Origin: Branchiostoma floridae
Taxonomy: Eukaryota > Chordata > Leptocardii > Amphioxiformes > Branchiostomatidae
Length of the DNA: 64,000 nt
NCBI RefSeq assembly: GCF_000003815.2
Contig: NC_049992.1
Location: 12,678,354 to 12,742,353, forward strand
Direction of reading: 5' to 3'
Shown: positions 1-64,000 of the stretch, in pieces
Layout of the letters: every line of letters begins with the position of its first letter
Numbering within the stretch: position 1 is the first letter of the stretch
Notes under the pieces: generated by a model
The model's input: only the letters and a program-made list of their open reading frames with translations
What the model was told of the DNA's origin: nothing
Databases searched by the model: none
Program-made: the position numbers and the translations under genes

Positions 1-1041
1 CGCATGCATAATTCTAGATGAATAAATAAGGAAAGGGTAGTGTTGCAGTGGTTAGGAAATGTAAATATTCTACAATCTTACTATACAGTTATGGAACAGA
101 CAACCATCTTAATTACATGATTATATCTACTACGCCCTACGGAAACAAGATTACGGGTGTTGATTGGAAGAGTTCCCCAACATGATTGAAATCGAAAAAT
201 TGAGAAGAAATTTCCTCGGTAGCATTAAGTGCAGTTTCACATTAATATTCATTGTCACTGCGACTTCCTTTCCACGGGTCAGAATATCCGGAGAGGTTAT
301 TTTAGGCGTAGCATGTATAGGGCGAAGATAATTGCCAATCTTTTCCAACAGGAGAAAAAAATAGTCATCATACAGGCCCCTGTGCTGTAGTAACGCCTAT
401 TGCTATATATTCACCATCTAAATGTTGAAGGATATTACATCCTGCCGCCGGCAATTTGGAGTGAAGATGTCACCTTGGAGGAATGACAAGAACCTTCAGC
501 TTGGCTTATTGCAGATAAGTGCTTGCAAGGCATTACCCTGGACTGCGGGAGGGAGTCATTTGATTGGTTGTGAGCATACCTAAGTGGATCCTTCAATGTT
601 GTCACTACGCACACAGTCCTTGGACTTTGTGACATTACATGTACCGTGCATGCAAAGCCAGTATTTGGAAATTTCAAACGCAAAAACACTTGAAGTTGAT
701 CATTAAACTTGATATCTTTATGAAGGTTAGGCATCCAGCTAAGGCAATGCTATCTCAGGCTACAATATCCAGCCACAAAGCTCCTCTTCAGTGTTACTGG
801 AATGAACTGGCAGAGCAAATCAACACAAAGTCACACATGTAACGTGTCACTACAAAAGCCGGAGGAACTATCCTAACAAGATTTAAATATCGGATATTTA
901 CCTACGACCATCAATTGTTAGTGACTTTGATATGCTCAACCGTTTTTTTTTTCAGTCACATATCAAAAGTCCGGAAGTAATATACATAATTTGTACTGAA
1001 ATAAAATTTAGTATTCTACATACTGTATTTTCTTAATTCAG
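1..1041. other. Probable intron of the GPCR gene; no exon recognised
   Basis: AT-rich sequence upstream of the first visible GPCR exon. I see no segment encoding TM1 or TM2. It contains one copy (about 719-742) of a short dispersed motif resembling ATGAAGGTTAGACATCCAG, found again near 4252 and 60117. Confidence 0.5.
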
Positions 1042-2040
1042 AGTACCAGTTTGGTGACTTCATGTGCAGGTTGACGGCACTGATTCAGGGCCTGTCTGTG
1101 GCAGCGTCCATCTACACACTTACCGCCATAGCTGCGGACAGGTACGTTATATTCAATCCTCTCAAAGACATACACCCAACCACAATAATTGACGTATATA
1201 TGTAGATGTTTACATTTTATTCTATCCCCATGGTTGCTTCAATAACTTTTATTCAGTATAAGGAGATTGCTTTATACCTTCTATGGTATATTTCCACTTA
1301 GATACAAGGCGATCCTGTTCCCACATGACGGTCCGATGAGCATAGATACCATGAAGAAGGTTCTGGTATCTATCTGGGTCGCGTCTCTTGTGGTCATGGT
1401 CCCCCAGGTCTTCGTCATCCAAGTAAGGGACTCGTCATTCATGATTCAAGATCAACACGTGGACCGGTGTGTGGAGGTATGGCCGGACCTAGTGTACAAG
1501 AAGATCTACTCTGTGACAGTTGTTATGCTGATCTACATCTTGCCGCTCATGGTGATGAGCTTCCTGTACGTCCGCATAGCTAAGAAGATCTGGTTCCAGG
1601 CGGATCTGCAGAGAGGTAGCGGCAGCGACACCGTGCGGAGGAGGGAGTTCATCGGCTCCGTCCCCAAGAGACGGAAACGCGTCATCAAGATGCTGATCGT
1701 GGTGGTGACGCTGTTCATGGTGTCCTGGCTGCCGCTGTACACCTGCTGGATGCTCGATGAGTTCGGCAACATGCCCAACTGGCAGGTGGAGATTGTCCAC
1801 CAGTACGTGTACCCATTCGCGCACTGGCTCTCGTACTTCAACAGCTGCGTGAACCCCATCGTGTACGGACTGTTCAACCGGGACATTCGCAAGAACGTGG
1901 ACTGGGGGAAGTTCAGCCTGATGACCCGGAGCACCATCACCACGGACACCCGCTGCCGGTCGAGGCGGAGGGAGAACCACCAAAGTCCAGCCGAGCAGAT
2001 CTGTGCTTGCGTGGAGCTACAAATGGAGACGGCACTATAG
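1042..2040 (+). CDS. NPFF/RFamide-type neuropeptide GPCR, 3' part (TM3 to C-terminus)
   Basis: Class A G-protein-coupled receptor of the plasma membrane, predicted to bind an RFamide-type peptide. Two exons are seen: 1042-1141 and 1302-2040, joined within the Arg codon of the DRY motif (donor gtacgt, acceptor ccacttag). The first exon begins in mid-codon after an acceptor AG, so TM1-TM2 must lie in exons left of the window. About 279 residues are visible. Motifs: the TM3 cysteine (GDFMCRL), ADRYKAILFP at the end of TM3, the ECL2 cysteine in DRCVEVWPD, VSWLP in TM6, and YPFAHWLSYFNSCVNPIVYG in TM7, which is very close to the [22 protein letters not shown] pattern of vertebrate NPFF receptors. 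A basic KRRKRV stretch precedes TM6. Tandem AATAAA signals lie at 2283-2292, about 245 nt after the stop. The NPFF-receptor family is well supported; subtype and ligand are inference. Confidence 0.88.
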
Positions 2041-2527
2041 CCATGACTGTGGACGATGTAACTGTGTATATTTGATAAAAGCCCAGGGTGCCAGTAAGAA
2101 AAAAAATCAATCCATGAAGGTGTACGAACAATTATGTCAACGCACCTTGAAACGATTCATATTTTCATAAAAACAGTGCATATTACGATAGACACTTCTT
2201 TGAGTCAGTTAAAGTTCTGATAAATGCATGATTTACTTCAAGCCTAGCTGTTCTAAGACAGATAGGAATGGGCAAGGAAAAAAATAAATAAAAAGGATAC
2301 TAAGTTATACATAGAATCCAGACCCCAAGCTGACGATGTGATCATGATGCGTTTTTTTTAAGTTTTCTGATTTTACCCTGTTTCTATTTTGTCGGAATAT
2401 GATACAACCAGGTCACATTTATCCAATTGTTACCCAAAGGAGACCAGAAGTGAAATGAAATAGAAAGACTAGCAACTGCACGCACGTGTGCGACGTAGCT
2501 ATATACTATGCGCCCGACGACCTATGC

Positions 2528-2568
2528 CCCCCCCCCATACATACATACATACACACAAGTACACAAGT

Positions 2569-2599
<31 letters not shown>

Positions 2600-2855
2600 A
2601 GCACACACACCACTCCAAACCACACACACCAAACAACGAGGTGCGACCTACCCTCGAAGAGGAAGCGGTGTGAGGGTAGCACTCCAGATCTGTACGTTTT
2701 GCGTGTGCCAGCATGAGTGTGGATGTGGATGTATGTATGTGCGTGTGCATGTGTGTGTGTGTGCGTGTGTGTGTGTGTGCGCGCGCGCTCGTGTATGTGT
2801 GTGTGTGTATAAGTGACAGCATATGTGTGATGTATGAGCGGGAGTGTGCATCAGT

Positions 2856-2907
<52 letters not shown>

Positions 2908-2960
2908 GTGTGTGTTTGTGCGTGTGTGCGTGCGTGTGACTGTGTGTTTGTGTGCGCGAT
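2528..2960. repeat. Paired CA-rich and TG-rich microsatellites in opposite orientation
   Basis: A poly-C run (about 2527-2536) leads into (CATA)n and (CA)n tracts to about 2630. A unique stretch follows, then (TG)n, (TGCG)n and (TGTA)n tracts from about 2705 to 2960. CA followed by TG on one strand is self-complementary. All reading frames through here are simple-sequence artefacts (THTH, VCVC). Confidence 0.95.
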
Positions 2961-3129
2961 CTTGCGCGCGTGCATGTTGATTGAGTGTGTCATTTGTGAT
3001 CAGCTTGTGTCCTTTGTGCTGTGTGAGTGAAAAAGCGTTAAGTGGTCGAATGTTACATCGGAAAAGAGTGAGTTCATATACTGTGCGTGTAAATGTGTAT
3101 GTATGTGGGCATACACGTGTACGTGTCTT

Positions 3130-5080
3130 TGCACATAACGTAAAATCACGTGTCGTTTTTCTGTGCGTTTACCCGTATAATTTGTGAACGACATATTTAT
3201 GGCTATTGTTCAACTCAGATAACTTGTATCAATTATGTGTATGGATGCGTTGAGTTCATTTTGCGTACATGTTTTAATGTGTGCACTATAGATGATGTTT
3301 ACTTCTGTTTAATGTACCGTCTGCTAGTTCAGAATGGTATTTGTCAAAAAATGAACACTTTTTGATGTTATATGATCAATGTCATACGTTTCCCCACTTA
3401 AGCTTTTTCTATATGTTGTACAAAATTACTTGAAGGTTACTATACGTTATGTTTATACTTTGTGTCCTGACATCTGTAGTGTAAACGCAGTGATTGAGCT
3501 TATCTATAACTTGCGTCGTCATATATAATTCGAAGTCTTCAAACATACTGTATGAGTAATGTCGAGACAAAAAATGGGCTTTGTTATAAACTTCTAAACG
3601 TTTTTAAAGCTCGATGCTCGCTTTATCACATTCAAACTAATTTTCAAGCAAATATGGTATCAAAGCCGGTCAAGAAGTACAGCTGGCCAAAGGGTGCCAG
3701 CCATCGCGGTGGGCAGCTAACACGCTTTGGCCAGCTATACTCATTGGCCAGCTTTGATATTATATTATGTCATAGGCAAATCTGCCTGGACATTACATCC
3801 AATTCTCTTTTCCTGTTGTTAAAGCAATGTGTAGCATAGAAATCCCGATCTTTTGTGGCTGCGTATCTTGTGATTGCAACAGAGTACTCCTATGCTACAT
3901 GAGGATTATTTCCCTTCTCGTTATGTTGTGTTCAAGTTTGTCATATAGTTTTGATGAAAAAACCACTAGCGGTGAAATAAAAGGGCTGTCCTGAAGATGT
4001 GTACGTTTTCAAATCTGTTTGGGATGCATGTGATGACAACAGCTGCATGAGTATGTGACATGATGTGTGGATCTGTACTCGACGCCGGGTTTGAGGTTTG
4101 GATAATCCATCATTTTTTTTTTTTAGAAATCTCCATTTTCACCTGTCCAGATGATGGATGCCATGGTCCAGACAGAAGCTCTGTGCATTATTCGATTTTG
4201 AGTCATTTATCATCTCAGCTTTTGTAGAATAAGGAGGGCCTTTGCGTGGATGAAGGTTAGACATCCAGGTAATAAGATCCCAGATCTCTTAAGTCCCACT
4301 GACGAAAGATACTCATCATATTGGATGCTATCTGAAACGTCTGGCCGTTTCCATACAAAAATTCAGTTGCTTGAATAACTGCTTTTTGGTGTAGCTATAG
4401 GGAATGCCTTTATACCTTAGGTTGAATACGTAATACATGGATATTACGTAACCCTTTTACCGATGTCCTGTATATGATAAGGGTCATTCACTGAACCATA
4501 TATTACGTAGCTTTTAAAGGTGTCTTGCATATATGGGGTACATTCAAACCCTTAAGTGGCAGAACGTCACATCATATTTATTGTTCTCTATAAAACAAAG
4601 ATGAAGATCTGAAGTATCTGTGCCGCCTATTCTAATGGCTGGGTAGCTTTTTAAATTTTAGGGTTAAAAGAGTCCCCTTGCGATTTTAACAAAACTACAG
4701 CCGTATTCGCCTAAAACATCATCAATCAACGACGTGGATCACAACTATTTCTACGTCATCAAAATGGAGGCAAAGAACTGACCAGCAACCAATGGAGTGC
4801 CATGATTTCTTAGCTTTGTGGCATGACTAAGCCTAAGCCTGGCAGAGTATTTCAGCATCATCTGGACCCAACTATTACAGTCATGTCATCAATTCAAATC
4901 GGGGTGTAAGAAGCACAGTTGCTTATACCTTGATTCCTTCCGCGAGCGATGTCACGCCAGGCTCCCATATACCTGAACTGACATAACGTTAATGTCCGAC
5001 TTCAAAATGTTTCTGAAATACTCAGCGACCAATGGGCTGGGTTAGTTTACACACTGACCACCATAAAAGCTGTACTATCC
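3130..5080. other. Intergenic, no gene seen
   Basis: AT-rich spacer with short random open frames only. It holds one MITE core (3651-3774) and one copy of the ATGAAGGTTAGACATCCAG motif near 4252. Nothing else is recognisable. Confidence 0.6.
3651..3774. mobile_element. Degenerate MITE core, CCAAGCAG family
   Basis: An inverted repeat runs from ATATGGTATCAAAGCCGG to CCAGCTTTGATATTATAT, with inner GGCCAAAG/CTTTGGCC arms. The central sequence (GTATCAAAGC, GGTCAAG, AGCTGGCCAAAGG) matches the element at 7926-8086, but the outer TCTCCAAGCAG ends are missing. Confidence 0.6.
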
Positions 5081-5083
5081 CAA

Positions 5084-6896
5084 ATGTGCTCTATCCCAAA
5101 AGCGCTTTTAGGATAGAAGCACTTCTGGGATAAGCCTGCATCCTAAATGTGCTTCTATCCTAAAAGCGCTCTAAACCTGAGCGCAGTCAGGATATCCCAG
5201 ACGCGCTTCTTTGTCGCCGTCAGTCATGGTGATTGACAGGACCGCAAGCGGTGATTGTTTCCATATTTGGTTCGACCTCGCGATCGCGAGACGTCGCGAC
5301 AGTCTACTTGCAATAATTGCGCTGAATGCTGGCTGATGTGCGAATTCCACCATTTAGAGTCATTTATTCAAGACATCTTGTTTCTGAAATAAAAGCATGG
5401 AGGGACTGAATGTGATGATTTATATCTGCAACAGTCTTTTTAGTTAGTGATGAAATTTCTCAAAGCCCTGTCCTACTGTATAGTAGCTTTTATTTCTCCT
5501 TCATGGATATGAAAAGAAAAAATGGCAAATCTTCTAATGGAAGTTATCTTTATTGCAAGTAAATGCACAGAGGTAATTATATACTGCTAAATACAATATG
5601 TATACAGTGTACACAGATAATGGGACATTTATCAAACTTAATTCCATGCAGATTAAACACTATTTTGTCCTTTTGATTCTCACTATATGATTTTCATCAA
5701 TCTAATTGTGCACGGAAGACACAGAAAGCAATTCTCAATAGTGCATCCTAACATGTACTACAAAATGTACCATATAAAATGTATTACAAAATGTACCATA
5801 ATAAAACATGATGACAGTCAGTGAAAACGTCCAGCTGCACATTGATCAATTCCCCAAGCCATTCAGTTCCCAGGTTGTATTCTATTGCAAAAGTGCTTCT
5901 GGGATAGAAGCAGATGTTCTTCTAACAAGAAAAGTATCTTGTCGTCTATCCTAAAAAGCGCTTCTGGGATAAAATGTTCTTCTATCCCAAAAGCGCTTCT
6001 GGGATATCCAGAATACGTCGCAAGCGAAGGAGCGCATTCTCGATATCCTAGAAGCGCTTTTGGGATAGAAGCACATTTGGGATAGATCTGCATCCAAAAT
6101 CTGCGTCTATCCTAAAAGCGCTTCTAGGATATCTAGAACACGTCGCAAACGAAGGAGCGCATTCTGGATATCCTGAATGCGCTCCTGTCGAAGGCGGCCG
6201 ACATCTGTCTTCTCCTGTGCAGGTTGACTTTGTTAATGGTTTGCTGAATTTCAGCTTCTGGTTTTGTTTCGAACTATCGAACCGGAGATAGTGATACTAC
6301 CTCGGTGTGTTGGGTCCATGCAGTCAACACGTCACGAGAAAATGGCAGCGGTCACTTCTGGCGATTGTTTACACCAAAGTTTCCATATTTAGTTCGACCT
6401 CGCGACACCTGCCGTAATCTACGTGATGGAAATCCGCAGTTTATAAAGCAAGCGCTGAACCTAGATTTTACGTGATTATGTGAGGGTTAGATCGGGCCAC
6501 GGAGTCCCCAAAAATGATTTGGTTTATGCAAACTACGTTGATTTGGTGTAAGTATATGCGATCTTCTATCACAATCAAACCCGGAAGTGACCTCGTGGGA
6601 GAACAAAGATGGCGGCCTCAGGTTGACTACGAAAAATCACATACAAGATAGTCTCCGCCTCCTAAGATATTAAGCTCCTCCCACAAGTGCACGTTCTGGA
6701 TAAACACGTCGGCTTATCCTGAATGCGCTCCGACAGAAGCGCATTCAGGATATCCAGAATGCGCTCCTCGCTTGCGACGTGTTCTGGATATCCCATAAGC
6801 GCTTTTAGGATAGAAGCACATTTTGGATGCCGGTCTATCCTAAAAGCGCTTCTATCCTAAAAGCGCTTTTAGGATAGACGACATTCTAGGATGTAA
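5084..6896. repeat. Three clusters of GCGC-centred palindromic repeats; possible non-autonomous DNA element
   Basis: Units such as TCCTAAAAGCGCTTTTAGGAT and ATCCCAAAAGCGCTTCTGGGAT recur many times in three clusters (about 5084-5200, 5886-6190 and 6690-6896). Each unit is itself close to palindromic. The inner flanks share other sequence: TTCCATATTTGGTTCGACCTCGCGA near 5258 and a near copy near 6379, and GAAGGAGCGCATTCTGGATATCC in clusters 2 and 3. This layout suggests one compound element or a local expansion of a palindromic satellite. No transposase frame is present. Confidence 0.65.
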
Positions 6897-7925
6897 CAAG
6901 GCCGCTAGAACAAGAACTTGTGGCCATCTACCGCTTGCTTGTTGGCTCCAGCGCCATCTCGATGACGTAGTTTGTGTCCAGTGAATGACGAATATCGAAT
7001 CGTTGTACATCGTACGTTGCTGCCACGAGATGAATGAAGTAAGTAAACAGAGTTTATATTTTCCAGAGGATTTGTTGATGCAAGAATGTTTTTAAAGCAA
7101 ATCAAATCAAATCAAATCACACAATGTTATAGAGATCAGTTTAAAAAATCCATCTGTTTCCCTCTTCGATTATAGGAATGCCCAACAGTCAAAATTCACC
7201 TGCGAAGCAATGGTCATCCGTCCATCTGCGAATCTTTTGATTCTATACAGTATTACTTTCATCGACTGCCTGTCAAATTCTACAGTTCTTTGTTGTTGTT
7301 TTTTGTTAAAGGAAGAGGAGCGCTACCTAACGATTTCCGTTGGAGTTACAGGCTTTAAGTCTTCAAAATTGAATGGCAGGGCCATCCTTTACTTCCCATC
7401 ATGGCAGGACCAATCCTTATTCTCCAAGTAGATGTCGAAGGAGGCTAAATCTTTACAAACCCCTATTCCTAGCTGCTCTTATGAGGAAGCAGTTTAGCGT
7501 AAACAAGGACAGCTAGAAAAACGAAATGATCTGGCTTCCTCAATATCTGATTAGAGATTATATTTGTCCACATTTCTGTGGCTTTGGCCATAATGCTAAC
7601 ACAGCCGGAAATTAGGGGACAAACTCTGCATTATTTCTTCATCAGAACGCCCACTCCAGTTTTCTTAGTTGCTGTGCACTTTGGAGGTCGCCGTTTGCAA
7701 TTCACTAAACTCCCGCCTGGAGGTGCAGTTTTGACGCGCTGAAAGTGCCTTCGAAGTCAGACATTAATCTTTTTAACGTTGATAATTTGAAGTTACAGAG
7801 TGATGCGGATTCGAAGCGATTATCACTTATCAAATAATGCTTACATCCTGTTGTTCTTCCAAGGTATTTAATCTTTACCGTGAAGATCTTGCTTTAACTC
7901 TGCAGATTTTTGTATTAGCTAAATG

Positions 7926-8086
7926 TAGTCTCCAAGCAGACCCTACGGTGTCATAGAGATAGTATCAAAGCTGGTCAAGGAGTATAGCCGGCCAAAGGGA
8001 GTCAAACGGGCCCCGGAGTGCCAGCTATACTCCTTTGGCAGCTTTGATACTATCTCTAAGGCACCGTAGGTTTTGCTTGGAGACTA
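7926..8086. mobile_element. MITE, 161 bp, CCAAGCAG family
   Basis: Long imperfect terminal inverted repeats: TAGTCTCCAAGCAGACCCTA at the left and the reverse complement (…GTAGGTTTTGCTTGGAGACTA) at the right. Complementarity continues inward through GATAGTATCAAAGCTG, so nearly the whole element can fold into one hairpin. There is no coding capacity. Relatives lie at 24340-24495 and 3651-3774. Confidence 0.85.
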
Positions 8087-11000
8087 AGCAGATACAAATT
8101 AAGTCAAGTCAAGTGTTGTGTTTAATCACCGATCACGTTGCAACTGAAACTGTACGGTAACCTAAAGTGTGATAATGCCAAACACGCCTTTTGATGTCTA
8201 CACATGACAACCTGTACAGGTGAATGTGACAAACACTTAATAACTAGTGTCCACGTGGATGCTTTTATGTTTGACATTTTTGATAGAAATCCATTAGATT
8301 AGAAAGATGGAGTGTCCACGTGAACGTGTATGCAACACGAGTTGGTGGAGAGCATTAGGAAATGCAAGCTTAAGCAGGCGCCTGTTGAGTGGGACAGAAT
8401 CATTGACAGGTTACAGTGTTGAAGGACAGTAGAGACTGGAGAGATGAAGTCATGAAATGACTACAAGAGAGCTCCGGGTAAGTGTTGAGTATGTTTGACA
8501 TTCTTATCGTTGTCCTTCAAACAGGCCATGACAAATGCATATTGTCATGGCCTGCAGGCGCTACTGTGTTATGTGGACATGTAGTATTTTACTTCGGTCA
8601 TTAGTGATGTCACGTGGTTGAGTCACCTTTCAACCACGCTCCAAGCCGCCATGTTGAAATAAGGCTCCTGGGTTGTACCGTCTCTGAGTGGCCCTGGGCT
8701 TTCCTTGTTCGCTGTCGAGGGGTAAACTGCATATTGAAGTTGTTTTCTTTGTTGGTGCCTTCAATCAACCATGAATAATGGCAATGAAGGAGTATGATAG
8801 GGTTAAACCAGAAACAAACATTAAGATCTGACGTTGAATTCTTATTAAGAAGCAACCACAAAAGAGAGAGAAAAATCACAAAAGAGATGTTGACATTATG
8901 AGGCAATTCATGTCCATTCCTTCTGGTCTATCCTCTGGTTAGTTGTGCAGGTTTCTTACAAGAGGAAACAGAGTGGTCGAGGGTGCAAGTGATGGCAATC
9001 TGTCCCAGACTATGGGACTCTTGTGGCCTCGCGCTGATGACTTGGGACCACCAGCCGATTGCTCGTATTCATTCATCTCGACTCAAACTTGTGGAATGGA
9101 GATACGAGACTTGGCAAGACCCCGCTTTGTTAATTACAGCAAGCTGGAATTGTAGGTGTATAATCATTACTGTACAAAGCTCTATGGGCAACTGCCCGTG
9201 ATTGGTTGTGTGCAAAGTTTTATTTCTCTTCGTTTTTAGCAAATCAGTTTTCATGGTTCCTTTTGGATGAAGAAACTGCGTATTTGGGACCTTTATGACC
9301 GCTCTAATTCAGCGGGCTCCGCTACCACACCTTACTCTACTCATTAGATAGCAGCTGCCAAAGGTGTGATCTATAAATATATGTATCATTATCCATGTGC
9401 AATTTCTGCTTGCTAAGTATACCATAATCAGAGATGGCTCATGAAAATCTTAATTGAACAGTCCTCGCTACCCTTATCGTAAATCTCAACGACCTTTCTC
9501 GGGACAAATGGCCAGAATAACTACTTCCAACTTCACTTATCGAGTAGGGTGACTTGGTCGTTAATGCGTTTGGCTGAAAAACGTGTGCCATTGGGAAGCC
9601 ACGTGCCTGGTTTCGCACTACTAGCTATTGAAAACGCAGCAAAGCCTGAGGCTGGTCGCTCTGCCTTGACTTCAGAAGTAGAACCAAGGGGTCTCCAAAT
9701 AACGTCATTGAAGAGACCAAATGAGAGTAGGCATGTGACGCTGGTGATGATCACGTGAACAGACGTTTGGCTCTGGTGCTCATATCACGTGAATAGACAC
9801 GTTGCTCTGGTGCTATTCACGTGAAGTTTGGCTCCAAGATGGTGCTCTTATCACGTGAACAGACATGTTGCTCTGGTGCTAATCACGTGTCAACAGATAT
9901 GTGGTTCATGTGCTAATCACGTGAGCAGTCACGTGAACCTGGAGCTAATGAAGAATTACTCTGAGAATTACACTGCAAGATGATTTCATTCCAGTTTATA
10001 CTGGAATCACGTGTCAATGTGTACTAGGTAAATGTAGGATGGCTACACAGCAGAAAAAAAAACAACCTGAAATTCTAGAATCGAACTTAACGTTACCCTT
10101 AGATGGGGTTTTCTAATGCCTGACGGAAAAGTTTTTTTAGCATGCTGATTGAACCGAAGTCGGAATGAGCCCCCTCTCCCCATCAGTGAAGACTGGAGAT
10201 TTTTTTCAGAAATTCAGTCAACACTTGCAACAAAAATTTAAAAAAAAAAGCATAACGGTCGGCAAATTCCGAAAGGGCAATGTGGCTTTTCCTTACAACG
10301 GAACCAGTCACTAAGACTGCCGTGCGTCGAAGTCTGTTGTGTGCTTATCAGGTGGGGTGAATTGCTCACTCCCACTGGACAACCGGAACATGTTTTCAAC
10401 ATGGCGACCTTATCTTTACTGGTGCAGACGAAGTGGGCACAAAGTGAGATTTGGGTTATTTATATTGGAGCCATAAAGGATAGGTATGAAATGAATTACT
10501 TTCATCCCACGGCCATCCTACGTCATTGGACACATCGTTTCCATTATCTTTGTTGCGCACGCCACCACTTTGTTTACAGTGTCCTCAACCGTAATACTAA
10601 AAAAAACTGCATACGACTGGAGATTAGAGCACATTTTGGACTAATAACTATCACGTGGAGCCACGAGAAACCTCTCATTGATGGAATCACCCCCTGACGT
10701 GTTAGCGTGATGCTGGTAAGCATTTTCACAATGCCACTTGGACGGGAAACGGTCAAGCAGGTGTACCGGAGTGTCCTTGACGTGGAGTTTAGTAGTATTA
10801 ATGGTAGGCACATTGCAGCGTGCACTTCAGAGATAAATAATGGAGCTCTGTTGGTGCCTTAAGTTTGTTCAGCATGGCGGCAGGTAAGGGCTTTGCCAGC
10901 ATAAATATCTTCCACAGTGAGGCTCATCAACTTATTACTTTCTTACTTGGATATCGAAGATTCTTATTCACCACTAGCGGGCAGTAACCTCCTAAGGTTT

Positions 11001-12110
11001 GGGTAGCTCCAAATTTACCTAATAGAGGCGACTGGACTTACATATACTTCTCGCCGCTAGGTAGCGCTGCGGTAAGAGGAATACGGTCGCAAACGTAACT
11101 GAGTTTGTATCCCCCATCTTGTCCCGGTTCATGACTAGTCGACTGGAGGAGATATATCCTCTTATTTGCCAACATGAGGATACCTTATCACTTGTACAAG
11201 CATGTTTTCTACCCACTAGCTGTTGCATTGTCTATCATTAACTTTATCGAAAAGAAAATATTTCATATTTCAAGAGTTCATTTCATGGTTTATCTAAAAT
11301 TACATGATCTTTAAAAAAATATGTCTAGCCAAGTTGTGCCATATCGTATCTGCATTTAATGTCACTATAATTGAGTTCTAAATGTATTCTAAATTCTCAT
11401 TTCAATCATCATAACGATAACATTACATCAAACCTCTTTCACAACATTGGGTGTACATGTATACATTGGTTATATATGTATAAATGCTAAGCATGGTTGG
11501 ATTGTTTCCAATCAACGTCTCTATAGGTTATTTTTCCATTCATCTTGTCTTCTTGGGGCACTGTTCATTAATATTTTCTCGTTTCCAGATCAGAGAACAT
11601 GTCATTTGATGTTCAACGTAATCTCATCCAAACACTGTTTTATCGGATGACTTTAAATCATACAAGAGAGTGCTAAACTCTGACTAGTTTTTAGCTCAAG
11701 AAGTTGAACGGATTCAAATCTCATTGGGGAAATTCAATCTTTTTGATACTTGATGGACATTGGATATACAAGTATTGGTTGAAATACGGTAGGACTATTG
11801 ACCATAAGGTCTTCTGCTTCCGTCGCAATCTAGATGTAATGCATTTTAAATAAAAGATTGTTGATCAGTTTCTCAGATACATAAATGAACTATAATTCTT
11901 TCGTTCTATGTATTTATTTCTGATGTGTTTAGTTGATTCGATTCTTGAGTTTACTTGGTAGACTCTCCAACTAACATTTCTATACTGTAGGGTACCATGA
12001 CCCGGTACATGGTAGACATATCTGTATGTATTCCTTTATAGTACATTTAACGCAAATACTTCGTGTCCTTCTTTAAGCCCTCAACCCGACTGAGCTGAGT
12101 GAAATTTCTG
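8087..12110. other. Intergenic, no gene seen apart from a minisatellite
   Basis: No open frame here has a recognisable motif or coherent splice structure. The spacer lies between the convergent GPCR and neuropeptide genes. A TTTATT at 11913-11918 (AATAAA on the minus strand) is about 200 nt past the neuropeptide stop and is a candidate poly(A) signal. Confidence 0.6.
9749..9949. repeat. Minisatellite of about 33-bp units, each with CACGTG
   Basis: About six imperfect units of the form ATCACGTGAACAGACATG followed by TTGCTCTGGTGCTA. CACGTG palindromes start at 9752, 9786, 9818, 9852, 9884, 9918 and 9930. One more lies just outside the array at 10008. Spacing is 32-34 bp apart from the last in-array pair. 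Confidence 0.9.
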
Positions 12111-12114
12111 TTTC

Positions 12115-15100
12115 CTACCAGATGTACTGTAGCCACGGCTCCTTGTCGTTTTCGGGCACCACTTCCGTATCGCGAACTCTTTTTTTACCAACGCGGACGG
12201 ATATGGGCAGGCCGTACCCGCCGATGATGTTGTCGATTGGCAGCGCCATATTACGCCGTTTGTTCATGATTGGCAGGCCGTTTCCACCAAGGATGGAGTC
12301 GATCGGAGATGCTCGTTTGTATGACATGGGCAGGCCGCGCCCCCCGATGATTGCATCAATGGGAGCTGATGACCGCTCGGCCATCGCGGGTAGGCCCTTG
12401 TAGACGGAGCCGTTTGGAAGCAGCGCCCGCTTACCGCTGATTGGAAGTCCTATCCCGCCATAGATCGAATCTATCGGCGCTGCTCGTTTCCCCATCGTGG
12501 ACAGCAGCCCTCCGTAGATCGAATCTATCGGAGCAGCTCGCTCTCTTCTGCTGCTTGCGTCTTCCCCCTCGTCTTGGTGATCCTCTTGATCGGTCCCATC
12601 ACGTCTTCTGACCATGGGAAGACCGAAGCCCTGCATGATGTGGTCTATGGGCCTCCCTGCACGCTTACCGCTGAAGTGGTCCAGCCCTGTTCCGTGTAGA
12701 AGCGAATCTATTGGTAGGGCACCACGCTTGTCGTCGGCCTGGCTTTCGGAATCCTATGAGAAAAAGAAATACGGTTCTTAGTGGCAAATGTTGACACGTA
12801 TATGTGGCCATTGGCACACGAAATTTAGCCAAATTAGCCAATTAGACAAAGAGGCTCAGCGGGCGTCACTCCACCGTCGACGTCAGAGAAAGTCGTGTAA
12901 AGTGCCTTTCCCAGGGGCATAACATCTGGGGCATGGCGACTATCGAACCCGGGACCTCTAAATTCCTTGCCTAGCAATCTACCGGACCTACGAACAAGGC
13001 AGAGAAAAACACACACAATTATCATGATTTCATCTTAAGATCTAATATTAAAGCAATGGTTTGGGGTGTCTGTGACAATGAGTTCGCGCAAGGCCAGACG
13101 TGACTTCCTCGGCAAAAGCCACTAAACACGACTTCCCCGACTCGTGCCGGGTGTAAATGGGAGCTTGACTTTATTCTGGGAAGTAAAGGGCGGCCGAAGA
13201 AGAAGGCAATGGGATTTTCACCTTTTTTACCAAGACACACAGCATACGACTCAAATTACAAGACTACGCACTTAGTAATATCGTTCGAGACATTACCAGT
13301 TTAGTATCAGCAGTGAGAACACCGACAGTACATCATAACTGTCTGTAATATACTTGTAAAAGGGAGCGAAGATAAGTAATGTAAGATCAAGGGATGCAGC
13401 CGTTAAGAAACACGGGGATTCATCTTGAAGGTGGAGTGGAGAGATAGCGGTAGCGTATGGTTAACTGAAAGTTGAACAACTATAAATCTTACGGTTTTCA
13501 TTACTTTTTAGATGGTTGCAAAAAAATTAAACCTACACAGACAGAAGTGGATTTTCGTTAGCTGAATACCGCACTAATTTAGTTCGCCTTCACCAAAGGG
13601 TTTCTAAATTGCAATTGACGACATCTCAAAGTACAAAAAGGCACTAGATTGCTCCAATTACATTACACAATTGCCTTCATCATCTCTATAGCTAATCTTA
13701 CAAAAATAGCAAGAAAACGTGTTAGCCAATGTGCTCTACCTTCACAGAAGCGGGTGATTTTAGAGATAATGCGTTGGATATGATGTGGCAATCCTGAAAG
13801 CAATTTGTCTATATCTGAAGCCATTAACCTGTTCATCGAACTCGACGCAAAGCCTCAGTGCAACAGGATGTTGGTGGAGGGTACTTCATCAAACATCTCG
13901 GGTATACTGTTGGTGGCTTCTGTTAATAGTCTCAATTAGTTGTGGCGGCTTTACACCCGTGTGTGCTGTCACCGGATAACGTTTGTACGTGGAGTATTTC
14001 ATTGATCGCTAAATACTTTTAATTCATCTCATTACTAACTTTCGGCTATTTAGAAGTTCTGAGGATCTCTATGGAAAGACGAACATGATATAGGCTCTAA
14101 ACAACGTAAGACGTGAAACACAAACGTTTGCAATATTCTCTAGATCTAACTTTCCACTGACAAACCTTTGCACTGAACCAAATTCAATAGTTAAGCGTGT
14201 CTTAGAGTATGCAAAAGATTATTTTTTCTTGAATGTAACGTAAATATGATTTATAAATGCTTCACGTGTGCTTAAAGATATGATTTTGTGCGTAGTCAGT
14301 ATGGTAACGAAAGACAATTGAATAAGATGACAACCCATTATAAGATTTGGAAGATAGTCAAGCTCTGTGAATGTAAACCGTTTCTTCTTTTTATCAATCT
14401 TGAAAACCGGTGAAAATTGATACGTGTGTACGTCATACCTGGTATCAATGTGGCCCTTTGGAGACTTGTATGCGAAGTGCTTGAAAGGCTTGAAATGTAG
14501 ATCAATTTGCCAAGCCAAGTTTCAATTGCCGTTTCTACGTTGTCAGATGTAAGTAACTATGTCAAGCCGCCACTACAAGCTCTGGTGAAGTGTCAGGGGC
14601 TGGGCCTGGTCGGCGTTACACTAGCCAACGACCTTCGGACGGATTTTGCGATCGCTAGTGATATTGAGCTGTTACATTCAATTAGGAAGGGTTTACTGAT
14701 CTCTAAAAAACGCGTTGTACATGTGTCCCTTTTAAGCTCGCTGGTCGGGCGAGCTGCTTTCCTGCTGTTTGACGTCGTTTTTGGTGGTCTGAATTGGGAC
14801 CTGATGGACGCCAGGAGCCCACATCGGTGATGGAGCACCTTTTATCGTTGTTTCAAATACCTACAAATTATTAGATCATTAATATTGCCGGCTCTTTTCA
14901 CAGACATGATACGTAATGCACTAGCCAAGCGTGTTTCAAGCACCTTTTATCGCTATTTCAAACACATTTCTTCATTTCAGACTTTCAGAGACATCATACG
15001 CGTACGTAACGCACCACTCAAGGTTGCTCTGGACTCCTTTTAATGCTATTTCAGACACTTTCAAACCATCTAATCATGAAACTATTACCGGCTTTTCACA

Positions 15101-18100
15101 TATGTTATATGCTGCCCAAATATGTTCTATAAAAACTTTCATCGTTATATCAAACAATTCTAAACCGAGTCAAGTTAATAAACATTACTAATACAGCAAA
15201 ATATGCCACATGCATCAAAAGTTATGTCTATAATCAAAGAATATTAAAGGTAAGGTGGTTTGATCAATGAAATGTTATCTTACGCAGAAAAGGACGATAA
15301 TGAAAATCAATGAAAGGAACTTAACCAGGACTTATTTGTTTTGCAAGTATTTATGTACTGCAATATGAGGTTCCTTTTTCAAAAGAATAGAAGCAAACTA
15401 ATAACTGTATTCTACCGCATTTTTTACCGTGATGTGTAAATGTAAAGCAAGATGTGATGCTTGGAAATACACCAGTATTGCTTACCTAGTACCTGGCAGA
15501 AGCTGGTGAAAGGGCTTTCTTCAAAGCGCGGTACAGGCTCATTTAATCAATAGCTAATAACGCCGTAAATTGAACCGTTAACGGCTGACTAACAACTTCG
15601 TGATCTAGCTTTTTTCTTTACACAGTCTAAAAGTCTCTGGTGACGGTTGAAAAATGTTTTGGGCAAAGCATAATTGACTCAGTCTGTTTTATCCGGTTGA
15701 TTCTGGACGATAACTGTCATTGTCGGACAACATTTTCATGGGCTTAAAGTGAGAACGGCAAACTGGATGGTAATGACTCCTTGTCGAGCAATTTGAGAAA
15801 GCTTCCTTGTCCATCACGTGTGTTGCCTTGGTGATCAATGATCTGGTACCATTACTGGAACCACCGAGCCGTTCTGACAGACGCTGCTGAACGGAGGCTC
15901 CCTCCCTCATTTGCTTGATCCTTCTCGGCGCCTTGTAAACGTATCCGGTGTTAAAGAGATTGTGCATGGACCAGGAAGCCTTGGTGAGGGCATGGATCAA
16001 ATTATTAATCACAAGCACAGGCATAGCTGTGAATTATCTCGTTCGCGTGAACATTGTATGGGGTAATTTTCCGCTAATCAAAGTCTTATCAATTTAACTT
16101 TCACTATAAATTGAACGTCTTCTATCCAGAAATGAAGTTTTTACTCAGATCATACACAAATATGAGCAAGAACGTATTTTTCATCCAGAAATCCACGCAC
16201 CAAATGTTTCGCCAACTCAATGCACATTTGAACATGGCTGAATGGAACCGTCGCTGACAACTTGAAAAATCTCTCTGATATAATTGAAATTAATGGAAAA
16301 ATTCTTTAGCTAGCCAAATGAATATTTCATTATTGCCGCCATAATTTTCCGCTAATCAACGTCTAATCAATTGTATTTTCTATTCCTATTGATGAATGTT
16401 TCTATTCAGAAATAGATTTTGATTGTTTTTCTCCTCTACAAAACACTCAAACCTTACACAAACACAAACGAGAACACTTTATTTCGAAACCAACACACAG
16501 ATCTGGTGAGATCACGTGGCGCAGCGACAGCGTGTTTGTCTCGGGATCGAGAGATCTCGTGTTCAAATCCTACCACTGCCGATCTTGTGCGCTTGGGAAA
16601 GGTATATCATGATCAGGTGAAAAAAGAGTACATAGCTTCAGCTAGGGCCGTCTCTCGGATAGGACGTTTAAATGGAGTCCCTATGTCTGGGGAGAGCCAC
16701 ACCCTGGGCACGTAAAAGAACCCGCCGCACTCATCGAAAAGATTAGGCATGGGGACCTTCCCGGTGTAAGTGGATCAAACCATTCCGGCTAATTGGGGTT
16801 GGGAATTTCCCGAGCAGCCTCGTAACCCTTGCTTCGCCTATTGAGACAGTTAGTCGAACTTGCTGAAGCTCGACGTTTCTGACTTTAAGGGAGAATAGGT
16901 GCTACCACAGTGAGGGTAGTTCTGTGCATATAGAAGTGGTCGATTGCCTTGCACTGAGGAAACTCGTTAAAAAATATCTATCATATATAGATCACCACCA
17001 AGCTCCGAACATATCCTAACATAGCTGAATTGAATTTGAATTGACACCTTATATACGTAATTGTAGTGACCGGAAAATGTCATTAAGTAAATCAATTGGT
17101 AAAAGATGACCTGATTATTCTTTTTTCTCAATTAGCTTAATACATCCATAACGTTTGAAGCATCCAAACCACGTAATAAATGACCAGGCTGTCCCACTTT
17201 AGCCAACTGAATATTTCATTAATGTCACAGCCTCTAATTGCTTAAGCCTGTAGTTTGTACCCATCATAGTTTCTATGCAATTACCCTCCAATAAAGCAGC
17301 ATGACTTAACTTCATAAAACAGAATACAAAATAGCCATGTATGTTTAATATTCATTGACTATAGAAAAACACCTGCATGATAAAGAACAAGAAGAAAACC
17401 GCTGCCCACATACAAATCTGTTGTTTACATCCTCGGGTCTGGTTTGCAATGCGAACGCGATCTGTTCCGGATCCCTTCCTTTTGATTACTTTTCATGCGG
17501 TAGGGCTCGGGTTCGATTCCACTATGGAGGCATACAGAAATCTTTGAAATGGAAAATAGTATGGGCGTTTAATACTGTGTATAAGCCCCCTGCTGTACAT
17601 GTATTATCTATGCTTGTACTTCTGGGGGTTCGACGGACTAAGAAACAGTTGCCGTCCTATACGCCGTAAGGTGTGGGAATAACAGCACATATCTTTCAGA
17701 TACGTTTTGTCAAAATAATTGCCCCCGTTATGATATTTTGTTTCGTGTGAAATTCCTTCTCGTTCGTTTGAACCACAGTCCAAATCGATTCAACATAGCT
17801 ACAGAAATCTAACGATCTACTTTTTCTTTGATTTTAAGGCCATCCATCGAAACTAGAGAGACAATTACTGGAACTATTGTATAATACATGAACTGGAAAA
17901 AGGGTAAACTCTACCTGGCTACGTATTCAATCAACTTCACAGTTTATCGTAAATTCCATATGCACGTACACATCATAACATCAATGGGAGCGTTTTAAGT
18001 ACATAGAATTTGCTGTCTAGTTAATCGAAATTTGCGCATAGATTCACTGTCTTTTGAAGTTATGGCAATCCATCAAAGTGAGGTAGAAAATTCCTGGAAC

Positions 18101-18854
18101 TATTGTATAATACATGAACTAAATGTAGGGAAAGCACTAACTTTTCACTTGACTTGTTTATCGTAAACTTTATTTCTGATAGCGGCTTAGACCATGTTAC
18201 AATAACGTACACGTTCCCAACTATAACATCTAAGGGAGTTTTTCAAGGCAATGTTGTCAAGTTAACACGACGGTAGGTATTATGATCTAGAAAAAAATAA
18301 AAGAATCTAAAAGGCTATGTGATCTTTTCTCAGATGTTGAAAGAAGAACAGAAGTACGCTGGAACTACAGGCCTTCGACTCACGCCTGAATTAAAAGCAC
18401 CTCGTTGATTAGGCCCAGCGGAACTCATGATCAGTGATTCTAGCGGTGCGTAGAATTGACCATTACATTAACTACCTTAGCTTGGCACCTTATATAGTTC
18501 TTCCTGTGCCTTTGAGGCACATCAGGCCTTTCTAGTCCAACTGTTTTCAATTGATGTTGTGCTTATCTCTTTGCTCTGTACCACCTTCAAGGTCCAAGGT
18601 TCTAGATTTCATCTCCATGTCAGTCTTGGCCTTCCTCTCTTCTTCTTCCACCGAGTGGCTTCCACGCCATGTCGATTTATGGTGAAAAAAGTGCCCAAAC
18701 TACGTACCGTTATAGAGAAACAACGAAGACTGCTTACCTGTCGGTTCGAAGCATTCTCTCCCATACGGTTGTCGTCTTTTGCCGAGGATGCCGCGACTGT
18801 ACACACGGCAAGGCCGAGAACAGCAAGCATCAGGGACCGCGCTAGCATCTTCAT
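12115..18854 (-). CDS. Multi-copy neuropeptide precursor, pedal peptide/orcokinin-like
   Basis: Secreted prepropeptide of 251 residues in two phase-0 exons: 18854-18738 (residues 1-39, donor CAG/gtaagc) and 12753-12115 (residues 40-251, acceptor tttttctcatag), with a 5,984-bp intron. The start is the first ATG; residues 1 to about 24 (MKMLARSLMLAVLGLAVCTV…) form a signal peptide. Exon 2 carries eight repeats cut at KR, RRR, RRER, KRR or KKR: 50-68, 71-87, 112-127, 130-146, 149-165, 167-184, 187-203 and 207-228. The core is [A/L/S]PIDSIxGGxGLPIS. Units 1, 3, 4 and 8 end in Gly before the basic site, so they should be amidated; the others should not. Unit 5 (ALLPNGSVYKGLPAMAE) has lost the PID core and is followed by a single Arg. 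Residues 91-107 are an acidic spacer. PIDSIYGG resembles the start of molluscan pedal peptide (PLDSVYGT). The precursor class is certain; the family is inference. Confidence 0.9.
12187..12723 (-). repeat. Eight intragenic peptide-coding repeats
   Basis: Tandem, diverged units of about 50-60 nt in exon 2, each coding one predicted peptide plus its cleavage site. Units 3 and 4 (AAPIDSIYGG…) share the longest identical stretch and are probably the most recent duplicates. The acidic spacer lies between units 2 and 3. Confidence 0.9.
12830..13015 (-). mobile_element. SINE fragment, tRNA-derived head plus start of core
   Basis: Read on the minus strand, a tRNA-like head with a B-box-like GGGTTCGATAGTC is followed by CCCTGGGAAAGGCACTTTACACGACTTTC. 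The latter matches the core that follows the head in the copies at 16506 and 40261. It lies just inside the neuropeptide intron. Confidence 0.7.
13016..15680. other. Neuropeptide-gene intron, no further feature recognised
   Basis: AT-rich intronic sequence. A 107-codon open frame on the plus strand (14507-14830) shows no motif or splice context that I can support. Confidence 0.6.
15689..16026 (-). pseudogene. Candidate terminal exon or exon relic, unidentified
   Basis: A 111-residue open frame on the minus strand (from MPVLVINNLIHALTKASW to DNDSYRPESTG, then stop) inside the neuropeptide intron. An acceptor-like aattcacag lies directly before it, ending at 16027. GC content rises inside the frame and falls sharply outside. 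The N-terminal third is hydrophobic and is followed by YKAPRRIKQ, a basic stretch of the kind that follows the last helix of GPCRs, but there is no NPxxY motif. I do not recognise it and found no upstream partner exon. It could be the last exon of a nested gene, a decayed GPCR exon, or chance. Confidence 0.3.
16506..16965 (+). mobile_element. tRNA-derived SINE, nearly full length
   Basis: An A-box-like TGGCGCAGCGACAG and a B-box-like GTGTTCAAATCC form a tRNA-like head. The shared core follows: GATCTTGTGC, CTTGGGAAAGG, TAGGGCCGTCTCTCGGATAGGACG, GGGGAGAGCCACACCCTGGGCACG and AAAGAACCC. It then runs through CCCGAGCAGCCTCGTAACCC to about 16965. It is homologous along its length to 40261-40773. Confidence 0.85.
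16966..18730. other. Neuropeptide-gene intron, 5' part
   Basis: AT-rich. A segment near 17840-17900 and another near 18060-18120 share phrases such as GGAACTATTGTATAATACATGAACT, so a local duplication exists. A lone B-box-like GGTTCGATTCC occurs near 17511 without a clear A box. Confidence 0.5.
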
Positions 18855-18916
18855 CGTGACTCGCTGCTGCACCGCACTCACAACTGGTGAAATCCTGAAC
18901 TGACGAGCTCGTGCAG

Positions 18917-18932
18917 GGCTTGGTATATCACA
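18917..18932 (-). promoter_or_regulatory. Possible TATA-like element of the neuropeptide gene
   Basis: On the minus strand TGATATACCA lies about 70 nt upstream of the start codon. That would leave a short 5' leader of about 35-45 nt. It is a weak match to a TATA box, judged only on position. Confidence 0.25.
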
Positions 18933-21900
18933 TCACCTGATGAATTTGAATATTTGTAGAATCCGGTCGAAGGAGTGTTTCATGTGCGTACGCTCGTGTG
19001 GGTGGGATCTGCTTACTGTAGGGACATGCGGATGGTTCAGTAATTAGGCGCTAAAAACAGGGGAAGGAGGGGGGTCTCAAGGGTGCTCAGAAATGACTTG
19101 CTTACAGTAATGGGTCGAAATTAGGTACATGTGCTCATGTTGTCCTTAACATGCACACTGCTAGGACGTGTGAAGCGTGGGTATCCATGTGATTACTGGT
19201 TTAAAGGTTTGACTTAGACCCACTCCAAAGTAGTCTAGGGGTCCAAAAGAAGAAATCTTTTCGTGTTAACTTTAGATTTTTCATTCCACGGCTTTTCATT
19301 TCTTACAGCTTGCATACAAGCTATTGAATACTACGAGTGGGGATTGAACCCAAAACCTTTGGTTCAGGTGGCCATGGTTCCAGCCCATCCAGGAAATTGT
19401 TAAATGTTGACGAATTATCGCCAATTCGTATGAGCATAAATCCAATCCGAATCTGTAGGCTGGAACGGAAGGGTCATTTTCACATAATGTGTCATTAGTA
19501 ATGCAGATGCGCTTCGATTGATCATCAAATTGGCCTAAATTTACCTACATTTCATGACTTTCGTCAGTGGTAAATTGATTTCCCTTCGCTATTTTTGATC
19601 GATAACGAATTTAGCTTGGACGTGTTGCCCAAAACGTTTGTCCATATCCAATGTTTACTTCCTTTTTTTGAACGGCGTCGGCCTATAGGTAGTAAGAACG
19701 AAACCCGTTACGACATAGTTGGTTCGTCGTTCATGTATATACAGCTGTTGTTTATGAATCCATAATTACAAGAGGATCACATAAGATGACAAATTTCCCA
19801 ACATAGTAAGGAGATGATACGTGTACACCATAGAGTGTTATCATATCACAGACTAATATACTTCAATTATCGATCACAGCTGAAGATGGACCCAAGGGAG
19901 TCATCAACTGCTTGGCTAATGATCATCAAGACCTCGTCGCATGTCCATTCATCCCTGAGAAGGATCCTTTGACTCGACGCCTTAATGACTTTATGTAATG
20001 TTAACTCAGAGACAGTGGATTATATACCTCCAATCAAGGGAATCTCCATTTTTTAGTTATATATGGTACACGTCATAGTATCAAATTGTCGACAGCATTT
20101 ACGCAAGATTGGCTTATGATATTTGACACGTCACTGAATGTCTATTTAGCCATATAAGGGTTCCCAAGGTACTTCTTATGCTTATGACGTCACCTCACGT
20201 TTGCTGAGAGAGACAACTGACCAATTTACATCTAACCGGAGATCGCTTTATTCACGTCATATCAACTCAATTTACAGTACTTAACGTGAACGTGATACTT
20301 TATGCGAAATTACCACAAGTTTGACAATCGTATTTTGACGCTCTAAATGTGTCTTGATAATAGGATGTATACTAGCATATTTCATAATCGATTATAAAAT
20401 AGTCTTACGTGATGTAATGGTCAAATTCGATGGATAAACAACAACAGATAAAGATACTACAACAGTGTTGACTTAAGTACATGTATGGTATACCAGTGTC
20501 ACATGGTAGCGCCTGTGTACAGTATAACGATATTAGCTTTGGACCCAAACATTTACTTTTACACTTACTATTGATGAAAGTGGAGGGGAGCGAGAGGCCA
20601 GTCCATGGACTAGACACTTATGTAGGCATTGATGAAACATTTACTGTTCTGGAAAAGTATCTCAAATGCAACGAGCGTGTCCCTAACTTATCTTTAAAAA
20701 AACCCAAGGTAATCAAAACTGAAAAGAGCGAAGAAGCGATTTCTACGGTAATTGCCAATTATTCATCTTGAAACTGCTTCTTAAAAGGGCGTTTGGGGCT
20801 GATCAACAGTCTAGCACGAGCCGGGAAATTGACTTTCCGCGATACAATTCATATTAGAACTCTCAAGTGTCAATTACGTGCTCCTTGTTTTTAGATTACT
20901 CCTGGTTGCAATCTTTCAAATGCCAACGTTAAATAGACAAGAAGCAGGAGCACACTCTTGGCGTAATGAAGAAATCGTGCTATCAGCACGAATTGCTTTT
21001 CACCACTTGACAACTTAATTGATTGTGTTTCTCGACACATCGTACATCCGTACTAGTGCAAACTGTTTACGCCATTGCATGTTGTATGGTTCCAAGAATA
21101 TGTCATGTTTCATTAATGTTTGGCACAACTAGACGCCTTAGAATTCTAAGAAATTAATGTTTGAGTCATACGAAAATAAAGATATTAATAATTACAATTC
21201 ACGCCAAGAGATGTAACATTCACAATTCGGTGACATTTATATTTTCCACAAGCGCAATTGACGTTGATTTCAGTTGTAATGCATGTAAATTTGTATATTG
21301 TAATGACTTTCTTGATTGATACATCTTCCATGGTTGCGAGTTGAACGACCGGATTTAACCTCTCTTAAAAGAAAAAAAGTCCTCCGCTTTGTCTGATCTT
21401 TAAGCAGATCTTGCTGTGGAAGAATCGTTAGAAAGGTAAAGGCAGTGTTCAACCACTAGTTGGCCAAATGGATACTGTTTCGACCCATGTGTACTGTCTT
21501 GAGAACGGAAGATCTCCTTGCAATTGGAGATAACTCTCTCTTGACAGCATGAATCTTTGCCTTAGGGCGTACGTAATTATATTCTATCAACTATATAACA
21601 TAGTCCCAATATTCTTCAACACAAAATATGGACCAAGTAAACCCATGCAATAATTAGTGAAATTGCAGGATGTGCATTGCTACCGTAGTCTAAGTAATTT
21701 TGAGATGATTAAGTACTCATTATTTTTACACTAATTTAAGATTGACTACATCAGGCTAACGCTTAATATTAACAGCTAGATAGAAGGATCACATCATCGA
21801 GAAAGACTTGCCAGCTTGTTGATTGAGACGAATATTACATTTCTGCTGTAGTCCTACTAGCCCATTCATGTTGCTGAGAATTCAAATATTTTATGCCGAA

Positions 21901-24339
21901 AAGCAGTTACTCAGTCAACCGGGTATGATTTTGGTAAAAGGTTTCAAGTAGCATCCACTTCCTTTCGTCAGTGACACCGTGTAACTGCTATTTGGCGTAT
22001 GTTGTTGCCTGGATGTCAAACTTCATCGACGACTCAGAAAATTTTCTTGACTCTACTTCCATTTAGGTTAGATGAAGGGAATAGTAACCCACAGAGAGAG
22101 AGATTTCCCGGTTTAATGGTCCAAAAACATAATTGCAGCTTTATCAAATCGACTGTGTTGCCTCTAAACTTTGCTACAATTCCGTGAGGTCTTAAAGTAA
22201 TTACACATTTGTAGTCTTAGAGACGCAAACTGTACTGTCTTGTGCAATAATGCGAAGAAAAACAGTATGGAGGAAGCAGATAAGAAAATATCTTGCTTAC
22301 TTAAGGTTTATTGTTTTCAACATCTGCATTAATCATTCATAATTTGCATACAGTTTTTAATGAGTATCAAATCACAATTCTGCATTGCACAAGGAGAGAG
22401 AACTTAATATCTGCTCACAAAATGTGCTGCTTGGTTCCTTGCCATGAAGGCGTTTTGAAAGATAATCAACTGACTGCTCCTATTTTAGTATCTAACCTTA
22501 ATCTCACTATTCACTTAGTAATGTACATTAAAAAGGCAGTCACGAGAAGCTAATTGATTTATTTTACGATGTTTGTAACTACGGTACATATTTATGTCCT
22601 TGTCGATATCCTTATTACAGCGTTGTCTCATCCATTATCTCCTTAGCAATGCGTTGAAGGTTTAAGTGTTGTCGCGTTCACTGCCACGTGTACGGAGGCA
22701 ACTCAAGGACCCATCATGTGCTACAGGTAAAAGCAAGACGGTGCGGTTAAGGGAACTCCTAGCTGGTGAAAAACACCAAGTAAATGTCTGCCTGTCTATT
22801 TTAGGAAAACTCACCAAATTTGGTGGCTCTAGCATAAGCCGTTCTGGCGTTATACGACATTAAAGCTGGCACAGGCCTCAAAAGCCCCCCCCCCCCGTCT
22901 GAATAGGGTTAAGATACGCAAACCCTGTCAGAATCTTGGGTTTGCATTTGACAGACAGGTCTTGCCCCTGAAAAACAACGTCAAGTGCACAAAATAGTAA
23001 AGTAAGAGAAGCGTTACATACATTTGATGAATAGGCATTTACGTTTTTTTAATGAGTAGCCATTTCTTTACAAACTACCAGAGCAAGCATATCAGGCGTG
23101 TGCAGCGAGAGGGTCACACAGCAAGGAATATACGGAGTATTTGCTAAAATTCGTGATGAGTTTAAGTATGGATTAGTTGCAGTACATGCTAACATTGTTG
23201 GGATGGTTGTCTAACTCTTCTGAAAGCTGGCCGTTTCCGAATGATTTTCTTTCTTCCCTTTTCAGGCTTTGTAAAAAGCTTCCTACAATCAGTCTAATGC
23301 ACTTCCTTAATCTTGTTCCACAGTACGTAATAAACTTATCGACCTTACAGTCATGACACCAGATGAAAAGAAAATGCACGTCGCACTTTGCAAAATATAG
23401 TTCTAAGAGTGACCATGGAAGATTTGAAAGGGCAGGCCTTTTAGAAAAACGCCGTGCTGGAACACGATTGCGCATACGTAGACGGACCAAGTGGGCAGTG
23501 CAGCTTTCATGGAAGAACGGTTCACCTCAGTAATGTCAGTCTAAACGGTTTCAATGGTAGTGTACGTATGGCAATGGCAAGATTGGCCATTTTTCTCAAA
23601 ACTCAATGTTCCATGTCGGCTGCCGGTTGCCACACATTAAACAGCAATGACGACGCATGGACATAAACTAATCTTAAAGCTACATTCTCTGTGAAAGTGA
23701 ACAAAAAGAACAATGAATGATGTGCAAGTTTACTCTAACATAATTTCATGAACGGCATTAGTCGAAACAACCGATGAGCATTTTTCATATAGTCTATAAC
23801 ACAATATAGTTGATAAATAACTCCACTAACATTTTTTTTTGATACATGATGGCACATGTGGCATCGATATTTCTTGCAGGTTTATCAATTTAGGAAAACG
23901 TACTGTTTAATCTAATTGGCTTCTTTGAAATTCTATCAGTACTGGCAGTTAACTAGTTATACCGTTAGAATTGTCTATAATTGGCAAATCAGAGAAATAG
24001 AAAATATACACTTTAGTTTTCGCATATAACGACCCAATCTATCGGCTTGTCAAAGTTGTCCAATGACAGTTGCAATTGCTGAGGACTTAGTTAATGGCAA
24101 ACGATGGGGTTTGACTTCCGGGAGTAAGACGTCAGAAATACATGGCGTATCAAAGCTCTCGTAATATGACGCATTACTGGCGCATATGGCTGTGGTACGT
24201 ACGTTATATTAATTGCTTCACGTCGGATCAAAATTATTTTACTAAAAGTGTTTCCTTGAGTCCTTACCACAATCTTCTGCTGTGCATCACTGTCACTAGT
24301 TAAGGTATAAGCATTTGCGATTAGATTGTTGAGTATTCG
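18933..24339. other. Intergenic, no gene seen
   Basis: A long AT-rich spacer with only scattered short open frames lacking motifs. A tRNA-like minus-strand trace (GGTTTTGGGTTCAATCCCC near 19337-19355) may be an old SINE head. A poly-C run lies near 22887-22896. Confidence 0.55.
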
Positions 24340-24495
24340 TAATCTCCAAGCAGATGCTACTGTAGCATAAAATAGTATCAAAAGCTGGGAAAGGACTGTA
24401 GCCGGCCTAGGAGTGTGCATTCTGTAGCCAATGCGCACTCTTAGGCGGGCTGCACTCCTATATCTTATGCTACCGTATGATCTGCTTGGAGATTA
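24340..24495. mobile_element. MITE, about 156 bp, CCAAGCAG family
   Basis: Terminal inverted repeats TAATCTCCAAGCAGATGCTAC at the left and a matching GATCTGCTTGGAGATTA at the right. Internal arms carry AGTATCAAAAGCTGG and GTAGCCGGCC, as in the copy at 7926-8086. Confidence 0.85.
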
Positions 24496-24539
24496 GATTA
24501 TTCATAGATTCTATAACGATACGCAATCACATTCGTACG

Positions 24540-24730
24540 CCGTCGTGCGATTTCTGATGTCGTGGGTTTTTCAGCTTGTCTGATATTCGGATCATCATAT
24601 TCCGCAACAGGACAACTGAATCTTGCACGACACGCGCACGACTATACCAAGAATGCCATCACTGTGCGCGATCGTGCGATGATCGTACGACGAACGAAAC
24701 GGGCCATGTCGTGAAATAACTGTCGCACAT
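24540..24730. repeat. GTCGTGCGA-rich low-copy repeat
   Basis: Dense CGTGCGA, CGTACGAC and GCGCACGAC words in both orientations, unlike the AT-rich flanks. Probably a decayed inverted-repeat element; ends could not be fixed. Confidence 0.4.
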
Positions 24731-25152
24731 AGATGTGCCACCTACGCCACATGAAAGATACCCTGACGTCATGACATCGATACAAGATACATTGAGTTGA
24801 CCGCTTCTTTTATCAGACGTCACAGTTCACGTGATCCACGACTTACGCTCAACATGACCTTCAAAAGAGATTTCAAGGTGTTAATGCACTACGTTTCAAC
24901 AAGAGAGTGTACAGAAAGTGCCTCTAAGTTCAATCTCTGACGTGGATGTCAGCCCCTTACTCACACGTTTAGCGCCTTGTGACAACTTTTGCTTTACCTC
25001 ATGGGGGGTTCACCTCTGACGGAGGACATGTCTGTGTTTGTGAGCTCGCACCTTTAACTCACGATCCTTTTGATGAAGTTGGCAAGTTGGTAGTTATTGC
25101 AGTCCCAGTGAAACATTACCACCATGGGCACCATAGAAGCAGAATTTTTGGC

Positions 25153-25397
25153 ATTCAAAGTGTTATCGAGCCTTTTTTCTTACTTGATGTATCAATTCTT
25201 GCTCTCCCATCTCATTTCAACACCATTTCCAATCTCAGAACCAAATCCCGAAACTCGAATTTCTATTATATTTTGTGAAATCTAATAGTAGTTGGAGTTT
25301 CGGGATTTGGTTCTGAGATTGGAAGTGGTGTTAAAATGAAAGGAGAGATCAAGAACTAATATATCAAGTAGGAAAAGGGCTCGGTAACACTTTGAAT
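25153..25397. mobile_element. Foldback/MITE-like inverted repeat, 245 bp
   Basis: Arms of about 110 bp (25153-25262 and 25284-25397) are nearly complementary. They begin ATTCAAAGTGTTATCGAGCC and end GGGCTCGGTAACACTTTGAAT, and include TTTCCAATCTCAGAACCAAA and its complement. The loop is about 20 nt. There is no coding capacity. Confidence 0.85.
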
Positions 25398-26034
25398 AGA
25401 AAGACCATTGGACATATGACGGCGACGCAAGCAATTAAAAAGAGGTATAGTTGTTAAATATGTGAATTTAATTTCTCGATCATTTTGCACAATGCTGATT
25501 CGCCAGCAGTTGTCATATAGAAATTAGTGTTTAGATGTAGATCGACTCAACATTTTATCAGGGTATCTGTTTGCGATCATGAGCATTATCTGGACTCCTC
25601 CAATGCAGTTGTAGATATGACTCCTAAAGGCCTAAGTATACGTTCATCTTTTGTGAACACCTGCAAGGTCGACGAAATAGCTCATTCCTTCCATTAAATG
25701 TTGATCCTGAGACACCGGAGGGGCGGAAACTCACCGCAAATTGATGGTCTAAGCACCTTAAAGACTTAAAATGTGCAACGCCCGGAAGGGCAGCGAAAAA
25801 CCATCTTCTTGACGCAGTGTTGGTCGTTGAAATGCTAACACCTGGCCCATGTAGGTACATATCAACGCAAGTTATGACGTGCATAAACTCCCTTCATTAA
25901 TAATCAATTTGTCAGATACGTGAGGCTTTCTCTGTTCTTTAACAGGATTAAACGTCGTTGGTATGAGCCGGCAGATGTAGCTAGAATCGTTGACATACAT
26001 AAGCAGGCATTTAAAGCTAAGGGACCAACCCGCA

Positions 26035-26310
26035 GTACGTGCCATTTAAGCCGTACGTTTTTTTTTGGGAGACCACGTCTGCCACGTATTCCTGTACAGG
26101 GCATGTGCGTCGCCCGTACTGGCACGTACGGGGGGCGAATCCGCAGCCCGATGGCACACAAAGTTTTGCCTGCACATAAAGTTCTACGGCGTGTTTGCGT
26201 GCTCCAAAATACGTCGAAGTTCGTACGGAGGCGGTACTTACCACTTACGAATCCCCCTTAAAATTGCCCACATTTTGGCACGTAGACAGCACGTATTTGC
26301 ACGTACGACG
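26035..26310. repeat. ACGTAC-rich repeat block
   Basis: Repeated GTACGT, CGTACG and GGCACGTA words and a GC-rich composition set this stretch apart. Open frames occur on both strands, but none shows a domain. I regard it as repetitive and non-coding. Confidence 0.4.
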
Positions 26311-26677
26311 GGTTGTGCCCTTAGCTTTAGAAACATCAGTGCTTCTTCTCTACAGAAATGTCCTTCCGAATGTATCTAAATAAATTTAGTTGCCCCATCG
26401 GTATATAATATTCTAGCCGACAACGCTATTGATTTGATTCGTTTAGGCAAGGCACTTGTGGGAGTAACAAAATGAGGCATGATAGGTCCTCAGAGCCTTG
26501 TCTATGTTTCTGTGTTTATTCATCAATGTGGCTGTACTTTCCGACCTGCACGTCAGCCACTCATCAACACTTAACTTCAGGTATGAAACGTAGAGCCTTC
26601 ATGAAAAATGGGGGTATAGTTTTGTGCTTCTGGGAGTACTTTTGGGTCTGTATGTTTGTGTGTATGTGACTTCGCAA

Positions 26678-26946
26678 CCGTCAGTTCGCAACAATTCAAG
26701 TCTTTTCGCAACAAGGTACAAGTCGTTTCGCAACAAGGTACAAGTCGTTTCGCAACATTTGAATGTTATCAATCTTGATAGCCTTATAGTTTACGCGATA
26801 GGAGTATAATGATGTTAGGAATACGATTTCTAATACTATTAGGCTATCAAGATTAGTAACATTCAAATGCTGCGAAACGACTTGTACTTGTTGCGAAAAG
26901 ACTTGTACCTTTTTGCGAAAAGACTTGCCTTGTTGCGAACTGACGG
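26678..26946. mobile_element. Foldback element with tandem subrepeats in its arms
   Basis: Arms 26678-26784 and 26841-26946 are complementary. Each contains tandem units of about 22 bp (CAAGGTACAAGTCGTTTCGC plus AA, and the complement). The inner end is GAATGTTATCAATCTTGATAGCCT paired with AGGCTATCAAGATTAGTAACATTC. Confidence 0.85.
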
Positions 26947-26991
26947 TCGCGGTCTGACATTGTTTCGAAACAACCTGTAACCACCCATGAC

Positions 26992-27115
26992 GGTAGTCTG
27001 GCTCCAGCCGTAATATAGCTCCCGAGTTTCTTCTGTCCTCTCCGTATATAAGTGCAGAGAGAGGACATAATTCGACGAGACTCGGGAGCTATATTTCGGT
27101 GGATACCTGACTACC
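26992..27115. repeat. Short palindromic element next to the foldback
   Basis: Inverted arms: GGTAGTC…AATATAGCTCCCGAGT at the left and ACTCGGGAGCTATATT…GACTACC at the right, around GTCCTCTCCGTATATAAGTG. Probably a small MITE. Confidence 0.7.
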
Positions 27116-27117
27116 AC

Positions 27118-27356
27118 TCCGTTTCAGTAGCCCTGGGCCACACAACTTTTGTGCAATCACTACAGCAGGGGGATAGTCCACTGGTAGTGATGTGGGTTCA
27201 ACTTCCATACTCTTTCACGAATGCTGAGTGCTAAGCAGTGAACGCAGCATGTACCATTTTTAAAGTCTTTGGTATGATATGACTCGGCCGGGGATTGAAC
27301 TCACGACCTACCGAATGCAAGGCGAACTCTCTACCCATTAGGCCATTGCACTGGTG
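27118..27356 (-). mobile_element. Second-family tRNA-derived SINE, copy 1
   Basis: On the minus strand the head has A-box-like TAATGGGTAGAGAG and B-box-like GAGTTCAATCC. The body includes AAAAATGGTACATGCTGC and ends near GGCCCAGGGCTACTGAAAC. Copy 2 at 39021-39250 matches along its length. Confidence 0.8.
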
Positions 27357-27369
27357 ATTAAGCTGACGA

Positions 27370-28640
27370 TTGGTACATGGTGTCAATTTGCATAGAAAAA
27401 TATTTGGTGAGTGTCGTAAGAACAACGGTCAATCTTGGTACTGGAGCAGAGCTTCTGGTTTCAATATCTTTTGTCCAGCAAATGATGTGGTCTTGCTATT
27501 CTCGTGAGATGGCCGATGGAACAAATATATAATCCTTTTTATATAGATCCATAGATCTATCTACATGGAATGTAGATTTTCACTGTAAATAATTGCACGT
27601 ATTTGTGTATGTGTTACGTTGTGTCATGTGTGTACTTTTATATATGCCCAGGAAGACTAGCAGTGTACAATATTTAGAATTTTGTATCACAGCTGATGGA
27701 CAAAGCCTCTCTCAAAGCCTCTCTGGGCCTAGAGACTGTTCAACCATGAGTTGATACCAGTAATCGGTACCAAAAAACAACAACAACAACAACAAAAAAA
27801 CGTTATATTCAAAATATTGTATTTTTCTTTCATACTTAAAATCCACCATGGCACCATTTTATTCACACTGCATAGCGAAAATCTCACCAAAGTTCTTCTT
27901 TGACACTTGTGTCTTATAAAATAGCAGCCTGCTGCTCTGACATACGTTTGATATTATATTGATATTATATTTGGATATGGTAACGATAAACAAACAAAAA
28001 AAGACTAACATCAATAACTGTTATAACTTTGACGATAGAGGTCCGTTTTGGTATATTTAGCAGCTATATTGTAACGAAATATATCTATCTAGTATCTTTG
28101 ATCCAAATATATGTCTCTGTCGACAATACGGATAAACGTTCAATAAAAAAGAAAAGCAAAGATACATGAACAACAGCAGTTCTGGTATAAAGAATAATAG
28201 CTACATAGGTAGCTCATTCGTGTTTTTAGGCATGGGTAATATGGAAATGTCATAGTGGTATCTTTGAGAAAGCTACAACAAGTATGTGCGTTGGTATGTG
28301 ACTGGGGAGGGGGGGATACAAGTTTAGTCAAGTTTGGGACCACGTAATTCCCACTGCAGCGCCACCTTGCTGCAGTGCGAAGTAGAACATGTTAGGACAT
28401 CACCCTGAACGGGATAGCAGGAGAACAACCAAACACTTGCAGGTAAGTATCGTTTTTTAAGCTATGGTCATGGTGATTATATAGTCACATTCTTCAACTT
28501 ATATATTCGTGTGGTGGGGATTAAGTGCATACCATGATAAAGCATTTGGATTTTCAGACAGTGCAAGAGTATACTGATAGTACATGTGTATTTTGTTTGG
28601 TACCATAGATATTGTATACTGTGCTTTCTACTACGACAAA
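27370..28640. other. Intergenic, no gene seen
   Basis: AT-rich, including a CAACAACAACAAC tract near 27780. No open frame with recognisable content. Confidence 0.55.
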
Positions 28641-28646
28641 GGGCTG

Positions 28647-31600
28647 TCAGACACCTCCGTTGATGCTCCTCTTGAAAGCTTGAAAGTTCGACCATTCATA
28701 TTCCGACATGATTTTGTTCAGCGCGTATATCTGTAAAACAAAAGGCAACGATTAGAAAATTGATAAATCAAAGCAATGTGGTCTTATTTGCTATAAATGT
28801 TGACTTTGCAACGGATAGTGAGTGCGTGAGTGAGTCTTTGTTTACTCTTCCAGTCATTTAAGTACAATCACAACTTCCAAGCTTAGCTTCAATATTAACA
28901 CGCAGCTTGCATCCTCCTAGTTTATTAGTTGATAAGGTCAGTAATTTCTTGATATCGAGAGAGGCGATGGAAGGGAGAGAAAGACAGCAAATGACATTTT
29001 CATACCTCTAGTCTTTGCCTAGCTTTGTGCCCTGCGACGCCATCTTTCTCCTTCCGTTTTTCTTGCCGTTTTGCAATCTCCATCTGCTTGGCTTTCTTCT
29101 GTTTGGCAGCCTTGTCCATTAGCTGTAACCGAGCCTGCACTTCCCGCTTGGCCTGCAAGGGGGCACAGCGATTAGATACATGTACTAGTACATGTATGTC
29201 TGTAATCGACGTTAGCTATATTGTCTATTCTATAGTTCATTTCTGCCCACGACTATCGATCGAAAGTTATAAGAACAGCAGGGGAAAGGTTTATATGAAA
29301 AGTTTACATTCATGGTTGTTTGTTGTACAGTACTTCTTACAATTTTTTAAAATTCTGTTTCGATAAAACGTTGAATATACATTTGAAAATGTAGGTGTTT
29401 ACGTTCTTTTAGTTGAAGAAAGATGGAAGAAAATGAGGTCAAAGCTTTAAGGATACAAAATATGTTTTCGTTTCATGTAAAAGAAACAAGCTAGATAAGT
29501 AAACCGTCTGGTTTAGCCAGTTAAAATAAAGGTAAAACGTACCCTGACATCTGTCATGGATGGCACGAACTCGTATCTCTCCATTTGCTCTGAAAAAACA
29601 ACAAATTGATAAATTTTAGTCATATGATATTTGAACAACGTCTTGAACAAAATAGATCACTGTAGTTAGAAAAAAAGACTCTAGTGGGCGTCCAAACTTA
29701 CAGAAGTCACTTTTCTGTCCCAATAGGCATATTTATATACTCGTAGTGATCGAATTTTCAAAAATCGCAACCATAGAAGTCAAAATCATAAGTTCCTCTG
29801 TAGTATCGCAGAAAGCCACCAGGAGGCCGATCATTGAATTTGATTTCCCAACCCCAACCAACCTATCACATATCATCAGGATTAATTCATAGCTTCTTGG
29901 GTAATGCTGACTACACGCACATGTCAAAGTAGCTCTCATGCGTATTTATGGCAGGAGCACCCTAGACAAGTGGTTAGGCGTACTCTTCGAAACACGCTGA
30001 CTGAAACGTGGACAATCGTGCCAGAGGATCTACACTTTTACACCTTTTATGTCAACAGAAGGGCACTCAAGCGAGCATATGATTGCACGAATAGTCCCTG
30101 AACATCGCTATCACGTGGGACTTACATGTCACGTATGATGTAAGTATGATCATACTCAACAGAAGCAGTCCTCAGGTCGAGGTAAGTTTGAGGACAAGTT
30201 GACAACCTAGTACTAATATTTAATACGTTTGAAAAGTGTGTCTTTCAAAAGTGTCTTCCCCTATAACATAATGATTACGATTTTATTCCATTCAAATCGA
30301 TGCTGCTAATATGCGATAAATACGACAACGCAAATGAACCTTGTTACCTCCATGAAAAATGGAGGTATTGTTTGGATGTGCCAGTGTGTGCGCCTTCCTC
30401 TCTGTGTGCTGAGTGTCTGTTTGTGTATGTCAGCAGAACATTATTCTTTTATCTGCACATGGAACGGTCTTGATTTTTTTTGTGTGGCAGATAACATTCA
30501 ATGTTAGCAAGAAGCGGTGTAGGTTTGAGCCTCTTGTAGTTTGGAACTACAGGGGCGTTTTTTACCATTTCAATATTTGAAGGAAAAACCCCAAGATTCC
30601 TACCTTTTGAGGGTGTGGCGGGGGGTGCGCATGGCAAGAACACTCCACAGTCCTTCATCATCCCGGACTGCTTTTCCGACAGAAATATCCTCGTCATTTT
30701 CTCACCCTCGGCACCGTTCGTGCTCGGTCGTCTCGGCGACGGCAACAGATCGGCTCTCCTCGGAGAAAACATCGGGACTTCGGCTCTTCTCGCCGACAGG
30801 AAACCCGCTTGACGCTTGTCTGGTTGAGCGCTGTCCAAACTCTTTGACACTGCGTGAATGGAACTATTCGGATGGAGTCTAGAAAACTTTTGGGAATAAA
30901 TGATTTCACTACTTGTCTTTGGCGCAGACATCTTGTTGTAGTCTCTTCTAGTTGCTTCGCTTGTACGACTGACTCTTTGATCCGACTTCACCGTTTTCTG
31001 TCGGGTCTGCAACCGTAGACTGTTTGTGTTAAATCCTACTGCACTTCCCCCGCGCACTAGCGTTTGGCTGTAGATACTTTTGGCAGACTTTGCTCGAGTT
31101 TTTAATTTCAATCCCGGCTTGTTGCCTATCTTGCGGTTGCCCATCTTTGAGCCGGACTTGACTTTCCGTTTGGTTTTCTTCTTGTTCTTGTTTCCTTTGT
31201 CAGCAGCTGTGGAATGAACGAAAAAGTTTTCAGGACATGAAGCAATGCATACTACAGTGTAGTTACATTCTGTTGTGCAATATATTTTCACAAAACAACG
31301 CATGTTTTTAGCTCTTGTGTCATGATTGTACAAGCTTAAGAGAGAAAGCTAACAATTATCAAAGATATGTAATGTCAGTCTCGTTATCATGAGAACTATT
31401 ATACTATATAAAAAAAATGACTGGCGTCTTTGCAAAATTCTGTACTTGTCACAATTTCCGCCAGGTGGTAACACTGCTCGGTGTACCCCAAAACGCAAAA
31501 CAACCTCCAGTGTTTCACACACTGTTGCAATTATCGATATGCTTTTCGTCGTCGTCTTTGAAAGATGGCCAAACAAAACACACGTGTAACTCCTAATTTT

Positions 31601-34245
31601 TATCTTCAAGTGTCGCTCAAATGCGAGCTTTCTGTTTTTAAAATGCGGATTTTCGCTGTTTGTTAGTATTAAACAAAAAGAATTCAATTGTTTTGCAATA
31701 TTTCAAATACATAGAACATTCAGGTTCAACAGACGATTCACTCGGATCGTACATTCAGGTTTATCAAACAAGTCACTTCCACCACTTGTCGACGGCCGTT
31801 TTTCTGAAACAACTCCGACGACATTCTAACGCTGAATCTCACGAGACTACAGACGTGACCTTGTCGCGCACATCGCGTGAGAACGATTAGCGTCACGTTA
31901 AATGAATTGTGACGCGTGACATCGCGATACATGCAACACTGTAATCCATCTTGATGTTGGGGCCACCGCAAAGTTACGACCAGTGGGCTCTAAGGAGAAG
32001 CGTGGCAACAACTGGGCCTTGTGACCGAAGAACGGATTTATAGCCTGGCAACGTGTCGTAATTACAGTCATTTTGTTTACGCCAATGGGTGGTTAATGGT
32101 GAAATATGGGCAGGATTGACAGAACAATAGCCAGAGATTCGTGTGACTAAACAATTATGGAGGAGAGGTACTTAACGCTCGGGTGTAATTTCGCCACATA
32201 TCACTTTTCATGAAATTACTGTCAGAGCTAAATATCGTTTAGACTCATGCAAGAATTTATGAACTTAAGGAAAGCTGTGAGAAAAAAAAACATACGTGTT
32301 ACATAGTTCTTAAGAAGTGGCGATGACTAGCTTGAACGTCAAGTTCGCTCACTGCTCAAGTTCAGGCTTCACGATTACACCAAAGCCACGGGTCAGGGGA
32401 TTACGTAAGATTAGAAGCAGTGGAAACAATGGGCATTGTGAAGTGATATCATTTCATTACACGCCGAGAAACGGTAGACATAATTTAGGGAATACATAAA
32501 AGTAAAACATCACGAAAAGTCAGGACTACTTTTGGGCATTGTTTATGCACCAAAACTACAACACAACATACTAAAGAACTGGAATGGCATCTAAAGTACC
32601 TTTAAGCCTATACATACCGCTAGCGCACTGTAGCGTTGTTGTTTATACGTGTTTTGACCCTTGTGTACACAACTACACGATAGGGTAGATTACGCTGTAA
32701 CCTACATAGCGTCTACTTGTCTTTAGACAAACAAAGCCATATTGTGTGTATGAAATCACGGCTTACGCTGCAATGCCGGAAACATAAAAAAAGGCTTCAG
32801 GACGTATGTAAAATGTACGTCATCACTGACGTACTATAACGCAGGACGTCTTGATTTTATGAAATTTTACATCGTGGTTCTTGTGTTTTTTTAGGTAGTT
32901 GGTTACTGATGTCATGGCCTGGGACATCTTTTTTAACCTTATTTGTAGGTTGCCCTACAATTTGTCACAACATAGAAAAACATGTTAACACAACGGTTGT
33001 CCTTTCTGTTTTGTAACTTTTAAGAACATAATCTACAATTAAAGGTAAAATTGTGCTAGGTATATTGGCGCCGTGCAGCAATTTGACTAGTATTATTCTG
33101 TTATATATATCGATCTAGCGATTTCCCTAATTTTAATGGATATATTTCTCAATGATAAATTTTTAAGCAAGGAATTTGTCAGAATCTTCGCTCACACTGC
33201 TTTATGTTAAATGGGAATCTAGTCCTTAATTTGGCACCCATCTGATAAGATTGACTACGCTTTACTGGCGGAACAAAAGACATAATCACACAGTAATGTT
33301 TGCTGTGGGCGAAAATGCTCTGAGCAGGAAATTGAAAACTCGTAAAGTGGCAACCCTCGACAGCCATTATAACCTCACCATTTCAAATGGACAGTTCGGA
33401 AACCGTTATAAAATGGAAATTGACGTAAGGTATATTTGTTAATCGTTATCAATGTGTGCTCTCATTTTATATTCGTTTACCCTCTTAATGCACATGCTTT
33501 AACGAAGTCAGTTATCTTACATTTTATTGACATTGGTTTTTAGAATATCAAAACAAATTCTCTCATGGGAACCACAGCACTAAGGCAGCCCTCCCCTCGC
33601 AAATAAATCGATAGTCACACGAAGACTTAAGTATGATTTGATTTAGAATTAAGATAATCGTTATAAACGTTAGGATAAGTGTGTCAGTACACACTATTTT
33701 GATTAATATTACAGGGTTTATACAAATCAAAGCTGCTGTGTTTGTAACTGAATTTTACCTGTCACCGTTGCTGTAGGTGTTGTTGTTTCTGTTGAGTCGT
33801 GATGTTCATTGTTCGAGTCTTCACTAGAAATCCCTGAGTCGTGTTCTTGAAGATTTAAAGACTCCAGTGCCTTCTTAACTGCAGCGCTGTCGACAAGAAC
33901 CGAGACTGAGGATCCTTGAAACTTGGGGACGCTTGGGGAGTGCTGAAACGCCATATTGGGTGGCTTTGAAGTCAACTTCCCCGACTTGGCCCTTACAATT
34001 ACTGCTGTCTTGCTGGGAGGCCGATTCGGAGATCCTTGTAAGGTGTTGCCGTGTATTTCGGGAAGGAAACTGTCCCGTGTCTTTGTGCTATCGGTACTCT
34101 GTCGGCCTTGCACGGAGGTTAGACTCGTGGAAGAGCTCCGTCTGTCCGGCGGGGAGTGGATGATAGGCGCTCGGCAGATCTGCAGCGATAGCCCGCCAAA
34201 GTTTCCCGAGTTGGACGGTAGATAAGTAGTCATGCTGGGGTACAT
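28647..34245 (-). CDS. Uncharacterised basic protein with charged C-terminal helix, five exons
   Basis: A 455-residue protein assembled from five minus-strand exons with consistent phases: 34245-33759, 31206-30604, 29589-29543, 29152-29006 and 28730-28647. The start is the first in-frame ATG (MYPSMTTYLPSNSG). Residues 1-162 are Ser/Thr/Pro-rich and look disordered. Residues 163-363 are very basic, with KKKTKRKVKSGSK and Arg-paired segments such as SARRAEVPMFSPRRADLLPSPRR. Exons 3-5 form a compact C-terminus: MERYEFVPSMTDVR, then a strongly charged helix (AKREVQARLQLMDKAAKQKK…, residues 380-428), then IYALNKIMSEYEWSNFQAF. That end looks like a conserved domain, probably coiled-coil, but I cannot name it. 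No signal peptide or membrane segment. It is head-to-head with NIP7. The exon model is good; function is unknown. Confidence 0.75.
31390..33700. other. Intron of the uncharacterised gene, no further feature recognised
   Basis: First intron (31207-33758) of the minus-strand gene. AT-rich, with only short open frames that show no motif or conserved splice context. Confidence 0.55.
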
Positions 34246-35002
34246 GTTGACACTTCCATAAGATCTTGTGAAAATAAACACGACGATTACAGTATCCTCG
34301 AGTGGGCCATATGTCTTTCTACACTCCCGATAAAAACTTGACGACCCGGCCGGTCCCAGCAAACAGTCTGATGGTGCTACTAGTACTACAGCTCCGATAA
34401 AAAGTTCCTACATTGTTCTTCACCGTTGAAACTGGGCTAATTCGTTGTCCAAACTGGACAATCAGGTTCCGACTGTCAACGTAGTCTGCCTACCAAACAC
34501 ACGGAGCGGCGTCGGGTTGCTAGCCAGCGTCGCCCGGCGCGGTGAACCGTAGCAGGTGGCTCGGTTTCACCTGCCAGTTTGTTTGCATTGTTGGAACAGA
34601 CCGCGCAACACAATAGCCTGTTGCCAAGCTATTCACCTTTCACCTCCTGTGAACCCAAACATTTCTGGTGACCTCGGATGACCCACTTAACCGCTGGCAA
34701 ACGTAAATAAAAGGACTTTAAGTAGGAATGTAACCATAAAGAGTACATATTTTGGTCACAAATATACATTAAAAATTTATTGCGATTGTTTGAATCATAA
34801 AAATATCATATGATCTTTTTTTATGGACGTTAGATAAAATCCAACATGTATGCTATGTTGTGATGCAGTAGCCACATCCCATCATCCTTTGCGACAAATG
34901 GCTGCGCCCGTCTGAAAAAAAAAATCGAAGTGAAAATCGTAAGAAGATTGAAAATTGTGAAATTCTACCGTCGTCAGATCAGCCAGGACTCAACCGCTAA
35001 AC
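34246..35002. promoter_or_regulatory. Probable shared divergent promoter region
   Basis: 757 bp between two start codons facing away from each other. A CpG-rich patch at about 34497-34560 stands out from AT-rich flanks. A CAAATGGCTGCG at about 34895-34906, close to the NIP7 start, resembles a YY1-type site common in housekeeping promoters. No TATA box is obvious on the NIP7 side. The promoter role is inferred from gene layout. Confidence 0.45.
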
Positions 35003-37398
35003 ATGCGACCACTAACGGAGGACGAGACGAGAACGTTTTTCGAGAAACTGTCCAAATAGTAAGTAAGATGGAGGTTGATTTGGGGTGGGGAGGGGGGCGC
35101 GTCCCGCACGTGATGTCTGTTCAGTTTTCTTGCTTTTTTTTTGCGCTTGTGCAACGACATATGGAAACTTTGAGGAGTTTTAAAGTTGTTGTTGTTGTAT
35201 CAAGTTAAATAACTTCTACGCGGGCAAATAATCATGGTTTTTAACACTATTTGATATTTTTTGTTAAGTTTCATGTGCAAAGGAAAACTAATACAGCAGG
35301 TCATGACTATGAACAAATTTATTTGAAACTTGCTTGTATTCAACCCTACAGCATAGGTGAGAACATCAGACTGCTGATTGACAGACCAGATGGGACCTAC
35401 TGTTTCAGACTACACAAGGACAGGGTCTACTATGTCAGGTATTGCGCAAACTCCACTTCATTTTGACTTGCTATTTTGATGTTCTTCCAGCGGAATGTTC
35501 CATAGTTTGATAAGTCATCCGCTTGTCCATAATAGTTCTTTTTACTGTACTAGTTTCTGTAACAAGCACTGTTTAGTTAGATATGTGTGACTTACTAACA
35601 AAAATGTTCTACACAACTACTACTAAACATACAGCACTTCTTGTTTAGTCAAACTGGAAGCATAATGTTTGAGGCAAATGCTCTTTTGGTAGCTTATACG
35701 TGATAGTGCAAGCGAGCTTTGCTACAGCTTGCCTTTGTAGCTGAACATACTGGATCAATGCTTCTATACTGCACTATATACTACACTGCATAATACTGTA
35801 GATGCAGAAATTTTCACAGTGGTTTTATGTTCACGGTCTTCACGGTAGCCACTTCACCGCAAACTTAAAACCACCACGAATATATTCCCATTACAGTATG
35901 AGACTGCAGGCATTGGTGATACTTCAAAACTCCATTTTACCGCTACCGCAAAAGTAAATCCCGCGAAATTAAAAACGCATTTACAGTACTACACTGCATA
36001 GCATAACACTGCTAACCAGGAGTAACTATTCATTTGTGTGATTTGAACTGTGACAAAAATTCATCTTTTCTAGTGAGCACATCATGAAAAGAGCAGCGAA
36101 TGTCTCGCGTGAAAACCTGATCAGTATGGGCACGTGTTTCGGCAAGTTCACCAAGACGGGCAAGTTTCGTCTCCACATCACTGCACTGGACTTCCTGGCT
36201 CCTTATGCAAAGGTAAGTTGTAAAATGCAATGTCTAATTTGCATAACAGACTGGAGTCTTATATTTTATCAAATTTACACAATGATTGTATTGGACTGGT
36301 CTGCAGCACAAGAAGTGATATTGAACCTTCATTGCAAGTGAAAAGGCACAGTTGCCTGGTATTTTGCAATGACCAAACTTTGTAATTAAATGTATGCATA
36401 AGAGGGTTAGTCTGCAATACTAACTTACACCACATGGTGGCGCTGCTGTACAAGCCTGCAGTGATACAGTCCTACATCATGTATATCTCATATCTTTAAA
36501 GAGATATGATAGACGATTCTTCTGTTTCAGTACAAGATTTGGGTGAAACCAGGAGCTGAACAGACCTTCCTGTACGGGAACCATATCCTGAAGTCTGGAT
36601 TGGGGCGGATAACAGAGAGCACTAACCAGTACCAAGGGGTGGTGGTGTACTCTATGGGTGATATACCGCTGGTACGTAACTTGTGAATTTCACACATTTC
36701 ACTAACGCTACTACTATTCAAGTCATGGCTTTTGGACCCTTAGCTTAGGTTTAAGTTTTAGTGATGTAGGAGTCTAACTGCATGAATTATATATGCAAAG
36801 GTTCAGCTTCTTCTTGCCTGTAAGACATCTTTAAATGTACTATAAGGACAGATTGAGTGTGCATGCAATATTGATCTAACTGGCCAAGGCCCTGTTTCCA
36901 CCATGCGCTGTCACTGTGACCTTAAAAGGATGTGTGTAACGCTCGATTCATACCTGGTATGCCATTCAAAATGTAAAAAGACAACAAAACACACAAAGTG
37001 TCAAAAAAAAAATATTTTTTTCTGTAGAATTCATTGAGAGATCTGTCATATCTTAGGGTGCAGTGAAAGTGCTGTCCTAATGGAAAGGGGGTATAACAGT
37101 AGTGGCAAAGGATATTAATTTTTTTGTGCTTTTATAACGTCTATCCAACAAATCACAGTTACAGCCACTGGGAAAACACTTTGACTTGATTGTGTTTTCT
37201 GCTATGATAATGCTTTGCCAACAAATTGCAGCTATACCCTCTAGGAAAGATAGTTATACTTGATTTGTGTTTTTGTAGGGTTTTGGAGTAGCAGCCAAGT
37301 CCACCCAGGAGTGCAGAAGAACAGACCCCATGTCTATAGTGTGCTTCCACCAGGCTGATATAGGGGAGTACATCAGGGGAGAGGACACACTGACGTAA
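35003..37398 (+). CDS. NIP7: 60S ribosome subunit biogenesis protein NIP7
   Basis: Nucleolar and cytosolic factor needed for pre-rRNA processing and 60S subunit assembly. Five exons join in phase to give 180 residues, the same length as human NIP7: 35003-35058, 35352-35438, 36074-36212, 36531-36671 and 37279-37398. The protein starts [19 protein letters not shown]. It carries the family-defining stretches [59 protein letters not shown] and [20 protein letters not shown], and ends [17 protein letters not shown]. The N-terminal half is the NIP7 pre-PUA fold and the C-terminal half the RNA-binding PUA domain. Every splice junction has a canonical GT and AG. It shares an upstream region with the divergent minus-strand gene. 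Identification is close to certain. Confidence 0.98.
35794..35988. mobile_element. MITE in NIP7 intron 2
   Basis: Imperfect terminal inverted repeats TACTGTAGATGCAGAAATTT and …AAATTAAAAACGCATTTACAGTA. Internal words (CACGGTAGCCACTTCACCGC, TTTTACCGCTACCGCAAAAG) are also inverted relative to each other. Non-coding. Confidence 0.7.
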
Positions 37399-37463
37399 TG
37401 TCAGACAAAAAGAAGTTTGCTACCAACTATGTAATAGGATAAGAGTTGTTTTAAGGCTGTTAG

Positions 37464-37572
37464 ACTGAAAATGTTACAATGAAAATGTGACAATGAAAAT
37501 GTGGCACTGAAAATGTGACACTGAAAATGTTACACTGAAAAAAGTGAAAATGTTACACTGAAAATGTGTACA
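37464..37572. repeat. Minisatellite of about 14-15-bp units
   Basis: Tandem CTGAAAATGTTACA-type units, about seven copies with small variations (GTGACA, GTGGCA), just downstream of the NIP7 stop codon. Confidence 0.9.
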
Positions 37573-39020
37573 TGCTAGGCATCACCAAAACCCTTCCTCA
37601 TTGGATAATCTGTGTTGTAGCAAACCACCTAATTAGTCCACAACAGCCAATCATTCCCCAGTGATTTGCTTCTCCTGTTACATCATGTATGGGACTGAAC
37701 TGAAATAAGTCCCCCCAAAAGCACAGTGGTATACTGTTGTAACTATTATGTACTACACAAACTTCCATTGTATCTAAGAGATTCAAGGTAAAGCATTAAA
37801 ACCCTGATGTCGGTACCCTGAAGTCTCCAGAATAATTTTCACTTTGAGCCTCTTTCCTGAAGCTTTTTTCACGGTCTTTAATTTTTCTCAACAGTACAAG
37901 TACAACACTAGGACTATAACCATACCATGAAAGAATTTTGCTAGGTTTATAGATATTTCTTTCATTTTTCATGGATATATATAATGAGACTTTCCACAGA
38001 TTTCTTTGTCCATGTTCAAAGATATTAAATAAGAATTTCAGATATCCAACATACAATTGTTTGTTTACTCTACATTGATAAATATTGATACTTCTTGGTA
38101 ACCAATGTCTCACACAATTTTGTCCTATGTATTCTAGATAGTACATTTCAAAAGAAGGAGAGCATAGAAATGGATATAAAGCACTTTAAACGTAGAACTA
38201 CAAGAGTGTATGGGAGAGCCTTGAGTCTTGTATTTGTTGGTGTACATTCATGAATATAAAGTGAAGTAGAAGTCTGCTATAATTAATATTTTTAGGCATT
38301 AAAAGTGATAAAACTGTTGCATGACAGTTGCTATATATCTTATTACAGTTTTTGATTCAGTGGGCACAGTATGAATTCATCATCATCATCATCATCAGTC
38401 GACGTGATCACGCATGTTCGCACATGTTTACACACGACGGGGTAATACCGCCCCTTACGGGGTGACATACCCTTTCGCCATGGCTAATTATAAGACGGGG
38501 ATGCGCCAGGTCTCCTGACCGGGTAAATGATGTACATCACCATGTGGCTGATACGAGACAGAGGTTTGCCAGGCCTCCATCTGGGTGATTTGAAGTGAAT
38601 CACCAACTCCAGTATGAATTACTGCAATATAATGTGTGCCTGACACTAAGAGTGACTCATATTTCATTATCAGGCATGCATACGGCCCCAATGTGAAATG
38701 CATGATTTTGAACACATGGCCCTGGCATCATGTATGTGCCAAATGTACATAGACATAATTGACACAGTTATCTGTTGACGTACGCCAAATAAGTCGCAGA
38801 GCAAATTTTCTTAGGGGGTAAGTAATTGCTTTTAAGTGATGCTTTAATGTACTTGTCAAAGGGAAGGGAGAGTACAATTTCATCTGCACATGTTGAAGTA
38901 ATTTTACTAATAGCTGTCATCTCTGTTTGCTGAATAATTGATTTGCTGTTTTAGCCTCATCAAGTTGTCAAAAGTCAAAGTTCCTTCCCACGCCTGATGG
39001 CCCATAGGGTGGCGCCCATC
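37573..39020. other. Intergenic, no gene seen
   Basis: AT-rich spacer with a short CATCAT tract near 38378-38397 and a GC-rich patch (GACGGGGTAATACCGCCCC near 38437) that is probably repeat-derived. Confidence 0.5.
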
Positions 39021-39250
39021 TCCGTTTCAGTAGCCCTGGGCCACACAGCTTTATGCAATCACTACAGCAGGGGGCTGGTCCCCTGGTAGTGGTGTGTGTT
39101 CAACTTCCATACTGTTTCCCGAATGCTGAGTGCTAAGCAGAGAAAGCAGAATGTACCATTTTTAAAGTCTTTGGTCTGACTCGGCCGGGGATCAAACTCA
39201 CGACCTACCGAATGCAAGGCGAACACTCTACCCACTTGGCCATTGCACCG
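39021..39250 (-). mobile_element. Second-family tRNA-derived SINE, copy 2
   Basis: Near-identical in layout to 27118-27356, with the same minus-strand tRNA-like head (GAGTTTGATCCCCGGCCGAG region) and the same body through GTACATTCTGC and GGCCCAGGGCTACTGAAACGG. Confidence 0.8.
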
Positions 39251-39332
39251 GTCATCAAGTTGGCAGGTGATTTTATCATTGCAAGTGGAATGCAAGACTC
39301 GAAGATGCAGTTACATGACGTGTGATTTTTGT

Positions 39333-39765
39333 NNNNNNNNNNNNNNNNNNNNNNNNNNNNNNNNNNNNNNNNNNNNNNNNNNNNNNNNNNNNNNNNNNNN
39401 NNNNNNNNNNNNNNNNNNNNNNNNNNNNNNNNNNNNNNNNNNNNNNNNNNNNNNNNNNNNNNNNNNNNNNNNNNNNNNNNNNNNNNNNNNNNNNNNNNNN
39501 NNNNNNNNNNNNNNNNNNNNNNNNNNNNNNNNNNNNNNNNNNNNNNNNNNNNNNNNNNNNNNNNNNNNNNNNNNNNNNNNNNNNNNNNNNNNNNNNNNNN
39601 NNNNNNNNNNNNNNNNNNNNNNNNNNNNNNNNNNNNNNNNNNNNNNNNNNNNNNNNNNNNNNNNNNNNNNNNNNNNNNNNNNNNNNNNNNNNNNNNNNNN
39701 NNNNNNNNNNNNNNNNNNNNNNNNNNNNNNNNNNNNNNNNNNNNNNNNNNNNNNNNNNNNNNNNN
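39333..39765. other. Assembly gap, 433 N
   Basis: A run of undetermined bases. Reading frames crossing it are artefacts. Confidence 1.
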
Positions 39766-40099
39766 TTACATTGAATGTAGCATATTGCATGCACCGTCAT
39801 CAAGAAACATGATGCTCTTTAACAACTATACAGTAGAGCCCCTGATTTCTCATGATAAGGAATATGAACTATAAAAAATATAACATGAGGCTGACATGAT
39901 GTAGAAATGTGAACTATGATCCGATGAAGGTTTCCGAATAAAGACCTACTCATTCTGATGAAGGCGCGATCACGCGACTTTTGTTCTGGTCCGGCGCGCA
40001 TCGAGACCCCAACAACAGCCGTCGACAATGATTTATATATGGCAACCTTTCCGTCACAGGACAGCTAAAATTTGTACAACGCATTCACGATTGTCACAC

Positions 40100-40137
40100 A
40101 ACCCCCCCCCCCCCCCACACACACACACACACACATC
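40100..40137. repeat. Poly-C followed by (CA)n
   Basis: A run of about 15 C residues immediately followed by a CA dinucleotide tract. The complement is G-rich. Confidence 0.95.
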
Positions 40138-40260
40138 ACATCACACATACAATTGCTGTCGTAAACCAATCGTACTAACACTGCAACTGTAGCCTGATTT
40201 GACTTTGATCCGCAGTCATGTTGACAATTCAACTAGTCTTCTTCTGGGCTATATATGTGT

Positions 40261-40773
40261 GGGACCGTGTAGCGCAGTGGCAGTTTCTTCGGCCCGTGAC
40301 CGAAAGGTTGCGGGTTCGAATCCGCCTGCTGTGTTACCGATCTTGTGCCCTTGGGAAAGGCACTTTACACGACTTTCCTCACTTCACTCAGGTGAAAATG
40401 AGTACCTAGCTTCGGCTAGGGCCGTCCTTTGGATAGGACGTTAAATGGAGGTCCCGTGTTTGGGGAGAGCCATACCCTATGCACGTTAAAGAACCCGTCA
40501 CATGTGCGAACATCCACCCGAGCGGATCAAACCATTCCGGCCAAAATAGGGGTAGGGAATCTCCCGAGCAGCCCTCGTAACCCCTGCTTCGCCTATTGGG
40601 TCAGTTAGTCCTCACTCATACTGTCTCATAGTGAGCAACTGGGCTGGTCTCAATCATGATGTTTCTGACCTAGGTCGAAGAGTTGCTGTTACAGTTCCAA
40701 TCATGTAACCCGTAACCTTTAAGTGGCCTTCAGGCCTTGTTACGTGGTGACCATTGAGTAAAAAAAAAAAAAA
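40261..40773 (+). mobile_element. Full-length tRNA-derived SINE with poly-A tail
   Basis: The head has an A box TAGCGCAGTGG (40270-40280) and a consensus B box GGTTCGAATCC (40313-40323). The long core runs CTTGGGAAAGGCACTTTACA, CTAGGGCCGTCCTTTGGATA, GTTAAAGAACCC and CCCGAGCAGCCCTCGTAACC. It ends in an A run at 40760-40773. Best-preserved copy of the family in the window. Confidence 0.92.
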
Positions 40774-41985
40774 GAGCATTCACACATATGTATCATGTAC
40801 TGTTCAATATTTAATACTGGTAGTATGTTGTCTTGCCATGTACTACTGAAGGATCAATTTACAAATTCAGAGTGTACTTTGAAAGATGGCCTTGGTTTGT
40901 TGTAATCGTATAACGTTCAGTAATAAGGAGTTCACTTTGAAGTATAAATGAGTTATCATATCTTATCTCTTGGCTATCACCATTGAACTGCAGCGACGAT
41001 ACAGCACAAGCTGAAAGCAAATTGACAATTAAAATGCTAACTTAAAGAGCCTACTGCAGTATTTTGTGATCCATCAATTATGCTGTATCCAAATCTATCA
41101 CATGGCGTTTGGACGTCTGAAAGGTCGGCTGTGTGTGAGCCTTGCTGTGTGTTTCTTTTGCTAGGAAAATGCAGGTATGGCGCTTGGAGATATTTTTAAC
41201 CGTTGTGCTCTGAATCTGTCACTTTTCATTGCATATTTTGTCAACTGGGGATTATTCCTCAGATTTCAGTTACCGGTCTATATTTAAACCTCACCCGCCT
41301 CCCCATGAAAGAATGACCTGTTTTCCATATTTGGTGCCAGGAACTGCAGCCGTTTGAACTAATTGGTACACCTTAATTGCTAGGAATTGTGGGATAGGTA
41401 TAGGAAGTCGACAGTCTTGAATCTGTGATTTACCTTAAGCGTTGTAGGCAGTGAAAAATCACATGTTTAAGAATAGTGTTGAAAAAACAAGATGTCCAAA
41501 CAAGATGCAGATTTCCGCATTAGATTTGATCTCTAGGATAGAAGTTAAGACTGATAAATCCACGATAAGAAAACACATTTGCAGAAGTTAACCGATTTCA
41601 GGCCTGGGTCTTTCTACATGTACGGTACCCCAGTCAGGAAACTGTGTCTAAAAGTTTTGGTAGATTTTCTACCGTTGTCTAAAGAGGTATGTTTATATAT
41701 ATATATCATGATCCGATAACCTTTTAGAACCCTTTCTTTCAGTTGAGAAGAAAGTTTAATGATGACAGGTTCCCGACAAATGAATATTTAATTTGTTTTC
41801 AGCTGTGATCCGATTCATCAATTGGTGAGCTGGAATAAACGGACATTTTTGGTATTGAGTGCTTTAGTTTTATTTCCACCGCCATTACTGAAATTCCACT
41901 GAAAGTATATCCGTTAATAGACCATTCGTAATCGTATGGACAGGAAGCATTAAGATACTGATGTGTACGTAAACCAGCTGTCGAA
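40774..41985. other. Intergenic, no gene seen
   Basis: AT-rich spacer upstream of the LINE remnant. It may contain more 5' LINE sequence, but no reverse-transcriptase motif is recognisable. Confidence 0.5.
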
Positions 41986-41989
41986 ATCA

Positions 41990-42503
41990 GTTAGACGTGA
42001 GTGGCTACATTAGAAGTACAACTATTCGGCACAGAACAGCCATCACAAAGCTCCGCATTAGTTCACACAGACTCCACATTGAAAAAGGCCGACATAACCA
42101 CATTCCTTTGGAAGAAAGAATCTGCCAATACTGTAACTTGAATAAGATAGAGGATGAGTGTCACTTTATTGTTGACTGTACTTTATACAACAACGAAAGA
42201 AACGTCCTCTTTGAAAATATACAACATATGTTTCCTAATTTCCGATTCTTGAATACCACGGAAAAATTCATATTTCTCATGCAACGAGATAAACCATTCA
42301 TTATTGATTCCATCTGTCCTTATGTTTATAACTGTTTTAAGAAGCGAGAAGAAGTTGAACTTGTACATACTAGCATGTAATAGCATATGTAGAGATGATA
42401 AGATACCTTTTTGTCAAAATTGTACCTTATCACTAGCGCTACGACCTGTACTTAGCTTGTTTGAGCACAAATGTACAATAAAGGTCATTCATTCATTCAT
42501 TAA
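41990..42503 (+). mobile_element. 5'-truncated non-LTR retrotransposon, 3' end
   Basis: An open frame without its own ATG (from 41997, stop at 42378-42380) encodes the C-terminal tail of a LINE reverse transcriptase: TKLRISSHRLHIEKGRH, then LEERICQYCNLNKIEDECHF. The cysteine and histidine spacing is CX2C-X9-H-X4-C. About 380 residues typical of the catalytic domain are absent, so this is a dead 5'-truncated copy. The 3' end has AATAAA and a short (ATTC)n tail at about 42486-42502, as in CR1/L2-like elements. Clade is inference. Confidence 0.8.
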
Positions 42504-42519
42504 AGAAGTGTCGGGTAAT

Positions 42520-42755
42520 ACCCCCGTCACATTGGGCGAAAATCGATCCGACGACGATTCTGCGGCGATCGCCCGAGCCTCGCTTATTATAATAACTTTA
42601 TTGCACAGCAATTGTACAAGGTACAAAGTATGGCTTAACGTTATATGTGACAGGGACGGCTTTAAGGTTAAAACTACGCGCAACCCTCTGTCGATCTTAA
42701 ATATGGCCGATCTTCCGTCGATACGCCCGAAGATCGTGGATAATGTGACAGGGGT
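42520..42755. mobile_element. MITE with nested LINE tail
   Basis: Ends CCCCCGTCACATT and AATGTGACAGGGG are inverted with one mismatch and are flanked by TA on both sides, as for Tc1/mariner-type insertions. Inside, about 42584-42635 reads on the minus strand as a LINE 3' end (TTGTACAATTGCTGTGCAAT, then AAAGTTATTA). Confidence 0.75.
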
Positions 42756-42767
42756 ATAGTGACGAGG

Positions 42768-42985
42768 ATGTCCCTGTAGCTCAAATGGTAGCAGCCCTAC
42801 AGTCGATCTGGTTCCAAATAGTTGATAGTGATAGCTGGGGGACCCTGGTTCAGGACATCTCTGTTTGGGCTACACCGGTACCCGTCTTTCGGGAGGAACG
42901 TAAAATGTGATCCCGTGTTCGAGGAGGTGCCTAGCTAGGGCCAGCAACTCGTCCCAGTAAGCCTAAGAAAAAAAAAACTACATTG
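42768..42985 (+). mobile_element. Degenerate tRNA-derived SINE, third family
   Basis: A-box-like TAGCTCAAATGGTAG and a B-box-like CCTGGTTCAGGAC, followed by GTACCCGTCTTTCGGGAGGAACGTAAAATG. It ends near an A run at 42967-42976. Confidence 0.65.
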
Positions 42986-43790
42986 CTGCCCTGTGCCACT
43001 AGGCGCTACAATAGTCTGGACGGACGAAAGGCACAGTATTTATTAGATCGTTTTTTTTTAAATGTCATTGATTCGTTTTTGAGTCTTGCAGGCATGACCC
43101 AGACACTTTCTATTGTGTAAAACCTAAAGGTAGATTTTGAAGATGTTGTGGGCTCTTGATTATGAGAAAAAAAGCTGTCTCGCGCCTTTCTGATCAGTCT
43201 GATTTTTAACTTCTGGCAAGTAAAGTATCTGTCCTTCTGTATCACAAATCAACTAAATCTTTAAGTTGTCAATTTATTACTAATTTTGTTGGAAACAGAT
43301 TGAATAGGTACAATGTTCATAAAAAAAGTACAGTGTACAATTATTGTCATTAGAAGCGTGTCTATTAATTTTCGACTTGACCTTATTCTGTCACTTCAAG
43401 ATTGGATACGTCAATACGTCAATTACCAACTGACTGTTTAACATCATGTTTCAACGGTATTTGATGAACATCTTGATAACCTGTCTAAATTCATTTTCAT
43501 ATATTTTAACGTTCTTCACCTAAAGGAATGTCGACGGTTGCACCACTCCTTTTGCCATCAAGAGAAATATTATTACACAAATGAATTCTATATTCTAAAA
43601 GTAATTTGTGTTGTCATTGTGAAGGATTATGAGTCAAGAAGGTCACAACGCCAAACACGCAGCGTAGGCGGGGAAGCGGAGATAACCCTAAGCTGTGGGT
43701 CAGCTTTGTACAGATTATGTATTAGACAAAGATGGGCAGGAGGGGGCACAGAGGGTTCAGATTTCAGGCCGACTAAGTCCTCCCGTTGCC

Positions 43791-46700
43791 ATGTGTAGCC
43801 CAAGTTGTAGGAGAGTCGCCGCTAAGTACGGCTCTGTCACCACGAGTGTAGGACGTGTGATCATGTCGCTGGCCCTACTGTTACAACTGTCCGTCATCTT
43901 CACATGTTACATTTGGAAAGGTAAGTTTTTATACTTTTTTTTCGTGACAATGTAATCAGTGTGAACAGGGTATAATTTAAAGCAGTCATAAATAGAGACA
44001 TACATACATAGTCAAGTTAATTGAAACACTTTTTTACAGTATGCCATTAGAAGCATAGCTTCAAGACCAATGATAGTACAAGAAGTTTAAGGATAAATTT
44101 CCTTCAACTTATTCTGGATGTATCTATGTTTAGAGAAATGTCCAAAATGTGGAGTTTACTGAAGACAATTCAACACGATCTTTTCGTTCCATACGTACAT
44201 GTCATTTTTTCAGTTCTGCAAATTGGGACGTGATTTGGTTGAATTGCTCTTGAAATATCTCTAGTATTGGATTATAAAATGCTTTATGAAATGCTTCATA
44301 AATCCACAGCTTTATGAAATACTTCGTAAATCCACATCAGATGAATGGCCTTGCCGTAGGATGGAAACATGTCCATAAATTGTGGCATGCGAAGTGTAAT
44401 GGTCAGCGTGACCCTGCCTTTGGATCAAAAGGTCGGAAGTCCGAATCCTTAAGATGGGACGTTAAGCCATGGGGGCCGAGACATAGTCCTCTGTTTTTTT
44501 GTTTTTGTTTTGTTCTTGTGAAACGAACAATAGACATTCTCGGTAAAATGAACAGAAAAATGTATATGTACATATTGTCCGTCTTTCCTGAAACTAAGAT
44601 TAGTTCCCTTACTTTCCCTTACCTTTAAGATGTTTTTCTCCTATTTTAAGGATGTCTTGGGTCAGACTTTTCGACCAAACTCCGAGAGGATCTGCTGGCC
44701 AATTACGACAGAGCGCGACGACCGGTGAAAAACGTGGACCACAACGTCACGGTGGAGTTCCAAGTGGCGCTCAGGCAAATCTCAGATCTGGTAAGGGATC
44801 GTTAACAAAATCCTGTCGTTACGTTAGTCATCCTTACGTTACCAAAATCTTTTTGCCAGTCATTCACATGCTTTAACACTGGCATAGAGTCATTTTCATA
44901 GATATTTTGTCGGTGTTGTTAACCTTTGCCTTAATACAAATGCACGTTTTCCCAACTAAGATTGGTTTGAAAATCGTATTTACTGTGATCGCATTTCTTA
45001 AAGTAGCCATTGCATGAAATGTTGAAAAGTTGTGACTGTTTTTACAATATGATATTTCTTAAAAATATTTCGCAATGTAGAACAGGGGAAGTAAAGTGCC
45101 ATACCATTTACATATGTAGCTCATCGCGGTCAAAACATTTGAATAGTTGAGAAAGGAATATGGTATGTAATCTTTACGTTTGACGATGATATGTTGATAT
45201 ATGTGCATTGTATGCATGTACTTCATCCCAACATCCATGTCAAATAAAAGATAAAGCCTTATGAAATAAAATGGAAATATATCGGGAATCGCTTTCTTTA
45301 TTTCGGGGAAAAATTTACATGTGTATTGACAAGAAAATCCACACATGAAGCTAACTATCCCCATAAGTGTAGTCTCCTGCTAGATAATGTTACTTAACCG
45401 AATATTCTAAATATCATAGATCTTTTGTTGTATTGGGTGGTGTGTTGTTTATGTCATAACACTCAGTGACGTGTTGTCAGAATCTTTCCTGTCGTTATCA
45501 GAAACGTCGGATGAACTCTGTTGACACCAACTGAACCTTAGCGCCATTTACGGCATGGAAGTTTGCACATAGATATGGGGGGGGGGGTGTAGGCAGATTC
45601 AATACAAATTGCTTTCGTGTCGTGTTCCGTCTTTTTGGTCATGTTCTTTAATCGATTAATCTTATATCTGACAGTAAGTGACAGGTACCAATTTGGAAAT
45701 CATTTCATAAACTAACAAAATGAAATATAATGTTAGGCACCGTACAATCAGACATCTGATGAAGGCCGGTGAGATATCGACTGAAAATGCATGGCAAGGG
45801 TTTCATTCGTGTTGGAAGAAAGCTCAAATCATACAACCGTAGTAACAAAATATAGTTTCAGACTGTCTGAACACATCACAAGAATCGATTACATTGTTAA
45901 CATGTTTTAAGTATATTCATGTCTAGTCTAGTCTTCTGTTAAATTTGTATGTGCATTTGAAACCTAATCATTTATTTATTGATCATATATTCAGGACGAG
46001 AAAAACCAAGTGCTACAAACGTTCACGTGGGTTCGGGTGGTGAGTATTATGATGACAAATAAAATCATGATGGCACACTGTTGATATTCAAATTTGATTT
46101 GTTTTTAGAAAGCATTTCGGCTACTTTTCTGTCTTCATGTAAGGTGGTATCTCACTGCACTTGGGCACCAGTTCGGCACTGCGGGGTTCGAAGATTTACT
46201 CAACGAATTTCAGAGATAAAGAACGAATTTTCTTACGTTTTGTGTATTTTGTTGATTTTCAAGTCATACTTTTACGTACTAGTATTACGCAATATCTAAA
46301 TCATAAAAAAGCGGCAAAGATAACACAACAGTGTCGCAGTGAACGAACCCCGCAGTGCCGCACCGGTGCCCCAGGTGCAGTGGGATACCACCTTAAGTGA
46401 CATGTTGTATCTCTGAACTGACCACAGTACTGGAAGGACGAATTTCTCTACTGGAACACGTCTGAGTATGGCGGGGTCGACGAACTGCAGTTCTCACCAT
46501 CCGAGCTATGGATTCCCGATATATACTTATACAACAAGTACGTCTTTTCTGGTGAATCTGGCACAAATACAGCATGATTGAGACAAGCTTAGGCTTAGCA
46601 TAATTAAGACCACTACTAGACACTGCACCAACACTAAGAACTTAACAGCATCTCTTCTTCCTGAGTCAGACACATCATGATTGAGACCAACTCAACTCAC

Positions 46701-49700
46701 TGACAGTGAGGGCTAACTATCCTAATATGAGAAGGAGGTTTACGAAGGCTGCTCGGGAAATTCCCTAACTCAAATCAAAGGCCGCCCACTCTTTCCGGAC
46801 GGTTTCATTTACGTACTCGAGATACGGTGTGGCTTTTTTTTCAAACACACAGCCTTCTATCGAAGGAACGTCCCTAACCGAAGCTAGTTACTCATTTTCA
46901 CCTGAGTCGAGTGAGGGAAGTCTTACATTCGATCTATAGCCAAGGGCCGTTTAAAACATTGAAGATGTCAAACGCTGTGTTTACATTGTTTCGCTAATGG
47001 TTCTATTTCTTTGTGTAGTGTTGACGCGGGCAGTGACGGTGGACTTCACGCAATAACCAACATCATCGTGACCCCCACTGGGAATGTGAAATGGTTGGCC
47101 CCTATTGCCTACACCAGCTCCTGTAAGATTGACATCAGACTCTTCCCTTATGACGACCAGAACTGCACCATGGTCTTCGGCTCATGGACTCACACGGGTA
47201 AATAGTTTAGTCTTACTGAACCTCATTCGCCCAGGTTACTTTTCATTTTGAACACGTGACCTTGCAGACGTGAGGCGGAAGCAATGGGTCAAAGGTTATT
47301 GGGAGTCTGTCTCGTCCCCCGTCCCGGCTCATGCTCGGTTGGTTTACATGCAGCCTTATATATATATGGACATCAAAGACTAAGTATGTTATTATCATCA
47401 AATTTATTCATGTTCTAGCATGCATGGTGTGTGACAACAACAGAAGAGATATGAACACTATGTATAGTTCATGAAAAGTAATTGTGTAAGGAAAATGAAG
47501 TGGAATTTTGTAATGCCATTGCCCTAGGTATACAAGTGGACTTGTATCCAAAAGGCGATACGGGAGACTTGTCAAGTTACGCCGACAATGGAGAGTTCGA
47601 ACTGATGGGGATGCCTATGGAAAGAAAGGTATGCTGATTTTAGATTCATCAAAATTGGTACGAATCAAAAGTACTTCTCTTAATTAGACTAAGGCCTGGG
47701 TTTTGCTTTGCTTTGTCTAATTGGGTGAACAGTAAAAAATGTTTTTCACAGCATTTTTTATGGAGTTTTATTTTTAATCTTATGATTCATAGTGAATGAC
47801 AAATAACGTGATGGTAATACATTGTACTTGTCTTCCTCCGCCAGGTCGTGTACTACCCTTGCTGCCCGGAGCCGTATCCCAACCTCCACGTCACCATATC
47901 CCTCCGCCGCAGGACCATGTTCTACTTCTTCAACCTCCTGTTGCCTGGTCTCGTCCTGGAGGTCATTAACCCCTTGGTGTTCTTCCTGCCTCCGGATTCC
48001 GGAGAACGGATCGGGTTCTGCATGACCATCCTGCTGGCCCTGGTTGTGTTCTTACAGATCGTGTCGGCCTCCATGCCGCCTACGTCAGAGGCTATTCCGC
48101 TTATAGGTGCGTCTGTAAAGAATAACGAGGGTCACAGTTCTAAGTATTCATGCGCAGCGAAATGCATTGCGGTTAATATGTCAAAGCTGAATGCCCTCAA
48201 AGGTGCACTCTCAAAGCACTTGCATCACTGCGGGGTTCGTTCAATGCGTCACTGTTTTGCTATTTTCTCCAATTTTTTTACTCTTAATACGTAAAAGTAT
48301 GTCTAAGAAGACGACAAAAGGCACAAAAAGTAAGAAAATTTATTTCTGAAATTCGTTGAGTATCTTTCGAACCCCGCAGTGACGCAAGCTTGACACAAGT
48401 GCGGTGAGAGTCCTCCTCAACTTGGAAACATCTCGACCATTGTATCGATTTCCACAACAATGTTCAGACATGTTTTGATTCACAGGTGTCTTCACTTTGA
48501 CATATTACCAGCAATGCAATTCGCTGCACATGCGTACATAGCACCTCAAATCTCCTCATTGTTACGTGACGTGTGTAATTAACGCTAGCTTTGCAAAATT
48601 ACTTCTAAATACAGTTAAGATGAGGTAACGTTGCCGTTGATACTACAGTGAAACCATTGCTGTGTAGGACGATTACAATTGTGTCATGGAGGGTACTGGA
48701 TATGGTGAGACGACAAAATCTATTGAAAGTTTATTTTCAAGTTCATGTCCGGAGGCAAATTGCAATTACATAGTAGAAACATAGGGAACATACATGTGGC
48801 AATGGGTAGTGATAAACAATATTGTAAAAAGAGATTACTCGAATACTAGTGTTGACAAAATATGATAAAATTACAAGATAGATATCAATAATTCAGCAGC
48901 TTGGAAATTGAGATGTACGGAAAAATTAGCTTACCAAGGTACATGAATGGAAATAAAATGTCACTTAAGCATTCTAGTAATAACATTGAAAATAGATGCA
49001 TCATTTTGGTCGAGTGGCAGAAACTTTTATGAAGTTCGGTTTGTTGGCAAAGTGTACTTATATTTGCAATCACCACGTTAAACATTTCTTATCCTTCTTG
49101 GTTTTCCTCTCCATACCTTTAGGTGAGTTTTACGCGGCGAGTATCTTCATCCTCGGCGTGACAGCTCTACTGAACATCCTGACCCTACACGTGTACTACC
49201 ACGGCTCAGGACAGAAACCCATGTCCAACTTCATCCGCAAAACCTTCCTGAAGTGGACGGCCCGACTCCTGGGCATGGGGGACTTGTCCCAGCCGGACTG
49301 CCCTGTAGGGTCGTCTGAGTGTCATCATTACTACGGTAAGTAGTCGGTTGTGTGTTTCCAAATAAATACGTTTGTTTTGGTTTGATACAGATCTCCATTA
49401 GTGAATGATATGTCACTATTCTTCCAGGAGTCCGGGTGATTTGTAGAGAATCACTAATTCTAGACGGAAGGATTTGTACCATCGCACACCGCACCATCGC
49501 ACGTGTGGCCCGGGTTCTTTAACGTGCATGAGGTGTGGATCTCCCCATACACGGGACCTCCATTTAACGTCCTATTCGAGGGACGTTCACATTATGATTT
49601 GGCATTTTATGTATACTTCTTCTGTTCTTACGAAGATTTTATTTCCATAAGTCTGACGACATCTATGGTTTCACATCCTTCTAAGACTCTACCAACACAA

Positions 49701-50292
49701 TGGCCCGATTACAGACATGTTGTCGGAATTGACTCGAGGTTGTAGATAGGGAGAGCTCTGGGCTGCTCAGTTGGAGTTTTCCTACTACAAAACTACCACT
49801 TTAGTGGTCACCCTGCACAGTTCTGAGTCGATCGGGCCACGGTCTCTCGTGTATGATAACATGTGGAAAACATTAAAAAAAAACAAAGGTAGTAGTGTTT
49901 TAAAAGTGTGTAATACATGATATCCCTTTCATTGTACCGACACAGGACCGGTTCCGACAGGAAAATCCGGAAACCGAAGCTCATGCGACACCGAAGCCGA
50001 CATCAGCTGCCGCATCCCCGACTCTCCACGGGCGGGACAGGACCTCCTCAAGGCCGTCATGGAAACCAAGACAGAACGGAGCTCCAAGATGTTCGGGCAG
50101 CACCTTGGAGAAATCTTACGGTCTGTCAAGTACCTCATCGGAGACTTTCAGGACAGGAAGACGACTGGGAACCGGGAGTCCGAGTGGAAGACGCTGGGAC
50201 TCGTGCTGGACCGCTTTCTCATGTTCTTTACGATTTGCTACACCATTGTTGCCAATGTCTTACTGCTTTTACCAGCGCTGAACCTCGCCTGA
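43791..50292 (+). CDS. Nicotinic acetylcholine receptor subunit, alpha type (tandem copy 1)
   Basis: Pentameric ligand-gated ion channel subunit of the plasma membrane, 508 residues from nine exons: 43791-43920, 44651-44790, 45995-46039, 46428-46537, 47019-47197, 47528-47628, 47845-48106, 49123-49335 and 49946-50292. An ATG at 43863 (MSLALLLQLS…) may be the true start, giving a cleaner signal peptide and 484 residues. Extracellular domain: loop D Trp102, loop A WIPDIYLYN, Cys-loop C177-C191 with 13 residues between, loop B Trp198, and loop C YYPCCPEPYP with vicinal C241-C242, which defines an alpha subunit. M1 is at about 260-282, M2 about 290-311, M3 about 325-346 and M4 about 484-505. Glu289 at -1' predicts a cation channel; position 20' is Ala310 instead of the common acidic or charged residue. 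Poly(A) signal candidates lie at 50678 and 50887. Family certain; exact subtype and stoichiometry unknown. Confidence 0.95.
44342..44475 (+). mobile_element. Degenerate tRNA-derived SINE in nAChR copy 1 intron 1
   Basis: A tRNA-like head with GTAATGGTCAGCGTGACC and a B-box-like GGAAGTCCGAATCC, then AAGATGGGACGTTAAGCC, a decayed form of a SINE body. Confidence 0.5.
46140..46395. mobile_element. MITE family M, copy 1 (nAChR copy 1 intron 3)
   Basis: Outer ends TAAGGTGGTATCTCACTGCA and TGCAGTGGGATACCACCTTA are inverted. Further in, GGCACTGCGGGGTTCG pairs with CGAACCCCGCAGTGCCGC. It is compatible with a TA target duplication (TA|AGGTGG…CCACCT|TA). It ends 32 bp before exon 4. Confidence 0.88.
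46738..46945 (-). mobile_element. SINE fragment in nAChR copy 1 intron 4
   Basis: Reverse-oriented core and 3' part of the family at 40261: GGCTGCTCGGGAAATTCCC, TCCGGACGGTTTCATTTACG and CTAACCGAAGCTAGTTACTC. It ends about 75 bp before exon 5. Confidence 0.75.
48201..48417. mobile_element. MITE family M, copy 2 (nAChR copy 1 intron 7)
   Basis: Ends AGGTGCACTCTCAAAGCACT and AGTGCGGTGAGAGTCCTCCT are imperfectly inverted. Inner arms CACTGCGGGGTTCGTT and CGAACCCCGCAGTGACGC are near-perfect. The interior ACGTAAAAGTATG and CGACAAAAGGCACAAAAAG matches copy 3. Confidence 0.85.
48418..49110. other. nAChR copy 1 intron 7, remainder
   Basis: AT-rich intronic sequence before exon 8. No further feature seen. 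Confidence 0.6.
49494..49590 (-). mobile_element. Short SINE fragment in nAChR copy 1 intron 8
   Basis: Reverse-oriented part of the core: GGGTTCTTTAACGTGCATG and GGGACCTCCATTTAACGTCC match the complement of the core at about 40435-40495. Confidence 0.75.
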
Positions 50293-53200
50293 GCTTGTAT
50301 TGTAATGAGATGTATCCTGAGTATCTAGTTTCATGAATAGGGGTGTACATCGAACAGTGACATTTTCTGTTTTGATTTTGTAGATGTCTCTGATGATTTA
50401 TTTCAACGTTTTCAGAATTTGTAAAACAGTCAAAGTAATAAGGTTTGGAGTACTTTTATAGTTTCTGTGGTCTTTGAGTCTCGAATGTTCCAAATAATTT
50501 TAGTACTTGAAACATCCCAAACTCTATACACATTCTATCAAAAGGCACAACAATGCCTGGCTTTATACTAAAATATCGTCCTATAAGTAAGGCATTTAAC
50601 GTATCCCACGCGTCAAGTCAAGGAATGTAATGTTGAATTGTATGAAATGTAGATTTGTCTGCGTCCTAATTGCTGTCAATAAATATATTACAACTGCAAC
50701 ATATAAAATGATGAGAAATATAGATATCCGTAGATTGTAGAGAATGGGAACAAAGAACAAAGAAACTCACTAGCCCCAAACGATGTACATTGACTGACAT
50801 TAATGGACGCGCATGTACCTGATGTTTGCCGTAGATATACTTTAACAGGCTAAGCCTCTTAGTGGTGTATACTGTCTTCCCAACTCAATAAACCTGTTTA
50901 TTGATAACTATCATGTAATATACGCTAAAAGACTCATCATTAGACAATATATGTTGTACACGATATATTGTAAACATCTGATAATTACATTCTGTGTATT
51001 TCAAGTGAGTCAAATGCTCTTTGGATTCCTTTCCGCAAATCCTTGCTTATTCATTATATTCTAAAAGATTTCAGAATGCACATATCGTTTTGAACAATAT
51101 ATACTGTATGGAAACAACGATTCTGTTAGCAAGCAAGTCCAGTGCATACCTTTAGCGAAGCGATGCTGAACTAGGGTACGGGGTACTTAGGAGTCTTGGA
51201 AGTCTATCGTCTCTATGTCATTAGGAACATGAGATGGAGACTGATAAACTGTGAGACATACAGATCGATAATCAGCCATGATGACATTAAAAACCTCCCA
51301 GAGAAGTTAACGTTCATTTCATGCATTGGAGTAACCTGGAATCCAGTCTACCGTGGATTGGCCAGGCTACCTCCGTGACAGTAGGGCCTTTCCACCGCCG
51401 GGGTTAATCTTTTACACCCGGTAGGAGTTTTGTACGGTGGGAGTTTGCCATCCACGGATCACTCACGGGGCAAAGTCCTACCGGGAAAATGCTACCGGGT
51501 GTGAATGATTACATCGGCGGCTGAGAGCTGCACTGGCCCCACAGAAAGCCTACACTAACTACGGTAGGCCGTGCCACAACTACATGTAGACTGGATTCCA
51601 GGTTAGCATTGGAGTGGCACTCCGTGGTGACCTGCTGCATGGCACCAGCTTCAAATACATTAGATCTTATCTTAAACACACTTCACTTATCAGCTTGTAG
51701 ATTTAGAGAATACCGTTAGGAGAAAGAATCTAGGTCAATAAGTTGGTAATGATGTTAAAGTAGATGTAAGATAAAGGGAGTGTTGTGATGGACACTTAAC
51801 TACAATTAGCCTTGGTACCATCTCCAGGAGTAACCGCTGGCTTAATTTAGTCACTGAGTGAAAAGATTGAGTCAGCAGTTACTACCAGACAGGCTATATG
51901 CAGCAAAACTATCAGACACTGGTGAAGTCGACTTGCAAATATTGTATCTACAAAATGCCTTTTTTGAGTAGCTCTTTCTTTTCGTCCATTTTTCGCTGAG
52001 ATACTGAGTCTATATAACATGTTAGGCTTAGGTCACATTTCGGGATGTTTTAAGAAACGAAAAATCAAATTGTATACATAGGAATATACACATGCCCATG
52101 AATCTTATTTTGACATTTTTTGTACTTTTTATATGATACTTTTCGCAACCAAAAAGCTGACCGGTCGGGCTGGGTTTGAAAATGGGAATTAAGCCTAAGC
52201 AAGGTCACCAGTTCTACCTCACGTCGTTCTCATGCCAGTCGATCAAGAGCGTCTCAGGCATACGTACTTAAGGAAAGAAGATTTGAGTTCCACAAGTTGA
52301 GAATTCCGTTATCGAGAATGTTAAGCCAGGAACTGAAGGTTCTTTGATCACCAACAAACAGAAAAGACTGAGGGTATTCCCAAGGGGCACGGGATTAGAG
52401 TGGTGGTATCTCTGCGGTAATTAGCAATGCTAAGGACATTATCTAAGGCTCTGTTTATGGACCACTAAAATGGAACGACAGGAAAGAGCTTAAAACATCG
52501 TAGAAACACTGTGAAAGATTTAAAAGATCGTAAAACAAAGCACGTTTTAACAGACTAAATGATGTAGTGAGAGCAATTAGCAAGCTCTAATCTTGATGTG
52601 AACTTTAGGTGACCTCAAGTGGAATGTTCTGAATCGTATCTGTCTACTTCACAGTGACTGTCACTGAGCAGAGAAATTCTCTTCTTTACTTTCTTATGGA
52701 ATACGTTAAGAAAAAACATGCGGAGTTTGTGTATGGTGGGTGTATATACATCTATATACATAGTATTGTAAAGATCTAACAATATGCCATTGAAACGCTC
52801 CCGTTATTAAACATGACTTAGAACCATATTCAGAATTGTACTATTTCCTTAATAATAAAGTGTTGGAAAGGAAATCTAACGGCAACTTTCCCTATTTCCG
52901 TCACCGAGAAGTATGTTGTTTTGTGGTTTGATTTCAAGAAGGAGGTTCATTATCGCATCAAACCACACATCCCCACCCACGCGCATACACATAGAAACGA
53001 GAATTCAGGTACTCCGGAAATGTCGTGATAAAGCCTTGATTAAGGATTACAAGACATCTTCCCTATCTAAGAAACCATCGCGATGACACATCAATCCGGA
53101 AAGACGATATCTTTTTGATGACGGGTGCAGAATACAGCTGCTTGTCGGACATCACGAGTTGTAACAGTATACACCCGATGGAAGAATGTATAGTTTCTAA

Positions 53201-55656
53201 ATTAGGCCATTAACATTTCCCCTTGAGAGCAGAGTAAAATCTTCCTCTCAAATCGCCCTCCTACTTCGTTTGCAAAGAATTTCATAGATGCTAGAAAAAG
53301 CATCAACGCGGTATGCTTAAGCCAGACAACCATGTCAGGAAGCTTCAGTATTCCCAGGGGGAATTGCGTAGAATCATGCACTGAGTCTATGTTCTGTTGC
53401 TTTGTGTTAGTACTTTCCCCAACTATACCTCTTCAGTTCGATCGTAGTTATCTATGAATGCATGTACACTAAATACGCACTCATGGAATACCAAACAGAC
53501 AAATAGACAGTTGTGATCGACGAGCACACTAAACTATTCATCATTGTTTGAAGCAAGTAGGGCAACGGCTGCATCTTTTATAAGTGGTCAGTGAGTGAAA
53601 ATCCCTACGGATTGGGCAACGTTTTAAAGACAATGAATGTATAAATGAGAGAACCTTTATTGTACATTCATGGCTCGACGGGCTAGGTACAGGTCGTTGG
53701 TAGTAACAGACCTATGCAGAAAAGCAGAAACCACAATATATAATTAGGTATAATAGTAATCGGAACCTCAATCGTATATATGCTGTCAAGGATTGATGGA
53801 CTTTGAAATGTTGCTTACGAGAACTTTCTCCGGTGAAATCGTGACCGGAAATCTTAATATCTATCGACTTTCCGGTGCGCGCATGATGTAAGTCCCTGTG
53901 AGATGTCTGGTATTGCATTCCGAATGAAACAATGTAACTGATGGCCTGGTTAACCTCACTTATCTTCTAGATATGGCGAATGGAAATTACAACTAATATA
54001 CTCAGCGGGGAAGGATCCCAAAGGATTTTGCCCTGATGAAATAACCACAGTTTATTGCAAACAATTCATTATTAACAAACTATTTGTAATCAACCGCAGT
54101 TTATGTTTAATCAAAGAGACAGTTGCGGGTCATTCGAGTATGACATGTCACTCACTGAATGACGCTACTAAGCATCTAAACACATAACAATGTTATACAG
54201 AGAGTAGCATCATCATTTCATATCCATATCTCTGTTAACATGGGCTATATATTTAGATAATCGTCAAAACTGTTGCATTTTGTTCAATCCCTTGGTCTCA
54301 ACAGAAAAAAAAGCCTCAATCGATAAGGCCATCTTATGGAACATGTTTCCAATTTGATTACCACTTTCGAACGCAATGGATGACAGGCCATAAATACTAT
54401 CTGGCACTTATCATAGTACATAGAAATGGTCATTGGCGTCTCGTATTCATATTCATTACAAGCGAACTGTAAAAATTGTCATCGGAGGTAAGGAGGGTTT
54501 GCTGTACATATTATCAACATGTCGGAGAATGGAGGAGTAAAAAAGCCAACTTGAGAAGGATCAGAGGACTGATCGAAAGCTTGTTGGTAAGCGCTTTATT
54601 TTGTGCACCGATATATGGTCTTAAAATTGTAACATAAAGTCATATAGTTTTCATATTTCCACCAAAGCCATATATAGTACTGAGCTATCATGTATTGGAC
54701 AGGGTATTAAAAGCATGAATGGACTTTGCTGTTTGACAGTTGTACATGGTACAATGTATGTGTAACAATGTGTATCTGCTTGGTAACATCTAGATTTACA
54801 ACATTCGTCGGCTCCAGGATTCGTCCAAAAACGTACGTACAGGCCCTCAGTCACAGTCTGGCCAGAAACACAGCACAGTGTGGTCATCTCTCTATCCCTG
54901 TAGCTAGCTCTATATATGGAAACTAAGCAGATAACATAATGCATTCGTATTTTCTAAAAATTATGACTACTGGAATATGGACGGAATGGCAGATGCAGTT
55001 TATGTCAAGTGTTTTGTTCTGATTTGATACACGTACAGTCTCTTCTTTTTAAAGCACTACAAAGGTAAAGGTATTGGCCTAAAGTTATTGGCCTAAGAAT
55101 ACAGAAATAAAGTCGTGACATGACATAAGTAGGTTGAAAATGCTTTTAACGTTTTACATAGGTGCTCTAGATGTACACGTGAGTGATGTGACAACTTCTG
55201 TCTATCTACAGGAAAAGGCTAGACATGTCAGAAAATGATACTCATCTACAACACAGATTAACTAAGAGAAGACACGCCAATCTTAGTTATCTGCACTCTC
55301 AGGGGGTCTAGAATGATCCAGGAATAGAATCCCCCCTATTCATACACAGAGTATGTGCTCTTCCGGCGTAAGGCGGTTGTTTCTGTCATCATTCTCCTCC
55401 AGTAGCGGAGTCAGTCCCAGAGCTAATTTCCCAGTTATTTCCCGTACTGCACCCGCGTCGAATATCAATAAAGCCGCGTTCTTACGTTCATTTCGTTATT
55501 GATGCCCTGCCAGCTCCAATTCAGTCATAATGCAATGACAGATGAAAGTGTGCAGTCCTAATAGGAACCGCGGTGTTCCAGGGAAGTCAGAGCGTTGGGT
55601 TGTTGCCATCTTTCTCATCATCAACACCCGACCGGCAACAGGCGAAACTGCAGGAC
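50293..55656. other. Spacer between the two nAChR genes
   Basis: About 5.4 kb with no exon-like frames. It contains the 3' UTR and poly(A) signals of copy 1, one MULE-like MITE (51332-51605) and otherwise AT-rich unique sequence. Confidence 0.6.
51332..51605. mobile_element. MITE with 20-bp perfect TIRs and 9-bp target duplication
   Basis: The left end TAACCTGGAATCCAGTCTAC and its exact reverse complement (51586-51605) bound a 274-bp element. GCATTGGAG lies directly outside both ends (51323-51331 and 51606-51614) as a target-site duplication. A 9-bp duplication points to a Mutator-like (MULE) origin. No coding capacity. Confidence 0.92.
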
Positions 55657-58600
55657 ATGGCGCCCGGGTTTCTTCAGGTTGCCGTCTTTGTACTCATCTA
55701 TTTCTTCTGCCAAAAAGGTGAGATTTCTTACTAAATATCAATCTGTTCACTACTATCTATTAGTTGTCATATATATCGCTGTGAATGTTGCAGACGTGTA
55801 TGCATAGGTATATGGAAAATAACAGGTCTATGATTTTCTTGCTTATGATGTTTGGAACAGACATCTATAACATGTCCATAGAACAAAGACTAATTCTAAA
55901 TCAAAACTATGGCTAACACCACTTTCCTGCTCCTCATATACAACGCTTTAAGGCAGACGTTCACGGATTTTTTTCCATAAAAAATCGCCTTGTTAAGTGC
56001 CCATAATCTACAATGTATACCTTGTAAGTTGATTCGTTGTTGAACATTATTTTAATCTTTAAGCTAACAAAAGACGGTATTGTTAGATTATTATGTTATG
56101 GTTTGAAACTTGGAAACAAATTTTGCCGCAGTTCCTGCATGCAATGCTGACATAGATTTTTTAAGAAGATGCAAGGAAATGTATCACTTCGCCCTCAAGG
56201 AATTTGTTAATACCTTAAGTTTGTTCAGTGATTTGTGTAAAGAAAACACACACACATATTTTCGCTTATCTGTTGTCCAATTTGTAAAGGAATTCCTCAA
56301 CATGATCGCAATCTTTTTTAAGCTTTTATTAATTTTTTTTTCGGTACGGTATCTTATAAACAGAAACGCTATAATGTATACAATGCACGGTTACTGTTAC
56401 GTGAAAATATCTGCATTGGCAATAAAGTTGTAATTGTCCCATTGCTTAGTAGGACTTTTAGATAGCTTAAAACCTCACTTTAAGACCCAAACCGAGCATC
56501 ATGGCTTCTAAGAAAAAGGGGAAGACAACCGGGATCGCCCATGTCATAGTCACATCTACAGCTTGGTGTAAGCTGTAAAACTGATCCCTTAAAGAAAGTT
56601 CTAGTGAGTCTTATAATTGGCTTAGAATACAAGAGATCTTCCAAAGATAAGATGGCATAGAGGCCACACTGCGGGGTTCGTTCACTGCATCACTATTTTG
56701 TTATTTTCTCCGATTTTTAATAATGTAGATATTGTATGATACGTAAAAGTATGACTTAGAAGACGACAAAATACACAAAAAGAAAAAAGAAAATTCGTTC
56801 TTAATCTCTGAAATTCGTTGAGTATCTTTCGAACCCCGCAGTGACGCAAGCTTGACACAAGTGCGGTGGGAGCGCACCTTAAGTCTCCGGCAATAGCCAC
56901 ACTTCAAGAACCTTTAATCAAGAATGTTTTTGCAATCTAATGTTCCTGGGAGGGGGATTCGCAGAAAGCACTAGAGGAAGGAGAAATTGGTCGATTCTTC
57001 TCAAATTACCACACCATCACAGCTAGGCGACAATCTTTTATCATATTTCGATTAATACTTACATGTATTTCCACCCCAGTAATACCTGTTAATTTTGCTA
57101 TGAAAAACCGCTTAGTTAGCTAAAAAGAACAATGATTTATCTATTTCCATAATACCACGATGAACGATACTAATATTAACCTAATTATGTGAATCGTAGC
57201 TTACATCTAGATTCGTTAGCGTCTTTCACACAAAATACAAGATTAATATAAGAGAATAGATCTTGCAGAAATAGGAGTAATAGTCCAGCGGAATTTGATT
57301 GTCCTTCAGAAAGCTCTACAATTGGATGTACATAGTATTATCTTGCCCCTCAGTCTAAGTGCTTCGTGGGGTATGTCAGCTCATTTTCTTTTGTCCTATT
57401 TAATTACGCCCCTTGAAGTACCTGTCTGCACTCGATTTCAGAGACTGATAATCTTGTCAATCTCTTAAATGGTTCATACGGCAGAGCAGGCCCCCTGGGT
57501 AATATAGATGATTGCTTCCTTTGTGCGGTTCGATAGCCCAAAGCGCCGAGCTAATTAAAAACTAATGGAGCTGAAAATATGGGATTTACGGAGTGCATAC
57601 TGTACAATCCCTCTACTCATCCATTTTAATGTGAAAGGAGATATTTACAGTAATGTGGGTGAAGAGTCCATATGGCTATTTCAAATCGGTAACATGATAG
57701 CGGTTATTATTTGAGAATGTCCGCGGAGGATATATTAAAAAGCTTATCATCCTGGTTAATATCAGTGGAGATCAGAGTGTAATAACTAGATATCAAATAT
57801 TTATAAGAAACACACCTTTTTGGTAAGAATGCTGCTGCGTCTGCTTATTAATAAAACTTATGGATCGATACAGAACCCCAGTAGACGATAGTCTACCCAG
57901 AGGTACCGACATTACCATTTCTATATCCGTAGTACATTTTGCTGAAGTTGCTTGAAGTCAGCAAATGTTCCAGAGAAATAACTCATAGATGCCATTAGTT
58001 ATGTTTCCTAAGAGAGTGTCTAAAGTACACCTAGTGAGGAACTTAAGTTCTTTCCACAAGGGGGCTTGCATGTTTTATAAAGTTGTCAATTTTTGATTAT
58101 GAAAGTTCATCCTTGATTTCCCCCTTTGATAGGATATAATGCTTGAAAAGCTCTGAAGGAAATTGAAGACTTGGCAACTTTTGTATAATTTAGATTGCTA
58201 CCATCCATCAATTCAGCGTTCTTAAAAGCTTTCTATGCCAAATACATTATGCCGTACCCACGTACGTTCAATCATTAATAAATTTGATAGCAATATATCT
58301 GTACTGTCAGTATGTGAATGCATATTAACACCTGTGTCCAATAGCATTGTATTGTAAAACTGTCATTTGATATTTATGAAAACATGAGTAGGCTGTATTG
58401 AAAACGGATAGGTCAGGAACATATGTAACTTCATTGTAGATTATGTATATATGTTCGTTCTGGTCTGTTGCTGTAAAAGTCTTACCCTCAAGCGTAGCTA
58501 TTGGTAGTTCTGAAAAATAAGTGTTAAAAATTAAACAAAACATAAACCGTATGTATGACCTACGTGAGATCTAGCCATATTGATTTTTCAAATGGACGAC

Positions 58601-61600
58601 CTTCTTTTATGTACACGTAGTGGTAAATTATCTCGGCACTCTTTAACTAATGTTTCTGTGTTTTTGCATGTACTGTGAATACATTTCTTGATTTATCATA
58701 TTTCAGAAGCACATTGTCTAGACGAAGTGTTACGCCTCCGATCAGACCTGTTGGCCAAGTATCAGAGGTCGGTCCGACCTGTTCGTGATTACAAAGACGG
58801 CATCACTGTATACCTCAACGTGGCACTCAGACAAATCACTGACTTGGTAAGTTACCCATAAACAAGCGTTGTACATCTCAAAATAGTTTCAACAAGCACG
58901 TCACCGGAACGTACTGCGCCTGCGCGAACCCTGGTGTTTTGGGGCTTGGTTTGGTCAACGTTGCATTGAAATCCCGCTTGTTGCACAGTATATGTTAGAG
59001 ACATGGTTTCATGTAAAACGTACACGGGATTTTACCCTTATATACGCACGTACTTTCTTAAATGCGGCCCTTTAGTAAACCGGGGGTTTAGCAAGGTTTA
59101 GCATGTCTATACTTTTCGCGCAGGCGCAGTACGTTCCGGTGACGTGCTGCTTCAACAGGTTAGCAGGTAATAACAAGGGGTTGGCAAGTAATTGGAAAAT
59201 TATTATATATAAGACCAATAAACTGATGACGTTTTTGTATACTATATACTACCCTCCTCATGGCTATATGATTCCGGACGAGTGGATTGGGAATACTGTA
59301 CAGATTCAGTCACGTTTCAGACTGGATTGCCGCCGAAGCGCTACCTGGCGGCAAAACGTAGTACAAGTCATTCAGTCCCCACGAAGATAGCAGGCAGCGT
59401 ACAAATAATAGATTAGTGTGTGTGCATGTGTGCTTGTGTGCGCGCGCGTTCGTGTCTGTCTACTTTTTTAAAATTTCAGCTGGGGATATTCAAATTCAAA
59501 GTAAAATTGTCATGGAACCAGTTTTAAAATAAATACTTTAAGATACTTATCCATCTATTTATTGATCTAGATACCTAATCAGTTTCTTTGTATAATGTAA
59601 ATCAAATTTTGTCATCATTAAATCATCACTCCTCCTCAGGATGAGAAGAACCAAGTTTTGAAGACATTCTGTTGGCTGAGAGTGGTGAGTTCTTTTGACT
59701 CGTGTTCAATGTTACAACGTAGAAATTGTTCTATGTGCCACACGCTACATTTCTTTTGAATGCTGCTTTTAGAATTGAAGCCCAAAAAGTGGACCGTAAG
59801 GCATTCTGTTGAGTCAGCATGAGTCGTTGGCATATATCATGAATTGTAAATTGAGCAGCCTGAAATAAAGATATGAATATGACGATACAAATGATGAACT
59901 TGGCATGGCTTGTAATTCAAGTCTCTTTCATCACATGTACAGTACTGGAAAGATGAGTATCTCGCGTGGAACAAGACGGAGTATGGGGAGATATCCAGCA
60001 TCATGTTTCCTAGCAGGGACATCTGGATACCGGACATCTACCTGTACAATAAGTACGGATCCACCATATTTTCTGGTTAGGTCTTCTATAGGTTTTTAAA
60101 ACAACATCTATGTTTATGAAGGTTAGACATCCAGGAAAACAATATATATTCAAATACAGTTCAATCTCTACAAATGGATAAAATAACGGAGATCTATTTC
60201 CGTACGTTTCGTGCGACATCCATCACTCTTCTTCAGTGAATAAGAATGGTTTGGCAGAAATAATCCGATTTCATCCGGTTATAGAGATTGAATTGTATTT
60301 GAATAATCAACATCTAGTTTATCAGATTTATGACTTGTTTTAGGTCACAAATGTACCCCCAAAGGGGAACAACTTTGTGTACTGAAACTTAAAACTCTTC
60401 TTTTTTTTCATTTTGATCCTAAAAGTGTAGCTCTGTGACCAAATGTTGAATACTGAGTTTCTTATCACTGGAGTATGCTGTATGCATAATTTCAATGTTC
60501 TACGTATACCTTCTAATTTTCTTTGTTTATTGCGCCACTGCAGTGTAGACGAGCAGAGTGACGGCGGCTTACAACCGGGAACTAACGTGAAGGTGACGTC
60601 AGAGGGTGAAGTGTCATGGCTGACTCCCTCGTCGTTCACCAGTTCCTGTAAGATTGACATCGGGCCGTTTCCTTATGACGACCAACACTGTATTCTTCAC
60701 TTCGGATCCTGGACCCATACAGGTAAAACAAGGTCTATGTTCTTATTCAATAAATGAATTTAGATTCATCCTCAAAGTTATTGAGTCTTGTCGAAGATGA
60801 CGGAATGCACGTAGTCCCTACCGATATGGAAATATGGGAGTCAACAACATGATACACTAGCCTCGTTGCCGTGCGTCTCGCGAGAGTTTATGTAGCGCGA
60901 GAGTTATTACCAGAGGGAATTTAAAAACATGTCTATTCGCAGTTTTCGCGTCTTGAAAGCTTCCCAAGAAGCACAACGTTGTTTTTTGCTGTGTCTAACT
61001 CTTGAATATTTCGTGAAAATGTCCTGAATGTGTCTCTCCGTTTCCAGGTGTCCAGGTCGACCTACAAAACGCGAGTGACGCGGCAGATCTGTCTGACTTC
61101 GCCGATAACGGAGAGTGGTGGCTGATGGGCATGCCGGTCAGGAGGGAAGAGAAGTTCTACAGCTGTTGTCCTGAGCCTTATCCTAATCTGAAGGTACTGA
61201 TGAACCTTGTTTATGCGCCGTGTCTCCTGGCAGCTTTCGTTGTGGAAGATACGTGTTGTATTTCTAATGCTGTGGTCTTGATTTGGACACTTTGAAGAAG
61301 ACGTCGTGCAGACTGTTAGTTTCTTTGTGGCAAACTTTGGATCATGGAAAGGATTTGTCTTGGCATGTAGTTATCTTGTTAAGTCTAGGCATGCAAGTAG
61401 CTTTTTATGTTGTCTTAGCAAAATACTATCCAGGAAGAGGTCTTCTTTTTGTTCGTCCGTCGACAACAACGATGACCAATGACAGCCACAAAAGTGATAT
61501 AACAATGTGGTATTTTTCTTCGGCTTTGCAGTTTTCAATCAATCTCAGGCGGCGTCCGATGTTCTACTTCTTCAACCTGGTGCTGCCGTGCCTGATCCTG

Positions 61601-63460
61601 CTGCTCATCAACCCGCTGGTGTTCTACCTGCCGCCCGACTCCGGAGAGAGGATGGGCTTCTGCATGACCATCCTGCTGGCCCTGGTCGTGTTCCTGCAGC
61701 TCGTGTCCGAGTCCCTGCCGAAGACTTCCGACAACATCCCGCTCATAGGTGAGTACATTGGGGATATACATCTCATCGTAACTGCCGTGTGGTGTGCATT
61801 GAGAGGCTTTATTTGTCCATTAGCTGTGATGCAAATTCTGAATTGTACACTGCTAATCTTCCTGGACATAAAATTACACACATGACATGACATAACGTAA
61901 CACATACAAATACTTACAATTATTTACAGTTCAAATCATTCCATGTGGATATGGATCTATATATGGAAGTCTTCTATATAGACTATTTTTTCAGAAGGTT
62001 GATGACTACAATTTTCCTTCATTGTAGGTGACCTCCTTGCTTGACGAAACTGACGAGTGGGAATTTATCTGTTTTTTTTCTTTGCTAACTCCCGACAACG
62101 TTCCGCTCATAGGTGAACATAGGGTTAATGACCCGCCCTGAGGCGTAGCGGACGAGGTCGTTTATGAGGTGGTTTATAGGAACCGCCATGAATTATGGCA
62201 CCGTATACACCGAAGGAAAGGGGGTCATTAACGTTATCATCATATAGACATTGCCGAATATCTAGACATGACGACTCCGGAGAGCGCATTACGTTAGCCC
62301 ATAGACGAGATCCAGTTTGTTCGTCCGGCCCTTTTTTTTGCTGGCCAGGGTGGATTCTTGCTCTCCCTACCTTTCAAAACTTGTTACCTATGTGGCTGGG
62401 TGATAAAATCTCACCAGCACTTCCTGCACTTTTCGTATACAGCACTGTTTGCGATCTATCTCTATATACTACAAACGCGTCCGAACTGCCGCCATTTTGT
62501 TCACTCATTCGCGGTATGTGTGGCTCTCGTTCCCAGAGTTGTAAGTCTTCTACTCACAAATCATGTACAGTACTCTGAGAACGAGACCTATGCCCGTATT
62601 TTTTAACCAATGGGAACCTTGGAAAAAGCAGGTGGTTATGGCCTCATAATCACCTGGTCTATGGGGGAAATGGAGCCTTCTGATCCACGGCGCCTGGCTA
62701 TATGATTATAAAATATATCTCCTCGATACCTTTGAAGTCTCCTTAAGTGCAAAGAGGCTCCATGTGAAGTGCAAATGTATGTTTATCAAAGTTGATAACT
62801 GAAACGTTCCTTCATCGTTGCCATCAAATGTCCTTTTGACGCCACTGGAGTTAACCTCTTCTTTCCTTACTAATTACAGGGAAGTTCTTTGCCGGAACCA
62901 TCTTCCTGCTTGGTCTAACCGCTATGGCCAACATCATCATCCTGCACCTGTACTACCAAAGGCCTGGGTCAAAAGCAGTACACCCTGTCATCCGCAAGAT
63001 CTTCCTCGTGTACCTCGCCAAAATCTTCTGCGTTACTAACTCGTCGGAACAGGACGACGACGAGAAGGATGGAAACGACAGCCCGGACACTTTGAAGATA
63101 TCAAACCCGTTCGTGGACCTGACCCAGACGTTCCCCTTCGGCGGCTCGGCACCGAACTCTCCCGACCCTGGCTCCCGGGACTACGGCACCTGGGACTGCT
63201 CCGGACGGGTCCGAAGGAGAGAGCCTCCGCGAGTCACCTTCAACCTCGAGGCGATGCAGACCAACTCCTTGATCTACCTGAAGGAAATCCTGCGAGCGGT
63301 GAACGTCATCGTCAAAGACATCAAGGAGCAAAGAGCGGATGAGCACGTGGAGCTGGAGTGGAGGGATGTGGCGATGATAATGGACCGCGTGGCTCTGTTC
63401 TTCGTCATAGTGGCAACGGTCGCGCTCTCCATGGCCATTTTGTTGTTTAGTGGTTTGTAG
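55657..63460 (+). CDS. Nicotinic acetylcholine receptor subunit, alpha type (tandem copy 2)
   Basis: Ligand-gated cation channel subunit, 492 residues from eight exons: 55657-55717, 58707-58846, 59640-59684, 59943-60052, 60544-60722, 61048-61193, 61532-61748 and 62880-63460. Signal peptide MAPGFLQVAVFVLIYFFCQK. Loop D Trp79, loop A WIPDIYLYN, Cys-loop C154-C168, loop B Trp175 and loop C FYSCCPEPYP with vicinal C218-C219. M1 is at about 237-259 and M2 about 267-288, with Glu266 at -1', Gly269 at 2' and Glu287 at 20'. M4 is at the extreme C-terminus, about 468-490. The M3-M4 loop is longer than in copy 1 and acidic at its start (SSEQDDDEKDGND). Exons 2-5 match copy 1 in length exactly. The intron near loop C falls 15 codons later than in copy 1, and the last two exons of copy 1 are one exon here. 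Family certain; subtype unknown. Confidence 0.95.
55718..56655. other. nAChR copy 2 intron 1, first part
   Basis: AT-rich. No exon-like frame is supported. Confidence 0.55.
56661..56879. mobile_element. MITE family M, copy 3 (nAChR copy 2 intron 1)
   Basis: Inner arms CACTGCGGGGTTCGTTCA and CGAACCCCGCAGTGACGC, then GCTTGACACAAGTGCGGTG, match copy 2 at 48201-48417 almost base for base in the right half, in the same orientation. The left outer end appears to have a small deletion. Confidence 0.85.
56880..58700. other. nAChR copy 2 intron 1, remainder
   Basis: AT-rich intronic sequence with no recognisable feature. Confidence 0.55.
58896..59147. mobile_element. MITE with perfect 33-bp TIRs (nAChR copy 2 intron 2)
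   Basis: GCACGTCACCGGAACGTACT followed by GCGCCTGCGCGAA (58896-58928) is repeated without mismatch as its reverse complement at 59115-59147. Weaker complementarity extends outward (GTTTCAACAA at the left, GCTTCAAC at the right). Non-coding. Confidence 0.9.
60148..60304. mobile_element. MITE-like inverted repeat (nAChR copy 2 intron 4)
   Basis: Ends ATTCAAATACAGTTCAATCT and AGATTGAATTGTATTTGAAT are inverted with one mismatch. A copy of ATGAAGGTTAGACATCCAG lies just upstream at about 60117. Confidence 0.75.
62091..62125 (+). pseudogene. Relic copy of the 3' end of nAChR exon 7 in intron 7
   Basis: CCGACAACGTTCCGCTCATA followed by GGTGAACATAGGG repeats the end of exon 7 and its donor (61730-61762: CCGACAACATCCCGCTCATA, then GGTGAGTACATTGGG) with few changes. 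It would code SDNVPLIG in place of SDNIPLIG. The donor GT is kept, but no upstream coding sequence is attached. Confidence 0.6.
62126..62875. other. nAChR copy 2 intron 7, remainder
   Basis: Contains an inverted pair GTTAATGACCC (about 62123) and GGGGTCATTAAC (about 62221) that may bound a small element. A GACTCCGGAGAGCGCAT near 62272 resembles the DSGER codons of exon 7. Nothing else is supported. Confidence 0.4.
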
Positions 63461-64000
63461 TACAAACCAACAACCGCTGCGTATTAAAGTTGAACACTTG
63501 AGGGCCTACGACCTCAATGTACTTGATGCGTGTAGCGACAACTAAGATGTCAAAAAGAAGCCCCCAATTGTAAAGTGGGTCATCTATATGAACAAATGTT
63601 CGCCAGTCCTTTCTGAGTCCAAATTTCTTTATCAGGTAGCAAATTTGAGATCGATTGGATCTGTGGACAGAGGGCAGCCACGGCATTACCGAATACCGAC
63701 CGAAAATCTCACACCCTCTCGCGGAACAATTTTGCGCACGCTGTTCACGCTTTGCCATCTTATACATGTATGGCCGCCATATCGGAAATTTGTAATCTGA
63801 ACGCTGATTGGCTTGTGCCAAATAAGGAAAGCTCGTTAATATTTATAACCAAGGCACCTCAAGAGTTAAAAACCTCAAGGTAATTGGCAGAGTCGACCAA
63901 AGGAATACTGTATAGCCGCGGGATGGCTCTGCGAAGGAGAATGTTTGACATAGGCACTTGTACATATCGCTTTTCTGTGATTAGAAATTGTGTGCTTTAG
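63461..64000. other. 3' flank of nAChR copy 2, no gene seen
   Basis: An ATTAAA at about 63483 is a weak poly(A) candidate. A minus-strand open frame (63447-63821) has no recognisable motif. ATTGGC and TATTTATAACC near 63808-63850 could be promoter-like for a gene to the right, but this is speculative. Confidence 0.4.

What the first reader, a model, noticed from the sequence alone, without database searches (positions are those of the whole stretch)
12115..18854. Pedal peptide/orcokinin-like neuropeptide precursor in a probable chordate
The sequence shows a complete secreted precursor with a signal peptide and eight repeats. The core xPIDSIYGG resembles the start of molluscan pedal peptide (PLDSVYGT), followed by a distinct GLPIS end. 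Pedal peptide/orcokinin precursors are best known from protostomes, with related forms in echinoderms. A lancelet member would bear on when the family was lost in vertebrates. I cannot check whether this gene has already been reported.
Basis: partly seen in the sequence, partly recalled or inferred. Interest (0 to 1): 0.88.

Follow-up and report, generated by a model that had tools for sequence, protein, structure and literature searches.

The report
Pedal-peptide-like neuropeptide gene in a lancelet
A lancelet, a close invertebrate relative of vertebrates, carries a gene for a secreted protein that would be cut into about eight small signalling peptides resembling the snail 'pedal peptides', a family that a 2017 study reported as unknown in chordates.

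Summary
A two-exon minus-strand gene (exon 1 18854-18738, phase-0 intron of 5,984 nt, exon 2 12753-12115) encodes 251 aa: a signal peptide, seven clear repeats (consensus PIDSIxGGxGLPxx), one degenerate repeat, basic cleavage sites and an acidic spacer. The genome (513 Mb) is a lancelet's: another locus carries two SFRNGV-GKR units near a neurophysin exon, as described for Branchiostoma floridae.

A matrix built only from eight gastropod pedal peptides ranks repeats 4, 7 and 1 first, second and third of 57,659 six-frame 15-mers of the window. Of 103 known peptides compared, the nine most similar are pedal peptide/orcokinin (PP/OK), though seven of these come from one abalone precursor. Repeat 1 keeps Phe14. 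Synonymous sites between repeats look saturated while protein change is low.

Against: Phe14 is kept in one of eight repeats; orcokinin and a sea-cucumber PP show no consistent similarity; short peptides can converge; no transcript or receptor was tested. A 2017 paper says PP/OK was unknown in cephalochordates, hemichordates, tunicates and vertebrates; my open-access searches showed no later report, but most listed papers were not opened. Verdict: real gene, probable first recognised chordate PP-type precursor.

The parts
18738..18854 (-). Exon 1 (117 nt): start codon, signal peptide and a short linker (MKMLARSLMLAVLGLAVCTVAASSAKDDNRMGENASNRQ), phase-0 donor
   Evidence: reading frame, donor CAG|GTAAGC; best of the candidate signal-peptide exons with a phase-0 donor in 12754-30000 minus strand; hydropathy peak 2.57
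12754..18737 (-). Intron, 5,984 nt, phase 0
   Evidence: inferred from splice signals, no transcript
12115..12753 (-). Exon 2: 212 codons plus stop, carrying all the repeats
   Evidence: the only match of this exon in the 513 Mb genome at E 0.001 or better
12667..12723 (-). Repeat 1 GALPIDSLLHGTGLDHFSG (G before KR: possible Ser-amide); keeps Phe at position 14
12610..12660 (-). Repeat 2 AGRPIDHIMQGFGLPMV
12538..12600 (-). Acidic spacer DGTDQEDHQDEGEDASSRRER
12490..12537 (-). Repeat 3 AAPIDSIYGGLLSTMG (possible amide)
12433..12483 (-). Repeat 4 AAPIDSIYGGIGLPISG (possible Ser-amide); highest score against the gastropod matrix
12373..12426 (-). Repeat 5, degenerate (ALLPNGSVYKGLPAMAER)
   Evidence: not recognised by the matrix
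12319..12372 (-). Repeat 6 SSAPIDAIIGGRGLPMSY
12262..12312 (-). Repeat 7 ASPIDSILGGNGLPIMN
12187..12252 (-). Repeat 8 NMALPIDNIIGGYGLPISVRVG (possible amide)
12118..12177 (-). C-terminal tail VRDTEVVPENDKEPWLQYIW
11913..11918 (-). Poly(A) signal AATAAA, about 200 nt after the stop codon

Best explanation
It is a neuropeptide precursor gene of a lancelet (most likely Branchiostoma floridae) and most probably a chordate member of the pedal peptide branch of the PP/OK family. Shown: the open reading frames, repeats, cleavage sites, constraint on the repeats, and likeness to gastropod pedal peptides. Inferred: the splice; entry into the regulated secretory pathway; cutting at KR/RR/KKR sites into peptides of about 15-20 residues; amidation of four of the eight (repeats 1, 3, 4, 8), where glycine precedes the basic site. 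The peptides would be released from neurons or neurosecretory cells and act on a receptor that was unknown in every phylum according to the 2017 and 2018 papers read, most likely modulating muscle or cilia as relatives do in molluscs and starfish. If so, chordate ancestors still had PP-type signalling.
Confidence: 0.77

Rival explanations
1. A genuine lancelet neuropeptide precursor of an unrelated or lineage-specific family, whose P-x-D-S-I-x-x-G-x-G-L core converged on pedal peptides.
For: Short peptides converge easily; the C-terminal Phe is in 1 of 8 repeats and the GLPIS-like ends differ; no likeness to orcokinin or the sea-cucumber peptide; half the repeats may be amidated while the abalone PP peptides are listed without amide.
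Against: The core matches in order and spacing without gaps, and Phe14 is kept in repeat 1; the nine best of 103 panel peptides are PP/OK; permuted queries do not find the gene; some published relatives are amidated.
Confidence: 0.19
2. An opioid-like precursor, because repeats 3 and 4 contain YGG.
Confidence: 0.01
3. Not a working gene: a pseudogene or a chance open frame.
Against: Intact frame, splice signals and poly(A) signal; many synonymous but few amino-acid differences between repeats; no DNA tandem array in exon 2.
Confidence: 0.03

Closest known systems
Molluscan pedal peptides (Aplysia PP PLDSVYGTHGMSGFA; abalone PP-A such as PFDSIASGRGIAGFA)
   Same: Multi-copy precursor with basic sites; ungapped core P-[hydrophobic]-D-S-[I/V/L]-x-x-G-x-G-[L/M/I]; repeat 1 keeps Phe14
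   Different: Lancelet repeats have Ile at position 2, mostly Pro-Ile/Met in place of Ser/Ala-Gly-Phe near the end, and four of eight may be amidated
Bryozoan FDSIG peptides (Bugula, e.g. SRDSIGFGPIGL; PMC4990251)
   Same: D-S-I core followed by a glycine-rich stretch; no C-terminal Phe either
Echinoderm PP/OK peptides (starfish ArPPLN1 family ending DPLSAGFTD; sea cucumber FGSSQIMDPLRYSLVS-amide)
   Same: Deuterostome; multi-copy precursors; the sea-cucumber peptide ends in Ser-amide as repeats 1 and 4 would
   Different: No significant sequence likeness to the sea-cucumber peptide; the starfish C-terminus is not in the top 30 of the panel
Arthropod orcokinin (NFDEIDRSGFGFN)
   Same: Same published superfamily; hydrophobic-Asp near the N-terminus
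   Different: No consistent sequence similarity

Membership tests
Pedal peptide/orcokinin (PP/OK) | Signal peptide followed by several related peptides bounded by dibasic or monobasic sites | tested here: met
   signal peptide judged by hydropathy and reading, not by SignalP; splice inferred
Pedal peptide/orcokinin (PP/OK) | Sequence similarity to pedal peptides above that to other peptide families | tested here: met
   nine best of 103 panel peptides are PP/OK (seven from one abalone precursor); repeats 4, 7, 1 top of 57,659 15-mers. Nearly all of the 81 comparison peptides were typed from recall
Pedal peptide/orcokinin (PP/OK) | Three conserved hydrophobic positions (Phe, Leu or Met; one N-terminal, two C-terminal; PMC5814872) | tested here: inconclusive
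   position 2 is Ile, hydrophobic but outside the named set, in 7 of 8; position 11 is Leu in 6 of 8; position 14 is Phe in 1 of 8 (repeat 1) and Met in 1 (repeat 7)
Pedal peptide/orcokinin (PP/OK) | C-terminal SGFx-like motif or aromatic residue near the C-terminus | tested here: inconclusive
   SGFx itself is in 0 of 8; an aromatic residue near the end is in 2 of 8 (Phe14 in repeat 1, terminal Tyr in repeat 6). Not universal: a sea-cucumber PP ends YSLVS-amide and bryozoan FDSIG peptides end GPIGL
Pedal peptide/orcokinin (PP/OK) | Clustering of full precursors with PP/OK in a similarity network | not testable with these tools
   No collection of animal precursor proteins was available
Pedal peptide/orcokinin (PP/OK) | Acts on a PP/OK receptor | not testable with these tools
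   Receptors were unknown in any phylum in 2017-2018. One search found 2 papers holding any of five receptor phrases: PMC5818035 (passages) and PMC11121805 (not opened)
Pedal peptide/orcokinin (PP/OK) | Similarity to arthropod orcokinin | tested here: not met
Opioid (enkephalin-type) | YGGF at the peptide N-terminus (recalled) | tested here: not met
   YGG internal, in 2 of 8 repeats, followed by Leu or Ile

The most novel reading that the evidence does not exclude
This is the first pedal-peptide-type precursor recognised in a chordate. It keeps a form closer to mollusc peptides than the echinoderm ones do, so the ancestral bilaterian peptide looked like P-x-D-S-I-x-x-G-x-G-L-x-x-F, and the system persisted into the chordate stem before disappearing from vertebrates and probably tunicates.
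Probability: 0.65. Interest if true: 0.8.

Novelty: new member of a known kind. Interest (0 to 1): 0.72.

Why it matters
In 2017 specialists wrote that PP/OK peptides had not been found in hemichordates or chordates, that the system might survive only in echinoderms among deuterostomes, and that this made it hard to test whether its muscle action reversed between protostomes and deuterostomes. A lancelet precursor would move the loss to within chordates, give a second deuterostome lineage for functional work, and provide a ligand for finding the missing receptor by comparing lancelet and mollusc orphan receptors.

Tried and rejected
Pfam, NCBIfam and PDB sequence searches of exon 2 gave nothing useful. 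This is uninformative: published pedal peptides strung together match no Pfam or NCBIfam model either, and strung orcokinin matched one unrelated Pfam model far below its cut-off. Rfam: 0 matches in the window at gathering scores. A GFP family search meant to identify the lancelet found nothing and its control rang nowhere; the neurophysin search did the job instead. Paralogues: exon 2 matches only itself at E 0.001. The gastropod concatemer gave 22 places; loci were returned for six: this gene (L006); L005 and L008 (overlapping parts of one 102-base minisatellite, whose minus frame does carry KR pairs every 34 residues); L004, L007 and L009 (51-base arrays whose matched frames have no basic pair) (Tandem Repeats Finder was run on L004, L005, L007 and L009, and the L008 match lies inside the L005 array). 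The other 16 places were not read. An alternative signal-peptide exon at 24420 has a weaker donor (4.4 against 7.1 bits). A hidden alternative exon in the intron: 8 frames of 40 aa or more with at least two basic pairs were listed and none shows the repeat motif. Opioid and buccalin readings scored below pedal peptide. The NPFF-receptor-like gene at the window's left end was not taken as the receptor: it fits the expansion of such receptors reported for B. floridae.

Full report
What is there. On the minus strand, an ATG at 18854 opens a 117-nt exon that ends CAG|GTAAGC at 18738. A phase-0 intron of 5,984 nt follows, and exon 2 starts at 12753 behind a pyrimidine-rich acceptor and stops at 12115; an AATAAA lies at 11918. 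The product is 251 residues: a hydrophobic leader (peak 12-residue hydropathy 2.57), a linker, and repeats mostly separated by KR, RRR, KRR or KKR, with one acidic spacer; between repeats 5 and 6 there is only a single Arg. A scan from 12754 to 30000 for an ATG exon with a hydrophobic start and a phase-0 donor gave 4 candidates, 3 of them nested in this exon; the fourth, at 24420, has a weaker donor. Splicing remains an inference.

Repeats. Seven repeats are clear and one (ALLPNGSVYKGLPAMAER) is degenerate. Five of the seven (2, 4, 6, 7, 8) fit PIDxIxxGxGL exactly; repeat 1 has Leu at position 5, and repeat 3 lacks the second glycine. PID....G.GL occurs six times against a maximum of one in 20,000 shuffles of exon 2. 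The six aligned 11-codon cores (repeats 1, 2, 4, 6, 7, 8) differ at 75% of synonymous sites and 26% of non-synonymous sites, and Tandem Repeats Finder, run over 11900-13200, sees no array in exon 2. The repeats are therefore probably old and held by selection on the peptide, not a young DNA satellite. Codon-level estimates on 11 codons are rough.

Host. The window lies in a 513,431,437-base genome of 431 contigs, on a contig of 21.8 Mb, so contamination by a mollusc fragment is unlikely. A search for the neurophysin family found two places on contig C4. Locus L003 carries SFRNGV-GKR twice, starting about 1.5 kb upstream of its neurophysin match. Two SFRNGVamide copies with a neurophysin domain are described for the cephalochordate B. 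floridae (passages of PMC5860471 and PMC5818035).

Family test 2. A 15-column matrix was built from Aplysia PP and seven abalone peptides only. Among all 57,659 stop-free six-frame 15-mers of the window, repeats 4, 7 and 1 rank 1 to 3, repeat 6 is fifth and repeat 8 ninth; fourth is an antisense frame of the same exon. Outside the minus strand of exon 2 (57,211 15-mers), 0, 0, 0, 1, 4, 18 and 39 score as high as repeats 4, 7, 1, 6, 8, 3 and 2. The best eight sum to 54.7 against a maximum of 12.0 in 2,000 shuffles of the precursor. Repeat 1, PIDSLLHGTGLDHFS, aligns without gaps to PFDSIASGRGIAGFA and keeps Phe14. With the matrix from abalone alone, repeats 1 and 7 still have 0 of 57,211 above them, repeats 6, 4 and 8 have 1, 2 and 4; repeat 5 is not recognised.

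Family test 4, blind genome search. Six gastropod peptides joined by KR, used against the whole genome, gave 22 places at E up to 10. This gene is third (E 0.13; the first two have 0.015 and 0.017) with the highest identity, 38%. The five other places with loci lie in DNA tandem arrays; 16 places were not read. Two column-permuted controls did not find the gene (0 of 7 and 0 of 5 places) but gave better E-values elsewhere: 6.8e-4 at an SRFamide precursor, apparently because the permutation created RFGKR, and 0.007 at a short tandem unit. So the E-value means little; what counts is that the true column order finds the gene and the two permuted ones do not. An orcokinin concatemer found nothing and a sea-cucumber concatemer found 14 other places, not this gene.

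What is known. Lin et al. 2017 (PMC5656890: passages; section 4.3 whole; first part of the introduction) state that PP/OK genes had not been identified in hemichordates, cephalochordates, urochordates or vertebrates, that loss or sequence divergence could explain this, and that no receptor was known. A 2018 review says the same of receptors (PMC5818035, passages). Structural rules come from PMC5814872 (passages and one section) and PMC9793003 (passages and one section). Abalone peptides come from PMC6523705 (passages), bryozoan ones from PMC4990251 (passages), sea-slug ones from PMC8735849 (passages). A sea-cucumber pedal peptide ends in Ser-amide (PMC7642236, passages), as repeats 1 and 4 here would.

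Search for an earlier chordate report. Family words with lancelet, cephalochordate or hemichordate words: 11 of 11 papers listed; 8 of 8; 14 of 14; 30 of 61; 30 of 250; 18 of 18. Six strings of the lancelet peptides: 0 papers. In all 15 papers were opened, each in part; other listed papers that hold the words, among them several from 2020 to 2025, were seen in the listing only. The library is open-access, figures are not held and supplements were not looked up, so an earlier report elsewhere, or a database annotation, cannot be excluded.

How it most likely works. From general knowledge of neuropeptide processing: prohormone convertases cut at the basic sites, carboxypeptidase trims, and the amidating enzyme converts the terminal glycine of repeats 1, 3, 4 and 8. 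Release from neurons and action on a G-protein-coupled receptor are inferred from the family. Pedal peptides modulate foot muscle and cilia in molluscs and relax muscle in starfish, so a role in muscle or ciliary control is the most likely guess.

Conclusion. That this is a neuropeptide precursor is nearly certain (about 0.96, my estimate). That it is homologous to pedal peptides is probable (about 0.77); convergence is the main rival. Membership is not fully met: the C-terminal Phe rule is inconclusive, likeness to orcokinin was tested and not found, and clustering and receptor tests could not be run.

Noticed in passing
L010 / L011 (genome G000, contig C16 4605881-4606438, minus strand): A long open frame (975 aa by the tool; 942 aa inside L011) with ten SRFGKR, one SRFGKK and three RLGK units: a large SRFamide-type neuropeptide precursor in the lancelet, hit by a permuted control query.
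   Followed up: partly
window 1246-2040, plus strand: 3' exon of a rhodopsin-type receptor; best PDB match neuropeptide FF receptor 2 (E 1.9e-35). Fits the reported expansion of NPFF-like receptors in B. floridae.
   Followed up: partly
window 47818-48294 and 61268-63460, plus strand: Neurotransmitter-gated channel transmembrane exons in two places on the same strand; the 61268-61885 exon is closest to nicotinic acetylcholine receptors. Perhaps neighbouring paralogues.
   Followed up: partly
L002 and L003 (contig C4, about 25 kb apart): Two neurophysin-bearing places close together; L003 has two SFRNGV-GKR units (NG peptide), the other may be a vasotocin-type gene.
   Followed up: partly
L009 (contig C1 13924350-13927619): Long open frames (444 and 732 aa by the tool) with tandem AGGAGxGFGSLQQGNQ-like units coded by 51-base DNA repeats; function unknown.
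   Followed up: no
window 30449-31348 and 33727-34407, minus strand: Two long open frames (299 and 226 aa) without any Pfam match at E 0.01.
   Followed up: no
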